Origin: Haloprofundus halobius
GTDB taxonomy: Archaea; Halobacteriota; Halobacteria; Halobacteriales; Haloferacaceae
NCBI RefSeq assembly: GCF_020097835.1
Contig: NZ_CP083666.1
Span: forward strand, 1,674,001 to 1,738,000
Reading direction: 5' to 3'
DNA: 64,000 nucleotides
Shown here in pieces: positions 1 to 64,000 of the stretch; position 1 is the stretch's first letter, and every line of letters starts with the position of its first letter. Position numbers and translations under genes: made by a program. The notes under the pieces were generated by a model. It was not told the DNA's origin. It saw nothing but the letters and a program-made list of their open reading frames with translations, and did no database searches.

Positions 1-93
1 GACTGGCAGGACGAGAAAGCCGACATCGTCTGGCGGTACGAGAAGCAGGACGCCGACCAGTTGCGCGGGGAAGGCCACATCACCATCGGGTGA
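1..93 (+). CDS. C-terminal fragment of an unidentified protein
   Basis: An open frame enters from the left edge in frame 1 and ends at TGA 91-93, giving 30 residues ending in GHITIG. The piece is charged and soluble. It is too short for me to assign a family, and the body of the gene lies outside the window. The codons are GC-rich like the neighbouring chromosomal genes. Confidence 0.6.
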
Positions 94-134
94 GCGACGG
101 GTCGGCGTTCGCGTTCGATTTTCGTCTCGCGTGC

Positions 135-536
135 CTACTCCTCTCGTTCGTCGGCCAACTGGAACAGCTTCCCGTACTCCTCGGGCAGTTGCGCTCGCAC
201 GTCCTCCATCTCGCCGGGCGGGACGACGTCGTTCACGAGCGCGACGATAGCCTGCGCGTGATACGTCGCGTCGCTCCTGTCGATGGGGTCGGTCGACCCC
301 TCGCGCTCGGCGACGCGGTCGACGAACTCGTCGAAGGCGAAGCGTTGACCGGAGTCCGCGTCGAGCAGGTAGCGGTCGATCTCCATCGGAAGCGGGCCGG
401 CGAGGTCCTGTGCCTCGCCTTCCTGCAGTCGCTCGCCGAGCGTGGTGAGCGTCGCCCGGATAGCGCGGACCGATTCGCCGGTATCCGGTAGTTCGAGTCG
501 ATTCTGGACCTGACCGGTGAACTCGTCGAAGTTCAT
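135..536 (-). CDS. DUF2267 family protein
   Basis: The product is a small acidic cytoplasmic protein of 133 residues beginning MNFDEFTGQVQ. This matches the DUF2267 pattern of two helical repeats (about residues 1-60 and 65-125) with a QARAVxxVL-like second half (HAQAIVALV). No enzymatic role is established for the family. I chose the ATG at 534-536 because a strong Shine-Dalgarno-like GGAGG lies just before it and the family normally begins at this MNFDEF-type start; the longer reading to 620 adds an Arg-rich extension unlike a halophilic protein. It ends convergently with the truncated gene at the left edge. Confidence 0.75.
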   Translation of the reverse strand: MNFDEFTGQVQNRLELPDTGESVRAIRATLTTLGERLQEGEAQDLAGPLPMEIDRYLLDADSGQRFAFDEFVDRVAEREGSTDPIDRSDATYHAQAIVALVNDVVPPGEMEDVRAQLPEEYGKLFQLADEREE

Positions 537-744
537 CTGTCCTCCTCCGCGTAGGTTCGCGACGCGCGGATCCATAACTGTCGACCCGCCCGTTCGAGCG
601 GCGCGCGGCCGCGCGGACATCGTCGGCCCACGTTCTCCTCAGTGGGTCGCGCAGCCGTCTTCGCCGGACCGCGCACGCGTCCTCGATGGGTCGGTAAATA
701 CAAGCAGGATCTATCTCCCCGACTGTAACGATTTATCACGTGCG

Positions 745-987
745 ATGGTTCGAGAGTTCACCGAAGACGATCGGAGCAAAGACGTCGTGACCGCCGAGGG
801 CGACCGGGTGGGAACGATACGCGAGGTAAACGGCGACCGCGCGACCGTCGACCGCGACGACGATTCGAGCCTCACGGACAAGGTGAAAGACCTGCTCGGG
901 TGGGGCGACGACGACTCGAACGAACTGCGGACCGAACACGTCGACTCCTACGACGAGGGGCGCGTCCGACTCCGACGGTCGCCGTAG
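745..987 (+). CDS. Small PRC-barrel-like protein
   Basis: The protein has 80 residues. Residues 10-35 (VVTAEGDRVGTIREVNGDRATVDRD) have the strand pattern of a PRC-barrel or DUF2171-like fold, seen in many haloarchaeal stress-associated small proteins. The rest is a linker and a second short strand. The ATG at 745 is preceded by a TATA-like stretch (taaatac, about 696-702) and a second AT-rich patch, so the transcript probably has a short or no leader. It is divergent from the DUF2267 gene. The function is unknown. Confidence 0.65.
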   Translation: MVREFTEDDRSKDVVTAEGDRVGTIREVNGDRATVDRDDDSSLTDKVKDLLGWGDDDSNELRTEHVDSYDEGRVRLRRSP

Positions 988-1062
988 TCGGTGTCACGCT
1001 CGCCGGCGACCCGCTCGTCGCGCTCACCGGCTGACACACTTTTGTCGAACGTGGCAAAGCGC

Positions 1063-1380
1063 TCAATCGTTCTCGGAGGCGTCCGGTACCGGTTCGGGTT
1101 CGCCGAGAGCGCCGGGAGGCTCCGCGAACGCGAGCGACGCGTCTTGCACCCCGACGGCGTCCAGAATCCCCCGCAGCGTCCGACCGCGGTCGGGGCCCTG
1201 CGGTGCGTCGACGCAGGAGAGGTGGACGAGCGCGCGATAGACCTCGCCGCCGACCGCGTGTGAGACCGAGAACAGTCGCTGCTCGACGGCGAACTCGCCG
1301 AGTCGGAGTTCGACGACCGGGTCCTGTTCGGAGAAGTCGCCGCCGCAGACGTCGCACGTGGGTCGACCGTTGTTGTTCAT
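1063..1380 (-). CDS. Small zinc-finger-like hypothetical protein
   Basis: The protein has 105 residues. A CDVCGGDF motif (CxxC) at residues 9-16 and a single later Cys (VHLSCVDAPQ) could complete a metal site, as in other haloarchaeal short zinc-ribbon proteins. The C-terminal 40 residues are Pro/Glu-rich and probably disordered. The 214 bases before the start, up to 1594, hold short near-palindromes around CGTTGCAACG (about 1513-1522) but no gene. I do not recognise a specific family beyond the zinc knuckle. Confidence 0.65.
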   Translation of the reverse strand: MNNNGRPTCDVCGGDFSEQDPVVELRLGEFAVEQRLFSVSHAVGGEVYRALVHLSCVDAPQGPDRGRTLRGILDAVGVQDASLAFAEPPGALGEPEPVPDASEND

Positions 1381-1594
1381 GGCGGTTCGGCAGAGGTAGG
1401 TGCGCCAGCGCCGAGAAGGTGCGGAACGGTCCGCGAACCCGAGTTTGTGGGCCGCGGACGCGTCGAATCGTCACGGCATCGCAGCGTCGGACGTTGCGAC
1501 GTCGAACCGTTGCAACGTTGGAGCGACCTTACGTCGGACCGTCGCAACGCCGGAGCAATCCGACGCTACGCCGCCGAAACGCCTCAGTCGTCGG

Positions 1595-2809
1595 TTACGA
1601 CGAACTCTCGCTCACGAATTCGTCCATCTTCCGCGCGAGCGCCAGCGCGAACTCCTCGTCGTTGACCGCGGCGTCCATCTCGACGAGTTCGACATCCGAG
1701 TCGAGATGCTTCCGAACGGCGTCGAACAGCGCCTCGTCGGCCGCTGGATCGTAAAACGGTTCGCCCTCGACGTCGAGCATCGACACGCCTTCGAGCGGCA
1801 GGTACACCGCGACTGGCCCCGACGCGTCGTTCACCTTCTCCGCCAGTATCTCGCCGAGTTCGGCGGTCTCCTCGGGCGTCGTCCGCATCAGCGTCACCTG
1901 CGGGTTGTGCTGATAGAAGTTCCGACCCTCGAACCGCTCGGGCACCGACTCGGGCGGTCCGAAGTTCACCATGTCGAGCGCTCCGACGGAGACGACGTGC
2001 GGGATTCCGACCTCGCCGGGTGCGTCGAGTCGCTCCGGTCCGGCGGTGAGCACGCCGCCGACGAGTTCGTCGGCCCACTCGGTCGTCGTCACGTCGAGCA
2101 CGCCGTCGACGACGCCCTCTCGGACGAGACTCTCCATCGCTCGGCCGCCCGAACCGGTCGCGTGGAAGACGATGGTCTCGTAACCGGTGTCTTCGAGATA
2201 CGCTCGGGCGGTCTGAACGCAGGGCGTCGTGACGCCGAACATCGTGAGCGCGATGGTGGGTTTCTCTTCCACGTCGACGTCGGCGTCGCTTCCGACCATC
2301 CCGGCCGTCGCCAGCGCCGCGTTCGCGATGACGCGCCGCGAGAGCCGGTTCAGTCCCTCGATGTCGGCGACCGAGTACATCATCGTGACGTCCTTGAAGC
2401 CGACGTACGGTTCGACGTCGCCCGAGGCCATCGTCGACACCATCAGCTTCGGGACGCCGACGGGGAGCGCCCGCATCGCCGTCGTCGCGACGGAGGTGTT
2501 GCCGGACCCGCCGAGTCCGAGGATCCCCTCCAAGGTGCCTTCCTCGTGCAGTCGCTCGGCGATAGCGGCGGCACCGCGACCCATGGCGTCCATCGCCTCG
2601 CCGCGGTCGCCGGCGTCTCGGAGCGACTGGCGGTCGCTCCCGCTGGCCTCGGCGACGGCTTCGGCGTCGGTGTCCGGCGTAATCTCCGGGTCGCCCATCA
2701 CGCCCACGTCGACGATGTGGGTGTCGAGCCCCTGTGCTTCGATAACGTCGCGGGCGAACGCGATCTCCTCGCCTTTCGTGTCGAGCGTCCCGACGATAAC
2801 GACGCTCAT
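1595..2809 (-). CDS. Tm-1-like ATP-binding domain protein (UPF0261)
   Basis: The protein has 404 residues and begins with VVIVGTLDTKGEE, the hallmark N-terminus of UPF0261. A glycine-rich ATP-site segment (GLGGSGNTSVATTA) lies near residues 100-115 and MFGVTTPCV follows in the second half. The fold is the N-terminal, ATP-binding half of the tomato virus-resistance protein Tm-1; the reaction catalysed by prokaryotic members is not established. The gene follows, on the same strand and after 105 bases, the TIM-barrel gene that corresponds to the C-terminal half of Tm-1, so the two products probably act together. The length is normal for the family. Confidence 0.88.
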   Translation of the reverse strand: MSVVIVGTLDTKGEEIAFARDVIEAQGLDTHIVDVGVMGDPEITPDTDAEAVAEASGSDRQSLRDAGDRGEAMDAMGRGAAAIAERLHEEGTLEGILGLGGSGNTSVATTAMRALPVGVPKLMVSTMASGDVEPYVGFKDVTMMYSVADIEGLNRLSRRVIANAALATAGMVGSDADVDVEEKPTIALTMFGVTTPCVQTARAYLEDTGYETIVFHATGSGGRAMESLVREGVVDGVLDVTTTEWADELVGGVLTAGPERLDAPGEVGIPHVVSVGALDMVNFGPPESVPERFEGRNFYQHNPQVTLMRTTPEETAELGEILAEKVNDASGPVAVYLPLEGVSMLDVEGEPFYDPAADEALFDAVRKHLDSDVELVEMDAAVNDEEFALALARKMDEFVSESSS

Positions 2810-2914
2810 GGTTTCGCCCCCCTCGACACGTTCGTCTCCCTCGTTTCGGCGGCCGATTCGAATCGTCGACTCGACGGGGTCTCGCCGTTCGTGAGCAGTC
2901 CGTTTCGAGTCATG

Positions 2915-3754
2915 CTATAGTTCGATCCCCTTGAACTCGCGTGCCTGGTTCTCGATGGCCTCCTCGGTCGGGAGGCGTTCGATGCTGGACGCGCCGAAGA
3001 AGCCGACGACGCCCTCGGTGTTGTCGAGGACGTGCGCCGCGTCGTCGGGCCACGCTATCGGGCCGCCGTGGCAGATGACGAGCACGTCGTCTCTGACCGC
3101 TTTCGCCGCGTCGTGAATCGCCTGCACGCGCTCGGCGGCGGTGTCGAGGTCCAGCGACGTCTCCGCGCCGATGTCGCCACTCGTCGTCAGTCCCATGTGC
3201 GCGACCACGACGTCGGCACCGGCCTCGGCCATCTCCCGCGCTTGATCGGTGTCGAAGACGTACGGACAGGTGAGCATCTCCTGCTCGCTGGCCTCGCGAA
3301 TCATCTCGACTTCTTTGTCGTACCCCATCCCGGTCTCCTCCAGATTCTGTCGGAACTGGCTGTCCTCGTCGATGAGGCCGACTGTGGGGAAGTTCTGGAC
3401 GCCCGAGAAGCCGCGACGTTTCAGGTCGGCGACGAACACGTCCATCTGTCGGAACGGGTCCGTCCCGTTGACGCCGGCGAGCACCGGCGTCTCCTCGACG
3501 ACCGGGAGTACCTCGTGACCCATCTCGACGACGATCTCGTTGGCGTCGCCGTACGACAGCAGTCCGGCCAGCGACCCGCGGCCGCCCATCCGGTAGCGAC
3601 CGGAGTTGTAGATGATGAGCAGGTCGACGCCGCCGCGCTCGGCGAACTTCGCCGAGATACCCGTCCCGGCACCCGCACCGATTATCGCCTCTCCCTCGTC
3701 GACGGTCGCGCGGAGTTCGTCGAGCGCTTCGTCGCGTGTGAATCGGTTTGACAT
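2915..3754 (-). CDS. TIM-barrel protein, phosphoenolpyruvate hydrolase-like family
   Basis: The protein has 279 residues. The pattern IIGAGAGTGISAKFAERGGV near residues 25-45, the following IYNSGRYRMGGRGS, the HMGLTTSG motif and the C-terminal FFGASSIERLP are typical of the 'phosphoenolpyruvate hydrolase'/Tm-1 C-terminal TIM-barrel family. The family is related to isocitrate lyase/PEP mutase barrels, but its true substrate is unclear. I chose the ATG at 3752-3754; the upstream in-frame extension is basic and unlike the family. The gene is first in a two-gene unit with the UPF0261 gene downstream and is divergent from the oxidoreductase at 3898, sharing a roughly 143-base promoter region. Confidence 0.85.
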   Translation of the reverse strand: MSNRFTRDEALDELRATVDEGEAIIGAGAGTGISAKFAERGGVDLLIIYNSGRYRMGGRGSLAGLLSYGDANEIVVEMGHEVLPVVEETPVLAGVNGTDPFRQMDVFVADLKRRGFSGVQNFPTVGLIDEDSQFRQNLEETGMGYDKEVEMIREASEQEMLTCPYVFDTDQAREMAEAGADVVVAHMGLTTSGDIGAETSLDLDTAAERVQAIHDAAKAVRDDVLVICHGGPIAWPDDAAHVLDNTEGVVGFFGASSIERLPTEEAIENQAREFKGIEL

Positions 3755-3897
3755 ACCACGAGGGAGTATCACAAGGTGCGGTAAGTAATGATGGGGACGT
3801 GACAGCAGCGGCGAACGTGGTCGAGCCACTCACGTCGGGCAACTGCCATCACGTCTCCGCGGTACGTCTATGCGCACGGCGGACGAACGGCCGGTCG

Positions 3898-4911
3898 ATG
3901 CGCACCGCAGCATTCACCGAACTCGTCGGCCCCGACGGCGTCAGTATCGTCGACGAACCGACGCCCGAACCGAGTCGAGGCGAAGCGGTCGTCGACGTCG
4001 ACGCCTGCGCTATCAACCGCCACGACCTGTGGATACTCGACGGCGACTCCGCGATGGTCGACACCGGCGATCTGCCGTTCGTCAGCGGTCTCGACGTCGC
4101 GGGCGTCGTGAGCACCGTCGGTGACGACGTGACAGCGATCGAACCCGGCGACCGGGTCGTGCTCTGTCCGAACGAGACCTGCGGAGTCTGTTGGTTCTGC
4201 CGCGAAGGCCCCGAAAATCTCTGCGAGGAGTTCTCGCTGTATCACGGCGGTCTCGCTGAATCCGCACTCGTCGCGGCCGACCGCCTCGTTCCGCTCCCCG
4301 ATTCGGTCGATGCGACGACGGCGGCGGCGCTCCCCACGGCGTACATGACCGCCTTCCACATGCTCCGTCGCGCGGACGTCGGCCCCGGAGATCTGGTGTT
4401 CGTTCCGGGTGCGACCGGCGGCGTCGGCGTCGCGGGGGTCCAACTCGCCGACGTACTCGGCGCACGGACGGTCGGCACTTCGTCCTCGGCGGCGAAGCTC
4501 GAACAGGTGTCGGAGTTGGGCCTCGACCACGCTATCGAGGGAACCGACGTCGACGAGATTCGCGCGGCGGTTCGAGAGGTCGGGGGGCCCGACGCGGTAC
4601 TCAACCACCTCGGCGGTCCGTACACCGAACTCGGGGTGGACCTCCTGCGTCGCGGTGGACGGATGGTCGTCTGCGGACGGACCGCGGGTAGTCGCTCCGA
4701 GATCGATATTCCCGATTTATTCCTCGGGCACAAGCGTGTCATCGGCAGCACGATGGGGACGCAACTTGACCTCGAACGGCTGGTCGATCTCGTCGCAGAC
4801 GGCTCGCTCACACCGGAAATACACGAGACGTACCCGCTCGAAGAGACGGGCGTGGCGTTCGCCGCGATGCAGCAGCGCGACCACGTCGGCAAAATCGTCG
4901 TGACGAACTGA
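3898..4911 (+). CDS. Zinc-dependent alcohol dehydrogenase / quinone oxidoreductase family
   Basis: This medium-chain dehydrogenase/reductase has 337 residues. Cys37 (DACAINRHD) is in the usual catalytic zinc position. Cys95, 98, 101 and 109, together with Cys90, form the structural zinc lobe. GATGGVGVAGVQLA (about residues 169-182) is the NAD(P) Rossmann motif. The substrate is unknown; such haloarchaeal enzymes oxidise or reduce small alcohols, aldehydes or enones in the cytoplasm. I chose the ATG at 3898, which gives the standard MRTAAFTE start; upstream in-frame sequence does not look coding. It is divergent from the Tm-1-like pair, so the genes may be co-regulated, but no operator is obvious. 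Confidence 0.88.
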   Translation: MRTAAFTELVGPDGVSIVDEPTPEPSRGEAVVDVDACAINRHDLWILDGDSAMVDTGDLPFVSGLDVAGVVSTVGDDVTAIEPGDRVVLCPNETCGVCWFCREGPENLCEEFSLYHGGLAESALVAADRLVPLPDSVDATTAAALPTAYMTAFHMLRRADVGPGDLVFVPGATGGVGVAGVQLADVLGARTVGTSSSAAKLEQVSELGLDHAIEGTDVDEIRAAVREVGGPDAVLNHLGGPYTELGVDLLRRGGRMVVCGRTAGSRSEIDIPDLFLGHKRVIGSTMGTQLDLERLVDLVADGSLTPEIHETYPLEETGVAFAAMQQRDHVGKIVVTN

Positions 4912-5036
4912 GCGTCGCGGAAGGGGCACCCTCGGGAGCGCGTCGGCCACCGGTCGCCGGAGTCGACAACGCCTCGAAACTTCGGTGATCGTACCAGAAC
5001 GGCCTTCTCCGCGCCGCCGAATCGTTTCGACGTACC

Positions 5037-5648
5037 ATGTCTCGTGAGGAGCCATCGGACGCGGACGCGGGCGCGTTGGGACGTTTCGACCGCCGTCGGT
5101 TCCTGAGGGGGACCGCCGGAATCGCGGCGGCAGCGGCTGCCGTTCCCGTACTGAGCGGCGTCGCCGCGGCGCATTTCCCGGTCGAACTGGAGATAGACGT
5201 CCAGCCCGAAAACGAGGACAACTTCGTGGACGTAGACGAGCACGAGCGCGTCTCGGTCGCCGTCTACCCCTCGGAGTTCCTGAACGGAGACGGAGAGCGC
5301 GAGACGTTCGACCCGACCGAGCGAGAGGTGGCCTATCGCTTCGGCTCCCGGAGCGCGCTCGACGACGGTGCCGGCGCGCGCCCGGTCGACGACGGCGAGG
5401 TGACGTCGACGACGACCGGACACGGCGAGGAGTCGGAGACGACCGACGCTCTCGTGCTCTCCTTCCCGGTCGAGGAGACGGGACTGGACGGCGGCGACGA
5501 CACCGCCTGGCTCTACTGGGAACGCGACGACTCCGGCGAGCACGGCTACGCCGGCGTCGATACGGTGTCGGTGTACGGCGGGGAGCCGTCGGCGGATGAT
5601 CTCGTCGCGCTGCTCCAGCGGCTGTTGAGAGGGAACGTTCGGGGCTGA
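5037..5648 (+). CDS. Tat-exported hypothetical protein
   Basis: The protein has 203 residues. A twin-arginine signal (FDRRRFLRGTAG, residues 19-30) is followed by an Ala-rich hydrophobic stretch to about residue 46, so the folded product is probably exported by Tat. The mature part is acidic with beta-type patterning (VELEIDVQPENEDNFVDVDE and later). It resembles haloarchaeal exported proteins of unknown function. There is no lipobox Cys and no metal motif. The neighbouring ferritin-like gene follows after 177 bases on the same strand, but a functional link is not demonstrated. Confidence 0.8.
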   Translation: MSREEPSDADAGALGRFDRRRFLRGTAGIAAAAAAVPVLSGVAAAHFPVELEIDVQPENEDNFVDVDEHERVSVAVYPSEFLNGDGERETFDPTEREVAYRFGSRSALDDGAGARPVDDGEVTSTTTGHGEESETTDALVLSFPVEETGLDGGDDTAWLYWERDDSGEHGYAGVDTVSVYGGEPSADDLVALLQRLLRGNVRG

Positions 5649-5825
5649 GCGAATCGACGGCGGTGCTACTCGTCGGCGTCGCGGCGAATCGTACGTGGGG
5701 TTCCGAATTTCCGGCATCTATTTCGAGATGCACACCCGAGAGGTGCCGTTCGCCGACGACGAAGAGGTGGTTGCTGTCCCCTCCACGTCACTTATCGACG
5801 TAGCCGCTGAACTCCCGTGAGACGC

Positions 5826-6923
5826 ATGACGATCGATACCTCAAAATCACTCCGCGAGCACCTGCAGTGGGCGATTCGAGTCGAACTCTCGACCATCCCC
5901 GCGTACCTCTACGCGATGTACTCGATCGACGACGACGCCTCGGTACCGTATCGGCTCATTCGGAGCGTCGTCGTCGAGGAGATGCTCCACGCGGCGCTCG
6001 TAGCGAACGTGCTCGCTGCCGTCGGCGGCGAGCCCCAGTTCTACGACGAGGCCGTCGTTCCGTCGTATCCGATGGCGCTGCCGCACCACCGACCCGAGAT
6101 CGTCCTCGACCTGGAACGGGCTTCCCCAGAAGTGATCGACCGGGTGTTCGCGACCATCGAACGGCCCCGGGAGGTCGGCGGACTCCCGGAGGACGACGAC
6201 TACGAGACGATAGAGCAGTTCTACATGGCCGTCGAGGAGGCCGTCGACCGCCTCGACGCCGAGGCGGGACTGTTCGAGGCGGACCGAATCGACCGCCAGA
6301 TGGCGGAGCCGGAGTACTACGCCCCCGTGGAGTACGATTCCGAGGAGAGCGGCGGGCTCCACCCCGTCACCGATTGGGAGACGGCCGCCCGCGCCATCGA
6401 GACCATCGTCCACCAGGGCGAGGGGTACCGCGAGGCCGAGTACGCGGACCCCGACCATCACGAACAGACACACTACTACAAATTCAAACAGATCGCCGAC
6501 GGGACGCATTCGCTCGGCGGGACGCGCCCCGTGCCGACCAACCCGCTGTCCGCCGAGTATCCGGCACGGCTCCGTCCGGCCGCGGACCTGTTCAACGCCT
6601 GCTACTCGTACCTCTACGTCCTGCTGGACGGACTGTACTCGCCCGTCGACGCCGAGACGAAAGACGACATCGTCCTCGAACTGTACGGCGTGATGATGGC
6701 GGCGATGCGACCGCTGGCTCGGTGGCTGACCGAACAGCCCCTCGGCGATGTGGACGGCACCGGCGACACCGACGGACACGCCGCGCCGACGTTCGAGTTC
6801 TATCGCTTCGACGGCGACCCGACCGAGGAGCTACACCGACTCGCGGACGAGGTCACCGACCGGAATCCGGAACTCGCCCACGTCCACGGCGCGCTGGTGC
6901 AGCTCCGGGGCGTCGACCGGTGA
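5826..6923 (+). CDS. Ferritin-like protein, VioB/iminophenyl-pyruvate dimer synthase domain
   Basis: The protein has 365 residues. The N-terminal four-helix region shows RVELSTIPAYLYAMYS and then VVEEMLHAALVANVLAAVGG, the ExxH-type iron ligand arrangement of the VioB/RebD-associated ferritin-like domain (residues about 5-215). HQGEGYREAEYADPDHHEQTHYYK-type residues in the middle provide further His/Glu ligands. The C-terminus is helical. In bacteria this domain couples indole-derived precursors, but most stand-alone homologues have unknown substrates; no violacein-type partner genes are nearby. The start at ATG 5826 is preferred; a GTG at 5817 is also in frame. A TATA-like cttatcga lies about 30 bases upstream. 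Confidence 0.8.
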   Translation: MTIDTSKSLREHLQWAIRVELSTIPAYLYAMYSIDDDASVPYRLIRSVVVEEMLHAALVANVLAAVGGEPQFYDEAVVPSYPMALPHHRPEIVLDLERASPEVIDRVFATIERPREVGGLPEDDDYETIEQFYMAVEEAVDRLDAEAGLFEADRIDRQMAEPEYYAPVEYDSEESGGLHPVTDWETAARAIETIVHQGEGYREAEYADPDHHEQTHYYKFKQIADGTHSLGGTRPVPTNPLSAEYPARLRPAADLFNACYSYLYVLLDGLYSPVDAETKDDIVLELYGVMMAAMRPLARWLTEQPLGDVDGTGDTDGHAAPTFEFYRFDGDPTEELHRLADEVTDRNPELAHVHGALVQLRGVDR

Positions 6924-6966
6924 GCGGGCACGGCACCTCGACCCGCTTCACCGCTCGCCAGAACGT

Positions 6967-7638
6967 TCACTCACCCTCGGTCGAGAAGCCGACGCGGGCG
7001 TGTGTGCCGTCGCAGAAGGGCTTCGCTCCGGAGTGCCCGCATCTGCAGAGCCACGCGTCCGTCCCGCGGAACACCGACGCGTCGTCTTCGCCGTGCATCT
7101 CGAACAGCCCCGTGACGTGGAGCGGCCCGTCGGGCGTCGGCACGACGGTGAGTGGGCCGCCGCGGTCCGTCGTGCCGGGTCCCACGTCGTCGGCGTGTTC
7201 GTCCCCGACGGTCCCCAACGCCTCGAACTCGATTTCGAGGTGGGAGTTGTCGCAGAGGGGTTTGTTCTCGGAGGCTCCGCACCGACACAGCGCCATCCGC
7301 GTGTCGGCGAGCAGTTCACCGCCGCCCGGCGTCTCGATGACGCCGTCGCCGCGGACGTAGTGGGGGCCGTCCGACGTGACGGTGACGGTGTTCTCGTCGG
7401 GGACGGCTTCCTCGGGGCCGTCGTCCGTTCGTTCGTAGTGGAGCGCGCCGGTGGGACATCGTTCTATCACCTCGGCGATGTCGTCGGCGTCCGCGTTGTT
7501 CGGGTCGATCCAGGGTCGTCGGTCCGGGTCGAACACCGCCGGCAGGCCGCGGACGCACTCTCTCGCGTGGATACACCGCCGCACGTCGTAGCTCACCTCG
7601 ATTCCCTCGCCGGTGTAGTTGTGAATCTCTTCTTTCAT
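6967..7638 (-). CDS. Iron-sulfur protein: divergent 4Fe-4S domain plus two CDGSH domains
   Basis: The protein has 223 residues. Residues 1-75 form a divergent mono-cluster ferredoxin domain (Fer4_19) with Cys22, Cys28 and Cys61. Residues 100-140 and 180-220 are two CDGSH (mitoNEET-type) domains with ligands Cys118/Cys120/Cys129/His133 and Cys198/Cys200/Cys209/His213, each able to hold a 2Fe-2S cluster. The protein is soluble and acidic, probably in electron transfer or redox sensing. This three-domain order is common in prokaryotes under the name 'CDGSH iron-sulfur domain protein'. It converges with the ferritin-like gene. Confidence 0.9.
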   Translation of the reverse strand: MKEEIHNYTGEGIEVSYDVRRCIHARECVRGLPAVFDPDRRPWIDPNNADADDIAEVIERCPTGALHYERTDDGPEEAVPDENTVTVTSDGPHYVRGDGVIETPGGGELLADTRMALCRCGASENKPLCDNSHLEIEFEALGTVGDEHADDVGPGTTDRGGPLTVVPTPDGPLHVTGLFEMHGEDDASVFRGTDAWLCRCGHSGAKPFCDGTHARVGFSTEGE

Positions 7639-7752
7639 CGTTCTCCGCTAGAACGGTCGGGGGACTGTTTAAGATTCTTGACTCGGTTTGAGAATAAGCC
7701 GTTGATGGTTCAGTACGCGTCGTTGTTAGCTCTATGATCAAATCGACAGGTG

Positions 7753-8730
7753 TTATTCGAGTTCGGTCGTATGAGTCGGCTGCTGCTGAAGTCCAGATAG
7801 AGACACGTACCGATGTCCTTGCACGAAGGCAACCGTGCGATTCGTGTCTGATGCCGTCTTGTCGTTCTGAATGGTCTGAGGGAGTTCGAGGCTCTCGGAA
7901 AGAAATATCACCTTTTGTTCCTCTCCGTGTCGCCACGACCCATCTCGACTCATCTGAGCGACTGCAGCACTCACCTCGTCACGTTGTTGTGCGGTCAGGT
8001 CGTCGTGTGCCTTGACGCCCGCCTCGGTCAGTTCGACGCTGTCGACCATGCCGGTGATTCTCGGCACCGCCGTCTTGATTTCTCCATCTGTGTAAAACGC
8101 GAGGTGACTCACCGGCTTGAACGACCGTCCGACTTGGCAGAAGTAGAGCCCGTATTTCTCGTACTCAGGCCACGCACGACGAGCCGCAACGACGAGTACG
8201 CGATCCTCTTTGCCGCTCGTGAGCCCCTCGTCGTAGATGAATCGTACCAGTTCGCGCAGGAGGAACGCCTCGCGTTCGGTAGGGACGGTCATCATTTCAT
8301 CGGTCGTGCCAATATCGCGGTCGAGAACGGCCTCGACTGCATCGACGATGTCGTCGAAGTTCGCCCACACGATGCGCCCATCTCGGGGAAGCTCCCCCGT
8401 GGGTGCTTCTGCATCTGGAGTTAGTACGACGAGGCGTTCAGTATCGCCAAGAGCCGAGAGGTGGCGTTCGAGTTGGTCGCGGTCGACTGCATCTCGTGCC
8501 GTCTTGGTCTCGAACCACACCGCGTTCGATGAGCGAATAACTGCGTCTGGTACTGAGTCGACGCCGCTCACTTGGTTCTCGAACGTGATGAGCTGGAAGT
8601 CAGACTCGTCGAGGACGGTTTCGAGGATCTCTTCGAGAAGTGCGCTGTTGATGTGCTCGAAGACGGCCAACAAGGTGGATGTGACGCGGTTCTCCCCTTG
8701 GGTGTAGGTGGAAAAGAGTGGGTTCGTCAT
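7753..8730 (-). CDS. PD-(D/E)XK nuclease-like protein downstream of an integrase remnant
   Basis: The protein has 325 residues. Asp62 (VPDAVI) and Glu74-Thr-Lys76 (WFETKTA), after an N-terminal helix rich in Glu, give the D...ExK signature of PD-(D/E)XK nucleases. The next segment (residues about 85-130) is an alpha/beta region matching this fold. The C-terminal half (GLYFCQVGRSFKPVSHLAFY) resembles haloarchaeal proteins of unknown function. I chose the ATG at 8728-8730, two bases after the stop of the integrase fragment. The gene lies between the core genome and the tRNA-derived repeat, so it is probably cargo of an older integrated element, perhaps defensive or restriction-like (inference). 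Confidence 0.75.
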   Translation of the reverse strand: MTNPLFSTYTQGENRVTSTLLAVFEHINSALLEEILETVLDESDFQLITFENQVSGVDSVPDAVIRSSNAVWFETKTARDAVDRDQLERHLSALGDTERLVVLTPDAEAPTGELPRDGRIVWANFDDIVDAVEAVLDRDIGTTDEMMTVPTEREAFLLRELVRFIYDEGLTSGKEDRVLVVAARRAWPEYEKYGLYFCQVGRSFKPVSHLAFYTDGEIKTAVPRITGMVDSVELTEAGVKAHDDLTAQQRDEVSAAVAQMSRDGSWRHGEEQKVIFLSESLELPQTIQNDKTASDTNRTVAFVQGHRYVSLSGLQQQPTHTTELE

Positions 8731-8732
8731 GG

Positions 8733-8825
8733 CTATCTCACCCTGTTGAGCGCGTCGCGGCGATCTTCGACGGGCGTCGGGTCGTATCTCATAGTAGTCT
8801 CCGGGCTCTTGTGACGCAACTGAGC
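8733..8825 (-). pseudogene. C-terminal remnant of a tyrosine-recombinase integrase
   Basis: Thirty codons read AQLRHKSPETTMRYDPTP... to a TAG at 8733-8735. They align with the last residues of the intact integrase at 22064-23173 (TQLRHKTTRTTVKYDQAP...EDRRDAL), keeping the catalytic His and the Tyr of the RYD motif. The frame is closed on its upstream side by TAG at 8826-8828, so the N-terminal roughly 340 residues are gone. The remnant lies about 125 bases from a tRNA 3'-end fragment, the same arrangement as the intact integrase next to tRNA-Gly. It marks an earlier, decayed element at the same tRNA target. Confidence 0.85.
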
Positions 8826-8950
8826 CTATCGAATGCAAAATATCGTTCTCGTGTTATGTAGATGGCGACTAACTAACGTATCGTCTCCCAACTCGTAGCC
8901 TGGTCTACACACTCAGCAGTACCCGTTTGTGCTCGTTGTATCCGAGAAAA

Positions 8951-9000
8951 TGCGCCGGCCGGGACCGAGCAAACCAAAGGTTTGCGAGGGTCGGCCGGCG
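8951..9000. repeat. tRNA-Gly 3'-end fragment within a long hairpin
   Basis: Bases 8951-8964 repeat the last 14 bases of tRNA-Gly. From 8953 to 9000 the sequence folds into a cruciform: 8-bp outer arms (8953-8960 with 8993-9000), a 4-bp middle stem (8963-8966 with 8989-8992) and a perfect 7-bp inner stem (8969-8975 with 8979-8985, loop AAA). It could be a rearranged attachment site or recombinase-binding structure. It could also act as a terminator, though no T-run follows. Confidence 0.6.
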
Positions 9001-9015
9001 TACGACCGAAGGGAG

Positions 9016-9057
9016 TGCGCCGGCCGGGATTCGAACCCGGGCCATGAGCTTGGAAGG
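9016..9057 (-). repeat. Left attachment site: displaced tRNA-Gly 3' part
   Basis: These 42 bases match 23300-23341 at 41 of 42 positions (C at 9032 versus T at 23316, in the T-loop). They cover the anticodon loop to the 3' end of tRNA-Gly but lack the 5' half. This is the expected relic when an element integrates into a tRNA gene and supplies a new 3' end. Confidence 0.9.
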
Positions 9058-9352
9058 TACAATTAAATGATAAGTCTGAAAACAGACCTATTCACGAACC
9101 TGCCAGGCCAATAAGCCCACCACTCGCAGACACACTTCGGAGACCGTCGCTCCGCCCCTCATTCATTGTAGCTGGCACATCCCTGAGTCACATGTGATAA
9201 CATCAACCACCTACTTATATACCTGCGACTTGAGCCTCGGGCTTAGAATCACACAACCCAATGTGATTTCCGCCGCACTGTCGACGGTGAGATTCGCTCG
9301 CTGAATTAAGACATAGACGAACGATCACCCGAAAGAGTATCTGGCCAGGACA

Positions 9353-9781
9353 TTAACTCTGCGTTCGACGAACGAAATCGTCGAGTTTTGCTTCGATGAG
9401 TGTCGCGACGCGCTCGCTGTATTTCCAGAGTGCTGCGTTAAGTCGCTCTTCGGTCTCGTCGTCGAGACCGTCTCGCCCACGGAGGACGGAGTCCTTAGTG
9501 ATCTGTGGATGATAGACACAGACGACGCCAAGTGAGGTATCCGAGCTTGAGGTCCCCGCCGTGTGGATTCCGTACTGATCGGTCCCCCAGACACCATCGC
9601 CGCCCTGTCGCTCCAGTTCCGAGTCGAGCGCATCGAGGAGTTGCACCTCTTCAGGGGAGAGGAGAGGATCGTCGCCTTCAAACAGTTCAGTGTACGCCTC
9701 TCTCCGGGCACTCTTCGTCCACTGGTCCAACTGGGAACGCGCCCGTAGTACGAGCTGTCGTTCGTCTGGAAACTCGGCCAT
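9353..9781 (-). CDS. Hypothetical protein at the left end of the element
   Basis: The product is an acidic, mostly helical protein of 142 residues (LDQWTKSARREAYTELFEGD, LSPEEVQLLDALDSELE, and a C-terminal EERLNAALWKYSERVATLIEAKLDDF helix). There is no motif I can tie to a family. The start is the ATG at 9779-9781. The frame stays open upstream to 10027, but that part has a different, non-acidic composition and is probably non-coding. Confidence 0.6.
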   Translation of the reverse strand: MAEFPDERQLVLRARSQLDQWTKSARREAYTELFEGDDPLLSPEEVQLLDALDSELERQGGDGVWGTDQYGIHTAGTSSSDTSLGVVCVYHPQITKDSVLRGRDGLDDETEERLNAALWKYSERVATLIEAKLDDFVRRTQS

Positions 9782-10131
9782 GCTTCTAGGATGGCGGCCA
9801 GATGAATCAACGTTCGGCCAACGTTGGCGACCGGTGGGCGTGGTGACGTCGATTGGGAACCGTTCGGTCGCAAAGAGAACGAAGGCGAAGACGACGAGCA
9901 TCTCGGCCGTCACCGACGTTGAGGCCAGACCCTGAACTGCCAAAGAATTTAGTAATCTCCTCTGCTGGTCCGACCTGCCAACAAACAAGTTTAGACGGGC
10001 GTACAACTCACCCCCGTTGGAAGCCACGCAAGCTTTGTCCTAACCGCCTACGGCGGGGTGAGGACGAGGTGGTTGACAGATGGTCCGATTCTGTACACAC
10101 AAATAAAGAATGAAGGGACCTTTATGTCAAT
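9782..10131. other. Intergenic region with an imperfect hairpin and a TATA box
   Basis: I see no convincing gene. Bases 10037-10065 form an imperfect hairpin with GTCCT/AGGAC ends and a CGCC/GGCG core, preceded by AAGCCACGC. This is loosely like the right ends of haloarchaeal IS200/IS605 elements, but no transposase or TnpB sequence is present. A TATA-like aaataaag at 10101-10108 lies about 27 bases before the ATG at 10132 and is probably the leaderless promoter of the transporter gene. Confidence 0.45.
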
Positions 10132-11172
10132 ATGACTGAACAGGGAGACCGTCAGCATTGGTTTTCGGACCATGTTGTACTGTCGATCTTGGCGGTAGTG
10201 AGCGGCGTTCTCGGCCTACTTTTCGTTTTCACACAGCTTCAGTATATCTTGCTCGCGATCGTCCTCGCATACGTTCTCGCACCCGCACAACGGAAGCTCG
10301 AGCGCCACACGAGCTCAGCTCCGGCTGCCCTCATCCTCATTTCGCTTTCGGTATTTGTACTCTTCATCCCGGTCGCGTATCTCCTCACAGTTGCAATTCA
10401 GCAGGGACTGGGGCTGCTAACCGCCCTGCAAGAAGGAGGACTCAGTCTGGACACCGTTCAGGATCGAATCGAAACCATTGGCTATGTAATCGATCTCGAT
10501 CTATTGTATGCGACATATCAAGAGCCAATCGCGACCGGGTTGCAGCGTCTCGCAACCGGCGCGGTAACCGTCATCGGCGGTCTCCCTGGTATGCTGATCG
10601 GACTCACCGTGACGGTCTTCGTACTCTTTGCGTTATTGCGAGACGGTGAACAGTTCGTCACATGGCTGCAGTCGATTGTCCCCCTCTCTGATCACGTAGA
10701 GCGAGAACTCATTAGAGAACCTGACGCCCTCATGTGGGCGTCTGTCATCGGGAACGTCGCCGTCGCGGGGGTCCAAGCGGTACTACTCGGCATCGGATTG
10801 GCGCTCGTTGGCATGCCCGGGGTTGTGTTCTTGACCGTGGCAACGTTTGTCCTCACGTTGCTCCCCCTCGTTGGGGCATTCGGTGTCTGGCTTCCGGTTT
10901 CGGGCTACCTGCTCGCAATCGGTCGCCCCACTGCAGCGGTACTGCTTTTCGTCTACGGGTCGGTGGTCAGCGCCTCGGACATCTACCTTCGCCCGGCGAT
11001 CATCAACCGGAGCGGAGCGATCAACGTCGCGACCATCGTCGTGGGTATCTTCGGGGGAATCGTTCTGTTTGGGGCGATTGGCCTGTTCGTCGGCCCCGTC
11101 ATACTCGGCGGCTCGAAGGTCGTCCTTGACCTGTTTGCCCAGGAGCGAGCGGACTCAACCGTTGGCCGATAG
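10132..11172 (+). CDS. AI-2E family transporter (UPF0118) membrane protein
   Basis: The protein has 346 residues and about eight membrane spans: paired helices at residues 15-45 and 60-90, then the large extracytoplasmic/linker region, helices near 145-170 and 205-260, and a terminal pair at 275-335. The order and length match the AI-2E/PerM family (PF01594). Members move small molecules or ions such as sodium/protons; the AI-2 name does not define the substrate. It is probably leaderless, with a TATA-like box 27 bases upstream. The codons are more AT-rich than the chromosome outside the element. Confidence 0.87.
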   Translation: MTEQGDRQHWFSDHVVLSILAVVSGVLGLLFVFTQLQYILLAIVLAYVLAPAQRKLERHTSSAPAALILISLSVFVLFIPVAYLLTVAIQQGLGLLTALQEGGLSLDTVQDRIETIGYVIDLDLLYATYQEPIATGLQRLATGAVTVIGGLPGMLIGLTVTVFVLFALLRDGEQFVTWLQSIVPLSDHVERELIREPDALMWASVIGNVAVAGVQAVLLGIGLALVGMPGVVFLTVATFVLTLLPLVGAFGVWLPVSGYLLAIGRPTAAVLLFVYGSVVSASDIYLRPAIINRSGAINVATIVVGIFGGIVLFGAIGLFVGPVILGGSKVVLDLFAQERADSTVGR

Positions 11173-11405
11173 ACGATCGCTTCCGCCGATAGAGAGAACG
11201 AGACACATTGTCATAGACAGTAGGATAGTGGAACTACATAGAGCTGTTCTGGTCCGTGAGAACCCGACAATTCTCGGAGTACAGGATTGGACGCACTGAC
11301 ACATCCGTTGAATGCATCCGGATGACAGGGTAACTCAGATAATCAAAAACCAGATGATTGTGAAAATGTTTGCTTTTTATGAGGATAGTCGTAGGTACGT
11401 GTACT

Positions 11406-11741
11406 ATGCTGGTGGAAACTCTTGACAACTGTCTACAGCTTATCGCTGATCGATGCCAACGACGGGTCATCCAACAATTACGGCACGAGACCACTAGTAA
11501 AATGACAATCGACGACCTTGTAGACCGAATATACAGTGGCGAACTGAAGCTCGACGGCAACCGAGGTATGGACCGGGAACAACTTGCTATCCATTTATAC
11601 CACACCTCATTGCCGAAGTTAGAAGATCACGGCGTCGTCAAACACGATCGCAGAAGCGGGACCGTCCGGTATCAGTCCAACGATCAGGTTGAGGCAGTTT
11701 TGGACTCACTGCCCGATGAAATGGCGGTGTCCAGCCTTTGA
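11406..11741 (+). CDS. DUF7344 winged-helix regulator-like protein
   Basis: The protein has 111 residues. RCQRRVIQQLRHETTSKMTIDDLVD followed by HLYHTSLPKLEDHGVVKHD is the helix-turn-helix pattern of the haloarchaeal DUF7344 domain (residues about 10-95), thought to bind DNA. The start is ATG 11406; a TATA-like ctttttatg (about 11371-11379) lies about 27 bases before it. A paralogous domain occurs twice in the chromosomal gene at 57375-58040. Its targets are unknown. Confidence 0.75.
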   Translation: MLVETLDNCLQLIADRCQRRVIQQLRHETTSKMTIDDLVDRIYSGELKLDGNRGMDREQLAIHLYHTSLPKLEDHGVVKHDRRSGTVRYQSNDQVEAVLDSLPDEMAVSSL

Positions 11742-11774
11742 ATACTGAGTAGCTTCCACTCGATTGACCCGCTA

Positions 11775-12104
11775 TTACTCCCCGTCCGATCGTGGCTCAA
11801 CTGGCCCAACGACAACCCTTCCATCGTTTTCAACAATTACGTCGTGGCCAGCAAACACGAACGAAACGGTGATATCTCCGTCAATCGAGGGGATTTCACT
11901 CGAACCAAGGAGCGCATCTAAGGCATCTGGATCAACCGTCTTGTATAGCGGTTCGAGTGACGTGGGCTCACGGTCGGACGCGATTGCAACCGTCTCGATA
12001 ACCGCAGCGCTGGGAGGAATTGCCGACTAGTCGTGTTCTGCCCGAATCTCACCGTCCGAATAAGGAACCGGTTCGCGATCATCTGTTCGATCTGACCCAG
12101 TCAT
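11775..12104 (-). pseudogene. HalOD1 output-domain gene with an in-frame amber codon
   Basis: Reading from ATG 12102-12104 gives MTGSDRTDDREPVPYSDGEIRAEHD and then TAG (12027-12029). The same frame continues for 83 more codons (AIPPSAAVIETVAIASD, PLYKTVDPDALDALLGSSE, VSFVFAGHDVIV) to TAA at 11775-11777. Those downstream segments are the core HalOD1 output domain. The stop sits where relatives usually have Trp (RAEYDW-type), so a TGG to TAG change is the simplest explanation. The downstream part has no frameshift, implying recent inactivation or occasional readthrough. It lies 83 bases downstream of the intact TrmB gene on the same strand. Confidence 0.8.
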
Positions 12105-12187
12105 GGGTGATATCGATAGTCTGTTGATGGGACTGATAGACCGCGTGAATTCATGTATACTGTTGCTACCAAATTTATCTCTCTCCA

Positions 12188-12985
12188 TTAGTCCGGGCCG
12201 TTCGCGCCGAGTCGCCAAGTGAAAATCGCCTTCAGAACTACGACCAGACTGTTCGTTTCACCCTCGCCCCAGATGGCGGTTTCCGACCGCGGATCGGACG
12301 GACTCGCGTCCGCGCCGTTGACGAGCGCACTCACGAGCGTTTTTTGCCCGTCGACCATCATGAGCCGTCCCGCTGACGTGTCCGACCAGACCCACAGCGA
12401 CTCAAACATTATCGCGCCGGGAATGCTGTCCTGAATGTGCTCTTGAACCTCCGATGAAACCCCTGCAAGCTTGATCGAGACACCCCGGTCTGCAGCCTCG
12501 CTCAATCCGTCGATTAAATCGTCCGTGAGGAGGTCCTCGACGGTCATGTATACGATCTCTTCTTCCGCGCTCGCGAAGAACTCCAGGACTCGTTCCGTGA
12601 CTGCAGTCTGTCCATCTACCGTCCAGACGCCGCGTTGTTCGGCTTGGCGTTCGATGGGTTCGAGTTCACTCAGCGCCTTCTGGAGGATTTTCGTGCGGTA
12701 CTCTAGCTCATGTTCGAATGTCCGACTCGCGGTTTCGGCGGAGATCGCCCAGAATCGCTTGGGTGACGATTGGAGGATATCGACGAGTCCCCGGTCGTGT
12801 AACTCGTCGATTGCATCGTATACTCGAGTGCGTGGCACCTCCGACACTTGGCTGACGTCTCTGGCCGTCCCCGTACCGAGGCTAGCAAGCGCGACAAATG
12901 TCCGTGCGGCGTAGGCACTCAACCCGAACCGTTCGAGTTGCTCGATTGCGACGGACTGGGGGTCCTCTATTGGATCGTGGCTCAT
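12188..12985 (-). CDS. TrmB family transcriptional regulator
   Basis: The protein has 265 residues. Residues about 12-85 form the TrmB winged helix (LERFGLSAYAARTFVALASL, SEVPRTRVYDAIDELHDRGL); about 90-115 is a coiled-coil linker; about 120-265 is the effector part (VTERVLEFFASAEEEIVYMT, LLTDDLIDGLSEAADRGVSI). Such proteins sense sugars or other metabolites and bind DNA. It is followed by the broken HalOD1 gene and is divergent from a second, frameshifted TrmB gene. The 386-base divergent region has two inverted repeats that could be operators. Confidence 0.88.
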   Translation of the reverse strand: MSHDPIEDPQSVAIEQLERFGLSAYAARTFVALASLGTGTARDVSQVSEVPRTRVYDAIDELHDRGLVDILQSSPKRFWAISAETASRTFEHELEYRTKILQKALSELEPIERQAEQRGVWTVDGQTAVTERVLEFFASAEEEIVYMTVEDLLTDDLIDGLSEAADRGVSIKLAGVSSEVQEHIQDSIPGAIMFESLWVWSDTSAGRLMMVDGQKTLVSALVNGADASPSDPRSETAIWGEGETNSLVVVLKAIFTWRLGANGPD

Positions 12986-13009
12986 CGTTTTGGCGGCATT
13001 GGATCAGTA

Positions 13010-13030
13010 CCGGCCACATGAAGTGGCCGG
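13010..13030. promoter_or_regulatory. Candidate operator, inverted repeat CCGGCCAC-N5-GTGGCCGG
   Basis: Perfect 8-bp arms flank ATGAA, 25 bases upstream of the TrmB start at 12985. The position suggests autoregulation by the TrmB protein; the half-site GGCCAC recurs in the second repeat at 13086-13102. Confidence 0.45.
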
Positions 13031-13085
13031 AGCGGCACGCAGCAGTAGCGTGGTTGGGACACAGTACCAGATTGCGCGCCAGTAA

Positions 13086-13102
13086 AGTGGTTGGCCACCA
13101 CT
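13086..13102. promoter_or_regulatory. Second inverted repeat AGTGGT-N5-ACCACT
   Basis: Perfect 6-bp arms flank TGGCC. The centre reads TTGGCCAC, sharing GGCCAC with the repeat at 13010-13030. Two related sites about 75 bases apart suggest cooperative binding; no binding data can be seen from sequence. Confidence 0.35.
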
Positions 13103-13371
13103 CGGTAAATCTCTTTTGTGATTAAACGGGTGACTTCTTTACTCACTCGTATATCTGCATCTCTATACGTCTATACGCCCATACCTCTGTTGTTACTATA
13201 ATCATCACAAACTCTCCGGAAAATTCGTCTGTTCCACGAGATTAGGCCGTCATATGGGTCGCACCGCGTCCTTCCGGTGGTTGCCGTCATGAATTGAGTG
13301 ACAATACCTATCCGTGTCGGAGGCGAATTATCTAGAGAATCACTAGGGAATACCTCGTGAGGTTGGGACAC

Positions 13372-14174
13372 ATGAATACTAATGATAGTTTGGAGGAAGC
13401 GATCGAAGTCCTCCAGCAACTCGGCTTGAAAGAATAGAGGCACGATGCTTCGTCGGCTTGTCCCGTCTCAATGCGGGAACAGCAAAGCTGTTGAGTGAGA
13501 TGACGGAGGTTCCCCGAACGCGGGTATACGATGCGATTCGAGTGCTGGAGGCGCAAGGCCTGGTCGAGATCCAGCACTCGAGCCCGCAGCAGTTCCGGGC
13601 GGTTCCGCTCGAAGAGGCGACTGAAACGCTCCGAGACCAGTACGAAGACCGCGTTGAGCGACTCCACGATGCTCTGGATACGGTCGAAGTTGTCGATGGA
13701 GACGACGAGACTCCCGTCCAGCAGGTGTGGACGATGTCCGGGCGCGACGCGATTGAAAATCGGACGGACCAACTTATCGAGAAAGCGTCCATGGAGGTCG
13801 TACTAGTACTAGGCGATGAGTCATTGCTGACCGAAGATCTCGTTGCCAGCCTCAACGACGTCGGTAACGGGGTCGATCTTCTCATCGGAGCATTGACGAA
13901 GTCTCTTCAGGACCAAATCCAAATGGCCGTGCCGGACGCCACGACGTTCATCTCTGGCTTAGAGTGGCTACACGGCGAGAACACTACTGAAGACGAAACG
14001 GCAATCGGCCGGCTTCTCCTGACCGACCGATCGACGATTCTCGTGAGTTCAATCATGCCCGGCACTAAGGAGGAACAAGCGATCTTCGGCGAAGGATTCG
14101 GGAATGGTCTCGTCGTAATCGCCCGACGACTCATGGCCCAGGGGTTGTTGACCGTTCGTGACCCTGGGCAGTGA
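13372..14174 (+). pseudogene. TrmB family regulator broken by a one-base deletion
   Basis: ATG 13372 opens MNTNDSLEEAIEVLQQLGLKE and meets TAG at 13435-13437. Dropping into the next frame restores the expected TrmB sequence without a gap (ARCFVGLSRLNAGTAKLLSE, TEVPRTRVYDAIRVLEAQGL, effector domain to 14174). Restoring one base after GAATA (a Tyr codon) rejoins the two parts. The downstream 238 codons could start at TTG 13458, but that would lack the first helices of the winged helix. The C-terminal effector part is complete. The homology with the intact TrmB at 12188-12985 runs along the whole length, so they are paralogues. Confidence 0.8.
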
Positions 14175-14225
14175 GCTCCGAGGGTGGTCATCGGCCATCC
14201 GTCAACGGGAAAAGCTGTCGGTGGG

Positions 14226-14504
14226 TTATGGGTCACGTTCATCGCAGAAACGGTCTTCGAGCAACTGAAGAGTGAGATACTCGCCATTGTCAATCGTGAT
14301 GTAACAATCGTTGTAAACGAATGAGAGGCGTCCGCCCGTCCGAGGTGTTCCGTCGTACCGCGGGTCGAACAACGTATCTAACACAGCCGGATCAACGACA
14401 TCCGCCAGCGGTCGAAGGAAACATGGTTCACGACCTTCGATTGCGCTCACCGCGCGTACAACGGCCGTGCTGACCAATTCGTCTCCCCCAATCTCATACT
14501 CCAT
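14226..14504 (-). CDS. HalOD1 output-domain protein
   Basis: The protein has 92 residues: ELVSTAVVRAVSAIEGREP, then PLADVVDPAVLDTLFDP and a final beta pair (GRLSFVYNDCYITI). This is the typical stand-alone HalOD1 domain, predicted to act as a signalling output module in haloarchaea; no catalytic residues are known. It converges with the frameshifted TrmB gene, giving the second TrmB/HalOD1 pairing in the element. The start ATG is 14502-14504. Confidence 0.78.
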   Translation of the reverse strand: MEYEIGGDELVSTAVVRAVSAIEGREPCFLRPLADVVDPAVLDTLFDPRYDGTPRTGGRLSFVYNDCYITIDNGEYLTLQLLEDRFCDERDP

Positions 14505-14568
14505 ACTACTCAGTGGTGCTGGACGATGAAAACGCGTGAGTTTTTCACTCGTTTTATCAAAACAGACT

Positions 14569-14769
14569 TCAGAGAGTGGTGGGGACTGGACGTGCGCAAT
14601 CTATATTTCTGGTTGGCTTGAGTTCTAAGCTGCACTCGGGACAGCAATTGGCTGTTGCTCGACCGCGGTACTACAGCTTTCACATATCGTTAGACTACTC
14701 GATTCGACGCGCTCACCAATCAAGTCGAATTGACGAAATACTGGGATCTCTACTCGAGAGTATTCAACT
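14569..14769 (-). pseudogene. Possible frameshifted small zinc-ribbon gene
   Basis: One reading frame gives VEIPVFRQFDLIGERVESSS and then a CESC motif (14673-14684). The neighbouring frame gives CCPECSLELKPTRN (CPEC at 14632-14646) ending at TGA 14569-14571. Two CxxC knuckles about 12 residues apart in adjacent frames would make a plausible zinc ribbon if joined by a single-base change between them. There is no clear start codon, and the upstream end overlaps the tail of the next gene, so this may be chance. Confidence 0.25.
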
Positions 14770-15151
14770 GCGATTCCTCGATTAGACCGAGTCCACTGAG
14801 ATCTGCGTATAGGATGTCCCCCTCACGGATGACGCATCGTTTGGCCAGCACCGGTAACTGACATTTCGTGTACCCCGCGGTCTGGATGTCGAGTTCCTCA
14901 CCGAGTTTGAGAGAGTTGGCCAGCTTTCGGAGGAACGCGTGAGTGATGAGACCACCTTCGTAGTCAGGAAGCCCATCCTCACGGGTTTCGTAGATCTCGA
15001 AGGCGTCGTATTCCCAGATGATGACTTCGCCTTCTTCGTCTATCTCCCAATGTAGGGTCCCGGAGCAATGTGCTTCGCAGAGCTGGCGGACTGCCTCTGT
15101 ATCCGTTACGATCGCGCCGATCGAGGTCGTCGCTGCTTGGAGCGTGGCCAT
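14750..15151 (-). CDS. Hypothetical protein (element gene)
   Basis: The acidic product of 133 residues has alternating strand/helix character (GEVIIWEYDAFEIYETREDG, ITHAFLRKLANSLKLGEEL). Similar short proteins occur as haloarchaeal hypotheticals, but I cannot name a domain. The start ATG is 15149-15151. It has four Cys but no CxxC arrangement. Its composition matches the surrounding element. Confidence 0.6.
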   Translation of the reverse strand: MATLQAATTSIGAIVTDTEAVRQLCEAHCSGTLHWEIDEEGEVIIWEYDAFEIYETREDGLPDYEGGLITHAFLRKLANSLKLGEELDIQTAGYTKCQLPVLAKRCVIREGDILYADLSGLGLIEESQLNTLE

Positions 15152-15214
15152 TGTTTGTACCCGAGGGCGTTTTCCTCCCCCGCACCCCTTTGGGAGGATA
15201 ACAGAACCGACAGC

Positions 15215-15268
15215 GAGGCTCTGTTGAAATCCTCAGTTGCTGATAGTTCGTTGAGGCTGTGCTGAATA
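15215..15268 (+). repeat. Two imperfect copies of GAGGCTSTGYTGAAWW
   Basis: A 16-base sequence occurs at 15215-15230 and again at 15253-15268 with three differences. The wording resembles terminal inverted repeats of some haloarchaeal insertion sequences, but there is no transposase in the 298-base gap. It may be a scar of IS excision, or chance. Confidence 0.25.
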
Positions 15269-15449
15269 CAGGGCGCATATCGGTCAGCAGTCTTCCGCTG
15301 AAAAGCAGTACTTGTAGATCGGGCAATTCAGGGTGTATGATTAGCGAGTAGCTTTCAACTCATGGTCATCCCAACTTCGATTGACTGAGGTCCGTTCCAT
15401 CTGAGGGATCACCATCTTCTATAAAATTCAACCAAAGAGAACGTAACCG

Positions 15450-16406
15450 TCAGTACTCAGTATTGGTGGTAGTATCGTCTGTTTCCTCCGACGGTAGTGG
15501 ATCTGTCCCTCCGCGCCAACTGAACAGGAGCTCACGGATGGTGAGCTCACGGATACCAGGGTACCGGGATTGTTCGGTTTGAGCATAGTTCACTAGTGTG
15601 AGCAAAAATACGCCGCCGATAGTATTGCCGAGCAATATCGGCAACCAGTACTGAGAAAAGACGATGAAAACACCGGCGTCAGTGGTTAGCAGAAAGTAGA
15701 AAGCTTCAGACGCAGCAGTTATCACGTGATAGAGGTCGGCAGCGGCGATCAGGTAGAAGGAGATATAGATGATGAACAACCGCGAGATCGTATCTCGTGC
15801 GGCGTGATCGAGCCATACAACCCCGGCGACTAACCACCCGGCAAACAACGCCCGGTTGAAGATCGACCACCATTCGTGATCAAGTCCGCTACTGACAAAT
15901 GTGGTCCCAGTTTGGATTGCCTCTGGCGAAAGTACCCCACCGTACACCAGCAGGTACGCACCGAGTCCCGCTCCGACGACGTTGCCGATCAGTACAACCC
16001 CCCAGACGCGCAAGAGCAGCGGAATACTGGCGAGACGAGCGAGCGCGAGCGCGACGGGAGGTAACGTGTTCTCGGTGTACAGCTGATAGTGACCGAGGAT
16101 AATATAGATGAATCCGACCGGATACAGGATCGAACTCAAGAACCGATTATCGGGGAACATCTCCATACCGACGATATGCCCAAGGAAGGTGAGGACGATG
16201 GCGAATCCGGCAGCCAAGCCGCTAAAAAACAGTTGCTGTTTAGGGGCTCCGATTTCTTGGGCGGCACTCGCCAGAATCCGTTCGAAGATTTCATTCGCCG
16301 AGAAGCGATCCCGAACTGCCCACCCCGCGGCCGGGGCCCCGGACGCGGCTCGGTCGGGCGACTCACGGAATTCGTCACCTGATCCATCGTCATTTCCGTC
16401 ACTCAC
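15450..16406 (-). CDS. Formate/nitrite transporter (FNT) family membrane protein
   Basis: The protein has 318 residues. A hydrophilic N-tail (about residues 1-45) containing FSANEIFERILASAAQEI leads into six membrane spans from about 60 to 285. The segment LYPVGFIYIILGHYQLYTEN and the following RVWGVVLIGNVVGAGLGAYL match the FNT channel core, and the IFNRALFAGWLV motif matches its second half. FNT proteins conduct formate, nitrite or related anions; haloarchaeal members of this subfamily are not characterised. The start is a GTG at 16404-16406. No formate or nitrite enzyme gene is adjacent. Confidence 0.85.
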   Translation of the reverse strand: MSDGNDDGSGDEFRESPDRAASGAPAAGWAVRDRFSANEIFERILASAAQEIGAPKQQLFFSGLAAGFAIVLTFLGHIVGMEMFPDNRFLSSILYPVGFIYIILGHYQLYTENTLPPVALALARLASIPLLLRVWGVVLIGNVVGAGLGAYLLVYGGVLSPEAIQTGTTFVSSGLDHEWWSIFNRALFAGWLVAGVVWLDHAARDTISRLFIIYISFYLIAAADLYHVITAASEAFYFLLTTDAGVFIVFSQYWLPILLGNTIGGVFLLTLVNYAQTEQSRYPGIRELTIRELLFSWRGGTDPLPSEETDDTTTNTEY

Positions 16407-16642
16407 TTCCGATACCCTCCAGTCGCGGAGACGTTGTCTCTATCACAACTGACAGACGTTGAATGTTTCCTCTCATAGTGCACTCCTTCAATTTGGAACG
16501 AGGTCGGCTATATTCTGTTTTTAGACATCAAAATGTGGATTCGTTTATGACAGAAGAGACTTACCGCGCCGGTTCCGACGTGTAACTGTCTGAATAATCG
16601 AGGTCGTTGTTCGTCGCTGCGGACAACGGGTATGTCTCGGTA

Positions 16643-16849
16643 TTACTGCCGGACGACGTTCGCTGCGCGAGGCCCCTTCGGTGAAGACTCGATGTCAAAC
16701 TCGACCTCAGTACCTTCCGTGAGGTCCTCGCCGCCAACGTCTTCCATATGGAAGAAGACGTCTTCGTCGTCGTCGAGATCGCCATCGTCAGTCGAAATGA
16801 AACCGTAGCCGCCTGTGTCGTTGAAGAAATCAACCTTACCGTGTGCCAT
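16643..16849 (-). CDS. Cold-shock domain protein
   Basis: The protein has 68 residues. GKVDFFNDTGGYGFISTDD and EDVFFHMEDV are the RNP1 and RNP2 motifs of the CspA fold, which binds single-stranded RNA/DNA; the C-terminus ends GPRAANVVRQ as usual. I chose the ATG at 16847-16849, the standard MAHGKVDFF start. Haloarchaea encode several such proteins. The acidic insertion LDDDED is typical of halophilic versions. Confidence 0.9.
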   Translation of the reverse strand: MAHGKVDFFNDTGGYGFISTDDGDLDDDEDVFFHMEDVGGEDLTEGTEVEFDIESSPKGPRAANVVRQ

Positions 16850-17133
16850 TGCAACCAAACAGAGGATCGAGCGAGGGTTAACCCTTCCGAGGGTCGAGGT
16901 ACCACGACTCCTCATACTACATTCGCAGGCTCATTATCTCGGCTGGTTCGTCGTAACAGGATGTGAAATCAAAATTGGTGTATCACTCAATACACAGGCT
17001 TGTCCTCTTGGCCGATTCATGGTAGCTGGACTTGGAAGCAAAGCTTGGAGATCGCTCAGTACAGCACACACACATAAACAGCGCAATTATTGAGGTAGTA
17101 ATATAAATCCGATTTATAACAGAGAGAAGGTCG

Positions 17134-17313
17134 ATGGCAGAGAGTCCAGAAGAGGAATCTAAAAACGAGCATAAGCAGATACTAATCGAATGTACTGAAT
17201 GTCCATTCTCCAAAGTTGTCGATGGCGATAGCGATAAAATGTCTGTCGAGGTGCTGATCGAACACGGCGAAGAAACAGGCCATAGGGTCATACCTAAAAC
17301 AATCGAGGAGTAA
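17134..17313 (+). CDS. Short haloarchaeal CxxC protein
   Basis: The protein has 59 residues: an N-terminal acidic tail, ILIECTECPFSKVV with one CxxC at residues 19-22, then SVEVLIEHGEETGHRV and an IEE end. The pattern (ECxxC plus a His near the C-terminus) is widespread in haloarchaeal small proteins and could bind zinc with Cys and His. A TATA-like tataaatc at 17102-17109 lies about 28 bases before the ATG, so the transcript is probably leaderless. It is easily missed because of its length. Confidence 0.75.
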   Translation: MAESPEEESKNEHKQILIECTECPFSKVVDGDSDKMSVEVLIEHGEETGHRVIPKTIEE

Positions 17314-17632
17314 GCACGCTAGTTCTGACAGCTTATCCAGGCGTACAATCCTGAAATAAACGAGTGCTATGTGATGGATACACCCTCTATATCTCGTACG
17401 CTGCTTCTGACAAGAGCTGGGTAGGTTTCAGCGGTCGTGCTGACTGCAGTGCGGTATTTTACAGTACCTTCTATCTAATTCTACCGCAGGTCTGGTTCCA
17501 CCGCTAGAATCCCAGAGGCCTCATTTGTTGACCCGATTGACGAACGACTACCAATCAGGCCAGTAGAGAACGAGCCACACTAGATGACGGCAAGAAGCCG
17601 AACAGGCCAAACGATCAAGTCCGTACTCCCAC
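17314..17632. other. Gene-free stretch
   Basis: The sequence is AT-rich and has stops in all frames. I see no gene, RNA or clear repeat. It lies between the end of the short CxxC gene and the 3' end of the CNNM gene. Confidence 0.5.
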
Positions 17633-18964
17633 TCAATCCACCGCTGGATCATCGGGATCTTTTTCATGGACCCATACCGTCGAAATTCGGGTCCCCTCGA
17701 CACTCGTTACCTCGACCACGTGACCGTCGATCTCGACGCGGTCGCCAGGTTCTGGCGCGCGGTTGAGTTGCCCGAGCACCAGTCCACCGATCGTTTCGAC
17801 CTCCTCGCTTTCGAAGTCCCCTGCCAGAGTATCGTTAACCTTCGACAAGTGGACTCCTCCGTCAATGTCGTACCCCCCATCGTCGCGCCGACGTATCGAG
17901 GGTTCGCGCTCGTCGAGATCAAATCCGTCTCGAAGATCTCCGACGAGTGCCTCAACGATGTCTTCAACCGTTGCAATCCCCTCGAACGCTCCCCACTCGT
18001 CGATGACTGCGGCCATCTGCTGGCGATCCTCTCGGAACTGTATCAGGAGATCGCTAATTGCCATTGTCTCCGGGACGATGAGAATCTCGCGGGCGATGTC
18101 ACCGACTATCTCGGCATCCCCATCGTCCACCTCTGCGCGCAGCACCTCCTTGACATCCACGAATCCGACCACTTGGTCGCCGTCGTTGGCATCAAGAACC
18201 GGATAGCGCGTGTGACCGGCCTCGAAGACGGTCGAATGAAGCTCGGATAGCGTGACATCTGCAGGAACGCTCACCACGTCCGGGCGTGGGACCATGACCT
18301 CTCGCACTACGGTGTCGTCAAGATCGAAGACGCGCTCGATCATCGTCACTTCTGCCACATCGATGTTCCCTCCCTCGCCGGATTGCGTTAGTACCCGAAG
18401 GAGCTCCCGCTCGCCGAGTGTTTCATCCGTTTCGGAAGCGGGCGGCACACCGAGCGACCGCGTAAACGCGTTGGCTGCCCCGTTGAAGACGACAATTCCC
18501 GGATAGAGTATGTAATAGAAGAGCTTCATCGGCGGGGCGAGGAACAGCGAGAGCCGCTCGGTCTTGGCGATTGCGAGCGTCTTCGGCGCGAGCTCACCGA
18601 AAACGACGTGGAGAAACGTGATGATACTAAAACCGATTGCGAACGCAACGAGATGGATGAGATTCGCCGGGAGAACCGATTCCAGGACGGGTTCGATGAG
18701 CGCCGCGACTGCGGGTTCGCCGACCCATCCCAACCCGAGGGACGCGATGGTGATACCGAGCTGCGTTGTGGCGAGGTAGTTGTCGAGATTCGTCATCACT
18801 TCTTGGAGCGTCCCCGAGCCGGGCCGCCCTTCCTCAACGAGCTGGTCAACTGATGTCCCCCGAATCCGAACGAAGGCGAACTCTGCAGCGACAAAAAAGC
18901 CATTGAGCACCACGAGAAACAGCGCTAAGACGATTTGTGCCGCTGAAAGCGCGATGTTTACCAT
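17633..18964 (-). CDS. CNNM/hemolysin C-type membrane protein with CBS pair
   Basis: The protein has 443 residues. About 1-200 is the CNNM transmembrane domain (FLVVLNGFFVAAEFAFVRIR; FGELAPKTLAI); about 210-330 is a CBS pair (VMVPRPDVVSVPADVTLSEL); about 350-435 is the CorC/HlyC domain (VHLSKVNDTLAGDF). The family handles magnesium or sodium/cobalt across the membrane. I chose the ATG at 18962-18964 because GGAGG lies five bases before it. An in-frame ATG at 19016-19018, 18 codons upstream, is about 27 bases below a TATA-like CTTTAGAT and could be a leaderless alternative. Confidence 0.88.
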   Translation of the reverse strand: MVNIALSAAQIVLALFLVVLNGFFVAAEFAFVRIRGTSVDQLVEEGRPGSGTLQEVMTNLDNYLATTQLGITIASLGLGWVGEPAVAALIEPVLESVLPANLIHLVAFAIGFSIITFLHVVFGELAPKTLAIAKTERLSLFLAPPMKLFYYILYPGIVVFNGAANAFTRSLGVPPASETDETLGERELLRVLTQSGEGGNIDVAEVTMIERVFDLDDTVVREVMVPRPDVVSVPADVTLSELHSTVFEAGHTRYPVLDANDGDQVVGFVDVKEVLRAEVDDGDAEIVGDIAREILIVPETMAISDLLIQFREDRQQMAAVIDEWGAFEGIATVEDIVEALVGDLRDGFDLDEREPSIRRRDDGGYDIDGGVHLSKVNDTLAGDFESEEVETIGGLVLGQLNRAPEPGDRVEIDGHVVEVTSVEGTRISTVWVHEKDPDDPAVD

Positions 18965-19241
18965 CGGTGCCTCCGGAAAGTACTGCCGTTCGATTGGAGT
19001 GTGTCCATAGCTATGCATCTCGTTCCAGTGACTAAAACCATCTAAAGGATTCGCGGGTGATCGACTACTGTCAGTAGTGAACTGGTCCTGTGGATTTAGA
19101 GGCCAGAGACTCTCCTCCTCATTCCGCCGACTGCCTGCGAACACGGGGCCTCGACATTCAGTAGGCAAATCAGCATCGGGTCCTGCTGAAGACAAGCTCT
19201 CTATCTCGCACTTGTGGCGCGTCATTCTGTCCGTCGAGAGG

Positions 19242-19427
19242 TCACTGATGAGAAACTGGGCGCGTGAACAACAGTAGTTTCGTGCCGCCACCGTCGTAGC
19301 TGATCGTCTCTGCGAGTTCCCAACCCTCTGCACCGAGGCGGTTGAGTTCGTCTGTTGGATCGACTGTCTCTCGCTTGGTCGATCCCTTTGGCGGATCAAG
19401 CGTCTTGTATTCCCATTGCTAGTGCAT
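19242..19427 (-). pseudogene. DUF4177 protein copy with a stop at codon 3
   Basis: The frame reads ATG CAC TAG (start 19425-19427, stop 19419-19421) and then continues open as QWEYKTLDPPKG...ELNRLGAEGWELAETISYDGGGTK to TGA 19242-19244. It is clearly paralogous to the intact gene at 21001-21207 (RWEYETLRPP, LNQLGAEGWEFVETIDYEGGGTK). No other in-frame start precedes the conserved part, so translation is probably abolished. Codons after the stop remain intact. Confidence 0.75.
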
Positions 19428-19987
19428 TTGGGTACCCACGAGCTGTTATCTGCTCTCAGATGACTCTGCTGACAGGCTGTTTTCCGTCGTGTACTGATCG
19501 AGAACGGAGCGGTGTGCTCGTACATCGTCGTCTATCACAATCATAAGTCCCAGGTAGCCCCGAGTACGAATCTCGGACGATCTGGAAATCCGTTTTCAGT
19601 ACCTCACGAAGCGTCCACGTCCAACCGTGTTCGAGGTTCGAGTTCTGCGTCGGATCGGCTGCACCACCACGGTTGACGGGGTAACCATGAGGAGATCGAT
19701 GGAGCCTTGTCGCTGTCGACGGCGGTCAGCCGGCGACGCGACAGCGTTGCTACTCCCGAAGAGGCGTACCTGGTCGCTGACTACCGAAAGAACCGGCGTC
19801 GGGTGGTTGGTCGCGGGGACGGCCCGACGCACAACCAGGGCCGTCCGCGCAGCCCGTGTTACTATGTCCATGGAGTCCTCGACCACCACCAGAGGCGACT
19901 CCCGCCTCGGCGCGGCGTCGCAAGCCGTAGGCACACCATTCAGCAAGCAGACGCCTCCAGACAAGCGCCAAGCGGAGCTGTAACGCT
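19428..19987. other. Region without a convincing gene
   Basis: Bases 19428-19600 have no open frame. From 19627 (GTG) to 19983 a plus-strand frame of 118 codons is open (Arg/Thr-rich, ending PFSKQTPPDKRQAEL), and overlapping frames on both strands are open too. Its basic composition is unlike other proteins here. It is more GC-rich than the rest of the element and might be a decayed insertion. I do not assign a product. Confidence 0.35.
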
Positions 19988-21004
19988 TTAGCGTTGTGAT
20001 TCGCGGAGGATCAGCGGCTCGATGGCAAGTGTCCGTTTCGCTATAGTGACGATGCGAAGGACGTACGAGACGAACAGCATGAATGGAACGAGCGTCACCG
20101 CAAACGCACCGCCCACGACGAGGATGATGTGATCGAGACCGAGTGTGCTTCCCGGGAACGTCCCCGCATCGACGATTCCGACCATGATACCCGCAACGGC
20201 CAATGCCGGGACTGCAGCATAGAGAATCATCTGAGACAAGTCGATGAGTGCCCACTGGAAGTACAACGTCTTGATGTGTTCGCGCGCCGGACCAAACAGA
20301 GACAGCGCTGTTTTGAGATCGTCAAGCAAGCCGCGTTCTTCCTCATCGAGACTCTCTTCGTATTCGTTCGTAAGACGTTCAACTTGGAAGATTTTCCAAC
20401 TATAGTTGAAATTTAGTGCAGCGAATAACACATCGAACGAGCCGAACTGCGCATCCTCAAGTTGGTCACGGACCTTGTCAGCGTTCCCAGTGACGCTTTC
20501 AGCGAATTCATCGACCTCTTCTCGGAGGTTCTCGTCATCATTCTTGTCAATAGACTCTCGAAGAGCTGTAGTCCGTTGTGCCGTAATTCCGATGATCTGC
20601 CGGAGGAATTCGGATGGATCGGCAGGACTCGGAGATCCGATTAATTCTTCAGTATAATCCCGGAAATCCATCGAACTGGCCATACGCTCGCGTTGATCGC
20701 CGAGCGGGCCGTTCTCCTGGGAGAGGACGAGCTGACCGATCGTGACGACGAGTGTCGTTCCAGTCACGATGACCGTGATCATCGTCGAGAACATCGTGTC
20801 GATCATGTCGCCGGACTCGATTTGCCGTGAAAACGGTGGATCGAGGACAGCGACGGCGATGATGAATGCGACGAACACGACACTGGTCAGGATGCTGGAG
20901 ACGAGAAGGCGGTTCGCGCGTAGCAGCAACCAGATTTTAATCCGACTCTCGCCCGAGCGCTCACGCATCGTGTTGGCCGTACTGATGTCGGTCTCGTCAG
21001 TCAT
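19988..21004 (-). CDS. Haloarchaeal membrane protein of unknown function
   Basis: The protein has 338 residues. It has two N-terminal membrane spans (about 31-55 and 78-98), a long cytoplasmic helical domain (about 105-235) and two C-terminal spans (about 245-270 and 285-312). The layout is loosely like DUF2254 proteins or bestrophin-like channels, but I see no diagnostic motif. The start ATG (21002-21004) overlaps the TGA of the upstream DUF4177 gene, so the two are translationally coupled. Confidence 0.75.
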   Translation of the reverse strand: MTDETDISTANTMRERSGESRIKIWLLLRANRLLVSSILTSVVFVAFIIAVAVLDPPFSRQIESGDMIDTMFSTMITVIVTGTTLVVTIGQLVLSQENGPLGDQRERMASSMDFRDYTEELIGSPSPADPSEFLRQIIGITAQRTTALRESIDKNDDENLREEVDEFAESVTGNADKVRDQLEDAQFGSFDVLFAALNFNYSWKIFQVERLTNEYEESLDEEERGLLDDLKTALSLFGPAREHIKTLYFQWALIDLSQMILYAAVPALAVAGIMVGIVDAGTFPGSTLGLDHIILVVGGAFAVTLVPFMLFVSYVLRIVTIAKRTLAIEPLILRESQR

Positions 21005-21207
21005 ACTGGCTCACTCGATTGGGCAGGTCGCTTGAAAACGAGGTACTTGGTGCCGCCTCCCTCGTAGTCGATCGTCTCCACAAACTCCCAGCCCTCTGCA
21101 CCGAGTTGATTCAACTCTGCTTTCGGATCCTCTGCTTCTTTTTGGGACTCATCACGTGGTGGGCGAAGCGTCTCGTACTCCCAGCGGGTCGCCTCTGATT
21201 CGGACAT
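21001..21207 (-). CDS. DUF4177 family protein
   Basis: The protein has 68 residues: RWEYETLRPPRD at the start, LNQLGAEGWEFVETIDYEGG, then LVFKRP. This is the complete beta-alpha-beta DUF4177 domain. No role is known. It is coupled by an ATGA overlap to the membrane protein downstream, and a broken copy lies at 19242-19427 after that gene. It starts at ATG 21205-21207. Confidence 0.8.
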   Translation of the reverse strand: MSESEATRWEYETLRPPRDESQKEAEDPKAELNQLGAEGWEFVETIDYEGGGTKYLVFKRPAQSSEPV

Positions 21208-21280
21208 CACTACTAGTAGGTACTGCAGCCCTCTATATCCCGTTCCACTACCGAGATGGTACATTATACGGAGAACGTAT

Positions 21281-22000
21281 TTATCGGTCCGTCTCTTTCC
21301 AGTCGCCCGGGTCCCCTTCACGGAATTCACCCTTGGCATGGCGCTCGCGGGGCCAGAAGGTGACGCCCAGCAGTACGACGTAGAATACACCCACAACGGC
21401 AACCACAGCAATTCCAGGTATACGGGCGATTCCAGCGGTTGTCAGCCAGTCTTGGCGCGGCGCGAACGCTGTAATCCTGAAGACCCACGCGACCAAGAGG
21501 ACACTGAGCAGAGCGAGGTACACACGCCGGAGCCGGTTTGCGAGTGCTTCGTATACCGAGACTTTCAGCGTCGGCCTGCGATAGTCCCTGCTTAGTTCCG
21601 CTCGCCAATCATGACTTTCAGTGCCTTGGGACGGATCGAGGGCGTTTGCGAACAGGTTCTCTTGGATGACTCGAGCACGAGAGCGAAAGACATCGTAGTC
21701 CCGGTACCGCCGTGCTTCGATGCCCAGAAATATGGTGACGACAACAATCCCGATTAGCAAGATATAGTGTGGGTTATCAGCACTCGAAAACGCCCACGTC
21801 AAGATTGCTGCCATAAGCGTCACCGCCCACGTCGTCGTCTGGTCGAGGCGCTGTCGCCACGTCCCTACTCGGTCTATCTCTCCGCGATAGGCGTGGGCCA
21901 TCACCGACCCGAGTCCCGTACTATCGTCAACCATTTCGCGGCCTATCTCCCGTTGGTCTGGTGCTGCTGGGTCGAACTCGTCGCTACTCGAATCGGTCAT
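21281..22000 (-). CDS. DUF2270 membrane protein
   Basis: The protein has 239 residues. LGSVMAHAYRGEIDRVGTWRQRLDQTTTWAV and ARRYRDYDVFRSRARVIQENLFANAL are the conserved DUF2270 blocks. The four predicted membrane spans come in pairs at about 55-95 and 160-225. The role is unknown; homologues occur throughout haloarchaea. It lies 73 bases upstream of the DUF4177 gene on the same strand and may share a transcript with it. Confidence 0.85.
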   Translation of the reverse strand: MTDSSSDEFDPAAPDQREIGREMVDDSTGLGSVMAHAYRGEIDRVGTWRQRLDQTTTWAVTLMAAILTWAFSSADNPHYILLIGIVVVTIFLGIEARRYRDYDVFRSRARVIQENLFANALDPSQGTESHDWRAELSRDYRRPTLKVSVYEALANRLRRVYLALLSVLLVAWVFRITAFAPRQDWLTTAGIARIPGIAVVAVVGVFYVVLLGVTFWPRERHAKGEFREGDPGDWKETDR

Positions 22001-22063
22001 AGAGGAGAGACCTCTCCTCGCTGCATAAGCAATTATGATGACGGCGTGAACTGAAACGAATGC

Positions 22064-23173
22064 TTAGCCCATTCGTTCGAGTGCGTCCCTCCTGTCTTCG
22101 ACCGGGGCTTGATCGTATTTGACCGTCGTTCTAGTTGTTTTGTGTCGAAGCTGCGTTGCAGCTGCTTTCAAATCCTCTTCACGCGTCATATACGTCCCCA
22201 CAGAATGGCGAATCGAATACCACGTCAAATCGCGGGTTTCATACTCAATCCCTGCCTCATCACAGAGGTTCGCTAGCAAGGGATTCAACGACTGGCTGCT
22301 GTACGGATTACCATACCGCGTCAACCACAAAGCATCGGTATCCGCATACTTCCCACGCAATTCTCGTTCCTCGAGCCATCGCTCAAGCGCCATCACAGTC
22401 CGACTCTGCAGGCTGGTTTCCCAATTTTCCGTGTTCTTCGCGGAGTCTTCTTTCGGAATTCGAAGAACCTGATTTGTCGTATCAACCCAAGACACGCGAG
22501 CACGTCCAACTTCGATTGGACGCAATCCTGCATCCAACGCGGACCAGATGATTGAGGGGATTTTCCAACTGTTCGCATCCTGCCAGTCAGCGGCAGTAAC
22601 ATCACGAATTGGCTTTCCGAATCGTTGGGCTAGATACGCGTTCCAGTCCCTTCGGTCCTTCTGGTTCACCGAATAGTAATTCGGTACAGAACCGAATTCT
22701 AACGCTGCTTCACGGATACGGCTGCGCTCATCCTTCCGCAGGTAATCACGGGGTTGATGTGTGGAGTTACTACTGAATCGGTATGGTGGTTCCCACGTTC
22801 GCTCACTGTTAGTGCGGTCGGCTTGCCAATTGAAAAACGAGAGTAAGGCTTTGACGCAGGATGCTTTGTAGGTCTCAGAATAGTCTGTGTCTTTCAGGAG
22901 TTCGACCCAGGCATCTGCGTGAGCGGTAGTGATGTTTTCCGTGTAGTGTCCTTCTGCGTCCCAGACGAGCCGATAGAATTTGTCGAGACGGTATGCTCGT
23001 GACTGTACGGTGCTGGGAGCGTATCCTTCTCCGCGTTTCGGGTCTTTTCCACGGGTGAGCATCCACTCGATAAGTTGACGTCGATGTTCGGTATAGGACG
23101 TGAGCTGTCGTTTGTCGAGTTGAGCCTCAGACTTACCTGTGGTAAGTGGGATTCCTTCGTGTTTTTCGGGCAT
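22064..23173 (-). CDS. Tyrosine-recombinase integrase of the element
   Basis: The protein has 369 residues. An N-terminal core-binding (SAM-like) domain spans about 20-135 and a catalytic domain about 150-365. The catalytic set is visible: first Arg in AGLRPIEVGR, Arg322 in WYSIRHSVG (Tyr319 replaces the usual His of HxxR), His344 in QLRHK, and nucleophile Tyr353 in VKYDQ. It should catalyse integration and excision at the tRNA-Gly 3' part. It lies 127 bases from the tRNA and points away from it. The fragment at 8733-8825 is from a close relative. Confidence 0.92.
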   Translation of the reverse strand: MPEKHEGIPLTTGKSEAQLDKRQLTSYTEHRRQLIEWMLTRGKDPKRGEGYAPSTVQSRAYRLDKFYRLVWDAEGHYTENITTAHADAWVELLKDTDYSETYKASCVKALLSFFNWQADRTNSERTWEPPYRFSSNSTHQPRDYLRKDERSRIREAALEFGSVPNYYSVNQKDRRDWNAYLAQRFGKPIRDVTAADWQDANSWKIPSIIWSALDAGLRPIEVGRARVSWVDTTNQVLRIPKEDSAKNTENWETSLQSRTVMALERWLEERELRGKYADTDALWLTRYGNPYSSQSLNPLLANLCDEAGIEYETRDLTWYSIRHSVGTYMTREEDLKAAATQLRHKTTRTTVKYDQAPVEDRRDALERMG

Positions 23174-23299
23174 GGTGATCGGTCTCGCTGTTGTTCAGGG
23201 TTATTGACCACGGTCCAAACCCGAGTGTTTGGGCTTCGTCACAATAACCAGGGACCCCGGAAATACCAGAAGGACGTATGAGGCGGTTAGAGGCTTGTA

Positions 23300-23341
23300 T
23301 GCGCCGGCCGGGATTTGAACCCGGGCCATGAGCTTGGAAGG
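23300..23341 (-). repeat. Right attachment site within tRNA-Gly
   Basis: These 42 bases are repeated at 9016-9057 with one mismatch. They start in the anticodon loop and end at the tRNA 3' base. Confidence 0.9.
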
Positions 23342-23370
23342 CTCAGGTCCTACCACTAGACCACCGGCGC
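23300..23370 (-). tRNA. tRNA-Gly (anticodon UCC)
   Basis: The 71-base gene folds as a cloverleaf: acceptor GCGCCGG/CCGGCGC with discriminator A at 23300, D-arm GGUC/GACC, anticodon arm UGAGC-CUUCCAA-GCUCA, and T-arm CCGGG/CCCGG with loop UUCAAAU. The anticodon loop reads UCC at 34-36. CCA is not encoded. Its 3' 42 bases form the right attachment site and were probably supplied by the element. Confidence 0.95.
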
Positions 23371-23477
23371 GCAGTTACCCAGTTCTGGACGAGAGAATAA
23401 GGGTGTTACTCTTCGCAGTCGTCGTGGGGAGAACGTCGACACTTGACGAGTCCGTCTCCGACGCCGAGAAAGCCCGC

Positions 23478-24998
23478 TCACCTACCGCTCGAACAGTTGT
23501 ACCGCAACAGCTCGACGTGCTCTGTCGACTCCGGCCCATCGAACCGGGTCGGCTCTTCGACGTAGGAGACGGTGACGTTCCGCAACTCGCCCTCGCGCTC
23601 TTCGGACCACCGCTCGCAGAGATACCCCGCGAACTCGCGCTGAATCGTCTCGTCGCCGGACCACTTGGCGTCGACCAGATATTTCCGCCAGCGCGAACTC
23701 GGGTACCTCTCCATCGTGTCGGGCGGTTCGTCGCCGACGGGTGACGACAGGTAGTAGGCGTCGACTCGTTCTCCCGACCGGAGTTCGCCGGGCGCGACGT
23801 ACCACCCGTCCGTCGTCGGCGGATGTGGCGCGAACATGTTCCACGTGTGGTCCGCGGGGTCGAGCGACGGTTCGCCCTCGCCGGGCATCGAGACGAACCC
23901 GACAGCCATGGCGTTCCAGACGAGAATCAGCGCCAGCAACGCGCCGACGACGGCGGGCGAGACGCGGCTCGTCCAGCGACGGAGCGCGGTGAGACGTCGC
24001 GAGGCGGACGGGCACGGTGTGTCCCCGGGTTTGAACCGTGCGACTCGGGCAGACGCTCCGAGCCGCGTCGCCACCGATTCGATCGGTCCCGAGAGTCGAG
24101 CGGCCAGCCACTCCCACACCGACGGCGGGAGGAACACGAGCAGCGCTGTAATCGAGACGAGTGGGAACAGCCCGATGCGCATCGTGAGGAGCATCCCGAG
24201 ATGCATCCCTGCGAAAAGCGAGGCGAGCGCCGTCCGGAGACGCCCCGTCAGCAAGAGCAACAGCGGTGAAACGACGACCATCCCCAGCCAGAGCAGGTCG
24301 AACGTGTGAAGCAGCGCGGGGTACTGCGAGAGCGTGTCGCCGAGCAAGATCGTGAACTGCTGGAGGCTCAGGATGTACCGAACCGCCTCGCCGTCGAGCC
24401 AGAGGTCGCCTCTGAGTTTGAACACCGCGTTGACCGCGTAGACGAGGACGGCCTGAATCAGAAGCGCCGCGGAGGCGAGACCCGCGACTCGCTCCCTCGG
24501 AGCGCCGGGGCGGCGACGCGCGTCGAGCGACCAGCGTTCGCTCAGCGGGAGGAAGAGGCTCCAGAAGAGCAGTCGCCGGAGCATCGAATCGCCGCCGTTC
24601 AGCACGTCCGGGTTCCGCCCGTGCAACGACACGAGGAGAACGACAGAGAGCAGCGCCGCGGTTCGCGTCCGATAGCCGAGAAGCAGCGAGAGCGCGCAGA
24701 GACCGGCGAGGTGAAACAGCAGCACCTGAAACCACGCGTCGCCCGAGAGGGTGTGAAACGAGAGCTGCGAGAGCGTCGGATACCGGTCGTACAGGAGCGT
24801 CCGCGGGAACACACCGGAATCGGTGTAGAAGGCTTCGAGGTGTCGCGCGCGGAGGAGCAAGTCGGTGACCAACAGCAGGCCGAGCGAGATCCGAAACGTC
24901 GCTAGCGCTCGGGTGTCGACACCGAAACGGGCCGCGAGGGCGGTGGAGAGACGAGCGCGAAGGCTCGTCGCGGATGGAGGACTACCCGTCTCGCTCAT
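23478..24998 (-). CDS. HTTM domain membrane protein
   Basis: The protein has 506 residues. It opens with RFGVDTRALATFRISLGLLLVTDLLLR, the horizontally transferred transmembrane (HTTM/VKG-carboxylase-like) signature. FHTLSGDAWFQ and GRNPDVLNGGDSMLR follow, with about eight membrane spans to residue 390. A C-terminal exported domain (about 395-506) carries WNMFAPHPPTTDGWYV. Most prokaryotic HTTM proteins lack proven carboxylase activity. The start ATG 24996-24998 is preferred over a TTG further upstream. It is just outside the element, 107 bases beyond the tRNA. Confidence 0.87.
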   Translation of the reverse strand: MSETGSPPSATSLRARLSTALAARFGVDTRALATFRISLGLLLVTDLLLRARHLEAFYTDSGVFPRTLLYDRYPTLSQLSFHTLSGDAWFQVLLFHLAGLCALSLLLGYRTRTAALLSVVLLVSLHGRNPDVLNGGDSMLRRLLFWSLFLPLSERWSLDARRRPGAPRERVAGLASAALLIQAVLVYAVNAVFKLRGDLWLDGEAVRYILSLQQFTILLGDTLSQYPALLHTFDLLWLGMVVVSPLLLLLTGRLRTALASLFAGMHLGMLLTMRIGLFPLVSITALLVFLPPSVWEWLAARLSGPIESVATRLGASARVARFKPGDTPCPSASRRLTALRRWTSRVSPAVVGALLALILVWNAMAVGFVSMPGEGEPSLDPADHTWNMFAPHPPTTDGWYVAPGELRSGERVDAYYLSSPVGDEPPDTMERYPSSRWRKYLVDAKWSGDETIQREFAGYLCERWSEEREGELRNVTVSYVEEPTRFDGPESTEHVELLRYNCSSGR

Positions 24999-25071
24999 CA
25001 GGTCGGAGTCACGACGAGTCGTCGTATTCAATCATTCCATCGACGGCGGAGAGAGCCGAGAGAGTCGTCGT

Positions 25072-26142
25072 TCAGTCGTCGTCCGCGGGCGGTGCACGCG
25101 CTTCTCCGAACGCGCGGGCGGCGTCGCGGACGCGAGCGCCGAGACCCGGCGTCTCGTCGAGATCGACGGGACCGTGCTCGCGAATCTCGTCGAGGCTGCG
25201 CGGGAACTCCCGGAGGTCGTAGTGGATACCGATACCCGCGTTCGCGCCCTCGCCCATCGCGACGGGGACCTGATTGTGTCCGGGCGTGACGTCGCCGACG
25301 GCGACGACGCCCTCGACGCTCGTCCGGCCGTGGTCGTCGACGGCGACGGTGCCGTCGTCGGTGAGTTCGCAGCCGAGCTGTTCGGCGAGGTCGGTGTTGT
25401 AGTTCGAGCCGTACATCGGGAAGCCGCCGCGGTACTCGCGGAACTCGCCGTCGTCGAACTCGAACCCCTCCAGCCAGCCGTCGTCGCCCTTCTGCATACC
25501 GGTGATCTCGGCATCGACGATGTCGACGGGATGTCCTAGGAGGCGCTCGTCGGTCTCGTCGCTCCACTCGGGGTCGTCGCCGCGGAGCAGGAGGTCCACC
25601 TCGTCGGTGAAGTTGAGCATGATCATCGCGACGTGGGCGGCGCTCTCGCCGTTACCCATCACGTACACCGGCCGATCGACGAACATGTACGCGTCGCAGT
25701 GTAGGCAGTAGTGCAAGCCCTTGCCCGTCCGCGGCAGCGGCGGGTCCGGGCGCTCGTCGGAGAACCCGGTCGCGAGCACGACGCGCCGGGCGAGGAACTC
25801 GTCCTCGTTGCCGAGGAGGCGGAACCGGCCGTCGTCGTTCTGTTCGGCCTCGGTTATCAGGTCGCGGTGGAACTCCGCGCCGTACTCTTTGACCTGTTCG
25901 CGGGCGGTCTCCAGAAACTCGTTACCCGAGACGTCCTCGGTGACGCCGATGACGTTGTGCGTGTCGACCATCATCGCGGCGCGGCCGCCGCCGCGGTCGA
26001 CGACCGCCGTGTCGTGACCGAGTCGGGTCGTGTACAGCGCCGTCGAGAGTCCGGCGGGGCCGCCGCCGACGACGACGACATCGTACGATTCTGTCGTCCG
26101 ACTCGACGCGTCTTGCTCGTCGCCTGCTGAAGTCTCGCTCAT
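25072..26142 (-). CDS. FAD-dependent pyridine-nucleotide oxidoreductase, thioredoxin-reductase-like
   Basis: The protein has 356 residues. VVVVGGGPAGLS (residues 22-33) binds FAD. LHYCLHCDAY places Cys146 and Cys149 as a CxxC redox pair in the thioredoxin-reductase position. YVMGNGESAAHVAMI is the NAD(P)H site, and GVVAVGDVTPGHNQ the terminal FAD motif. It could reduce thioredoxin- or glutaredoxin-like partners or a small molecule; no thioredoxin gene is adjacent. The HCDAY context differs from the classical CATCDG of TrxB, so the substrate is uncertain. It begins at ATG 26140-26142. Confidence 0.85.
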   Translation of the reverse strand: MSETSAGDEQDASSRTTESYDVVVVGGGPAGLSTALYTTRLGHDTAVVDRGGGRAAMMVDTHNVIGVTEDVSGNEFLETAREQVKEYGAEFHRDLITEAEQNDDGRFRLLGNEDEFLARRVVLATGFSDERPDPPLPRTGKGLHYCLHCDAYMFVDRPVYVMGNGESAAHVAMIMLNFTDEVDLLLRGDDPEWSDETDERLLGHPVDIVDAEITGMQKGDDGWLEGFEFDDGEFREYRGGFPMYGSNYNTDLAEQLGCELTDDGTVAVDDHGRTSVEGVVAVGDVTPGHNQVPVAMGEGANAGIGIHYDLREFPRSLDEIREHGPVDLDETPGLGARVRDAARAFGEARAPPADDD

Positions 26143-26265
26143 TGCCAGCCTGTTGGAACGGCCCTCGTTTAAGAATGTAGCTCGCGTGCGACGGGAGCGC
26201 CCGCCCGTGACAGAGTGACATGCGTACAGGGACGCTACCGGCGTCGACACTGTCGGACTCGGTGC

Positions 26266-26898
26266 TCACACCACGACGGCGTAGCAGTTGCCGCTGGAGA
26301 CGAACACGTCGACGGGCGTGAGGTCGCTCGAACCGAGGTCGTCGCGGAACTCGTCGGGGTCGTAGATGTGGTAGAACCGGGGAACTCGCTCGCCGCCCGG
26401 CAGCGTCCAGTCGACGGTCGTGTCGAACCCCGCCGTCTCCTCGAACGTGCTGTGCTCGGTACTCCAGGCGCTCACCAGCGCGCGGCCACCGGGTCGCAGC
26501 ACCCGCGCGAGTTCGTCGAGGCTCGCGACTCTGGCCTCGCGGGAGGTGAGGTGATGCAGCGTCGCGACGTACACCGCGAGGTCGAACGTCTCGGTCCGAA
26601 ACGGGAGTCGCGCGGCGTCGCCGTGGACGAGCGACACGTCGAACCCGCGCTCGGCGGCGCGCTTGCGGGCTTCGCGCAGCAGTTGTCGGCTCACGTCGAG
26701 TCCGACGACGCTCCGCGCGTGCGACGCCAGTAACTCGCAGTGCCGCCCGTTCGCACAGCCGACGTCGAGCGCCCGCGTCGCCGGTCTCTCGTCGGCCACG
26801 TCGGCGACGAACGACTCTACCTCCGGCCACGGATACTCGCGGGTCGCCGCGAAGTGTTCGGCGATGGCGTCGTACGTCGCTCGCGGGTCGCCCTCCAT
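26266..26898 (-). CDS. Class I SAM-dependent methyltransferase, Trm9/ABH8-like
   Basis: The protein has 210 residues. ALDVGCANGRH (about residues 43-53) is motif I, VVGLDVSRQLL the acidic loop and DLAVYVATLHHL motif IV. The C-terminal PRFYHIYDPDEF resembles the RYYHxF block of Trm9-type tRNA wobble-uridine methyltransferases. A tRNA substrate is therefore possible but not proven; partner-type domains are absent. It starts at ATG 26896-26898 with an AT-poor leader; no partner gene is adjacent. Confidence 0.82.
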   Translation of the reverse strand: MEGDPRATYDAIAEHFAATREYPWPEVESFVADVADERPATRALDVGCANGRHCELLASHARSVVGLDVSRQLLREARKRAAERGFDVSLVHGDAARLPFRTETFDLAVYVATLHHLTSREARVASLDELARVLRPGGRALVSAWSTEHSTFEETAGFDTTVDWTLPGGERVPRFYHIYDPDEFRDDLGSSDLTPVDVFVSSGNCYAVVV

Positions 26899-26976
26899 GG
26901 GATAGAGTTCGGCGGGGAGAATAAACCAGCACCGGCCTGCGACGACCCGCGACGGCCCGTGAAGATCCTCGACAAT

Positions 26977-27016
26977 TCACGACAACCCACGACGACTCAC
27001 GACAACCCACGACGAC
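26977..27016. repeat. Two tandem 20-bp repeats
   Basis: TCACGACAACCCACGACGAC occurs twice head to tail (26977-26996 and 26997-27016), inside a longer run of CGAC-rich degenerate copies from about 26940 to 27030. It lies between the 3' end of the pilus-type gene and the methyltransferase start. Confidence 0.8.
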
Positions 27017-27063
27017 TTGCGGTGACGCACCGCGACCCCATCTCGGCCCGGCGTTCAGAGGAT

Positions 27064-29148
27064 TCAGAGGAGTGTGAACGCGAGCGCCGTCAGCGCGAGC
27101 AACACTACGACGTGTTTGATGCCGCCAGCGGGCGTCCCTTCGCCGAGTTGCCCCGCGACGACGCCGGAACACACCGCGTGGACGACGCACATGTGGTACA
27201 GCGTGAGCGTGTAGAGCCCGATGTCGACGCCCGTGAACCCGACGAGCGACGCCGGTCCGCCGGAGGTGACGCCTCCGTCCGGGGCGGCCGTCTGTGCCTC
27301 GTGGACCGCGGGGACGAACGCGAGCGTGATGGCGGCGACGATTGCGAGGAAGACGAAAAAGGAGATGTAGATGACTAGCTGGTAGGTGAGCATCTCCTGG
27401 CGGCGCTCCTCGCGGAGTCGCTCGGTCGCCTCGGCCTCGTCGGCGGCGATGCGGAGGACAGGACCGAGGTCACCGCTGGCGCGGGTAGCGTTGGCGATGA
27501 GCGCAACCGCTCGGGTTACCATCCCCGAGCCGACACGACGGTCGAAGCGCGCCAGCGCCGCCTCCACGTTTGCACCCCACTCGATGTCGCGCCGGAGTCG
27601 ACGCACGTCCGGTGTGAGCGCTCCCAGGTCGCTGTCGGCGACGCGCTGGAAGCTCTCGACGACGGTCGAACCCGCCTCGTTGACGCTCGCCAGTCGGTCG
27701 AGGAAGTCCGGGACCGCCGCCTCGTACGCGCGGATGCGACGCTTCCGGAACTCGTGAGCGAGCGCGAACCCGCCGAGTGCGAGCGTCGTCGCCTCGACGA
27801 GCGGCCCGTCGAGCGCCGTCACCGCGCCGACGAGGTCGGCAGGGACCGTCGAGAAATCGATGCGAGCGACGAACCACAGAAGCGCCACCGGGACGCTGAC
27901 CCACAGCGCCCGAACCGGCCGGTCGAGGAGCGCACCGGCGGGGTCGGAGAGCATCGCTCGAATCGGACGGATGCGGTCGTGGATTCGCAGGCGTTCCCTG
28001 TCGGCGCTCCAGCGGTCGGGCGGCACCTCCGCGGGGGCGACCGCGGTCAACGCGTCACCTTCGACCGTCCCGCCGTCGGCGACGACGTCGTCGTCCGTAC
28101 CAGGGTCGAGACGGTTCGACGGCGGTCGGTACGACTGGGTGAGGCTATCGACGTAGACGACGTAGCCCGCCGTCGCCAGCGGGATTCCGAGATAGACGAT
28201 GAACCGGAGCATCGCGAGCGTGTCGCTGAGAACGAGGCCGATGACGACGAGGATGGTGACGAGAAGCAGCGGTCCGACGACCAGAAGCGAGACGTACGCC
28301 TCCGCGAACGTCGCCAGCAGTTCGAGATACCGGAGCTGCTGGGACGCCGCTTTCGTCTCGTAGCGCTCGTACTGGTCGTGGAGGAAGCCGGAGAGATTGC
28401 GGCCGCTGCCGAGGACGCTCGCGAGGTTCTCGGCGAACTCGGCCATGTCCTCGCTGGGCGTCCGACGGGCGGTCCGCGACAGCGCCGTCAGCACGTCGAC
28501 GCCGAACATCTCAATCTCGCGGACGGCGACGCCGATCTCGACCGCCGCCTCGCCGTAGACGTCGTCGTTCTCCGCGAGCGTCGAGAGCACCGTCGGAAAC
28601 GACGTGCCGCTCCGCGACAGCGCGTAGACGAACGCGACGGTCCGGGGCAGCGACGCGTCGATGCGGTTCGCTCGGGTGCGGGCCGTCGCGTCGTGGAGAT
28701 ACCAGCGCGCCCAGTAACAGCCGACGCCGAGGCACACCGCGAGGCCGCCCCCGACGGCGAGCAGCAGGAGGAATCGGGCGCTGTGACGCATCGACCCGGA
28801 GTCGTCGACGAGCGCGGTCCCCGCGAGCGCCTCCGCCGCCTCCAGCGGCGATATCGCGAGCAGTCCGAGCCCCGCGCCGAGACACGCCCCGGCAAGCGCC
28901 AGCAGAGCCGAGAAGAACAGCGTCCGGGAGGCGTGGGCGTAGTGGGTTTCGGCGACGTGGGCGGCGCGGAGGCGGTCGATCTGTCGGGCCTTCCGTGGGC
29001 CGTCGTCAGCGACGTAGTCACCGAAGACGAGTGTCGACGCGCGGGTGAGCAGGCGGTTCGTCGGTGCGTGGACGACCGAGAGGCAGAGCGGAGCGCAGAG
29101 CAGCACCGCGAACGCGACGGCGAATGCGACCCCCGCGGCGAGAATCAC
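27064..29148 (-). CDS. Type II secretion/type IV pilus membrane protein, GspF/PilC (TadC) type
   Basis: The protein has 694 residues and two GspF domains. The first is at about 165-290 (VYALSRSGTSFPTVLSTLAE...ASVLGSGRNLSGFLHDQYER), the second at about 475-610 (RLASVNEAGSTVVESFQRVA). There are about nine membrane spans, including N-terminal and C-terminal pairs. It should be the platform of a type IV pilus-like or secretion system, working with the ATPase encoded immediately upstream. It starts at a GTG that shares four bases (GTGA) with the ATPase stop. No pilin-like gene is visible next to the pair. Confidence 0.88.
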   Translation of the reverse strand: MILAAGVAFAVAFAVLLCAPLCLSVVHAPTNRLLTRASTLVFGDYVADDGPRKARQIDRLRAAHVAETHYAHASRTLFFSALLALAGACLGAGLGLLAISPLEAAEALAGTALVDDSGSMRHSARFLLLLAVGGGLAVCLGVGCYWARWYLHDATARTRANRIDASLPRTVAFVYALSRSGTSFPTVLSTLAENDDVYGEAAVEIGVAVREIEMFGVDVLTALSRTARRTPSEDMAEFAENLASVLGSGRNLSGFLHDQYERYETKAASQQLRYLELLATFAEAYVSLLVVGPLLLVTILVVIGLVLSDTLAMLRFIVYLGIPLATAGYVVYVDSLTQSYRPPSNRLDPGTDDDVVADGGTVEGDALTAVAPAEVPPDRWSADRERLRIHDRIRPIRAMLSDPAGALLDRPVRALWVSVPVALLWFVARIDFSTVPADLVGAVTALDGPLVEATTLALGGFALAHEFRKRRIRAYEAAVPDFLDRLASVNEAGSTVVESFQRVADSDLGALTPDVRRLRRDIEWGANVEAALARFDRRVGSGMVTRAVALIANATRASGDLGPVLRIAADEAEATERLREERRQEMLTYQLVIYISFFVFLAIVAAITLAFVPAVHEAQTAAPDGGVTSGGPASLVGFTGVDIGLYTLTLYHMCVVHAVCSGVVAGQLGEGTPAGGIKHVVVLLALTALAFTLL

Positions 29149-30917
29149 CGTCTCGCTCCGTCGGTCGCCGCCTCGGCGGGATGGTCGCCAGCGTCGTCGC
29201 CAGCGTCGTCGCCGCCGTCGTCGCCAGCGTCGTCGTCGCCGTCGTCGCCATCGCTACTGCCACCCCGGCCTCCACCGTCGTCCTCGTCGAGGCCGACACG
29301 CGAGAGCGCCGCCTCCGGGTCGGCGTAGTACTGGTCGACGAGCGCGGTGAAACGGCGGAAGTCCGAGATGCCACGTTCGCACAGTACGTCGAGGAACCGC
29401 TTTCGACGGTTGAGTTCGCGCAGCAGCGTCGACCGGTCCCAGCCTCTCTCGGCCTGAATCTCGTCGAGCAGGTCGCTGTCGTGTCGGGTGAACTCGTCGC
29501 GTCCGGGGTTCCACGAGAAGGACGACGAGTAGTCGAGTTCGCCCGTCCGCTGGTCGATGCCGCCGAGTTCGCCGATGATTTTCGTGCGCCGGACGCGTTC
29601 GCCGTCGAAGCGGGTGAGCGTCTGTATCGAGAGGATGTCGAGCGACTGCACCATCGCCCGCGGCACGTCGATGGGTTCGTTCTCCAGTCGGTTGATGACC
29701 GTCTCGATGCTGTCGGCGTGCATCGTCGAGAACGTCGTGTGGCCGGTGTTCATCGCCTGAAACAGCGTGACGGCCTCCCTTCCCCTGACCTCGCCGACGA
29801 GGATGTACTCGGGGCGGTGTCTGAGCGCCGAACGAAGCAGGTCGTACATGTCGACGTCAGCGCCCTCCTGGCGGCGCTCGCGCGTGACGCCCGAGAGCCA
29901 GTTGTCGTGGTGCAGCGCCAGTTCGCGGGTGTCCTCGATGGAGAGCACCTTCGCCCGCGGCGGGATGAACATCGAGACGGCGTTCATCGAGGTGGTCTTG
30001 CCCGACGCCGTGCCGCCCGCGAAGACGAGCGACTTGTTGTGTTCGATGCAGAGCCACAGGTACGCCATCTGTTCGACGCTGAAGGTGCCGAACTCGACGA
30101 GATCGACGGGCGTGAACGGCTCTTCGGCGTACTGTCGGATGGTGAACGCCGAGCCTCTGGGCGTCACCTCCTCGCCGAGGGCGAGTTCCGCGCGCGACCC
30201 GTCGGGCAGCGTCGTCTCGACGATGGGGTCGCCCACGGAGATATGGCGACCGGACTGCTGAGCGAGACGGACGACGAAGTCGTCGAGTTCGTCGCGCTCG
30301 AAGCGGATGTCGGTCGCGATGTCGGCGTACTCGTTGTGGTACGCGAAGATGGGGACGCCGTAGCCGTCGCAGGAGAGATCCTCGATTCGCGGGTCGGACA
30401 GAAGCGGGTCGATGCGGCCGAACCCGCGGAAGTCGCGGTGGAGGTAGTACAGAAGAGTGTGGAAACTCTCGGCCCCCGGCGAGACGCCGTACGATTCGAG
30501 CAGTCCGGCGAGCGCGTCGGCCAGCGGGTCGTCTTCGAGCGTCGCGTCGCCGCTGTCGGCGGGGCTCACCGGGTCGTCACCGAACAGCAGCGGTTCCCGG
30601 ATGTCGCTCGACGTGCGGCGGAGCAACGCCCGCTCGAACGCGTCGAGGTCGGGTTCGACCGTGTGGTAGCGGTGGGCGTTCTCGGCCGCCGCGTACGTGA
30701 CGACGACGTAGGCGTACGGCGCGCTCACCCAGTAACGGTCGACCTCCTCGTGACCGTTCGGCGGGTCGAACGAAGCGAGCGGTCCGTCCGACGCCGGCCG
30801 GAGCGGCCGAACCGCCACGTCGACGCCGCGCAACAGTTCGAGCGTCCGCGACGCTCGTCGTCGAAGCGCGTCGAGGGGCGTCGTCGGTCCGGCCGAAGAT
30901 ATCGATTCGTCTGACAT
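29145..30917 (-). CDS. Type II/IV secretion system ATPase, GspE/PilB (TadA) type
   Basis: The protein has 590 residues. GYGVPIFAYHNEYADI and the following N-domain lead to Walker A FAGGTASGKTTSMNA (about residue 300), IEDTRELALHHDNW (Asp box), LVGEVRGREAVTLFQAMNTGH (Walker B and His box) and an arginine-finger region. It powers pilus assembly or secretion at the cytoplasmic membrane. The last 45 residues are a Gly/Asp repeat tail (GDDAGDD units), encoded by a GTCGTCGCCAGC-type repeat at about 29190-29250. The start ATG 30915-30917 is preferred over upstream basic sequence. Confidence 0.9.
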   Translation of the reverse strand: MSDESISSAGPTTPLDALRRRASRTLELLRGVDVAVRPLRPASDGPLASFDPPNGHEEVDRYWVSAPYAYVVVTYAAAENAHRYHTVEPDLDAFERALLRRTSSDIREPLLFGDDPVSPADSGDATLEDDPLADALAGLLESYGVSPGAESFHTLLYYLHRDFRGFGRIDPLLSDPRIEDLSCDGYGVPIFAYHNEYADIATDIRFERDELDDFVVRLAQQSGRHISVGDPIVETTLPDGSRAELALGEEVTPRGSAFTIRQYAEEPFTPVDLVEFGTFSVEQMAYLWLCIEHNKSLVFAGGTASGKTTSMNAVSMFIPPRAKVLSIEDTRELALHHDNWLSGVTRERRQEGADVDMYDLLRSALRHRPEYILVGEVRGREAVTLFQAMNTGHTTFSTMHADSIETVINRLENEPIDVPRAMVQSLDILSIQTLTRFDGERVRRTKIIGELGGIDQRTGELDYSSSFSWNPGRDEFTRHDSDLLDEIQAERGWDRSTLLRELNRRKRFLDVLCERGISDFRRFTALVDQYYADPEAALSRVGLDEDDGGGRGGSSDGDDGDDDAGDDGGDDAGDDAGDHPAEAATDGARR

Positions 30918-31161
30918 TCTGTTTCTCCGAAGTTCAGCGCGACCATTCCGGCGCGGGGGTCTTAAAACCGAGCGTCCGGTCGGGGCGGCGCGCCGAACGA
31001 CGGGTGGTCGACGAAGATGGACGCGAAGCGGGGTCGACAGGGTCACGATGAGGGTGGACGCGAAGCGAAGTCGACGGACCACGAAGAGGAGTGGAAGCCA
31101 CCATTCGACCTCCCGCCGGCGTTACGTTCATACCGCCTCGAACCGAAGTTCCTGCTATCGA

Positions 31162-31638
31162 ATGAGGCGGGATTACTTCGAACTGGCAGTCGAACACATC
31201 GACTGGGTCGAAACCGGCGACGCGCCCGAGAAGCCGACGGTAAAAATCGACTTCTACGGCCCCGCGGAACTCCTCCAGCGGCGGCTTTCGGGCGTGGACG
31301 GAGAGCTTCTCGACGCGAAACAGACCGACGTCGCGTTTCGACTTCAGGAATCGCTGGACGAGAGCCCCGAGGCACCGGGCGTCGTCAGTGTCACGAACCG
31401 CATCACGGGTGACTTCGTCCTCGAACTGAACGAGGACGCCGACGACGTGCTGAAGTTCATCCGGGCCGCGCGCGAGTACGGGAAAGCGTCCGGCGACGAC
31501 GACGGCCGGTACCGAGTCGAACTCTCCATCGAAGGCGAACCGCTCGTCACGTACGAAAAGACGACGTTTCTCGTCTACAACGCCGACGGCGACCTGATGC
31601 GACGAGAGAGCCTCATCCCCTCCGGCGTCGAACTCTGA
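31162..31638 (+). CDS. DUF5793 family protein
   Basis: The protein has 158 residues beginning MRRDYFELAVEHIDWVETGD. It has beta-rich blocks (PTVKIDFYGPAELLQRRL, VVSVTNRITGDFVLELN, KFIRAAREYG) conserved in haloarchaeal DUF5793 proteins; the function is unknown. It is soluble and very acidic. The ATG at 31162 is preferred, as upstream codons are Arg/Ser-rich. The leader at 31018-31070 contains two imperfect copies of GGACGCGAAGCG...GTCGAC. Confidence 0.78.
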   Translation: MRRDYFELAVEHIDWVETGDAPEKPTVKIDFYGPAELLQRRLSGVDGELLDAKQTDVAFRLQESLDESPEAPGVVSVTNRITGDFVLELNEDADDVLKFIRAAREYGKASGDDDGRYRVELSIEGEPLVTYEKTTFLVYNADGDLMRRESLIPSGVEL

Positions 31639-31722
31639 GTTCGTCGCCGCTGCGCTCCGTCGACCGGCGGAAACGTCGCCCGAATCACGCCTCTTATAAC
31701 GCTCAGCCGCCGTATTCGGCCC

Positions 31723-32349
31723 GTGAAGAACGTCACCGACCGCACGAGCAACCCGTTCGGCATGCGGCCGTCCTGCCCCGAGTTCGTCCCCGGCTACGGC
31801 GACGCCAACGCGCACTTTCACGTCGTCGGCGACCACCCCGGCGTCCACGGCGGCGCCGACACCGGCGTCCCCTTTACGAACGAAGCGAGTCGAAAACTCC
31901 AGCGGGCGCTCGTCGAGGCGGGGTTACTCCGCAGCGCGGGTGACGAACCGGAGGTCGACCGGACGTTCCTGTCGTACCTCCACATGTGCGTCTCCGAAAC
32001 GACGCCGACGCAGGCGGCGTACGACGACATGGAACGGTTCTTCGACGCAGAACTCCGCGCCATCGCCGCGCACGTTCTCGTGCCGGTGGGCGCACGCGCG
32101 ACGAAGCACGTCCTCGAAATGTACACCGCACAGGCGTGGAAGACCGAAATTGACATGGAACAACTCCACGCGACGGAGATGCGCGGCAGCGGGTGGCTCG
32201 TCGTCCCCGTCAAAGACCCCGCGGAGTGGGAGGACGGCGACGGGGACCGCCTCGTCGAGGCGCTGTTGACGCTGCAGTCGACCGACTACCGTCGCGAGAC
32301 GGACCTCGGGCGCTTCCTCCCCGGCGACGACCCGTATCTCGTCCGGTAG
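31723..32349 (+). CDS. Uracil-DNA glycosylase superfamily protein
   Basis: The protein has 208 residues. NPFGMRPSCPEFVPGYGDANAHFHVVGDHPG contains the N-terminal UDG-superfamily pocket pattern with xxGxxPG-like VVGDHPG. YLHMCVSETTPT and LVPVGARATKHVL correspond to the later conserved strands. It may remove uracil or act on another DNA base; it lacks the four-Cys iron-sulfur motif of family 4/5 enzymes. The start is GTG 31723, which gives the conserved KNVTDRTSNPF beginning. Confidence 0.75.
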   Translation: MKNVTDRTSNPFGMRPSCPEFVPGYGDANAHFHVVGDHPGVHGGADTGVPFTNEASRKLQRALVEAGLLRSAGDEPEVDRTFLSYLHMCVSETTPTQAAYDDMERFFDAELRAIAAHVLVPVGARATKHVLEMYTAQAWKTEIDMEQLHATEMRGSGWLVVPVKDPAEWEDGDGDRLVEALLTLQSTDYRRETDLGRFLPGDDPYLVR

Positions 32350-32751
32350 GTCCACTTCGAAAAATAATTATAAATCCGACAGAATTGAGACGACTGTCCA
32401 GCGAAGCGGAGGCGTTCTTTCTATAGTGGAATATCGTGCGGGAGTTTGGTCTATTTCTGCGCGGTTCATGCACTTACTCCGAGAATTCAGGCTGATATTG
32501 GACTATACCAAGGATTTTTAGTGGTATCTATCAAATCAGTAGTTGGCGTGCGTGGATGCCCATGCCGCCATTTGCGACTGCGGGACTGGTGCTCACCGTA
32601 GTGGCTTGGTCAAAGGCGGTCCGCCTCGCGGACCGTTTTCCACTCTTCTGAACCACGTCGCTCCGCGAGCGATGGGGTCGGCGGAACGCACACCGAAGCG
32701 CGCAGTTCGCGATACCGGCGCCGAGAACTCAGAGAGGGAACCCGAGACCGA
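32350..32751. other. Intergenic region between convergent genes, partly AT-rich
   Basis: I see no gene. Bases 32360-32545 are clearly AT-rich with TATA-like words (aattataaat at about 32365), unlike the surrounding sequence, and may be a scar of foreign DNA. A 7-bp hairpin with a T-rich tail sits at 32618-32640. Confidence 0.5.
32618..32634 (+). terminator. Hairpin GGTCCGC-CTC-GCGGACC followed by GTTTTC
   Basis: A perfect 7-bp stem with a 3-base loop and a short T-run lies between the convergent UDG-like and acyl-CoA synthetase genes. The position fits a terminator, though archaeal termination usually needs only T-runs. Confidence 0.4.
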
Positions 32752-34434
32752 CTACGCCGTCGGGTCGTCGGTCTGGTCGCGCAATTCCGTCCGTCGAATC
32801 TTGCCCGTCACCGTCTTCGGCAAGTCGTCGACGAACTCCACCTCCCTGGGGTACTCGTGCGCGGAGAGTTCGTTTCGGACGTGCTGCTGAATGTCCTCCG
32901 CGAGTTCGTCGCCGGGGCTCTCACCCTCGGCGAGGACGACGTACGCCTTCACGATGTTACCGCGCTCGGAGTGGGGTTTGGGGACGACGGCCGCCTCCGC
33001 GACGGCGGGGTGTTCGCCGAGCGACGACTCCACCTCGAACGGGCCGATGCGGTAGCCCGACGAGAGGATGACGTCGTCGGCGCGGCCCTCGAACCAGAAG
33101 TAGCCGTCCTCGTCCTTCTGGGCCAGGTCGCCCGAGAGATACCAATCGTTCACGAAACAGTCGGCGGTCTGCTCCGGCTTCTCCCAGTACTCCGCGAAGA
33201 AACACGGGAACTCGCCGCGGTGGGCGATCTCGCCCGTCTCGTTCGGCCCCAGGGGTTCGCCCGTCTCGGGGTCGACGATGTCGGAGGTCACGCCGGGGAG
33301 CGGTTTACCCATGCTCCCCGGTCTGAGTTCCATCGTCGGGTAGTTGTTGACGACCATGTTGCCCGTCTCGGTCTGGCCGTAGGTGTCGTACACCGTCACG
33401 CCAAGGCGCTCTTCAGCCCAGTCGATGACGCCCGCGCTCAGCGGTTCGCCGATGCTCAGCGCGTGTCTGAGGTCGAGATTGACGCCCGCGAGCACCTCCT
33501 CGTTCGCGCGGAGCATCCGGTAGGCGGTGGGGACGCTGAAGAGAACGGAGACGGGATACTCGTCGAGCAACTCAGCCCACGTCTCGGGGTCGAACTCGCC
33601 CTCGTAGGTGAACAGCGTCGTCCCCCAGAACCACGCGCCGAGCGTGTTGATGGGGCCGGTGAGCCAGCCCAAATCGGCCGTGCTCCAGTAGAGGTCGCCC
33701 GGTTGGAGGTCGACGGCGAATCGCTGGGTCGCCGCGACGCCCGCGACCCACCGGTGTTTGTGGAGAACGCCCTTCGCCAGTCCCGTGGTCCCGCTGGTGT
33801 AGTACAGCAGCGCGTCGTCCTCGCCGCCCGTTTCCGCCACCTGGTACTCGTCGCTCGCCTCACTCATCGCGCGGTCGAAGTCCACGTCGTCGTGACGCTC
33901 GTCGCCCTGCCGCCTCTCGCCGCGAGCGTCGTCCGTTCCGAGGACGATTACGGTCTCGACCGAGGGCGCGTCGTCGAGCGCTCGCTCCACCGTCTCCTCG
34001 TTCTCGGCGGTCGTGACGACGAGTTTCGCGTCGCAGTCGTCGAGGCGGTAGGTGATGCCATCAGGTCCGAACCGCTCGTTGACGCTGCCCCAGACGGCCC
34101 CGCGCTTCAGCGCGCCGACGAGCGCGACGTAGTGTTCGGGCACCCGCGGCATGTACGAGAACACCCGGTCGCTGCGCTCGACGCCGAGTGATTCGAGTAC
34201 GTTCGCGAATCGGTTCGACTGCTCCCTCAGTTCGGCGAAAGTGAGTGTCTCGCTCTCCCCGTCGGTGCCGACGTAGCGAAGCGCCACGTTCTCGCCGCCG
34301 GCGGCGTGGCGGTCGCACACCTCGTGCGCGATGTTCAGTCGCTCGGGCGCGTCCCAGTCGGCTTCGCCGTAGATGTCGTCCCACGTGAACGAGTCGTACG
34401 TCTCCTCGTACGATTCGAGGTTGTGCTGTGTCAT
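32752..34434 (-). CDS. Acyl-CoA synthetase (AMP-forming), acetyl/medium-chain type
   Basis: The protein has 560 residues. LLYYTSGTTGLAKGVLHKH is the P-loop of the ANL superfamily (motif A3). YDTYGQTETG (A5), YLSGDLAQKDEDGYFWFEGRADDVI (A7/A8) and the C-terminal PKTVTGKIRRTEL with catalytic Lys follow. It should activate acetate, propionate or a short acid to the CoA thioester via an adenylate. Sequence alone does not fix the chain length. The start is ATG 34432-34434. The gene is monocistronic and flanked downstream by a gene-free gap. Confidence 0.9.
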   Translation of the reverse strand: MTQHNLESYEETYDSFTWDDIYGEADWDAPERLNIAHEVCDRHAAGGENVALRYVGTDGESETLTFAELREQSNRFANVLESLGVERSDRVFSYMPRVPEHYVALVGALKRGAVWGSVNERFGPDGITYRLDDCDAKLVVTTAENEETVERALDDAPSVETVIVLGTDDARGERRQGDERHDDVDFDRAMSEASDEYQVAETGGEDDALLYYTSGTTGLAKGVLHKHRWVAGVAATQRFAVDLQPGDLYWSTADLGWLTGPINTLGAWFWGTTLFTYEGEFDPETWAELLDEYPVSVLFSVPTAYRMLRANEEVLAGVNLDLRHALSIGEPLSAGVIDWAEERLGVTVYDTYGQTETGNMVVNNYPTMELRPGSMGKPLPGVTSDIVDPETGEPLGPNETGEIAHRGEFPCFFAEYWEKPEQTADCFVNDWYLSGDLAQKDEDGYFWFEGRADDVILSSGYRIGPFEVESSLGEHPAVAEAAVVPKPHSERGNIVKAYVVLAEGESPGDELAEDIQQHVRNELSAHEYPREVEFVDDLPKTVTGKIRRTELRDQTDDPTA

Positions 34435-34517
34435 CAACGAACGTGATGATAACCGACGAAATAACGGTACGGACGGGTCGTTCAGACTGAATTGTTAGAG
34501 AAGACGAACGAGTGCGC

Positions 34518-35192
34518 TCAGAGCAACTCGGCGTACTCGCGGAACCGCCGGCCTCCCTCGGACCGAACCGGGTCGCCGTGACCCATCCCGACGACGTCGA
34601 CGTCGCCGAGGTGCTCGGCCAACTGGCGGACGCTCCGGTCGTTTCGGTCGGCGTCGTAGGCGAGCACGGAGGGGAGGCGCGCGAACCGACCGTCGTCGCC
34701 GCGGACGAGATCGCCGACGAGCGCCAACCCGTACTCGCGGTGGACGAACGAGGTGTGTCCCGGCGTGTGGCCGGGGGTCCGGTAGGCGACGAACGCGCCG
34801 ACGGTGTCGCCGTCGACGACGCGTTCGACTTCGAGGTCCGGCACGTCGACGAACGCGCCGAGGGCGCGCTGGAGCACGCCCTTGTGGTTGCCGAGCGGCG
34901 GTTTCGCCTCCCCCAGTAGAAAGCTCGCGTCGGGTTCGCTGGCGTAGACGGGCGCGTCGAGGCCCATCTCGGCCAACCCGGCGAGCGCGCCGACGTGGTC
35001 GAAGTCGTAGTGGGTGAGGAGGACGCGTTCGACTTCGGCGAGCGAGTAGCCGGCGCGCGCGACGTACTCGCGGAGTCGGGTGGCGTCCATCGGCGTGCCC
35101 GCGTCGACGAGCGTCAGTCCCTCGGCGTCGACGAGATAGGCGTTGATGCCGCGGAGCGGTACCCGCCACGTCGTGTCGGAAGGCGGACTCAT
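34518..35192 (-). CDS. MBL-fold metallo-hydrolase
   Basis: The protein has 224 residues. VDAGTPMDA and VLLTHYDFDHVGALA are the MBL core; TPGHTPGHTSFV gives the third His and ALVGDLVRG the bridging Asp; the C-terminal MGHGDP supplies the last His. In HYDFDH the second His of the canonical HxHxDH is Asp, so the metal site may be altered (as in some MBL subfamilies). The substrate is unknown. The start is ATG 35190-35192. Confidence 0.82.
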   Translation of the reverse strand: MSPPSDTTWRVPLRGINAYLVDAEGLTLVDAGTPMDATRLREYVARAGYSLAEVERVLLTHYDFDHVGALAGLAEMGLDAPVYASEPDASFLLGEAKPPLGNHKGVLQRALGAFVDVPDLEVERVVDGDTVGAFVAYRTPGHTPGHTSFVHREYGLALVGDLVRGDDGRFARLPSVLAYDADRNDRSVRQLAEHLGDVDVVGMGHGDPVRSEGGRRFREYAELL

Positions 35193-35259
35193 GGAGGACG
35201 ATAGGAGCGCCGAAAGGAAAAATCAGGGGAATCGGACTGTTCGTCGCCGGAGGTGGCGT

Positions 35260-36336
35260 TTACCGCGTCGCCCAGAGATACCGTCCCACGTCGCCGATGA
35301 ACAGCGCCGCCGAGAGAACGGGCACGACGACGGCCAGAAGCAGCGTCAGCGACGCCATCGGCGCGAGCGCGGCGCTCAGGCCGACGGCGGCGAGCGGGGC
35401 GAACGCGCCGACGACGTAGAACCACGTCGTCCCCGAACCGAACCGGTGGACGGTGACGACGAGCGAGAGCGGGAGTGCGACCGCGCCGACCGGGAAGAGG
35501 AGGGCGGTGGGTGTCGTCGGGGCCGTCTGTCCCGCTGCGAGGACGAACTCGAAGAGGCTTCCGAGGCCGAACGAACCGGTCAGCGCCGCCGACGGCGCGG
35601 CCGCGAGTTCGGCCGCAAACGCTTCAAGCGCGGCGAGTTCGAAGACGAAGAACTGCGCGATACCGGCGGCGTACAGTATCGTCGCGCCGAGGACGGCCGT
35701 CCAGTGGTACAGAAGTGTTCGACGACGCGACGAGCGGGCCTCGTTCTGTTCGCGCTGTTGGCGGCGGCGCGCGCGACGGGCCTCCCGCGCTCTCGCGCGG
35801 GCGCTCGTTGCCTCCGGGTCGTGGCCGCCGACCGTCGCGTTCGTCGGACGAGCACTCGACCGACTGCGGGAGGTCCTCGTCGTACTCGTCGACGAGGCGG
35901 TACCGGACGCCGAGGCCGAGCGAGCGGTCGACGAACGGCCCGTAGAGGAGGTCGACGCGGAGGAAGTCGATGTCGATGTCGACGTGCTGGTGCGACGGGA
36001 CCGCGACGAGGCGGTCGCCGACGTTTCGCTGGAAGCGGACGACCTGCTCGCGGAGGTCGACGAGCTATCGTCGTCGCCCCACCGCGACGCCGAGGGGTAG
36101 CCTTTCATCCGCTTTTTCACGTACGTTCTGTGCCCCAGGCGCTCGTAGTCGGCTCGTTCGGACTCGTCGGAGAGCACGTCGTACGCCCGGCGAATCGTCT
36201 GGAACTGCGCGGTGGCGCGGTCGTCGTCGTTCACGTCCGGGTGATACTCACGCGCTTTCGCCCGGTAGGCGGCTTTCAGCTCCGCCTGTGTCGCGTCGTC
36301 GGAGACGCCGAGGAGGTCGTAGAAGTTCTCGGGCAT
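35260..36336 (-). CDS. Membrane-anchored DnaJ-domain protein
   Basis: The protein has 358 residues. Residues 3-68 are a J domain with the HPD triad (REYHPDVND). Residues about 80-210 are a Ser/Thr/Arg-rich linker of low complexity (TSTSTSTSSAST), followed by an Arg-rich helix. Four membrane spans occupy about 215-350. The J domain should stimulate DnaK-type chaperones at the membrane. The basic Ser/Arg linker is unusual for an acidic haloarchaeal proteome. A long plus-strand frame opposite the linker is a mirror of the GTC/GAC codon pattern. Confidence 0.85.
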   Translation of the reverse strand: MPENFYDLLGVSDDATQAELKAAYRAKAREYHPDVNDDDRATAQFQTIRRAYDVLSDESERADYERLGHRTYVKKRMKGYPSASRWGDDDSSSTSASRSSASSETSATASSRSRRTSTSTSTSTSSASTSSTGRSSTARSASASGTASSTSTTRTSRSRSSARPTNATVGGHDPEATSARARAREARRARRRQQREQNEARSSRRRTLLYHWTAVLGATILYAAGIAQFFVFELAALEAFAAELAAAPSAALTGSFGLGSLFEFVLAAGQTAPTTPTALLFPVGAVALPLSLVVTVHRFGSGTTWFYVVGAFAPLAAVGLSAALAPMASLTLLLAVVVPVLSAALFIGDVGRYLWATR

Positions 36337-36485
36337 ACCCTGTTGCGGAAGCGCTACGCAAGCCCCCGCTTTGAATGTACCGGAGCGTGACTTTCAAGAA
36401 AGACAGGAACTGGTCGAACGCGAAGACGGAATCTATCGTAATCGAAAGTGGGAAACCTGATACGGGTCCGCCGAGTGGTTGGAAC

Positions 36486-37472
36486 GTGAAGCGAATCCAA
36501 CTGGGGAACACCGTCTTCGAGGGGAAAAACGACGTCTACCTCCTCGACGGGGAGACGACGGCCCTCGTCGATACGGGCGTCGCGACCGCGGCCGTCCGTG
36601 AGCAACTCGAATCCGAGTTGGCGGCGTTCGACGTCAGTTTCGCCGACGTCGACGAGATTCTCCTCACCCACTGGCACTACGACCACGCCGGCCTCGCCGG
36701 CGAGATACAGGCCGAGAGCGATGCCGTCGTCCGCGTCCACGAGGCCGACGCACCGCTCGTCGCCGGCGAGGAGAGCGCGCTCTCCGCCGAGAACGAGACG
36801 ACGCGCCGGAAACTCCGCGAGTGGGGCCTGCCAGACGACCGCCGCGAGGAACTGCTCGACTTCCTCGGCGAACACGAGAGCCTCGCGGGTCGCCCCGCCG
36901 ACGTGACGCCCTTCGGCGACGGCGAGACGTTCGATATCGACGGCCGCGAGTACGAGGCGGTCCACCTGCCCGGCCACTCCGCCGGACTTTCGGCGTTCGC
37001 CTTCGAGGGCGAGTCGGGCGAAGAAGCGTTCGTTGGCGACGCGATTCTCCCGAAGTACACCCCGAACGTCGGCGGCGCGGACGTACGCCTCGACGCACCG
37101 CTGGAACGGTACGTCGACAGTCTCGTCCGCTTCATCGACCGCGACTTCGACCGCGCGTGGCCCGGCCACCGCGACGTCATCGACGAACCGTCGGCGCGCG
37201 CGGCGACGATTCTGGAGCACCACCGCGAACGGACCGAGAACGTCGTCGGCGTACTGCGTGAGCGTGGTCCGAGCGACCCGTGGACAGTCAGCGCCCACCT
37301 CTTCGGCGAACTGCGGAACATCCACGTGCTCCACGGTCCCGGCGAGGCGTACGCCCACCTCGCACATCTCGAAGCACGCGGCGTCGCCGAACGCGACGGC
37401 AACGAGTACGAACTCGTGGACGACGACCCGGACGTGGACGACCTGTTCCCGAGGGTCGGACGCGTCGAGTAA
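36486..37472 (+). CDS. MBL-fold metallo-hydrolase, glyoxalase II-like
   Basis: The protein has 328 residues from GTG 36486 ([22 protein letters not shown]). [11 protein letters not shown] is a complete HxHxDH site, HLPGHSAG provides His and [16 protein letters not shown] the Asp, and WPGHRDVI the last His. A C-terminal winged-helix-like part (about 235-328) is typical of the larger Glo II-like subfamily. The reaction is hydrolysis of an unidentified thioester or ester. The frame is open back to 36375 (37 more codons), but the conserved part begins at the GTG. Confidence 0.83.
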
Positions 37473-37548
37473 GCGTCGCCGACGGGCGTCGAGCCACCGC
37501 CGACGGAAAGACGAAACACTAAACCGGCCCGGAGGGAAAGCAAGCGGC

Positions 37549-37836
37549 ATGGAACTGCGGGTCATCGACAAGACCGACGAGGAACTCCGCATCGAAGTCG
37601 CCGGCGAGGACCACACGTTCATGAACGTGCTCAAGGGTGCGCTGCTGGAGACAGAGAGCGTCGTCGCCGCGACGTACGACATGAACCCCGAGCAGTCCGG
37701 CGGGCAGACAGAACCCGTGTTGACCGTCAAGACCGACGGTGCCGACCCCCTCGACGCGCTCGGCGAGTCCGCCGGACTCGTCCGGACTCAGATGGGCAGC
37801 CTCCGCGACGCCTACGAGTCGGCCGCCGGCGCGTAG
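37549..37836 (+). CDS. rpoL: DNA-directed RNA polymerase subunit L
   Basis: The protein has 95 residues: [34 protein letters not shown] matches the RpoL/Rpb11 family, including the HTFMNVLK motif, and [13 protein letters not shown] follows in the dimerisation half. It pairs with subunit D in the polymerase assembly platform in the cytoplasm. The length is normal. Seventy-six bases separate it from the upstream MBL gene on the same strand. Confidence 0.93.
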
Positions 37837-37863
37837 CGTTCTCGACGCGTCTCGATTCTCTCT

Positions 37864-38436
37864 CTACTCCGCTGCGCTGTACCCCTCACTCGACTCGTAC
37901 GTCTTCTCGCCCGCCTCGATAGCGACGTCGAGCCAGTTTTCGACCGGAACCATCGGACACTCGTAGCGCGCGGAGTACGCGCAGAAGGGGTTGTACGCGA
38001 GGTTGAAGTCGACGACCCACCGGCCGTCGCCGAGGCGGTCCTCGTCGGCGTGTAAGTCGAGATACCGACCCGCGCCGTACGTCTCCTCGCCGCTGGTCTC
38101 GTCGCGGAACGGTACCCAGAGCCCGGGGTCGTCCTCGCTCCGGCGGTACGCCTGTAACCGCTGTTGCTCGCCGTCGACCTCGAATCGGAACTCTCCCCAG
38201 CGCAGGTACTCGCGTTCGCCCTCCGTTGTCGTCGCGGCGACCACCTGTTCTTTGTCGTCGTGCTCGTGTAAGTCGAGCTCGAAGCGATAGTCGTCGTCCG
38301 GCGGATAGTAGTACAGACCCCCGAACTCGGCGCGTTCGATCCCATGAATCGGTGACTGCGGGTGGTCGCGGAAGTAGTCGTCTTTGTCTCGGCGGTACTG
38401 TTCGAGCGACGCCTCCCAGTCGGACGGTGTACTCAT
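37864..38436 (-). CDS. DUF1684 family protein
   Basis: The protein has 190 residues. WEASLEQYRRDKDDYFRDHPQSPI at the start, LQAYRRSEDDPGLWVPFRDETSGEETYGAGRYLDL in the middle, and VVDFNLAYNPFCAYSARYECPMVPVENW are the conserved DUF1684 blocks. The family is unassigned; members in bacteria and archaea are cytoplasmic. The gene converges on rpoL with a 27-base gap. Confidence 0.88.
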   Translation of the reverse strand: MSTPSDWEASLEQYRRDKDDYFRDHPQSPIHGIERAEFGGLYYYPPDDDYRFELDLHEHDDKEQVVAATTTEGEREYLRWGEFRFEVDGEQQRLQAYRRSEDDPGLWVPFRDETSGEETYGAGRYLDLHADEDRLGDGRWVVDFNLAYNPFCAYSARYECPMVPVENWLDVAIEAGEKTYESSEGYSAAE

Positions 38437-38554
38437 GGGCAGAGTTACGGGGTCGAAATAAATCAGCGTTCGTCGAGCGGGCCGACGACGTGCAGCAGGG
38501 CGAGACCAGAGTGACAGACGGCGAGCGACGCGCGGCGGGCGACGGACGACCCGA

Positions 38555-39367
38555 TTACAGCCGAACCGGCACGTCGCGCTCGGCCAGATACTCTTTGCAG
38601 TCCCGAATCGAGTACTCGTCGAAATGGAAGATCGAGGCGGCGAGGCCGGCGTCGGCGCCCGCCTCGGTGAACACCTCGTACATGTCCTCGGGGCCGCCGC
38701 ACCCGGAGGAGGCGATGACGGGCGTCGAGACGGCGTCGCAGACCGCTTTCGTCAGCGGAATGTCGTAGCCGTCCTTCGTGCCGTCGGCGTCGATGGAGTT
38801 GACGAACAGTTCGCCCGCGCCGCGGGACTCGGCCTCCTCGGCCCACGAGACCACGTCGACGCCGGTGCCCTCGCGGCCGCCCTTCACCGTACACTCGAAC
38901 CAGCAGGACTCGCCGTCGACCCGCGCGTAGTGGTCGCCCGCCTCGTCGTATCGGCGGCGGGCGTCGACGCTGATGACCATGCACTGACTGCCGAACGCCG
39001 CCGCGCCCTCGGTGATGAGTTCGGGGCGGTCCAGCGCCGCGGTGTTGATAGAGACTTTGTCCGCCCCGGCGCGGAGCGTCTCTTTGATGTCCTCACGGGT
39101 GCGGATGCCACCGCCGACGGTCAGCGGAATGAACACCTCGTCGGCGACGCGCGAAACGGTGTCGAGCATCGTCTCGCGGCCGTCGGCGGAGGCGGTGATG
39201 TCGAGGAAGACGAACTCGTCGGCGCCCGCCTCGTTGTACAGTTTGGCCATCTCCACGGGGTCGCCGGTGTACTTCAGATCCTCGAAGTTGACGCCGGTGT
39301 AGACGGCCGGATTGCCGTGGTCGTCCAAATCCACGTCGATACAGGGGATGATGCGCTTCGTCAGCAT
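38555..39367 (-). CDS. hisF: Imidazole glycerol phosphate synthase subunit HisF
   Basis: This complete TIM barrel has 270 residues. [14 protein letters not shown] carries catalytic Asp11, [11 protein letters not shown] and [10 protein letters not shown] the second catalytic Asp, and [13 protein letters not shown] the final phosphate-binding loop. With HisH it converts PRFAR to imidazole glycerol phosphate and AICAR in histidine synthesis; hisH is not in this window. The start is ATG 39365-39367. The region upstream carries six 18-bp tandem repeats. Confidence 0.95.
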
Positions 39368-39947
39368 TCGTTGCCGGAAGCTTTGCGGGTAGCGGGTTTC
39401 ACGGTTTCGACTACGGAAGCGCCCCGGCGGCGAGTTCGTCGCGTCTCCGGTTCGGACCGTCCGTTTGGCCCGGACTGTCCGTTCGACTCGGACTGCCAGT
39501 TCGACCCGGACTGTCCGTTCGCTGAGACCGCCAGTTCGGCGCAAACTGTCCGTTCACCTCGCTCACGCTCGTCGGCGCAAAGCGAGAAATGGAGAAAGGG
39601 AGAGAAGGATGCTGACACACCGTTTCGCTCACCACCTTCATGGTGGTCGGGCCGTGAAGCGCCGACGGTCACTCGTACACTCTTCGGTCGGTAATAGTCG
39701 TTGCCGATACGGATAGGCTAGCTGTCAGACTCGCGGGCGTCTCGACAGTTTTCGGGACGTTCTTCTCGCTCGGCACGCCTCGAAAATCGCCCGAAAAGGA
39801 GTTTTCCGCGCGGGCTGGCCCGGGCGCGAGTCGTGAACTCGACCGGCGGAGGCGACCCATAGCAGATTGGGTCGGGCAAGCGAGCGACCGCGAGTGGACC
39901 AGTCAGTCTCTCCGAACGGGTGTGTGTGCGCGGCCGCGGCGAACGGC
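39368..39947. other. 580-base gene-free region between hisF and the glucosidase gene
   Basis: There is no convincing coding frame. The hisF-proximal part holds six 18-bp repeats (39453-39560). The rest (39561-39947) is ordinary GC-rich sequence in which I see no RNA or gene. Confidence 0.55.
39453..39560. repeat. Six imperfect 18-bp tandem repeats upstream of hisF
   Basis: Units start at 39453, 39471, 39489, 39507, 39525 and 39543, with consensus CGGACTGTCCGTTCGACC; GGAC-TGTCC is itself a short palindrome. The array ends 86 bases before the hisF start, where upstream regulatory sites could act. Confidence 0.75.
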
Positions 39948-41747
39948 TCAGCCGAGTCGGTAGACGCGACTCTCCCACGGGCGGAGCGCGAGTGCGTCGA
40001 CGTCGTGTTCGACCGGTGGGCCGTCGGCCGCCTCGTAGTTGCTGACGAGCAGTTCGGCGGTGGTGTCGTCGACCGCAGCCCGGACCGACTCGGGGAGTTC
40101 GAACGCCGTCTTCCGGTCGGCGAAGTTGAGTACGACGAGCGCCGTCTCGTCGCCGAGCGTTCGGGTGTACGCCCACAGGCGGTCGTGGTCGGGGTAGTGG
40201 AGGTCGTACTCGCCGTAGACGAGCACGTCGGTGCTCTTTCGAACGTCGACGAGCCGACGGTAGTGGTGCCAGACCGATGCCGGATCCTCGCGAGCGGCCT
40301 CGACGTTTATCTCCCGGTAGTTCGGGTTGACGTTTATCCACGGCTCGCCGTCGGTGAACCCGGCGTTCTCGTCGTCGGACCACTGGACCGGCGTGCGTGC
40401 GTTGTCACGGCTGTTCTCGCGCAGGCCGCCCTTTATCTCCTCGAACGACCCGACGTGGCCGGAGTCGAGCGCGTCGCGAACGGGGTTTATCGTCTCCACG
40501 TCACGGAACTCCGACAGCGACTCGAACGGGTAGTTCGTCATCCCGATTTCGGCACCTTGGAAGACGTACGGCGTCCCGCGGAGCGTAAAGAGGAGCGTCG
40601 CGAGAAGCTTCGCCGACTCGACGCGGTACTCGCCGTCGTTGCCGAAGCGCGAGACGAGGCGTGGTTGGTCGTGGTTGCTCAGATAGAGGCTGTTCCAGCC
40701 GTCGGGAAAGAGACCGTTCTGCCAGCGGGTGAAGACGCGTTTCAGTTCGGTCAGGTCGTACTCGTGGTAGTCCCAGATGTGCTCGCCCTGGTCGAGCAGC
40801 ACGTGGTCGAAGTGAAACAGCGTGTCGAGGCCGTCGCCGTCCTCGCCGACGTACTGGAGCGCCTCCTCCATCGGCATCTCCTGACCGATCATCTCGCCGA
40901 CGGTGAACACGTCTCGGTCGGCGAGCACCCGGTCGCCCATCTCGCCGAGATACTCGTGGACCTTCGGGCCGTCGATGGTGCCGTCGAAGTCGTCGTGGAC
41001 GTGCGGCGGGTCGTGCTGGGTGACGCTCTCGGGTTTCGAGACGAGGTTGATGACGTCCATCCGGAAGCCGTCGATGCCCTTCTGGAGCCACCACTCCATC
41101 ATCTCGAACACCTCGTCGCGCACCTCGGGGTTCTCCCAGTTGAGGTCCGGCTGTTTGCGGTCGAACAGATGCATGTACCACTCCTCGCTTGCGTCGTCGT
41201 ACGCCCACGCGGGGCCACCGAAGAACGACCCCCACTCGTTCGGCGGCGCTTCGTGCTCGGGTCCCTCGTGGCCGGTGAACCCGTCGACGTCGGTCCGACC
41301 GTGTCGCCAGATGTAGTAGTCGCGGTAGTCGCTGTCGGGGTCGCGCGACTTCGTGAACCACGCGTGCTCGTCGGAGGTGTGGTTGACGACCAGGTCCATG
41401 ATGAGCCGGATGTCCCGGTCGTGAAGCCCGTCGAGCAACCGCTCCCAGTCGTCCATCGTCCCGAACTCGTCCATGATCGACCGGTAGTCGGCGATGTCGT
41501 AGCCGTTGTCCGCGTTCGGCGACTCGTACACCGGGTTGAGCCAGACGATGTCGATGCCGAGGTCGTCGAGGTAGTCGAGTCTCTCGACGATTCCGGGGAT
41601 GTCGCCGACGCCGTCGCCGTCGCTGTCGTTGAAACTCCGCGGGTAGATCTGGTAGACGACCGACTCCTTCCACCACGCCCGGTCGACGTGCGCGGGGTCG
41701 GCGTCCTCGCTCGTCGCGTCTGCTGTCTCCTTCACGGCCACACACAC
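39948..41747 (-). CDS. GH13 alpha-glucosidase / trehalose-type glucohydrolase
   Basis: The protein has 599 residues. The family's conserved regions are in order: VVNHTSDEH, GFRMDVIN (nucleophile Asp), FTVGEMIG (acid/base Glu) and YLSNHDQPR (transition-state Asp). SVVYQIYPRSFNDSDGDG and the C-terminal beta domain fit the oligo-1,6-/alpha-glucosidase subfamily 23/31. It should hydrolyse short alpha-glucosides in the cytoplasm; there is no signal peptide. The start is uncertain: GTG 41745-41747, or GTG two or four codons later. No ATG is in frame. Confidence 0.9.
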   Translation of the reverse strand: MCVAVKETADATSEDADPAHVDRAWWKESVVYQIYPRSFNDSDGDGVGDIPGIVERLDYLDDLGIDIVWLNPVYESPNADNGYDIADYRSIMDEFGTMDDWERLLDGLHDRDIRLIMDLVVNHTSDEHAWFTKSRDPDSDYRDYYIWRHGRTDVDGFTGHEGPEHEAPPNEWGSFFGGPAWAYDDASEEWYMHLFDRKQPDLNWENPEVRDEVFEMMEWWLQKGIDGFRMDVINLVSKPESVTQHDPPHVHDDFDGTIDGPKVHEYLGEMGDRVLADRDVFTVGEMIGQEMPMEEALQYVGEDGDGLDTLFHFDHVLLDQGEHIWDYHEYDLTELKRVFTRWQNGLFPDGWNSLYLSNHDQPRLVSRFGNDGEYRVESAKLLATLLFTLRGTPYVFQGAEIGMTNYPFESLSEFRDVETINPVRDALDSGHVGSFEEIKGGLRENSRDNARTPVQWSDDENAGFTDGEPWINVNPNYREINVEAAREDPASVWHHYRRLVDVRKSTDVLVYGEYDLHYPDHDRLWAYTRTLGDETALVVLNFADRKTAFELPESVRAAVDDTTAELLVSNYEAADGPPVEHDVDALALRPWESRVYRLG

Positions 41748-41799
41748 GGGAGGAACCCATTTAGTTGTGTTTTAGTAGGCAGGCGCAGAAGGGTCGGCC

Positions 41800-42000
41800 A
41801 TGACCGACCAGAGCAAGCCGAGCGAGCGACGCGACGTCGACGAGGGGCAGGAACCACACCAGGAGGCCGAGGACACGATGGCGGGCGAGCGAACGACCGC
41901 CCCGCAGAGCGCCTACACCACGGGCCAGGTCGGAACCGGCTTCGTCGTCCTCCTCGTCGGTCTCGCCGTCGTCTTCGGCGTCCCGCTGCTTCTGGCCTGA
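41800..42000 (+). CDS. Small single-span membrane protein
   Basis: The protein has 66 residues: a hydrophilic acidic N-part (1-45) and one membrane span (GFVVLLVGLAVVFGVPLLLA) at the C-terminus. Haloarchaea have a family of such short proteins (DUF7550-like) of unknown role. It starts at ATG 41800, divergent from the glucosidase gene. Confidence 0.7.
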   Translation: MTDQSKPSERRDVDEGQEPHQEAEDTMAGERTTAPQSAYTTGQVGTGFVVLLVGLAVVFGVPLLLA

Positions 42001-42040
42001 CCACGGCTATCGAGGCTGTCGAGACGGCGCCCGCCGGAGT

Positions 42041-42056
42041 TTTTGGCAAGCCTAAA
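42041..42056. promoter_or_regulatory. Degenerate iron-box-like palindrome TTTTGG-CAAG-CCTAAA
   Basis: It differs by one base from the four perfect TTTAGG-N4-CCTAAA copies in this cluster. It overlaps the TATA-like ctaaaaaa (42052-42059), 27 bases before the ATG of the GT2 gene, so binding would block that promoter. Confidence 0.45.
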
Positions 42057-42082
42057 AAACCATGGGTCCGTTCGTTCGGACG

Positions 42083-42913
42083 ATGAGTGACGCGAGCGAA
42101 CGGACGGACAGCGAGCGAGCGGATGACCGAGAACGCGACGCCGGCGAGAACGATCGCCTCGGAGAGAGCGACGGAATCGACGTGATCGAGGGAGTCGGCG
42201 ACGTCGAGCCCGGAGAACGCGACGCCACCGACCGGCAACGCCCCTACACCTTCGACGACGTGAGCGTCGTGATGGGGACGTACAACGAGGAGGCGGCCAT
42301 CGAGTCGGTGCTCTCGGACATCGACGAGGTGACCGACGGCCGCGCCGAGGTCGTCTGCGTCGACGGGTCGTCGGACCGGACACCCGAGATTGCTCGCGAA
42401 CGCGGCGCGCGGGTCATCTGTCAGCAGCCGCAGGGGTACGGCGTCGCCGTCGAGGCGGCGCTGACGGCGGCCTCGCGGCCGGTCATCGTCACGACCGACT
42501 GCGACGGCACCTACCCGATGGAACAGCTCCCCCAGTTCCTCGACGCCATCAACGACGGCTACGACGTCGTGAGCGGCGACCGACTCTACCACGGCGCGGA
42601 GGCGATGCCCGCGTTCAACCGCTTCGGCAACGCCGCGTTCGCGCTGCTGGCGAGCGCGCTGATGGGCGAACGCGTCCACGACACGACGACGGGGATGCGC
42701 GCGTACCGCCGGGAGGTCGTCGACGACATCGAGTGGACCGAGAACACGGGGCTGTCGGCCGAACTGCTCATTCGCCCGCTGATGCGCGGCTACGCCGTGA
42801 AAGAACTGCCAATCGAGTACGACGAGCGACTCGGCGAGACGAAACTCGACCCGCTCGGCGGCGGGGCCGCTATCGCGAACTCCATCGTGCGCGTCTGTCT
42901 GGAAGAGCGGTAG
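42083..42913 (+). CDS. Glycosyltransferase family 2, dolichyl-phosphate sugar synthase-like
   Basis: The protein has 276 residues. After an acidic tail (1-55), VVMGTYNEEAAIESVLSDI begins the GT-A fold; VVCVDGSSDRTPEI and VTTDCDGTYPMEQLP (DxD-like) follow, then DTTTGMRAYRR and the C-terminal ELPIEYDER. This resembles polyprenyl-phosphate mannosyl/glucosyl synthases used in archaeal N-glycosylation. There are no membrane spans. The start is ATG 42083, leaderless after a TATA-like box at 42052-42059 that coincides with a degenerate iron box. Confidence 0.87.
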   Translation: MSDASERTDSERADDRERDAGENDRLGESDGIDVIEGVGDVEPGERDATDRQRPYTFDDVSVVMGTYNEEAAIESVLSDIDEVTDGRAEVVCVDGSSDRTPEIARERGARVICQQPQGYGVAVEAALTAASRPVIVTTDCDGTYPMEQLPQFLDAINDGYDVVSGDRLYHGAEAMPAFNRFGNAAFALLASALMGERVHDTTTGMRAYRREVVDDIEWTENTGLSAELLIRPLMRGYAVKELPIEYDERLGETKLDPLGGGAAIANSIVRVCLEER

Positions 42914-42935
42914 CGACAGCGATAGCGGTAAACGC

Positions 42936-44597
42936 TCAGAGCCGCGAATCGAGGTCGTCGGCGACGCGCAGCGCGAGCGCGGCGATGGTGAGCGTCGGGT
43001 TCATCGCGCCGCTCGTGACGAACGCGCTGGAGGACGGAATCCAGAGGTTCGAGAGGTCGTGGGTCCGGAGTTGGGGGTCGACGACGCTCGACTCGGGGTC
43101 GGTCCCCATCCGGGTCGTCCCCATGTGGTGGTACGCCGGGCCGGTGTTGTCCGGACCGACCGTCCACTCGATGTCGACGCCCAGCGACTCCAGAATCGTC
43201 CGTTGAATCTCGTTGGCGCGGGCGAGCGTCCGCTTCGTTCGGTCGTCGATACGCCAGTAAATCGCCGGGACGGGGTTCCCGTGGTCGTCGGTCGTCTCGG
43301 GGTCCAGCGTGATTCGGTTCTCCGCGCGCGGCAGTTGCCCGACGAGCGCCCCCATCGCGACGTGGTTGCCGTAGCCCTCGCGGAGCTGCGGCAACAGGTC
43401 GTCGCCCCACGTCTCCGCCGAGAGCGCCGTCTCGACCGGCGAGGGGCCGGCGTAGTTGAGAAACTCCAGTTTGAGCGGGCCGAGGTCGTCGTCGCTCGGC
43501 GGAACCGACGACTCGGTCCCCTCCGCGCCCGCGCCGGGGTCGTCGTAGAACTGGTGGCTCTCGGAGGTGATGAAGCCGACGTGGTTCTGTCGCGTCCGCC
43601 GCTCGAGCGTCCCGCCCATCCCCGCGAACAGGTGCTCCATGAAGTGACGGCCGACGAGTCCCGAGGAGTTGGCGAGGCCGTCGGGGTACTGCTCCGACTC
43701 GGAGAGCAGCAGCAGCCGCGGATTTTCGACGCCGCCGCAGGCGAGCGCGAACGCCCGCGCCTCCTGTCGGTGTTCCTCGCCGTCGGACGTCGCGTAGACG
43801 GCCGCCTCGACGCGCTCGCCCGCGCTGTCGTGTTCGAGTCGCTGGACCGGCACCCGGTCGAGGACGCGCGCGCCGGCTTCCTCGGCTTTCTCGACGTGGC
43901 TCTCGGCGGTGTACTTCGCGCCGGAGGGACAGACCGGTTTGCACGTCCCGTAGCCGACGCAGGCCGAGCGGTCGTCGTACGGTTCGGAGTTGCGCGCGTT
44001 CGGCACCGCGTGGGTCGTCACACCGACGCGCTCGCAGGCCTCCGCGAACAGCGAGTCGCTGTGGGACGGCTCGAAGGCGGGGAGCGGGTGCGGCTCCTCC
44101 CGTGGCGGCGCGAACGGGTTGTCCGACGCGCCGGCGACGCCGAGTGCGGACTCGGCCTCGGCGTAGTACGGCCGGAGGTCGCCGTAGGCGATCGGCCAGT
44201 CGTCGGCGACGCCGTCGCGACTCCGGCGCTCGAAGTCCGACTCGTGGAGACGCATCACCATCCCCTGCCAGTGGAGCGTCGAGCCGCCGACCCCCTTCAC
44301 CCGGGCGACGTTCAGCGGGTAGAACAGCTCTCCGGGCGTCGTGAACTCGTCTCTCGGGCCGCTCATCTCCCACACCTCGTCGTCGCCGTGAATCGGTCGA
44401 ATCGCCCGCTCCATCCGTTCGAGGCGGTCGGCCGGGTCGAACCGCGGCCCGGCTTCGAGGACGACCACGTCGTGGCCGCGGTCGGCGAGGCGGTGGGCGA
44501 CGAGTCCCCCCGCGGGTCCCGCGCCGACGACGCAGACGTCGACCCGGTCGCTCGGCGTCCGGTCCTGCTCACTTTCTTCTGTTTCGTCCGCGCTCAC
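42936..44597 (-). CDS. GMC-family oxidoreductase, gluconate 2-dehydrogenase alpha-type
   Basis: The protein has 553 residues. VVGAGPAGGLVA (about 19-30) binds FAD; GVGGSTLHWQGMVMR is the GMC signature; SACVGYGTCKPVCPSGAKY is the Cys-rich block also found in membrane sugar dehydrogenases with a 3Fe-4S-like site; YHHMGTTRMG holds the catalytic His near the C-terminus. It should oxidise a sugar or sugar acid, feeding electrons to the respiratory chain with the small subunit encoded upstream. It starts at GTG 44595-44597, overlapping the previous stop (GTGA). No cytochrome c subunit is present. An iron box precedes the pair. Confidence 0.86.
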   Translation of the reverse strand: MSADETEESEQDRTPSDRVDVCVVGAGPAGGLVAHRLADRGHDVVVLEAGPRFDPADRLERMERAIRPIHGDDEVWEMSGPRDEFTTPGELFYPLNVARVKGVGGSTLHWQGMVMRLHESDFERRSRDGVADDWPIAYGDLRPYYAEAESALGVAGASDNPFAPPREEPHPLPAFEPSHSDSLFAEACERVGVTTHAVPNARNSEPYDDRSACVGYGTCKPVCPSGAKYTAESHVEKAEEAGARVLDRVPVQRLEHDSAGERVEAAVYATSDGEEHRQEARAFALACGGVENPRLLLLSESEQYPDGLANSSGLVGRHFMEHLFAGMGGTLERRTRQNHVGFITSESHQFYDDPGAGAEGTESSVPPSDDDLGPLKLEFLNYAGPSPVETALSAETWGDDLLPQLREGYGNHVAMGALVGQLPRAENRITLDPETTDDHGNPVPAIYWRIDDRTKRTLARANEIQRTILESLGVDIEWTVGPDNTGPAYHHMGTTRMGTDPESSVVDPQLRTHDLSNLWIPSSSAFVTSGAMNPTLTIAALALRVADDLDSRL

Positions 44598-45121
44598 CGC
44601 TCCGGCCCCCGTCTGTAGCTCTCCGTGCCGCCACCGTGTCCCTGCGGGTTGTCGATGCCGACGAGTTCGCCGCCGGTCGGCGAGGTGTAGAGCGCGTACT
44701 GCAGTTCGTTGACGATGTAGTATCGAACTCGCTCGGCGTCGGTGCCGTCGGGGTCGGGGTCGGCCGTCTGCGTGCCCAGTTGCCTGAGCAGTTGGTCGCG
44801 CTCCTCGCGCGCCAGTTCGGGAACCGGCGCGTCGAACCAGTCGACGGCGTACGCCTCGACGAGCGCCGCCGTCTCGGCGACACCGCGCTCGTACTCGGGG
44901 CGCTCCGAGGCGCGGCCGACGACGTACGTCTCGACGAACTCGCCGACGTTCTCGACCGCCGAGGGGTAGACCGCCTCCGCGAGGGCGGTGAGCGTCTCGC
45001 CCGTCGGACGCTCCGACGACTCGCCGTTCTCGTCGAGGCGGTCCCACGTGAGCGCACCCGCGCTCCCGGCGACGACGGTTCCCGTCAGCGCCGCCAGCGC
45101 GTCCCGTCTCGTCAGCTCCAT
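44594..45121 (-). CDS. Gluconate 2-dehydrogenase subunit 3 family protein, Tat-exported
   Basis: The protein has 175 residues. MELTRRDALAALTGTVVAGS is a twin-arginine signal, so the partner complex is likely exported folded with this subunit. VYPSAVENVGEFVETYVVG and the later PEYERGVAETAALVEAY match gluconate 2-dehydrogenase subunit 3 (the gamma subunit that carries the Tat signal). It overlaps the GMC start by four bases. The iron-box palindrome at 45131-45146 is nine bases upstream of its ATG. Confidence 0.85.
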   Translation of the reverse strand: MELTRRDALAALTGTVVAGSAGALTWDRLDENGESSERPTGETLTALAEAVYPSAVENVGEFVETYVVGRASERPEYERGVAETAALVEAYAVDWFDAPVPELAREERDQLLRQLGTQTADPDPDGTDAERVRYYIVNELQYALYTSPTGGELVGIDNPQGHGGGTESYRRGPER

Positions 45122-45130
45122 CAGCCCCGA

Positions 45131-45146
45131 TTTAGGTGGACCTAAA
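45131..45146. promoter_or_regulatory. Iron-box-like palindrome TTTAGG-TGGA-CCTAAA
   Basis: A perfect 6-bp inverted repeat with a 4-base spacer lies nine bases upstream of the small-subunit ATG. It resembles the TTAGG...CCTAA elements linked to DtxR-type iron regulators (Idr/SirR) in haloarchaea. Confidence 0.75.
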
Positions 45147-45207
45147 CAAAGAGGTTGTGTTTTCGGTGACGACGGGAGCCGAATCGGGGGAGCCACATGG
45201 AGATATC

Positions 45208-45235
45208 TACAGAGCTTTCTGGAAAGATTTCTGTA
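45208..45235 (-). terminator. Two-tier hairpin downstream of the membrane glycosyltransferase gene
   Basis: TACAGA/TCTGTA (6 bp) encloses CTTTC/GAAAG (5 bp). It lies between the operon's 3' end at 45300 and the next iron box, so it may end the transporter transcript. No long T-run follows, so the call is tentative. Confidence 0.35.
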
Positions 45236-45299
45236 TAGCCACCTTTGGAAATATCCGAAGAGGACGGGCCGCAGACAGTCGTGTCCCGACTCGCTCGCG

Positions 45300-47459
45300 C
45301 TACCCCACCGCCGTCGCGTTCGTCGCCACGGAGACGCCGTCGAGGTAGTCGCCGTCGGGGCCGACCCACGTCCCCTCGCGGCCGCACTCGGTCTGGAGGC
45401 GACAGACTCGCGTCTCCGGCGGCCACAACGCCCGAATCTCGCCGCCTTCGCGATCGACCGTGAGTTCCTGTCGGTACGTAACCGACTCGCCCGCGGGACC
45501 ACCGAAGGTGACGACGAGGTCGACTTCGCTCGCGTTCGACGGGAGCGGCACCGAGGGACCGTCGGTGTCGCCACCTGCGCGCTCCAGATTCGTCACCCGC
45601 GCGCCGTCGGGCGTCACCGTCCACTCGACCGGGACGTCGTCGGCCCCGTCGCCGGCGTCGAACGCTGCGACCGCGTAACGGGCGTACCCGCGTTCGGTCT
45701 CGACGCGGACGCTGACGCTCGTGCTTCCAGCGGGCACCCCGACGGTCGTCTCGGCGTCGACGCGGTCGCCGCGGAGCAGTTCGAGGCGCTGCAGTTCGGG
45801 GTCGACCGGTTCGACCGCACCGGTCCACGCGCCGCGGTAGGTGAACCGGTAGGGCGTCCGATTCCCGACGGCGTCGAGCGTTTCGAAATCCCTGTCGGGC
45901 CCCTCGTCGAGCGCGTACACCGCGTCGCCGTCGAAGCCGGGGTCGTTCCGGAGAGACTGGAACGGGTGGTTCTGCCAGTCGCCGTAGGGGTCTGGGACGA
46001 AGACGAGCGCGCGGTCGAACTCGACTCGCTCGAACGGTTCGTACGTCGTCGCGAGGGTGTCGGTCCGGAGGCGGTTCTCCTCGTAGGGGTCGGCGACGAC
46101 CGACGCCTCCGCGGCGACGACGACGGGCGCGGAGACGAGGAGCAGTCCGACGACGGCGAGACGTGCGACGCGCCGGTTCCGGCGTTCGGCGAGCGCGCCG
46201 TACACCGCGTCGGCGACGCCGACGACCCCTGCGGCGGCGAAGACGCCGAACGGGACGAGCAGGTCGAAGTGGTAGTACGGGCCGAGCAACTCGAAGAGGC
46301 CGTTCGCCAGCCCGTTGTGGGTCCCCCAGAAGTACGCGTTGCCGACGGCGACTGAGACGCCGACGCCGAGCAGTAGCGCTCGAACGCCGTGGCTCGAACG
46401 GTCGGCCGGGCCCGGCGCGGCCGGAGCGCCCGCGCGCCGCCAACGCACGGCGGTGACGCCGACGCCGACGGCCGCGAGAAGCGTTCCGACGCTTCCGGCG
46501 GCGACCCAGCCGGTGAACAGCATCGTCAGGGCTTCGACGGTGACCGTCGCCGCCAGTTCCGGGGTGTAGTCGACGACGTAGCCGAGAATCTCGCGCTCGC
46601 CGAAGCCGAGACCGTCGCGAGGGGCGAACACCTCGTAGGGGAACAGCAGCGGGTCGCCGGTCGTGACGGCGTTGTAGCCGAGCGTCAGCGCGACGAACGC
46701 GAGCCCGGGAACGGCGACGGCGGCGGTCCGCACCAGCGTCCCGCGGAGGCGGTCGGTGCCGAACGCGCGGAGCAGCACGGCCAGCGAGTGGACGATAAAC
46801 GGCGCGGCGAACAGCACCGCCGTGAACTGCCGGGCGAAGAACGCCGCGCCGACGGCGACGCCCGCGACGAGCGCCCAGCGACTGCTCTCCTCTCTCACCG
46901 CGCGAACGTAGGCGACGGCGAAACAGAGGTTGAGAAACGTCGTCGGCGCGTAGGCGAGGTACACCGAGGACGTGAAGAGAAACAGCGGCGACGCGAGGAC
47001 GAACGCGCCGGCGAGGAGGCCGACCCGTTCGTCGAACGCCATCCGCCCGAGGACGGCGACGAGCGCGACGCTCCCGGCGGCGACGACGACGAGCGCCGCG
47101 GCGTATCCGCCGGTGAGCGCCCGCGAGAGCGCGAAGACGGCGGGCACCGCCGGCGAGTACTTGCCGTACATCCGGAGCGTCTCGCCGCCGTCGTCGACGA
47201 CGAAGAACCACGGTCTGACGACTTCCGCGAGCGCGCCCGGCCGGAGGAACAGGTGGCCCTCCAACAGCATCGCCGCCTGCGTGAGGTAGACCGCCTCGTC
47301 GTCGTTGACCGAGTAGTACGCGAACAGGTCGGTGACGAGCCAACCGACGACGACGGCCGCGAGAAGCGAGAGCCCGAGGACGCCGACGGCGAAGCCGCGA
47401 CGCCGGAGAGAGGACTCGTCGGAATCGGACATCGAGAAGCGCCGACTCGGCCACGACAT
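45300..47459 (-). CDS. Membrane glycosyltransferase, GT39/ArnT-like fold
   Basis: The protein has 719 residues. About ten spans occupy residues 25-470. The first loop has YYSVNDDEAVYLTQAAMLLEG with the DE pair that is catalytic in GT39/ArnT-type transferases, and MYGKYSPAVPAVFALSRAL follows. The C-terminal 230 residues are a predicted external beta-rich domain. Such proteins move sugars from lipid carriers to acceptors. The ATG (47457-47459) overlaps the ATPase stop (TGATG), so it is co-translated with the iron transporter; an ATG at 47432 is also possible. It is unusual as the last gene of an iron-transport operon. Confidence 0.82.
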   Translation of the reverse strand: MSWPSRRFSMSDSDESSLRRRGFAVGVLGLSLLAAVVVGWLVTDLFAYYSVNDDEAVYLTQAAMLLEGHLFLRPGALAEVVRPWFFVVDDGGETLRMYGKYSPAVPAVFALSRALTGGYAAALVVVAAGSVALVAVLGRMAFDERVGLLAGAFVLASPLFLFTSSVYLAYAPTTFLNLCFAVAYVRAVREESSRWALVAGVAVGAAFFARQFTAVLFAAPFIVHSLAVLLRAFGTDRLRGTLVRTAAVAVPGLAFVALTLGYNAVTTGDPLLFPYEVFAPRDGLGFGEREILGYVVDYTPELAATVTVEALTMLFTGWVAAGSVGTLLAAVGVGVTAVRWRRAGAPAAPGPADRSSHGVRALLLGVGVSVAVGNAYFWGTHNGLANGLFELLGPYYHFDLLVPFGVFAAAGVVGVADAVYGALAERRNRRVARLAVVGLLLVSAPVVVAAEASVVADPYEENRLRTDTLATTYEPFERVEFDRALVFVPDPYGDWQNHPFQSLRNDPGFDGDAVYALDEGPDRDFETLDAVGNRTPYRFTYRGAWTGAVEPVDPELQRLELLRGDRVDAETTVGVPAGSTSVSVRVETERGYARYAVAAFDAGDGADDVPVEWTVTPDGARVTNLERAGGDTDGPSVPLPSNASEVDLVVTFGGPAGESVTYRQELTVDREGGEIRALWPPETRVCRLQTECGREGTWVGPDGDYLDGVSVATNATAVG

Positions 47460-48574
47460 CAGCGGTCGACGACGGTGTCGGCTCCCTCGGGGAACCACGA
47501 GAGGTCGTGCGACGCCACCAGCGAGAGGGAGACGCGCTCGCCCCGGTCGAGGTGGACGTCGTGGTTGTGCATGCAGCTAACCGTCTCGCCGGAATCGAGT
47601 TCGATTTCGTACAGCGCCGTCGGACCGAGGTAGCGCCGGGAGGCGACGACGCCGTGGCCGTCGGAGTCGGGCGTCGCTTCGAGGTCATCCGGGCGGACGA
47701 GGAGCTCTATCGCCGAACCCTCGTACTCCGGCGCGAGGCCGTGAATCCGCTCGCGCGAGACGTCGCCGATGGCCGTCGAGACGGCGTCGCGGCCGACGGT
47801 GCCCGCGAGGAAGCTCGCGTGACCGAGGAAGCCGGCGACGAAGCGCGACTCCGGATGCTGAAACACCTGTTCGGGGCGGCCGATCTGTTCGATTCGGCCG
47901 GCGTTGACGACGGCGACGCGGTCGGAGATCGACATCGCCTCCTCCTGGTCGTGCGTGACCGAGACGGCGGTGACGCCCGCCTCCTTGAGGATGCGGCGGA
48001 CCTCCTCGCGCATCCGGACGCGGAGGTCGACGTCGAGATTCGAGAACGGCTCGTCGAGCAGCAGCACGTCGGGCTCGGGCGCGAGCGACCGCGCGAGGGC
48101 GACGCGCTGCTGCTGCCCGCCGGAGAGCTCGTCGGGGTAGGAGTCGCGCTGGGCGTCGAGGTCGACGAGCGCCAGCAGTTCGTCGACCCGCGCCTCGCGG
48201 TCGCTCTCGTCCCACTCCTTCAGTCCGAAGGCGACGTTCTCGGCCGCCGTGAGGTGCGGGAACAGCGCGAACTCCTGGAAGACGACGCCGACGTCGCGCT
48301 CCTCGGGCGAACGGAACGAACCGTTCCCGGAGACGACGTCGCCGTCGATGCGTATCTCGCCCGTGTCGGGGCGCTCCAGCCCGGCGACGAGCCTGAGCGT
48401 CGTCGTCTTCCCGCAGCCCGAGGGGCCGAGCAGCGTGAGTATCTCGCCGTCTTCGACGGTCAACGAGAGCTCCTTGATGACCGTCTCCTCGCCGAAGCGT
48501 TTGGAGACGCCGTCGAGTTCCAGCACCGATTCTGTCGAGCGCGTCGTCCTGTCGGCCATCGTGTTATCGCTCAT
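47459..48574 (-). CDS. Ferric-iron ABC transporter ATPase (FbpC-like)
   Basis: The protein has 371 residues. LLGPSGCGKTTTLRL is Walker A, LSGGQQQRVALARSL the signature and VLLLDEPFSNLD Walker B, then the His switch SVTHDQEEAM. A TOBE-type domain (about 285-365) ends the protein. The order binding protein, permease, ATPase places it in a Fe3+ (or spermidine/sulfate-like) importer; the iron-box promoter favours iron. It is translated in series with the downstream glycosyltransferase gene. Confidence 0.9.
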   Translation of the reverse strand: MSDNTMADRTTRSTESVLELDGVSKRFGEETVIKELSLTVEDGEILTLLGPSGCGKTTTLRLVAGLERPDTGEIRIDGDVVSGNGSFRSPEERDVGVVFQEFALFPHLTAAENVAFGLKEWDESDREARVDELLALVDLDAQRDSYPDELSGGQQQRVALARSLAPEPDVLLLDEPFSNLDVDLRVRMREEVRRILKEAGVTAVSVTHDQEEAMSISDRVAVVNAGRIEQIGRPEQVFQHPESRFVAGFLGHASFLAGTVGRDAVSTAIGDVSRERIHGLAPEYEGSAIELLVRPDDLEATPDSDGHGVVASRRYLGPTALYEIELDSGETVSCMHNHDVHLDRGERVSLSLVASHDLSWFPEGADTVVDR

Positions 48575-48658
48575 CGTGAATCACTATCGTCGGACGGTCG
48601 TCGTTCGAACCGTCGATGTTCGAGTCGTTTCTGCGGTGTTCGTTGTTCTCGACGTATG

Positions 48659-50335
48659 TCATTTGACATCGTACCCCTCCTGCGAGACGATGACGAGCAT
48701 CGAGAGCCCCGAGACGGCGAGGAGGATGAGCGCCGGAATCGCGGCACGACCGAAGTAGCCCTGACTGTACGCCGACCAGACGCGCGTGACGAGCGTGTCG
48801 AACCCCGTCGGCGCGAGAAACAGCGTCGCCGGCAGTTCCTTCATCGTCGTGAGGAAGACGAGCGCCATCCCGCCGAACAGCCCCGGCGCGACGAGCGGCA
48901 GCGTGACGCTCCGGAACGCCCCGCTCGGGGTGCGCCCGAGCGTCCGCGCCGCCTCCGGTAACTTGGGATCGACGCGGAGGAACGACGCCCGCAGCGACCC
49001 GACCGCCTGCGGGAGAAAGCGGACGACGTAGGCGAACACCAGCAGGTAGAGCGTCTGGTAGATGGGTCGCGCGTACTCGGTGCCGAGGTAGACGAGCGCC
49101 AGTCCGATGACGACGCCGGGGACCGCGTAGCCGACGTACGTCGCCCGCTCGGTGAGCGTCGCGACGTTTCCTTTGTGGTGGGCGGCGAGGTAAGCGACGG
49201 GGAACGCGAAGACGGCGGCGACGAGAGCCGTCGCGGCCGCGACGCCGACGGAGTTGAGGACGTACGAGATATCGAACGCCAGCGTCTCGCTGCCGACCTC
49301 GCTCGCACCCCGGACGAACCACGTGCCGAGAATCACGAGCGGGACGACGAGCGCCAACACGGAGACGCCGGTACAGAGGCCGAGCGCGGGAAGTTTCCAC
49401 CGGCCGAGGCGGACCCGGTCGGTCGCTCTCCCGCCGCCGTACACCTGTTCGTCGCCGCGGATACGCGCCTCGGCGGCTAGAATCAGAAGCGTCACCGCGA
49501 CCAGCTGCAGCGACAGCAGCGCGGCGAAGTCGCGGCCGAAGGAGTTGAACTCCACGAAGATGACGCGAGTGAAGGCGTCGAAGCGCATGATTGCGGGCGT
49601 CCCAAAATCGGAAAGGGTGTACAGCGCCACGAGCAGCGACCCGGCCGCCACCGCGGGGCGAATCTGCGGGACGGTCACGCGGCGGAACGCCTCCCAACGC
49701 GAGTGTCGGAGCGTCCGCGCTGCCTCGACGAGCGTGGTGTCCATCGACTTCAGGGCCGCTCGCGTCGTGATGTAGACGTAGGGGTAGGTGTACAGCGTGA
49801 GCACGAGCGTCGCTCCGGCGAAGCCGTACAGTCGGGGCAGCGACTCGACGCCGAGCGGCGCGAGCAACCGCTGGAGCGCCCCTCGCGGCCCGAACGCCGT
49901 GACGAACGCGAACGCGCCGATGTAGCTCGGGATGACGAGCGGCAGGGAGACGACGACGGTCCAGAAGCGCCGGAACGGCAGATCGGTCCGGACGGTCAGG
50001 TACGCCAGCGGAACGCCGACGAGAATCGACGCCGCGGTGACGGCGACGACGAGGGCGGCGCTGTTGGCGAACACTTCGAGCGTCTGCAGGCGAAGCGAGA
50101 GCGCCGCCGCCTCCGCGAGGCCGACGTCGAAGGCGAGGCGGACGAGCCAGACTAGCGGGAGCAGTACGAGCACCGCGACCGTCGCCGAGGCGAGCGAGAG
50201 GCCGAGCGGCGGGGTCGACCCCCCGAACGACGGCGTCGAGCCACCGAACAGCGAGGTCGACGCGTCGAGCCGCGAACTCGACTCGTCAACGTCGCTCGCG
50301 GTGTCGTCTGCTCCGGTAGCGTGTTCGGCGTCCAT
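48659..50335 (-). CDS. Ferric-iron ABC transporter permease (FbpB-like)
   Basis: The protein has 558 residues and about twelve membrane spans in two BPD_transp_1 halves (about 95-260 and 345-550). The EAA loops read EAARTLRHSRWEAFRRVTVPQ and EAARTLGRTPSGAFRSVTLP. This fused two-domain form is typical of FbpB/AfuB iron permeases. An acidic/Ser-rich tail (1-50) with SLFGGSTPSFGGSTPPLG repeats begins the protein. Genes on each side are 84 bases apart, so one operon is likely. Confidence 0.9.
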   Translation of the reverse strand: MDAEHATGADDTASDVDESSSRLDASTSLFGGSTPSFGGSTPPLGLSLASATVAVLVLLPLVWLVRLAFDVGLAEAAALSLRLQTLEVFANSAALVVAVTAASILVGVPLAYLTVRTDLPFRRFWTVVVSLPLVIPSYIGAFAFVTAFGPRGALQRLLAPLGVESLPRLYGFAGATLVLTLYTYPYVYITTRAALKSMDTTLVEAARTLRHSRWEAFRRVTVPQIRPAVAAGSLLVALYTLSDFGTPAIMRFDAFTRVIFVEFNSFGRDFAALLSLQLVAVTLLILAAEARIRGDEQVYGGGRATDRVRLGRWKLPALGLCTGVSVLALVVPLVILGTWFVRGASEVGSETLAFDISYVLNSVGVAAATALVAAVFAFPVAYLAAHHKGNVATLTERATYVGYAVPGVVIGLALVYLGTEYARPIYQTLYLLVFAYVVRFLPQAVGSLRASFLRVDPKLPEAARTLGRTPSGAFRSVTLPLVAPGLFGGMALVFLTTMKELPATLFLAPTGFDTLVTRVWSAYSQGYFGRAAIPALILLAVSGLSMLVIVSQEGYDVK

Positions 50336-50419
50336 CTGTGAGTTCGATCTGTGGGTGCGACCAGTCGGCGAGCCGGGATTTCGGAATCCAGACCCCGGAA
50401 CCGGCTGAAACGCCCGACC

Positions 50420-51589
50420 TCAGAGCACGCCGACGTCGCGCATCAGTTCGACGGTGCCTTCGAGGTCGGACAGCTGTGTCAGGTCTAACCCCTCCGGCGG
50501 GTTCAACTCGTCGATACGCGGCAGGTCGCCGACGGGGTCGACGCCGGAGACGAGCGGGTACTCGAACGTCTCGCGGGCGAAGTAGTCCTGCGCCTCCGCC
50601 GACAGCAGGTGGCGGACGAAGTTCGACGCCAACTGCTCGTCCTCGGCGGTGTCGAGGGTGCACGCCCCGGCGACGTTGAAGATGCTCCCGGCGTCGCCGT
50701 TCGTGAACGCCGTCGAGAGCGGTGCGTCGTCGCGCCCCGCGAGGACGCGCTGGATGTAGTAGTGGTTCGCGAAGCCGACCGAGATCTCCCCGTCGGCGAT
50801 GGCCTGACAGACGAGGAACTCGTCGCTGTACTCCTGGACGCCGAGGTCCTGCATCCCCTGTAACCACTCGCGGGCGCGCTCGTCGCTCTCCAGCACGCGC
50901 ATCGCGGTGATGAACGCCTGAAACGACCCGTAGGTGGGCGCCCAGCCGACCTGGTCGGCGAACCGCTCTGTGTCGGGGAACGCGTAGATGTCGTTCGGGA
51001 TGTCGGATTCGGACCACTGGTCCGTGTTGTACGGGATCGTCCGGGCGCGACCGGAGGTGCCGGTCCAGTGGCCGTCGGGGGCGCGGAACTCCTCACGGAC
51101 GAGTTCGAGCACGTCCTCGGGGAGCGCGACCGTCAGCCCCTCCTCTGCGAGCGTGCCGAGCGAGCCGGCGTTGACCGAGTAGAACACGTCCGCGGGGCTC
51201 CCGTCTCCCTCGGTGATGATCTGGTTGACGAGCTCCGACGAGCCCGCGTATCGGACTTCCGGTTGGAAGTCGTCGTAGAGATCGTCGATGAAGCCGACGA
51301 GCTCGCCGACGAGCGCCTCGCCGCGACCGGAGTAGATGGTGAGTTCACCCGAGAGGTCCGGCATCTCCGACATCGAGGTGCCGCCGTCGATGGAACGGTC
51401 GCCGAACGGCGAGCGGCCCGACCCGATCTGACCGATGCTCTGCGAGCCGTTTCCGCTCGCGTTACCCTCTCCGCCGTTGCTTCCGCCCCCGAGGAGTCCG
51501 TTACACCCCGCGAGGCCTGCGATACCTGCCGTCGTGCCTGCTGCGAGGAGACGACGACGGCTGAGCCGTCTGGAGTCGTTTCGCGTCAT
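50420..51589 (-). CDS. Ferric-iron ABC transporter substrate-binding protein (FbpA-like lipoprotein)
   Basis: The protein has 389 residues. SRRRLLAAGTTAGIAGLAGC is a Tat signal with a lipobox Cys29, so it is probably a Tat-exported lipoprotein. A Gly/Ser/Asn linker follows. ELTIYSGRGEALVGELVGFI starts the type 2 periplasmic-binding fold, and TIPYNTDQWSESDIP and IADGEISVGFANHYYIQRV match iron-binding FbpA/FutA proteins, including a Tyr-Tyr pair near residue 270. The ATG 51587-51589 is four bases from a perfect iron box, with a TATA-like tcttatag about 27 bases upstream. Confidence 0.92.
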   Translation of the reverse strand: MTRNDSRRLSRRRLLAAGTTAGIAGLAGCNGLLGGGSNGGEGNASGNGSQSIGQIGSGRSPFGDRSIDGGTSMSEMPDLSGELTIYSGRGEALVGELVGFIDDLYDDFQPEVRYAGSSELVNQIITEGDGSPADVFYSVNAGSLGTLAEEGLTVALPEDVLELVREEFRAPDGHWTGTSGRARTIPYNTDQWSESDIPNDIYAFPDTERFADQVGWAPTYGSFQAFITAMRVLESDERAREWLQGMQDLGVQEYSDEFLVCQAIADGEISVGFANHYYIQRVLAGRDDAPLSTAFTNGDAGSIFNVAGACTLDTAEDEQLASNFVRHLLSAEAQDYFARETFEYPLVSGVDPVGDLPRIDELNPPEGLDLTQLSDLEGTVELMRDVGVL

Positions 51590-51593
51590 GTGC

Positions 51594-51609
51594 TTTAGGC
51601 ACACCTAAA
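51594..51609. promoter_or_regulatory. Iron-box-like palindrome TTTAGG-CACA-CCTAAA at the iron transporter promoter
   Basis: A perfect inverted repeat lies between the TATA-like tcttatag (51611-51618) and the ATG of the binding-protein gene. It covers the likely transcription start, where a repressor would block a leaderless promoter. Confidence 0.82.
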
Positions 51610-51637
51610 ATCTTATAGAACTACCGATTCGATCGGT

Positions 51638-52810
51638 TCAATCGTCGCTCGGTATCGGCTGCTGGGCGGGCTCCGACGCGCCGGACGCGTCGAGCGCTCG
51701 CAGGCAGTCGAGCCACTCGCGCATCCGTTCGCCGACGAAGGTGAAGAACGCGCCGTTGTTGTACTCGCTCCAGTCTCCCTCGGCGAGTTCGTCTGCGATA
51801 GCCTCGAAGACGTCCGCGTACGTCTCGCAGTCGCCGCCGACGCCGTCGACGACTTCCCAGAGGTGTTCGTTCAGTTCGAGTCCCGGTACCTCGTTGTTGA
51901 GGTCGTCGAACGTCGGTCGCGGGGCCTTGTTGTGCTCGCAGAGCGGGCGCCCGTTGACGACGTCTTTGTCGAGCACGTCGGCGGCGCGCTTGAGGAAGAC
52001 GCCCGACCAGATGTCGTCGAAACGGCCGACCTCCCACTCGTTGTCGTCCATCGGCAGCTGGTAGAACGCCGGCACGACCTCGCGGCGGAACGCGAGGTTC
52101 ATCGAGCAGACCGTCAGATACTGGCCGCGGTCGGCGACGAAATCCTCGCCGAAGTCCTCGGCGGCGGTCCGGGTCTGCGCCTGTCCCTGGAGGTCGCCGT
52201 CCATCAGGATGCGCACCGCGTCGAGGTCCGGGACGTTCGTCCACAGTCCCTGCGAGGCGACCACGTCGTCGACGTAGCGGGTGTCGGTCTCGACCGTCTC
52301 GTCCATCGCCGCGTAGGGGTAGCCGCGGGGGTAGAGGCCGTGGTCGTCGAAGCTCTGGTAGAGGACGTTCACCCACCGCTCGTCCGAACGGACGCACTCC
52401 ATCTCGCCCTCGTAGCCGAGGTTCTCGAAGTGGCGACCGAAGAAGTCCTCGTCGGGGTGCGGGAGCGTGTCGTCGTCGATGAAGAGGCCGAACTCGAACT
52501 CGTTGGCCCACAGGTAGAGGAGGCCGAACGAAGTCTGCGCGTGGCTGGCGGCCGGAATCAGGTGCGCGTACTGTGAGAGGCCGCGCGCCTCGAACCACTC
52601 CTGACGTCGACTCCCGTCGAACACCTCGCCGGAGACGCCCTCCTCGTCGAGCATCGCGCGCATCGCCGCCGTATCACAGAAGTCCTCGGTGACGAGGACG
52701 ACGTGTAATCGGTCGAGGTCGAACCCGTGGTCGCGGGCGTTCTCGAAGTACGCCCGCATACACTCGTACTCTCGTATCGTCGGGACGATGACGCAGGTGT
52801 CGGTACGCAT
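51638..52810 (-). CDS. Reversibly glycosylated polypeptide / UDP-arabinopyranose mutase-like protein
   Basis: The protein has 390 residues. GLFIDDDTLPHPDEDF (DDD at 112-114) is the DxD metal site; YPRGYPYAAMDE aligns with the RGYPFSLRE segment of plant RGPs, where the Arg (here R162) is reversibly glycosylated; MNLAFRREVV, VGRFDDIWSGVFLK (261-274) and CEHNKAPRPTFDDL follow the RGP/alpha-1,4-glucan-protein synthase order. The enzyme may use UDP-sugars in mutase or self-glycosylation chemistry; the actual sugar is unknown. It is preceded by two iron boxes and a GGAGG Shine-Dalgarno sequence, and followed by the iron transporter operon. Confidence 0.82.
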   Translation of the reverse strand: MRTDTCVIVPTIREYECMRAYFENARDHGFDLDRLHVVLVTEDFCDTAAMRAMLDEEGVSGEVFDGSRRQEWFEARGLSQYAHLIPAASHAQTSFGLLYLWANEFEFGLFIDDDTLPHPDEDFFGRHFENLGYEGEMECVRSDERWVNVLYQSFDDHGLYPRGYPYAAMDETVETDTRYVDDVVASQGLWTNVPDLDAVRILMDGDLQGQAQTRTAAEDFGEDFVADRGQYLTVCSMNLAFRREVVPAFYQLPMDDNEWEVGRFDDIWSGVFLKRAADVLDKDVVNGRPLCEHNKAPRPTFDDLNNEVPGLELNEHLWEVVDGVGGDCETYADVFEAIADELAEGDWSEYNNGAFFTFVGERMREWLDCLRALDASGASEPAQQPIPSDD

Positions 52811-52829
52811 AGTCGTTGCTCCTCCGGTT

Positions 52830-52845
52830 TTTAGGCCGTCCTAAA
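52830..52845. promoter_or_regulatory. Iron-box-like palindrome TTTAGG-CCGT-CCTAAA
   Basis: A perfect inverted repeat, 19 bases upstream of the ATG of the RGP-like gene; GGAGG lies between it and the start. Confidence 0.75.
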
Positions 52846-52858
52846 AAGACTGTCGGTT

Positions 52859-52874
52859 TTTAGGGTCGCCTAAA
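52859..52874. promoter_or_regulatory. Second iron-box-like palindrome TTTAGG-GTCG-CCTAAA
   Basis: A perfect inverted repeat 29 bases upstream, start to start, of the first box. It is close to three helical turns away, so two regulator dimers could occupy the same face. It lies in the gap after purL. Confidence 0.75.
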
Positions 52875-52960
52875 TTTTGGCGGTCCGACAGTTGCGAGTA
52901 GCGCCATTGGAACGACGAACGCGCCGCCGGTGACGGCCGTCCAGGTGCGATCCGACCGCC

Positions 52961-55072
52961 TCAGTCCAACTCGCGGGCGAGCACGTCGCGCAGTTCGCGA
53001 ATCTCCTCGGCGTCGTAGACGAGTTCCTCGTCGCCCACCGAGAGCGAGAGCGTCCCGTCGGTCGTCGCTGCGCCGAGTTCGAAGACGGGCGCAGCGCCGT
53101 CGAACGTCTCGCGGACCGCCTCGGGGTCGGTCGTCTCGACGACGGCGCGGCCGGGCGTCTCGTCGAACAGCTTGATCGCGTCGTCGACGGCGACGTCGAC
53201 ACCGGCGCTCTCGGTGACCATCTCCGCCAGCGAGACGGCGAGGCCGCCGTGACTCACGTCGTGGACGGCGAGCGTCGTCTCGTCGTCGGCGACGCTCGCG
53301 AGCTGTGTGACTACCTCGCCGGGGTTCTTCGGCAGTTCGGGGAACTGGTCGGAGCCGCCGGCGTGCGCGAGGAACTCCGACCCGCCGAGCGCGCCGCCTC
53401 CCGTCCCGACCAGCAGTATCGTTCCCTCGCCCGAAAACGCCGCGGGCGGGGCGTCGTAACCGTCCTTCGTGCCGACGACGGCGAGCGTCGGCGTCGGCGG
53501 AATCGGTCCCGTCACCGAGTCGTTGTACAACGAGACGTTGCCGCCGACGACGGGCGTCGAGAGCTCGCGGCACATGTCGGCGAGGCCGTCGACGATGGCC
53601 TCGAAGCCGCCGTACACCTCGGGTTTCTCGGGGTTGCCGCCGTTGAGACAGTCGACCGCTGCGAGCGGTGTCGCTCCTTTCGCGGCGAGGTTCGTCGCAT
53701 TTTCGAGCGCGACGGCCCGCGCGCCGTCGTAGGGGGCGGCGCTCGTCCACTTGGGGTTCGCGCCCGAGGAGAACGCCAAGCCTTTCTCGGCCTCTCTGAT
53801 GGCCATCACCGCCGCGTCGTCGCCGGGTTTGACTGCCGTTCGAAGCCCGACCTCGTGGTCGTACTGGCGGTACACCCAGCGTTTGCTCGCCGTCGTCGGA
53901 CAGCCGACGACCGCCTCGAAGGTGGTAGAGAGGTCGACGACTCGCGGCAGGTCGCGCTCGGGCTGTTCGGGGTCGACCGAGTCGAGGTCGTTCATCGGCG
54001 CACCGTCGGCGAGATACTCGGCGGGAACGTCGACGGCGACTTCCCCATCGAACGTGCAGACGTAGTTGCCTTCGGCGACCTCGCCGATGACAGAACAGCC
54101 GAGGTCGTACGTCTCGGCGATTCTCTCGACCGCCTCGACGTCCTCGGGGCGCACCTCGTAGCACATCCGTTCTTGAGACTCGGCGAGGAGAATCTCCATC
54201 GCGTTCATCTTCGGTTCGCGCTGGTGGACCGCGTCGAGGTCGATGCGCGCGCCGAACCCGCCCTTGGCGACGAGTTCGGAGGACGCGCCGCCGAGGCCCG
54301 CCGCGCCGAGGTCGCGCGCCGACTGGACGAGGCCGGCGTCGACCAGGTCCTCGTTGGCTTCGATGAGCAGTTTCTCCGTGTAGGGGTCGCCGACCTGCAC
54401 GGCGGGTCGGTCCTCGGTCTCGGCGTCTTCGGCGAGGTCCTCGCTGGCGAACGACGCGCCGCCGAGACCGTCGCGGCCGGTACCGTTGCCGACGAGGACC
54501 AGTTTGTTCCCCGCCTGCTGGGCTTCGGCGGTGACGAGACGGTCGGCGGGGAGGAGGCCGACACAGGCGACGTTGACGAGCGGGTTCCCCTCGTAGTCGG
54601 GATGGAAGTCGACGCTGCCCGTGACAGTGGGAACGCCGATGGCGTTGCCGTAGTCGGCGATGCCCTCGACGACGCCCTCGAACAGGTAGCGGGAGTGTTC
54701 GTCGGAAAACTCGCCGAAGTACAGCGAGTCGGCGAGCGCGATGGGGTACGCGCCCATCGAGAGCGTGTCGCGGACGATGCCGCCGACGCCCGTCGCCGCG
54801 CCGTCGTAGGGGTCGACGTAGGAGGGGTGGTTGTGACTCTCGATGCCGAGGGTGACGTAGATGTCGTCGGAGACGGCGACGACGGCGGCGTCGTCACCGG
54901 GGCCGATTCTCACATCCGGGCTTTCACTATCGAACGCCGAAAGCAACGGTCGAGAGGAACGGTACGCACAGTGTTCGCTCCAGAGGTTCTCGAACAGCGC
55001 CGCCTCGGCCCTCGTGGGTTCGCGGCCGAGTTCGGCGACGACGAGTTCGTGGTCGGCGTCGGAGAGACTCAT
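52961..55072 (-). CDS. purL: Phosphoribosylformylglycinamidine synthase subunit PurL
   Basis: The protein has 703 residues. The start [52 protein letters not shown] and [24 protein letters not shown] match small-type Pur[18 protein letters not shown] starts the last ATP-grasp-like quarter. It makes FGAM from FGAR, ATP and ammonia from PurQ in purine synthesis. PurS and PurQ are not in this window. The start is ATG 55070-55072. The region upstream has only AT-rich spacers. Confidence 0.95.
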
Positions 55073-55230
55073 TCACTTCCCTGTTTAGAAAGCGTCGATA
55101 AATCCCTTTTCATATGCACGTTCGTGTGTATCTTCCGGGCGATGTCGCGGAGAGATACGACGGGTGAACTCTCACGTCGAGCGTGAGATTCCGGTAGTTC
55201 TATCATTGCACGTGGTCACATCGGCGACTA

Positions 55231-55434
55231 ATGGACGAATCACGCCTTTGGGGAGGAATCGGCATCCTCATCGCGCTTGGCGGTATCGGAGTGATGGCAA
55301 CGGACGGGGAGTTCGTCGACCATCTCATGAGCGGGTCCGTCGGCGAACCGCTCGTGCTGTACGGTATCGGAGTTATCCTGGCGGGCCTCTTCACCATGCT
55401 CATCATCGGACCGAGCATGCTCCGCAGCAGGTGA
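55231..55434 (+). CDS. Small two-span membrane protein
   Basis: The protein has 67 residues: spans at about 6-24 (LWGGIGILIALGGIGVMAT) and 41-61 (PLVLYGIGVILAGLFTMLII) joined by an acidic loop. I recognise no family. It starts at ATG 55231. Confidence 0.7.
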   Translation: MDESRLWGGIGILIALGGIGVMATDGEFVDHLMSGSVGEPLVLYGIGVILAGLFTMLIIGPSMLRSR

Positions 55435-55484
55435 GGCCGGGTCGGACCGGCGAACTTTTTTAGACACCCTTCCAAAGGCTGTCC

Positions 55485-56168
55485 GTGCTATCGGTCGAAC
55501 TGCACGCGCACTCCGCGCTGTCGTACGACGGCCGCGACCCCGTAGAGTTACTGCTCGAACAAGCCGCGGCCGTCGGCCTCGACGCGTTAGCGGTCACCGA
55601 CCACGACGAGTTGGACGCTAGCGTCGAGGCGGCCGAACGCGCCGACGACTACGGCCTCGTCGGCATCGTCGGGATGGAGATAACGAGTTCCGCGGGTCAC
55701 GTACTGGCCTTCGACATCGACGAGCAGATTCCCGCCGGCCTCTCCTACGACGAGACGCTCGACCGAATCCGAGACCAGGACGGTCTCGCCGTCGTCCCCC
55801 ATCCGTTCCAGAAGTCCCGCCACGGCGTCGCCCCGCACATCAGCCGCGAGCAACTAGCGAGCGCCGACGCCGTCGAGGTGTACAACTCCCGACTGCTGAC
55901 CGGCCTCGCCAACCGGAAAGCCGAGACGTTCGCGCTCGCCAACGACCTCCCGATGACCGCCGGCAGCGACGCCCACATCAGCGAGATGATCGGACAGGCG
56001 GTGACGGAGGTCGGGACGAACGAGCGCCGCGCCGACGCCATCCTCGACGCCATCGCCGAGGGCCGGACCGGCGTCGTCGGCACCCGCACGCCCTGGCACA
56101 TCAGTTTCCGCCAGGCCGCCGGCGGCGCGAAGCGGCGGATGAAACACGCGGTGGCCGACTTCCTGTGA
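55485..56168 (+). CDS. PHP-domain metal-dependent phosphoesterase
   Basis: The protein has 227 residues. ELHAHSALSYDG, ALAVTDHDE, VVPHPFQ and TAGSDAHIS are the four PHP motifs with metal ligands. Such proteins hydrolyse nucleotide or phosphate esters; the substrate is not identifiable. The start is GTG 55485, about 27 bases after a TATA-like ttttttaga (55455-55463), which fits a leaderless transcript. The stop overlaps the start of the next gene (GTGA), so the two are coupled. Confidence 0.85.
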   Translation: MLSVELHAHSALSYDGRDPVELLLEQAAAVGLDALAVTDHDELDASVEAAERADDYGLVGIVGMEITSSAGHVLAFDIDEQIPAGLSYDETLDRIRDQDGLAVVPHPFQKSRHGVAPHISREQLASADAVEVYNSRLLTGLANRKAETFALANDLPMTAGSDAHISEMIGQAVTEVGTNERRADAILDAIAEGRTGVVGTRTPWHISFRQAAGGAKRRMKHAVADFL

Positions 56169-57298
56169 TTCGCGGCGCGTCTCCCGACCGCGTCGCCGCC
56201 GCGCTCGATAGCGGTGACCCCCTACCGGGGACCGCCGGGTTCGCCGGGCGTCTCGACATCGAATCGTCTACTCTGTCCCGCGACGGCTCGTTTCTCGTCC
56301 GCGACGTACTCGGCCGACAGCCCCTCTTCTTCTCGCCGGCCGAGCCGACCGCGTGGAGCTTCGACCCGACCGAACTCGACGACCCGCGCCGACTGCCGGC
56401 GGGTCACGTCCGGCAGCTACGGTCCGAAGACGGGGAGGATACGGAGAGCCAGCAGGTGTGGAGCCTCCCCGAACCGCCGGCTTTCGACGACGAAGCGGCG
56501 CTCGACGCGGTTCGGGACGCGGTGCTGGGTCGCGTCCGCGCCGTCGACGCCGACGACACCGCCGTCGCCTTCTCCGGCGGCGTCGACTCCGCGCTCGTCG
56601 CCGCCGGAATCCCCGACGCGCCCTGCTACGTCGCCGGATTCGAGGGGTCGCACGATATCGAGGCCGCCCGCGACGCCGCCGAGGCGATGGGCCGCGACCT
56701 GCACGTGGTCGAGTTCACCCACGACGACCTGAAGCGGGCGGTCCCCGAAATCGTCCGCGCGACTGGCCGGACGAACGCGATGGACGTCCAGATCGCGCTT
56801 CCGCTGTACCTCGTGGCCGAACGGGTTGCTGCCGACGGCTACGACCGACTGGCCGTCGGACAGGGCGCGGACGAACTGTTCGGCGGCTACGCGAAGGTGG
56901 CGAACGCGCCCGACGACCACCGCGTCGACGCCGAGACGGTCCGCGGTGCGACGCGCGAAGTCGTCGCAACGCTGCCCGACCAACTGGAGCGCGACGTGCT
57001 GACGCTCCGCGCGGCGGGCGTCGAACCCGCCGCGCCGTTGTTACACGACGACGTCGTCGCCGCCGCGCTCGGCCTCCCCGGACACCTCCTGACCGACGGC
57101 GACGAGCGAAAGATTTCGCTTCGGCGCGCGGCGGCGGGCGTCCTCCCCGACGATGTGGCCGCCGCCGACAAGAAGGCCGTTCAGTACGGCAGTCTGGCGG
57201 CGCGCGAACTCGACCGACTGGCTCGCCGCGCGGGGTTCAAGCGGCGGATGGACGACCACGTCGGACAGTACGTCCGCTCGTTGGTCGAGAATCGATAG
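56165..57298 (+). CDS. Asparagine-synthase-related protein
   Basis: The protein has 377 residues. The synthetase half has VAFSGGVDSALVAAG (PP-loop) at about 137-151, VGQGADELFGGYAKVA and a C-terminal KKAVQYGSLAARELDR. The N-terminal part is short and lacks the catalytic Cys2 of glutaminase-type asparagine synthetases. It probably uses free ammonia or another acceptor, so 'asparagine synthase-like' is as far as the sequence goes. The GTG start overlaps the stop of the PHP gene by four bases; the spacing implies co-translation. Confidence 0.84.
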   Translation: MIRGASPDRVAAALDSGDPLPGTAGFAGRLDIESSTLSRDGSFLVRDVLGRQPLFFSPAEPTAWSFDPTELDDPRRLPAGHVRQLRSEDGEDTESQQVWSLPEPPAFDDEAALDAVRDAVLGRVRAVDADDTAVAFSGGVDSALVAAGIPDAPCYVAGFEGSHDIEAARDAAEAMGRDLHVVEFTHDDLKRAVPEIVRATGRTNAMDVQIALPLYLVAERVAADGYDRLAVGQGADELFGGYAKVANAPDDHRVDAETVRGATREVVATLPDQLERDVLTLRAAGVEPAAPLLHDDVVAAALGLPGHLLTDGDERKISLRRAAAGVLPDDVAAADKKAVQYGSLAARELDRLARRAGFKRRMDDHVGQYVRSLVENR

Positions 57299-57311
57299 TC
57301 GAGGGGTCGAA

Positions 57312-57355
57312 CGTTCTCGGACGACCAACCGAGCGTTCTCGGACGACCAACCGAG
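57312..57355. repeat. Two 22-bp tandem repeats with a partial third copy
   Basis: CGTTCTCGGACGACCAACCGAG is repeated at 57312-57333 and 57334-57355, and CGTTCTCGAACGG begins a third copy at 57356. It lies between the ends of the asparagine-synthase-like and DUF7344 genes. Confidence 0.8.
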
Positions 57356-57374
57356 CGTTCTCGAACGGCGCGCG

Positions 57375-58040
57375 CTACGAGGGCGCGGGCGAGAACGACG
57401 CGTCGAGAAGCGGGGAGTCGGAGCGACACGACACCGTTGCGCGCGCCGCGTCGTAGTCGACGACGCCCGCGTCGGCGAGTTTCGGGAGCAGATTGTGGCG
57501 GAGTCGAATCGCGTGCGCCTCTCGCTGCCCGCCGATCCGAGCGGCGAGGCGCTCGGCGACCGTCGAGACGTCGAGCTCTACCTCGGCGGCGTCGACGAAC
57601 ACCGCGAGCGTCGCTCGCGCCGCGTCGGTAGAGAACAGACGAAGTTCGGCGTCGGTCGTTCGACCGTCGAGCGCCTCGACGAGCATCCAGCGGTCGGTCG
57701 CGCTCCCTTCGTCGATTCGGCGGCCGGGACTGACCGTTCGCCGACCGGGGTCGTACTCGACGAAGCCGACGTCAGAGAGCTTCGGAAGGTGGACGTGGTG
57801 TAGCGCTATCGCGAGCGAGTCCGCGTCGGCAGTCGCCGCTCGAGCCGACTCGGCCGACGCCGGTGGAAAGCCGTCCTCGACGGCGAGCAGAAGCGTCACG
57901 AGCGTCGACATCGGGATGTCGGCGCGGCGCTCGGAGAGTACCGCGACGACTCGGCGGCGGCAGGGGTCCGCGAGTGCGGCCAGCGCCCTCGATAGTTCGC
58001 CCGCATCGCCGTGTTCGTGGCTGGACGGCTGGTTGCTCAT
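57375..58040 (-). CDS. Double DUF7344 winged-helix regulator
   Basis: The protein has 221 residues: two copies of the domain. The first (about 15-105) has RRRVVAVLSERRADIPMSTL and HHVHLPKLSDVGFVEYDPG; the second (about 118-210) has LFVDAAEVELDVSTVAERL-like sequence and HNLLPKLADAGVVDYDAA. It is predicted to bind DNA; its target and signal are unknown. It starts at ATG 58038-58040. Confidence 0.78.
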   Translation of the reverse strand: MSNQPSSHEHGDAGELSRALAALADPCRRRVVAVLSERRADIPMSTLVTLLLAVEDGFPPASAESARAATADADSLAIALHHVHLPKLSDVGFVEYDPGRRTVSPGRRIDEGSATDRWMLVEALDGRTTDAELRLFSTDAARATLAVFVDAAEVELDVSTVAERLAARIGGQREAHAIRLRHNLLPKLADAGVVDYDAARATVSCRSDSPLLDASFSPAPS

Positions 58041-58122
58041 CGGTTGCCCGTCAGTTATCAGTCGGACCGTATGAACGTGGGGCCTAAGCAGTTAGTGTTA
58101 CTTCCTCGAACCGACCGCGGCG

Positions 58123-60471
58123 TCACCGTTCGAGGAGCGCCTCGAACAGTTTCCGTTGAGCGTGGCGGAGGTGCTGGTGAAACGTCGGCGACGAGACGCC
58201 GAGCGCCTCCGCCACGTCGTTGCCGGAACTCTCGCGGGGCCACTCGAAGAAGCCCGAGTAGTACGCCGCTTCGAGCGCCGCGCGCTGTCTGTCGGTGAGC
58301 GTCGTCCAGAGCGTCTTCGAGAGCGACGGTTCGCCGACGCCGCGTCGTTTGCTGTGCCGCTGAGCGATGAGTTCCAGTTCCGGATACGACGCCTGAACCG
58401 CGTCGACGACGGCGCGAACGTCGGCGCTGTGCGGCAGTTCGACCGTCAACTGGTACTCGCCGTCCTGTATTCGGCCCTCGCGGATGCGGCCGCCGTGTTC
58501 GGCGGCGATCGACGACACCGGTGGCTGCGAGAGCCCGAGTTCGAACCGAACCTCGTCGAACTCCGTGGCGAAGAGGTTCACGGCCTCGAAGTGCGGAATC
58601 TGGTCGACGAGGGCGTGAAGCGTGTCGACGGAGTTCGAACTCGCGCGGCCGTACTCCAGGAACTGGTCGTCACCCAGCGGGACCGTGCGCTCGAACCGGA
58701 TATCCACGTCGTCCGCCGGTTCGATATCCAGCGCCGCGAACAGGTTGTTGATGTGGAACTTGACTTCGACGATGTCGTCGCTCATGAGCGCCTCCTTGCG
58801 CTCTATCGCGGCGATGGCGTGCGCGATTATCTCGCCGAGTCGACCGACGAGGCGCCGTTCGCGCTCGCCGAAGGCGGCGAATCGGTCGGTGTAGACGTTC
58901 AACACGCCGTACAGCGACCCCTCGTACGCGATGGGAATCGCCGCCGACGCCTCGACGCCGAACTCGCGAGCGCGGTCGTTCCACGGCCGGTACGTCGGGT
59001 CGTTGGCGGTGTCTCGGACGACGGCGACCTCCTGAGTTCGAATCGCCCGAGCGGTCGGCCCCGCCCCGGTGTCGCTGTCGTCGACGGTGATGGTCACGTC
59101 GTCGAGATACCCCGCCGCGCCGCTCTCGGTCCGGGGGACGACCTCCTCGGTTTCGGCGTCGACCGCCCCGACCCACGCGAACGAGTAGGAACTCGACTCG
59201 GCGAGTCGGTTGCAGACGCGTCGCTCTATCTCGTCGCGGGTCGACGACTCGACGACGGCGTGTGCGATCTCGTTGACGACCTCGTTGAGGTCGTTCAGCG
59301 TCGACAGTTGCGAGCGCTGGCGTTCGAGACGGCGTTCGCGGCGCTTGCGCTCGGTCACGTTGCGGCAGACGCCGAGTCGCCCGTCGCCGTCCGCCAGTTG
59401 GAACGACTCGATCTTGGTCTCCGCGACGATAGTCCGACCGTCCGCCGTCCGGAGCTCCGTCTCCACGGTCGTCCGCTCGCGCTCGTTCGTGCGGACGTTC
59501 TCGATGCGAGAGAGCGTCCGTTCGCTGATGTCGTCGTAGACGAGCGTCACCGGCGACCCGAGCAGTCGCTCCCGCGAGTAGCCCACCATCTCGGCGTACG
59601 CGTCGTTGACGAAGACGAATCGGTCGTCGCCGTCGACGGCGTAGACACCGTCGGACACCGTCTCGACTATCGACTCGTACTGTCGGAGTTCGTGCTCGCG
59701 GCGCTTGCGCTCGGTGACGTCCCGGAAGTACAGCGAGAGCCCGGTATCTGACGGGTAGACGGTCCCCTCGACCCAGACGTCCGCCGGAGCGTAGTACTCC
59801 TCGAACGTCGTCGACGACCGGGTGACGAGCGCCTCGTGAATCGCCGTCTCCGACGACTCCTCGACGTCGAGCACGTCCCAGACGTGCGACCCGAGCAGTT
59901 CGTCCCGACCGACGTCGAGATACCGGAGCGTGTACTCGTTGGCGTAGGTGAACCGCAGTTCCGTGTCGAGCGCCAACACGCCGCCGGAGAGTCGCTCGAA
60001 CATCTCGTCGAGTTCGACTGCGAGTCCGTCCCGCTCGCGGCGGAGTCGAGTCTCGTTCGCGTCCGGCGCCGCGTCGGGGCGAAGAACGCCCGCGATGTTG
60101 AGACTGCCGTCGGCAGTCTCGAACCGGGAGAGGTGGAAGGTACAGCGACAGGGCCCGTCGCTCGTCGGCACGGCGACGGACGCCGTCACCGTTGAGAACT
60201 CGGGGTCGGTAACCGCCTCCTCGACGCTCGATTCGACGCGTCGGCCGTCGTCGTCGGATACGACGGAAGCCAACGAGTCGCCGACCAGCGTCGAGTGCTC
60301 CCGTTCGACGAGTCGACAGAGTTCGTCGTTCGCGTCGAGAACCCGACCGTCGCCGTCGAGACGGCAGACCGCGTCGCCCGACGCGCGGAGCACCGCACGA
60401 CCGAAGGCGTCGTCCGACTCGGATTCCCGCCGGAGGGCAAAGGACCCGGCGTCCTCCCGGTTTCGGTTCAT
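58123..60471 (-). CDS. PAS/GAF/bacterio-opsin activator-type sensor regulator
   Basis: The protein has 782 residues. Three PAS domains (about 25-140, 150-265, 270-390; RERLLGSPVTLVYDDISERT), a GAF domain (about 400-550; SFAWVGAVDAETEEVVP), a BAT domain (about 555-715) and a C-terminal HTH_10 (DRQRAALEAAYYSGFFEWPRE) form the complete Bat-like architecture. It should sense light, oxygen or redox and regulate transcription. The start is ATG 60469-60471. No opsin gene is in this window. Confidence 0.9.
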   Translation of the reverse strand: MNRNREDAGSFALRRESESDDAFGRAVLRASGDAVCRLDGDGRVLDANDELCRLVEREHSTLVGDSLASVVSDDDGRRVESSVEEAVTDPEFSTVTASVAVPTSDGPCRCTFHLSRFETADGSLNIAGVLRPDAAPDANETRLRRERDGLAVELDEMFERLSGGVLALDTELRFTYANEYTLRYLDVGRDELLGSHVWDVLDVEESSETAIHEALVTRSSTTFEEYYAPADVWVEGTVYPSDTGLSLYFRDVTERKRREHELRQYESIVETVSDGVYAVDGDDRFVFVNDAYAEMVGYSRERLLGSPVTLVYDDISERTLSRIENVRTNERERTTVETELRTADGRTIVAETKIESFQLADGDGRLGVCRNVTERKRRERRLERQRSQLSTLNDLNEVVNEIAHAVVESSTRDEIERRVCNRLAESSSYSFAWVGAVDAETEEVVPRTESGAAGYLDDVTITVDDSDTGAGPTARAIRTQEVAVVRDTANDPTYRPWNDRAREFGVEASAAIPIAYEGSLYGVLNVYTDRFAAFGERERRLVGRLGEIIAHAIAAIERKEALMSDDIVEVKFHINNLFAALDIEPADDVDIRFERTVPLGDDQFLEYGRASSNSVDTLHALVDQIPHFEAVNLFATEFDEVRFELGLSQPPVSSIAAEHGGRIREGRIQDGEYQLTVELPHSADVRAVVDAVQASYPELELIAQRHSKRRGVGEPSLSKTLWTTLTDRQRAALEAAYYSGFFEWPRESSGNDVAEALGVSSPTFHQHLRHAQRKLFEALLER

Positions 60472-60749
60472 AGTACGATGGAGAACGGGTGCGGACGGAA
60501 AAGTTCGTGGGTTCCAGCGGAGGGTAGCAGTCTCGGTAGTCGACTGTTCGTCGAGGGAGAACGGTACCGTCGCAGAGGATGAGACGAGTGGCGAACAGGC
60601 GGCGAGAGTCGCTCGAACGGGTGGACGCCGCGCAACCGCCTCGACACCCGCTCGGTGAGATGTCAGCGCACGCGGCGGAGTGGTTCCGTTCTCGTACGTA
60701 AACTCTCCGACCGGTCAGCGACGGTCGAGACGACTCCGCTCGTCGGTCT

Positions 60750-61220
60750 TCAGCCCTGCCTCGCCGCACACTCGATGGCTTCCAGTCCGAGTTCGACCAC
60801 GTCTGGGTCGAGACCGCTCGTCCGGAGGTTCTCGGGGTCGTACCACTCCCACGCGTCGGCCCCGGGTTCACCGTTCCCGGGGTCGATGGCACGTCGCTCG
60901 ACGGTCGCGTAGTAGATGTGGTCGATGTGTTGGTGGCCGACCTCGTCGCCGTGGATAGTGATATCTGCGAGCAGCAGGTGTCGCGGCCGCGGAATCGTCC
61001 GCGCCGTCTCGGAGGCGATGTCGCGCTGGTCGGTGAGCAGCGTCGGCGCGAGTCCCGTCTCCTCGCGGGCCTCCCTGAGCGCCGCTTCGTGGGGGAGTTC
61101 GTCTCTATCGACGTGACCGCCGGGCGGCAGTCTGAGGTTCAGGCGCTTGTGTTCGTGCAGCGCCGTCGCGCCGTCGTTGACGATGTACACCGTCGCCGTG
61201 AAGTGCCGCGTCGTCTCCAT
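60750..61220 (-). CDS. NUDIX hydrolase
   Basis: The protein has 156 residues. The NUDIX box reads GGHVDRDELPHEAALREAREETGL, with the Glu residues of REAREET. It cleaves a nucleoside-diphosphate-type substrate; MutT-like, ADP-sugar or mRNA-type roles cannot be told apart. The start is ATG 61218-61220. Confidence 0.9.
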   Translation of the reverse strand: METTRHFTATVYIVNDGATALHEHKRLNLRLPPGGHVDRDELPHEAALREAREETGLAPTLLTDQRDIASETARTIPRPRHLLLADITIHGDEVGHQHIDHIYYATVERRAIDPGNGEPGADAWEWYDPENLRTSGLDPDVVELGLEAIECAARQG

Positions 61221-61357
61221 GCCGGGCGGTCGGAGCGACCGGCTTTAACCGTCGTGACTTTCGGGCGCGAGATGGCAGTCGCTCGAAGCGTGGGTACGAA
61301 AGCGAAACGCGGTCCGAAACGAGGCGTCGAGTCGCGGTGCGTCCACGTGGAATCCGA

Positions 61358-62338
61358 CTACGGCAGGTGAACCTGCTCTTCGGCTTCGAGCAGTTCGTGG
61401 TAGCGGTTGCGGATGGTGACCTCGCTGATGTTGGCGACGTCCGACACCTCGCTCTGGGTCACCTTCTCGTTGGTGAGAAGCGACGCCGCGTAGACGGCGG
61501 CGGCGGCGAGTCCGACCGGCGACTTGCCCGAGTGGACGCCCTGTTCCTTGGCGTTCTTCAGCAGTTTCCGTGCGCGGCGTTCTGCCTCGTCGGAGAGGTC
61601 GAGCGCCGAGGCGAACCGCGGGACGTAGCTCTCGGGGTCTGCGGGCTGGATTTCGAGTTTCAACTCGCGGACGACGTAGCGGTACGTCCGCGCGATTTCG
61701 TCCTTTTCGACGCGGGAGACGCTCGCGATCTCGTCGAGGCTCCGCGGCGTCCCCGCCTGCCGGGCGGCGGCGTAGAGGCTGGCCGTCGAGACACCCTCGA
61801 TGGAGCGGCCGGGCAACAGGTCCTCGCCGAGCGCGCGGCGGTAGATGACCGAGGCGGTCTCGCGGACGTTCTCGGGGAGCCCGAGCGCCGACGCCATGCG
61901 GTCGATCTCGCCGAGCGCCTGCTTCAGGTTGCGCTCCTTCGAGTCGCGGGTGCGGAACCGCTCGTTCCAGGTGCGCAGTCGCTGCATCTTCTCGCGCTGG
62001 CGTGAGGACAGCGAGTTGCCGTAGGCGTCTTTGTTCTGCCAGCCGATGTTCGTCGACAGTCCCTTGTCGTGCATCATGTTCGTCGTCGGCGCGCCGACGC
62101 GGGACTTCTGGTCCTTCTCCTTGGAGTCGAACGCGCGCCACTCGGGACCGCGGTCGATGCCGTCCTCCTCGACGACGAGACCGCAGTCTCGACAGACCGT
62201 CTCGCCGTGTTCGGTGTCGCTGGCTAACTGCCCGCCGCACTCCGGGCAGCGCAGCGTCTCGTCGGCCTCTTCTTCACTCTCTTCTTCGTCTCTCTGTCGG
62301 GTGCGCTCGCCCGTGTACCGTCGGACACTATCTGTCAT
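61358..62338 (-). CDS. tfb: Transcription initiation factor TFB
   Basis: The protein has 326 residues. The zinc ribbon has Cys31, Cys34, Cys49 and Cys52 (LRCPECGG, VCRDCGLVVEE). A B-finger/linker with GPEWRAFDSKEKDQKSRVGAP follows. The two cyclin repeats span about 115-210 and 215-320 (VSTASLYAAARQAGTPRSL, SPVGLAAAAVYAASLL). It recruits RNA polymerase to TATA/TBP complexes. I chose the ATG at 62336-62338; the extension to 62392 has no conserved residues. Haloarchaea have several TFBs with different promoter preferences. Confidence 0.93.
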   Translation of the reverse strand: MTDSVRRYTGERTRQRDEEESEEEADETLRCPECGGQLASDTEHGETVCRDCGLVVEEDGIDRGPEWRAFDSKEKDQKSRVGAPTTNMMHDKGLSTNIGWQNKDAYGNSLSSRQREKMQRLRTWNERFRTRDSKERNLKQALGEIDRMASALGLPENVRETASVIYRRALGEDLLPGRSIEGVSTASLYAAARQAGTPRSLDEIASVSRVEKDEIARTYRYVVRELKLEIQPADPESYVPRFASALDLSDEAERRARKLLKNAKEQGVHSGKSPVGLAAAAVYAASLLTNEKVTQSEVSDVANISEVTIRNRYHELLEAEEQVHLP

Positions 62339-62629
62339 TGTTGGGGGGTGTGGGGTGGTGGAGAGACGCCTCTCTCGTAGACTGTTCTCCATCCCAATAT
62401 TCGGAAGCGGTTTACTTAACTCTGGTGGCTGAATTCGGCGTCGAGACGCCTCGAAAACTGCGTTCGGGCGTCGGGGTGGGACCGCCGTCCATCCCCCAAA
62501 CGGGTTCGCCCCGGTCGTGGGGTTTCGTGATGGCCGGGGATATTTGCCGCTTTCGGTGTGCGTCGTCCCCTCGTCGGCGTGTCAGGGCGCATCGAAACCC
62601 TTACTCTCGGCGCCCGACACCGAGGAGAC

Positions 62630-62908
62630 ATGAGCTATACGTCCGTCGACGCCGACGAAGTGCGGCACGTCGCGACACTTGCGCGAGTCGACCTCGACGA
62701 CGAGGAGGTCGAGGAGTTCGCCGCGCAGTTCGCCGACATCCTCACCTACTTCGACGCGCTCGACGAGGTGCCCGAAGTCGACGCGGAGACGGAACTGGTG
62801 AACGTGATGCGCCCCGACGAGGTCCGCGAGAGCCTCACGCAGGAGGAGGCGCTCGCGAACGCCGCAGAGACCGAAGACGGCTTCTTCAAGGGACCGAAGG
62901 TGTCGTAG
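62630..62908 (+). CDS. gatC: Glutamyl-tRNA(Gln)/aspartyl-tRNA(Asn) amidotransferase subunit C
   Basis: The protein has 92 residues: VRHVATLARVDLDDEEVEEFAAQFADILTYFDAL is the conserved helical start and FFKGPKVS ends it, as in GatC. It is the bridge of the GatCAB amidotransferase that makes Gln-tRNA(Gln) and, where AsnRS is absent, Asn-tRNA(Asn). The start is ATG 62630; the stop is immediately followed by the gatA ATG, giving a two-gene unit. Confidence 0.93.
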   Translation: MSYTSVDADEVRHVATLARVDLDDEEVEEFAAQFADILTYFDALDEVPEVDAETELVNVMRPDEVRESLTQEEALANAAETEDGFFKGPKVS

Positions 62909-64000
62909 ATGGCCGCCGACCTCAACATCTTCGTCACCGAGGAGACCGTCGAGTCCGACGCCGACGGCCCGCTGAGCGGCAAGACCGTCGCCGTCAAGGA
63001 CAATATCAGCACCGAGGGCCTCCGGACGACCTGCGGCTCCGCGATGCTCGACGACTACGTCCCGCCGTACGACGCGACGGTTGTCGAACGCCTCAAAGAG
63101 GCGGGTGCGACCATCGTCGGCAAGGCGAACATGGACGAGTTCGGCATGGGCTCGACCACCGAGACGTCGGCGTTCGGCCCGACGAAGAACCCCGTCGACC
63201 CCGAGCGCGCTCCGGGCGGCTCTTCGGGCGGGTCGGCGGCGGCCGTCGCGGCGGGCGAGGCCGACCTCGCGCTCGGTACCGACACCGGCGGGTCGGTCCG
63301 CAACCCGGCGGCGTTCTGCGGCGTCGTCGGCATCAAACCCACTTACGGGCTGGTCTCGCGTTACGGCCTCGTCGCCTACGCCAACTCGCTGGAGCAGATC
63401 GGCCCGTTCGCGCCCACCGTCGAGGAGGCGGCCGAGCTGCTCGACGTCATCTCCGGGCCGGACGCCAAGGACGCGACGACGCACGACGAGGGCGTGAACT
63501 CCGACTATATGAGCGCCGCCGACGGCGACGTCGAGGGGCTCACGGTCGGCGTTCCGACCGAACTGGTCGAGGGCGCGGACGGACGCGTCGTCGAGACGTT
63601 CGAGGACGCGCTCTCGGAGTTGGAGGCGCAGGGCGCGGAGACGACCGAGGTGAGCCTCGAATCCGTCGGCCACGCGGTGCAGGCGTACTACGTCATCGCC
63701 ATGTCCGAGGCCTCGTCGAACCTCGCGCGGTTCGACGGCGTTCGGTACGGAATCTCCGCGAGCGAAGCGGGCGGAGGCTCGGAGGGCGAGCGAAGCGAGT
63801 TCTCCGGTGAGTCGAGGGGCTACGAAGGCAACTGGAACGAGTCGTTCGCCCGCGTCCGCGAGGAGGGTTTCGGCGCGGAGGTCAAGCGCCGCGTCCTCCT
63901 CGGCACCTACGCGCTCTCGGCCGGCTACCACGACAAGTACTACAAGAAAGCCCAAGACGCCCGTGCGTGGGTGAAACAGGACTTCGACGCCGCCTTCGAG
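62909..64000 (+). CDS. gatA: Glutamyl-tRNA amidotransferase subunit A, truncated by the window edge
   Basis: Only the first 364 codons are here and the frame runs off the right edge. [18 protein letters not shown] gives the catalytic Lys, [15 protein letters not shown] carries the cis-Ser, and [17 protein letters not shown] the catalytic Ser of the amidase signature. It releases ammonia from glutamine for the GatCAB reaction. A short Gly/Ser/Glu-rich insertion at about residues 278-300 ([15 protein letters not shown]) looks like a surface loop. Confidence 0.93.

Follow-up and report, generated by a model that had tools for sequence, protein, structure and literature searches.

On balance, a gene of the haloarchaeon Haloprofundus halobius probably encodes a metal-dependent NDP-sugar mutase of family GT75, the family of the reversibly glycosylated polypeptides (RGPs), which belongs to a haloarchaeal clade and would head a proposed iron-repressed pathway for a furanosyl glycan. 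The gene lies in the 64-kb stretch of DNA analysed here (the window), and the 3.95-Mb genome has no other member of the RGP family. It is followed, in this order, by genes for a ferric-binding protein, a permease, an ATPase and a GT39 membrane glycosyltransferase, and further genes of the proposed pathway are found in the same window (Table 1). Among named organisms, Haloprofundus marisrubri has the closest relative (89% identity), and no family was assigned to the protein in a search of NCBIfam. The region singled out in the preliminary description of this DNA, 51638-52874, consists of the RGP open reading frame and the two iron boxes upstream of it.

Table 1 Features of the proposed iron-repressed gene set in the window (coordinates of the window, forward strand).
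Feature	Coordinates	Strand	Remarks
GT75/RGP-family protein, proposed NDP-pyranose/furanose mutase	51638..52810	(-)	390 aa; Pfam RGP, fold, residues
Proximal iron box TTTAGGCCGTCCTAAA, upstream of RGP	52830..52845	.	Exact palindrome
Distal iron box TTTAGGGTCGCCTAAA, upstream of RGP	52859..52874	.	Exact; 29 nt from proximal
FbpA/HitA-type ferric-binding lipoprotein	50420..51589	(-)	Tat motif plus lipobox; start more likely 51589 than the mechanical 51604
Iron box upstream of ferric-binding protein	51594..51609	.	Exact; exact in 106/116 loci
ABC permease, two BPD_transp_1 domains (fused)	48659..50335	(-)	Domain matches
ABC transporter ATPase	47459..48574	(-)	Family matches
GT39/PMT_2 membrane glycosyltransferase, C-terminal DUF7846	45300..47441	(-)	Start approximate
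Iron box upstream of GDH3-GMC	45131..45146	.	Exact; in 20/20 unlinked copies, ≤1 mismatch
Gluconate-2-dehydrogenase-subunit-3-like protein (GDH3)	44594..45121	(-)	Twin-arginine signal
GMC FAD-dependent sugar dehydrogenase (predicted)	42936..44573	(-)	Start approximate
Dolichyl-phosphate hexose transferase (GT2)	42062..42913	(+)	NF041391, 411 bits; true start may be further in
One-mismatch iron box TTTTGGCAAGCCTAAA, upstream of GT2	42041..42056	.	TTTTGG variant recurs before GT2 elsewhere

Elsewhere in the window, an integrative element occupies positions 9016-23341 at tRNA-Gly(tcc). It is bounded by a 42-nt direct repeat (98% identity; 9016-9057 and, at the tRNA 3' end, 23300-23341), carries an integrase gene (PF00589) at 22064-23173 and has a GC content of 0.55 compared with 0.67 in its surroundings. 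Among the genes it carries are those for DUF2270 and CNNM/CorC proteins, TrmB regulators and two transporters, one of the formate/nitrite type and one of the AI-2E family.

The RGP protein passes the threshold of its Pfam family (PF03214; 59.4 bits against a cut-off of 23.8), and the motifs DDD (residues 112-114), RGYP (162-165), GRFDDIWSG (262-270) and EHNKAP (292-297) occur in the order expected of RGPs, as first described. The homology to GT75/RGP proteins proposed in that description is confirmed by the family score, and the proposed tie to sugar-nucleotide chemistry is supported as well. Among solved structures, a search with the single sequence returned entries of MtdL as the best matches (E 1e-23, compared with 0.002 for rice UAM2), while a profile of 32 homologues reached 1e-38 for MtdL and 2e-33 for rice UAM2. 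An AlphaFold2 model built from the same 32-homologue alignment (pLDDT 85.9, pTM 0.88) aligned with MtdL at Z 36.6 (354 residues, 2.8 Å, covering residues 2-374) and with rice UAM2 at Z 26.9, and all remaining matches were generic GT-A enzymes with Z ≤14.7. The GT-A core, the lack of which had been named as a refuting outcome, is therefore present in the model, and the protein is predicted to be a GT-A fold with a GT75 core and additional C-terminal helices.

The residues that matter in MtdL are D109/110/111, R159, D195, R257, D260 and H287 (PMC9937993). These correspond to D112/113/114, R162, D195, R263, D266 and H293 in the haloarchaeal protein, all of which are invariant across the haloarchaeal clade, so the enzyme looks catalytically intact. 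Arg162, whose conservation had been named as a point to check, is kept in 32/32 aligned sequences; the loop that carries it is poorly predicted in the model (pLDDT <50). Catalytic residues common to MtdL and the active plant enzymes are likewise retained, and rice UAM2 deviates at three of the mapped positions (N at D111, T at R257 and R at H287, in MtdL numbering).

Base and sugar choice in GT75 is set by pocket positions, among them Ser86/Asp87 of MtdL and the D-S pair of the active plant enzymes (PMC9937993). The equivalent pair is S89-H90 in the haloarchaeal protein, in contrast to D-S in the active plant enzymes and S-D in MtdL, with MtdL Ser86 kept as S89 and Asp87 replaced by a His90 that is invariant in the clade; in place of the plant D-S pair and Arg there are S89-H90 and T93. 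The base-specificity residues are mixed, with Ser89 resembling the GDP enzyme, Pro10 the plant enzymes and the E42-D43 segment neither. As the pocket is unlike that of both the plant enzymes and MtdL, UDP-arabinose should not be assumed to be the substrate.

H90 and M237 stand in the places of MtdL Asp87 and Gln229, which are both essential in MtdL (PMC9937993), and these replacements could alter the reaction. They also favour an alternative reading, in which the protein is not a mutase and acts as a self-glycosylating transferase or as a glycosyltransferase on another acceptor, as does the self-glycosylation of a conserved Arg known from GT75 enzymes (PMC9937993). However, the same two positions also vary between MtdL and the active plant mutases (PMC9937993), and Asp195, Arg263, Asp266 and His293 are all retained, leaving a role other than that of a mutase improbable.

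MtdL (PDB 7xps, 7yua) and Hyg20, two bacterial GT75 GDP-L-fucose/L-galactose pyranose mutases, were described in 2023 as the sole characterised non-plant enzymes of a family in which archaeal members had already been noted (PMC9937993). In our tree, the haloarchaeal clade grouped with MtdL and was split (98/97) from rice UAM2, a planctomycete protein and the canonical RGP of Salarchaeum, although the placement of MtdL is not firm because of long branches. The sequence and fold comparisons suggest that the H. halobius protein represents a haloarchaeal GT75 clade nearer to MtdL than to plant UAM. With MtdL it shares the entire fold (25% identity), the DDD triplet, Arg162, Asp195, Arg263, Asp266 and His293, as well as Ser89 and Ser236, while it differs in having His90 for Asp87, Met237 for Gln229 and probably Pro10 for Thr13, and in its setting, which is an iron-boxed glycan module rather than the antibiotic pathways of MtdL and Hyg20. 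With plant RGP/UAM it shares the catalytic core residues, and with canonical RGPs the Met at the Gln229 position and the Pro in the PTI motif, but it is a distant relative of these proteins (59 bits to Pfam RGP versus 452 for the canonical Salarchaeum RGP) with an S-H pocket pair in place of D-S, a different gene context and a separate position in the tree. The term 'plant-type' used in the preliminary description consequently fails, as the nearest solved relative is bacterial and the pocket residues are unlike those of plant UAM, while the assignment to GT75/RGP, the GT-A fold, Arg162, the iron box and the neighbouring transporter all stand. Plant-type ancestry was rejected; a canonical RGP exists as a separate gene in one haloarchaeon.

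That haloarchaeon, Salarchaeum sp. JOR-1 (loci L032/L071), has the divergent, boxed RGP in addition to the canonical gene (452 bits to PF03214), which lacks an iron box, lies in another context and is the truly plant-like archaeal RGP. A second RGP without a box was also found on contig 38 of genome G187 (L033/L080), where it is more divergent (62% identity) and accompanies a boxed copy on contig 62. Outside the archaea, plasmid pPL62-2 of Planctomyces sp. SH-PL62 (L095) encodes a GT75 relative annotated as 'hypothetical protein', which has glycosyltransferase genes nearby and retains the DDD, Arg, Asp and His active-site residues.

The two palindromes reported upstream of the RGP gene are both exact and lie 29 nt apart from start to start, and this double box is preserved in congeners (L025, L029 and L115). 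The box, TTTAGGnnnnCCTAAA, has five matches with ≤2 mismatches in the window against 0.24 expected, and exact copies occur at 12 sites genome-wide compared with 0 for the reversed control. Near the RGP start, the box is exact in 101/120 flanking loci and within one mismatch in 117/120, against a background in which approximately 2% of random 100-bp windows from the flanking loci contain such a box. Haloferax and some Halorientalis are without an exact RGP box, but have the one-mismatch variant TTTTGGnnnnCCTAAA in the equivalent position. At the other boxed sites of H. halobius there are, among others, genes for three binding proteins of the Peripla_BP_2 family, for an ATPase and permease of the ABC type and for a class-III aminotransferase with a decarboxylase, which by their family assignments resemble genes of siderophore uptake and synthesis. 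On contig 2 of genome G000, the gene immediately behind an exact box encodes a glutamine-synthetase-like protein (Gln-synt_C; L111, 3594-4981), which is unexpected in an iron-boxed set.

Iron control in haloarchaea is attributed to DtxR-family regulators in work cited in PMC11349517, and by analogy a regulator of this family may act at the TTTAGGnnnnCCTAAA boxes. As in the haloarchaeal DtxR-family iron regulon (Idr/SirR/TroR; 'ferR' in Leyn and Rodionov 2015, cited from PMC11349517), a palindromic box lies ahead of siderophore-type uptake and biosynthesis genes. In contrast, a sugar mutase, two glycosyltransferases and a sugar dehydrogenase were not found as members in the regulon literature searched, though the gene lists of 2015 and 2024 may include some of them.

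The iron transporter previously noted beside the RGP gene was confirmed, the neighbour being an FbpA-type ferric-binding protein (216 bits to 7w3w, plus matches to HitA/FbpA) with its own exact box. Together with the permease and ATPase encoded alongside, it would form an FbpA-type ferric ABC transporter, as judged from these family matches. The RGP gene adjoins a ferric transporter in 73/74 full loci. Our guess is that HVO_1705, a predicted iron(III) binding protein of Haloferax volcanii (PMC10869688, PMC8155600), may be an orthologue of the ferric-binding neighbour. Distant homologues of this protein occur in 4/7 genomes that lack the RGP, indicating a looser tie than that among the glycan genes. 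In Halobacteriales archaeon YIM A00010 (L182), RGP, GT39 and GT2 are found together with no ferric-binding protein and with a two-mismatch box only, a layout which suggests that the glycan genes are able to stand without the transporter.

The GT39 protein has approximately 10 hydrophobic segments, and a phmmer search of solved structures with its sequence found no meaningful relative. The GT2 protein matches the NCBIfam equivalog 'dolichyl-phosphate hexose transferase' and its score for AglJ, an enzyme of N-glycosylation, is far under the cut-off; HVO_1613 of Haloferax, a Dol-P glycosyltransferase that acts outside N-glycosylation (PMC9943897), may be its orthologue. The GMC protein is closest to FAD-dependent glucose/fructose dehydrogenases (310 bits to 6a2u/8hdd and 263 bits to 7w2j) and retains the catalytic His and Asn motifs (HHMGTTRMG and NPTLT), and on this full-chain homology and these motifs it is classed as a putative FAD-dependent sugar dehydrogenase. 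It shows no signal itself, but GDH3, with which it is paired, starts with a twin-arginine motif, so that, like the known glucose/fructose dehydrogenases, it has a small Tat-borne partner subunit; unlike them, it belongs to an iron-boxed gene set.

FAD-dependent glucose/fructose dehydrogenases as a group reduce artificial ferric acceptors. The resemblance of the GMC protein to these enzymes and the iron box common to all genes of the set would fit a scheme of ferric reduction, in which electrons taken from sugar by an external FAD sugar dehydrogenase reach Fe3+, with the glycosyltransferases providing the substrate of this enzyme or anchoring it. However, FbpA-type proteins bind Fe3+ and not Fe2+, and no cytochrome subunit was seen beside the GMC gene in the loci read, and we consider this scheme very unlikely.

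The glycan genes are inherited together. The RGP is present in 53/60 genomes of the family, and GT39 and GMC were found in the same 53, as was GT2 in 52 of them, the single exception being an 80%-complete genome, while all four genes are missing from the same 7 genomes. A further 28 genomes, from other families, were selected to include both carriers and non-carriers of the RGP; the 16 with it have all four genes and the 12 without it have none. The four genes are thus all-or-none in a total of 88 haloarchaeal genomes, with one gap (the incomplete genome), although these are counts from related genomes rather than independent events, with absences spread over many genera. Joint loss could occur through a single deletion where the genes are clustered; in many genomes, GT2 and GMC are far off or on other contigs, yet all four genes are retained. 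FAD-dependent UDP-galactopyranose mutase was not found in the H. halobius genome nor in 57/60 relatives, which leaves the RGP as the sole enzyme recognised as furanose-forming in most of these genomes.

These dispersed genes also carry the box. It is located upstream of 20/20 GT2 genes that are unlinked or separately placed (8 exact, the others with one mismatch) and 20/20 unlinked GDH3-GMC genes (18 exact, the others with one mismatch), while the next-best site at these 40 genes has at least two mismatches and mostly three or four. The presence of the box on 40/40 dispersed genes is the strongest evidence for what appears to be one iron-responsive gene set. It also argues against the view that an unrelated sugar-nucleotide gene merely happens to lie ahead of an iron operon, for which the modest Pfam score and nothing else could be cited. 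The RGP gene has its own box in addition to the transporter's, the unlinked genes carry the box as well and the genes of the module are present or absent jointly, and a coincidental neighbourhood, being largely refuted by these observations, was rejected as hardly credible. The glycan side of the earlier proposal, that the gene serves a sugar-nucleotide step needed under low iron, is strengthened by the genes for GT39, the Dol-P hexose transferase and the FAD sugar dehydrogenase, which share both its inheritance and its iron box.

We infer the chemistry, step order and regulator of the pathway as follows. At plentiful iron, a DtxR-family regulator would sit on the TTTAGGnnnnCCTAAA boxes, letting go on starvation. 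The mutase, in which Arg162 would serve as the covalent nucleophile and Asp266 as the base, would then make an NDP-furanose in the cytoplasm. The GT2 enzyme would put the sugar onto dolichyl phosphate, and the GT39 enzyme would move it to an acceptor outside the cell, either secreted or at the surface, where the FAD sugar dehydrogenase (GMC with its Tat-borne GDH3) would oxidise it. The product would aid growth when iron is scarce, perhaps because it retains Fe3+ for uptake through the neighbouring FbpA-type transporter. Possible purposes include capture of Fe3+ by the oxidised glycan, ferric reduction via the sugar dehydrogenase or a change of the envelope. We regard it as doubtful, and rather unlikely, that the pathway constitutes an undescribed mode of haloarchaeal iron acquisition distinct from classical siderophores, in which an oxidised, Dol-P-derived furanosyl glycan at the surface captures or reduces Fe3+ and hands it to the FbpA-type transporter.

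The genes may instead remodel the envelope without chelation, changing a surface glycoprotein or exopolysaccharide at low iron (for adhesion, permeability or lipoprotein protection) by means of a sugar product that does not bind iron. Surface glycosylation is a common role of GT39 and Dol-P transferases, one haloarchaeal Dol-P glycosyltransferase serves exopolysaccharide (PMC9943897), and the glycan genes are co-inherited with no strict need for the transporter. However, such remodelling would leave both the adjacency to the ferric transporter and the need for an external sugar dehydrogenase unexplained, and we consider it somewhat unlikely.

Searches of the literature on RGP, glucan-protein synthase or GT75 in archaea and haloarchaea found nothing on function and nothing that connects GT75 with iron or with these genes, although the 2015 and 2024 regulon lists may already name some of the genes. 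Neither an RGP nor a glucan-protein synthase is named in the portion of the text searched of the Haloferax low-iron proteome paper (PMC11349517). Relatives of the RGP gene carry the annotation 'alpha-1 4-glucan-protein synthase'; after the present analysis, a gene so annotated can be tested, in Haloferax and other tractable organisms, as a member of a putative glycan pathway of iron starvation. This haloarchaeal GT75 clade is tied to a GT39 glycosyltransferase, a Dol-P hexose transferase and a likely FAD sugar dehydrogenase by strict co-inheritance and by the iron box common to their dispersed genes, raising the question of what role surface sugars may play in archaeal iron uptake.
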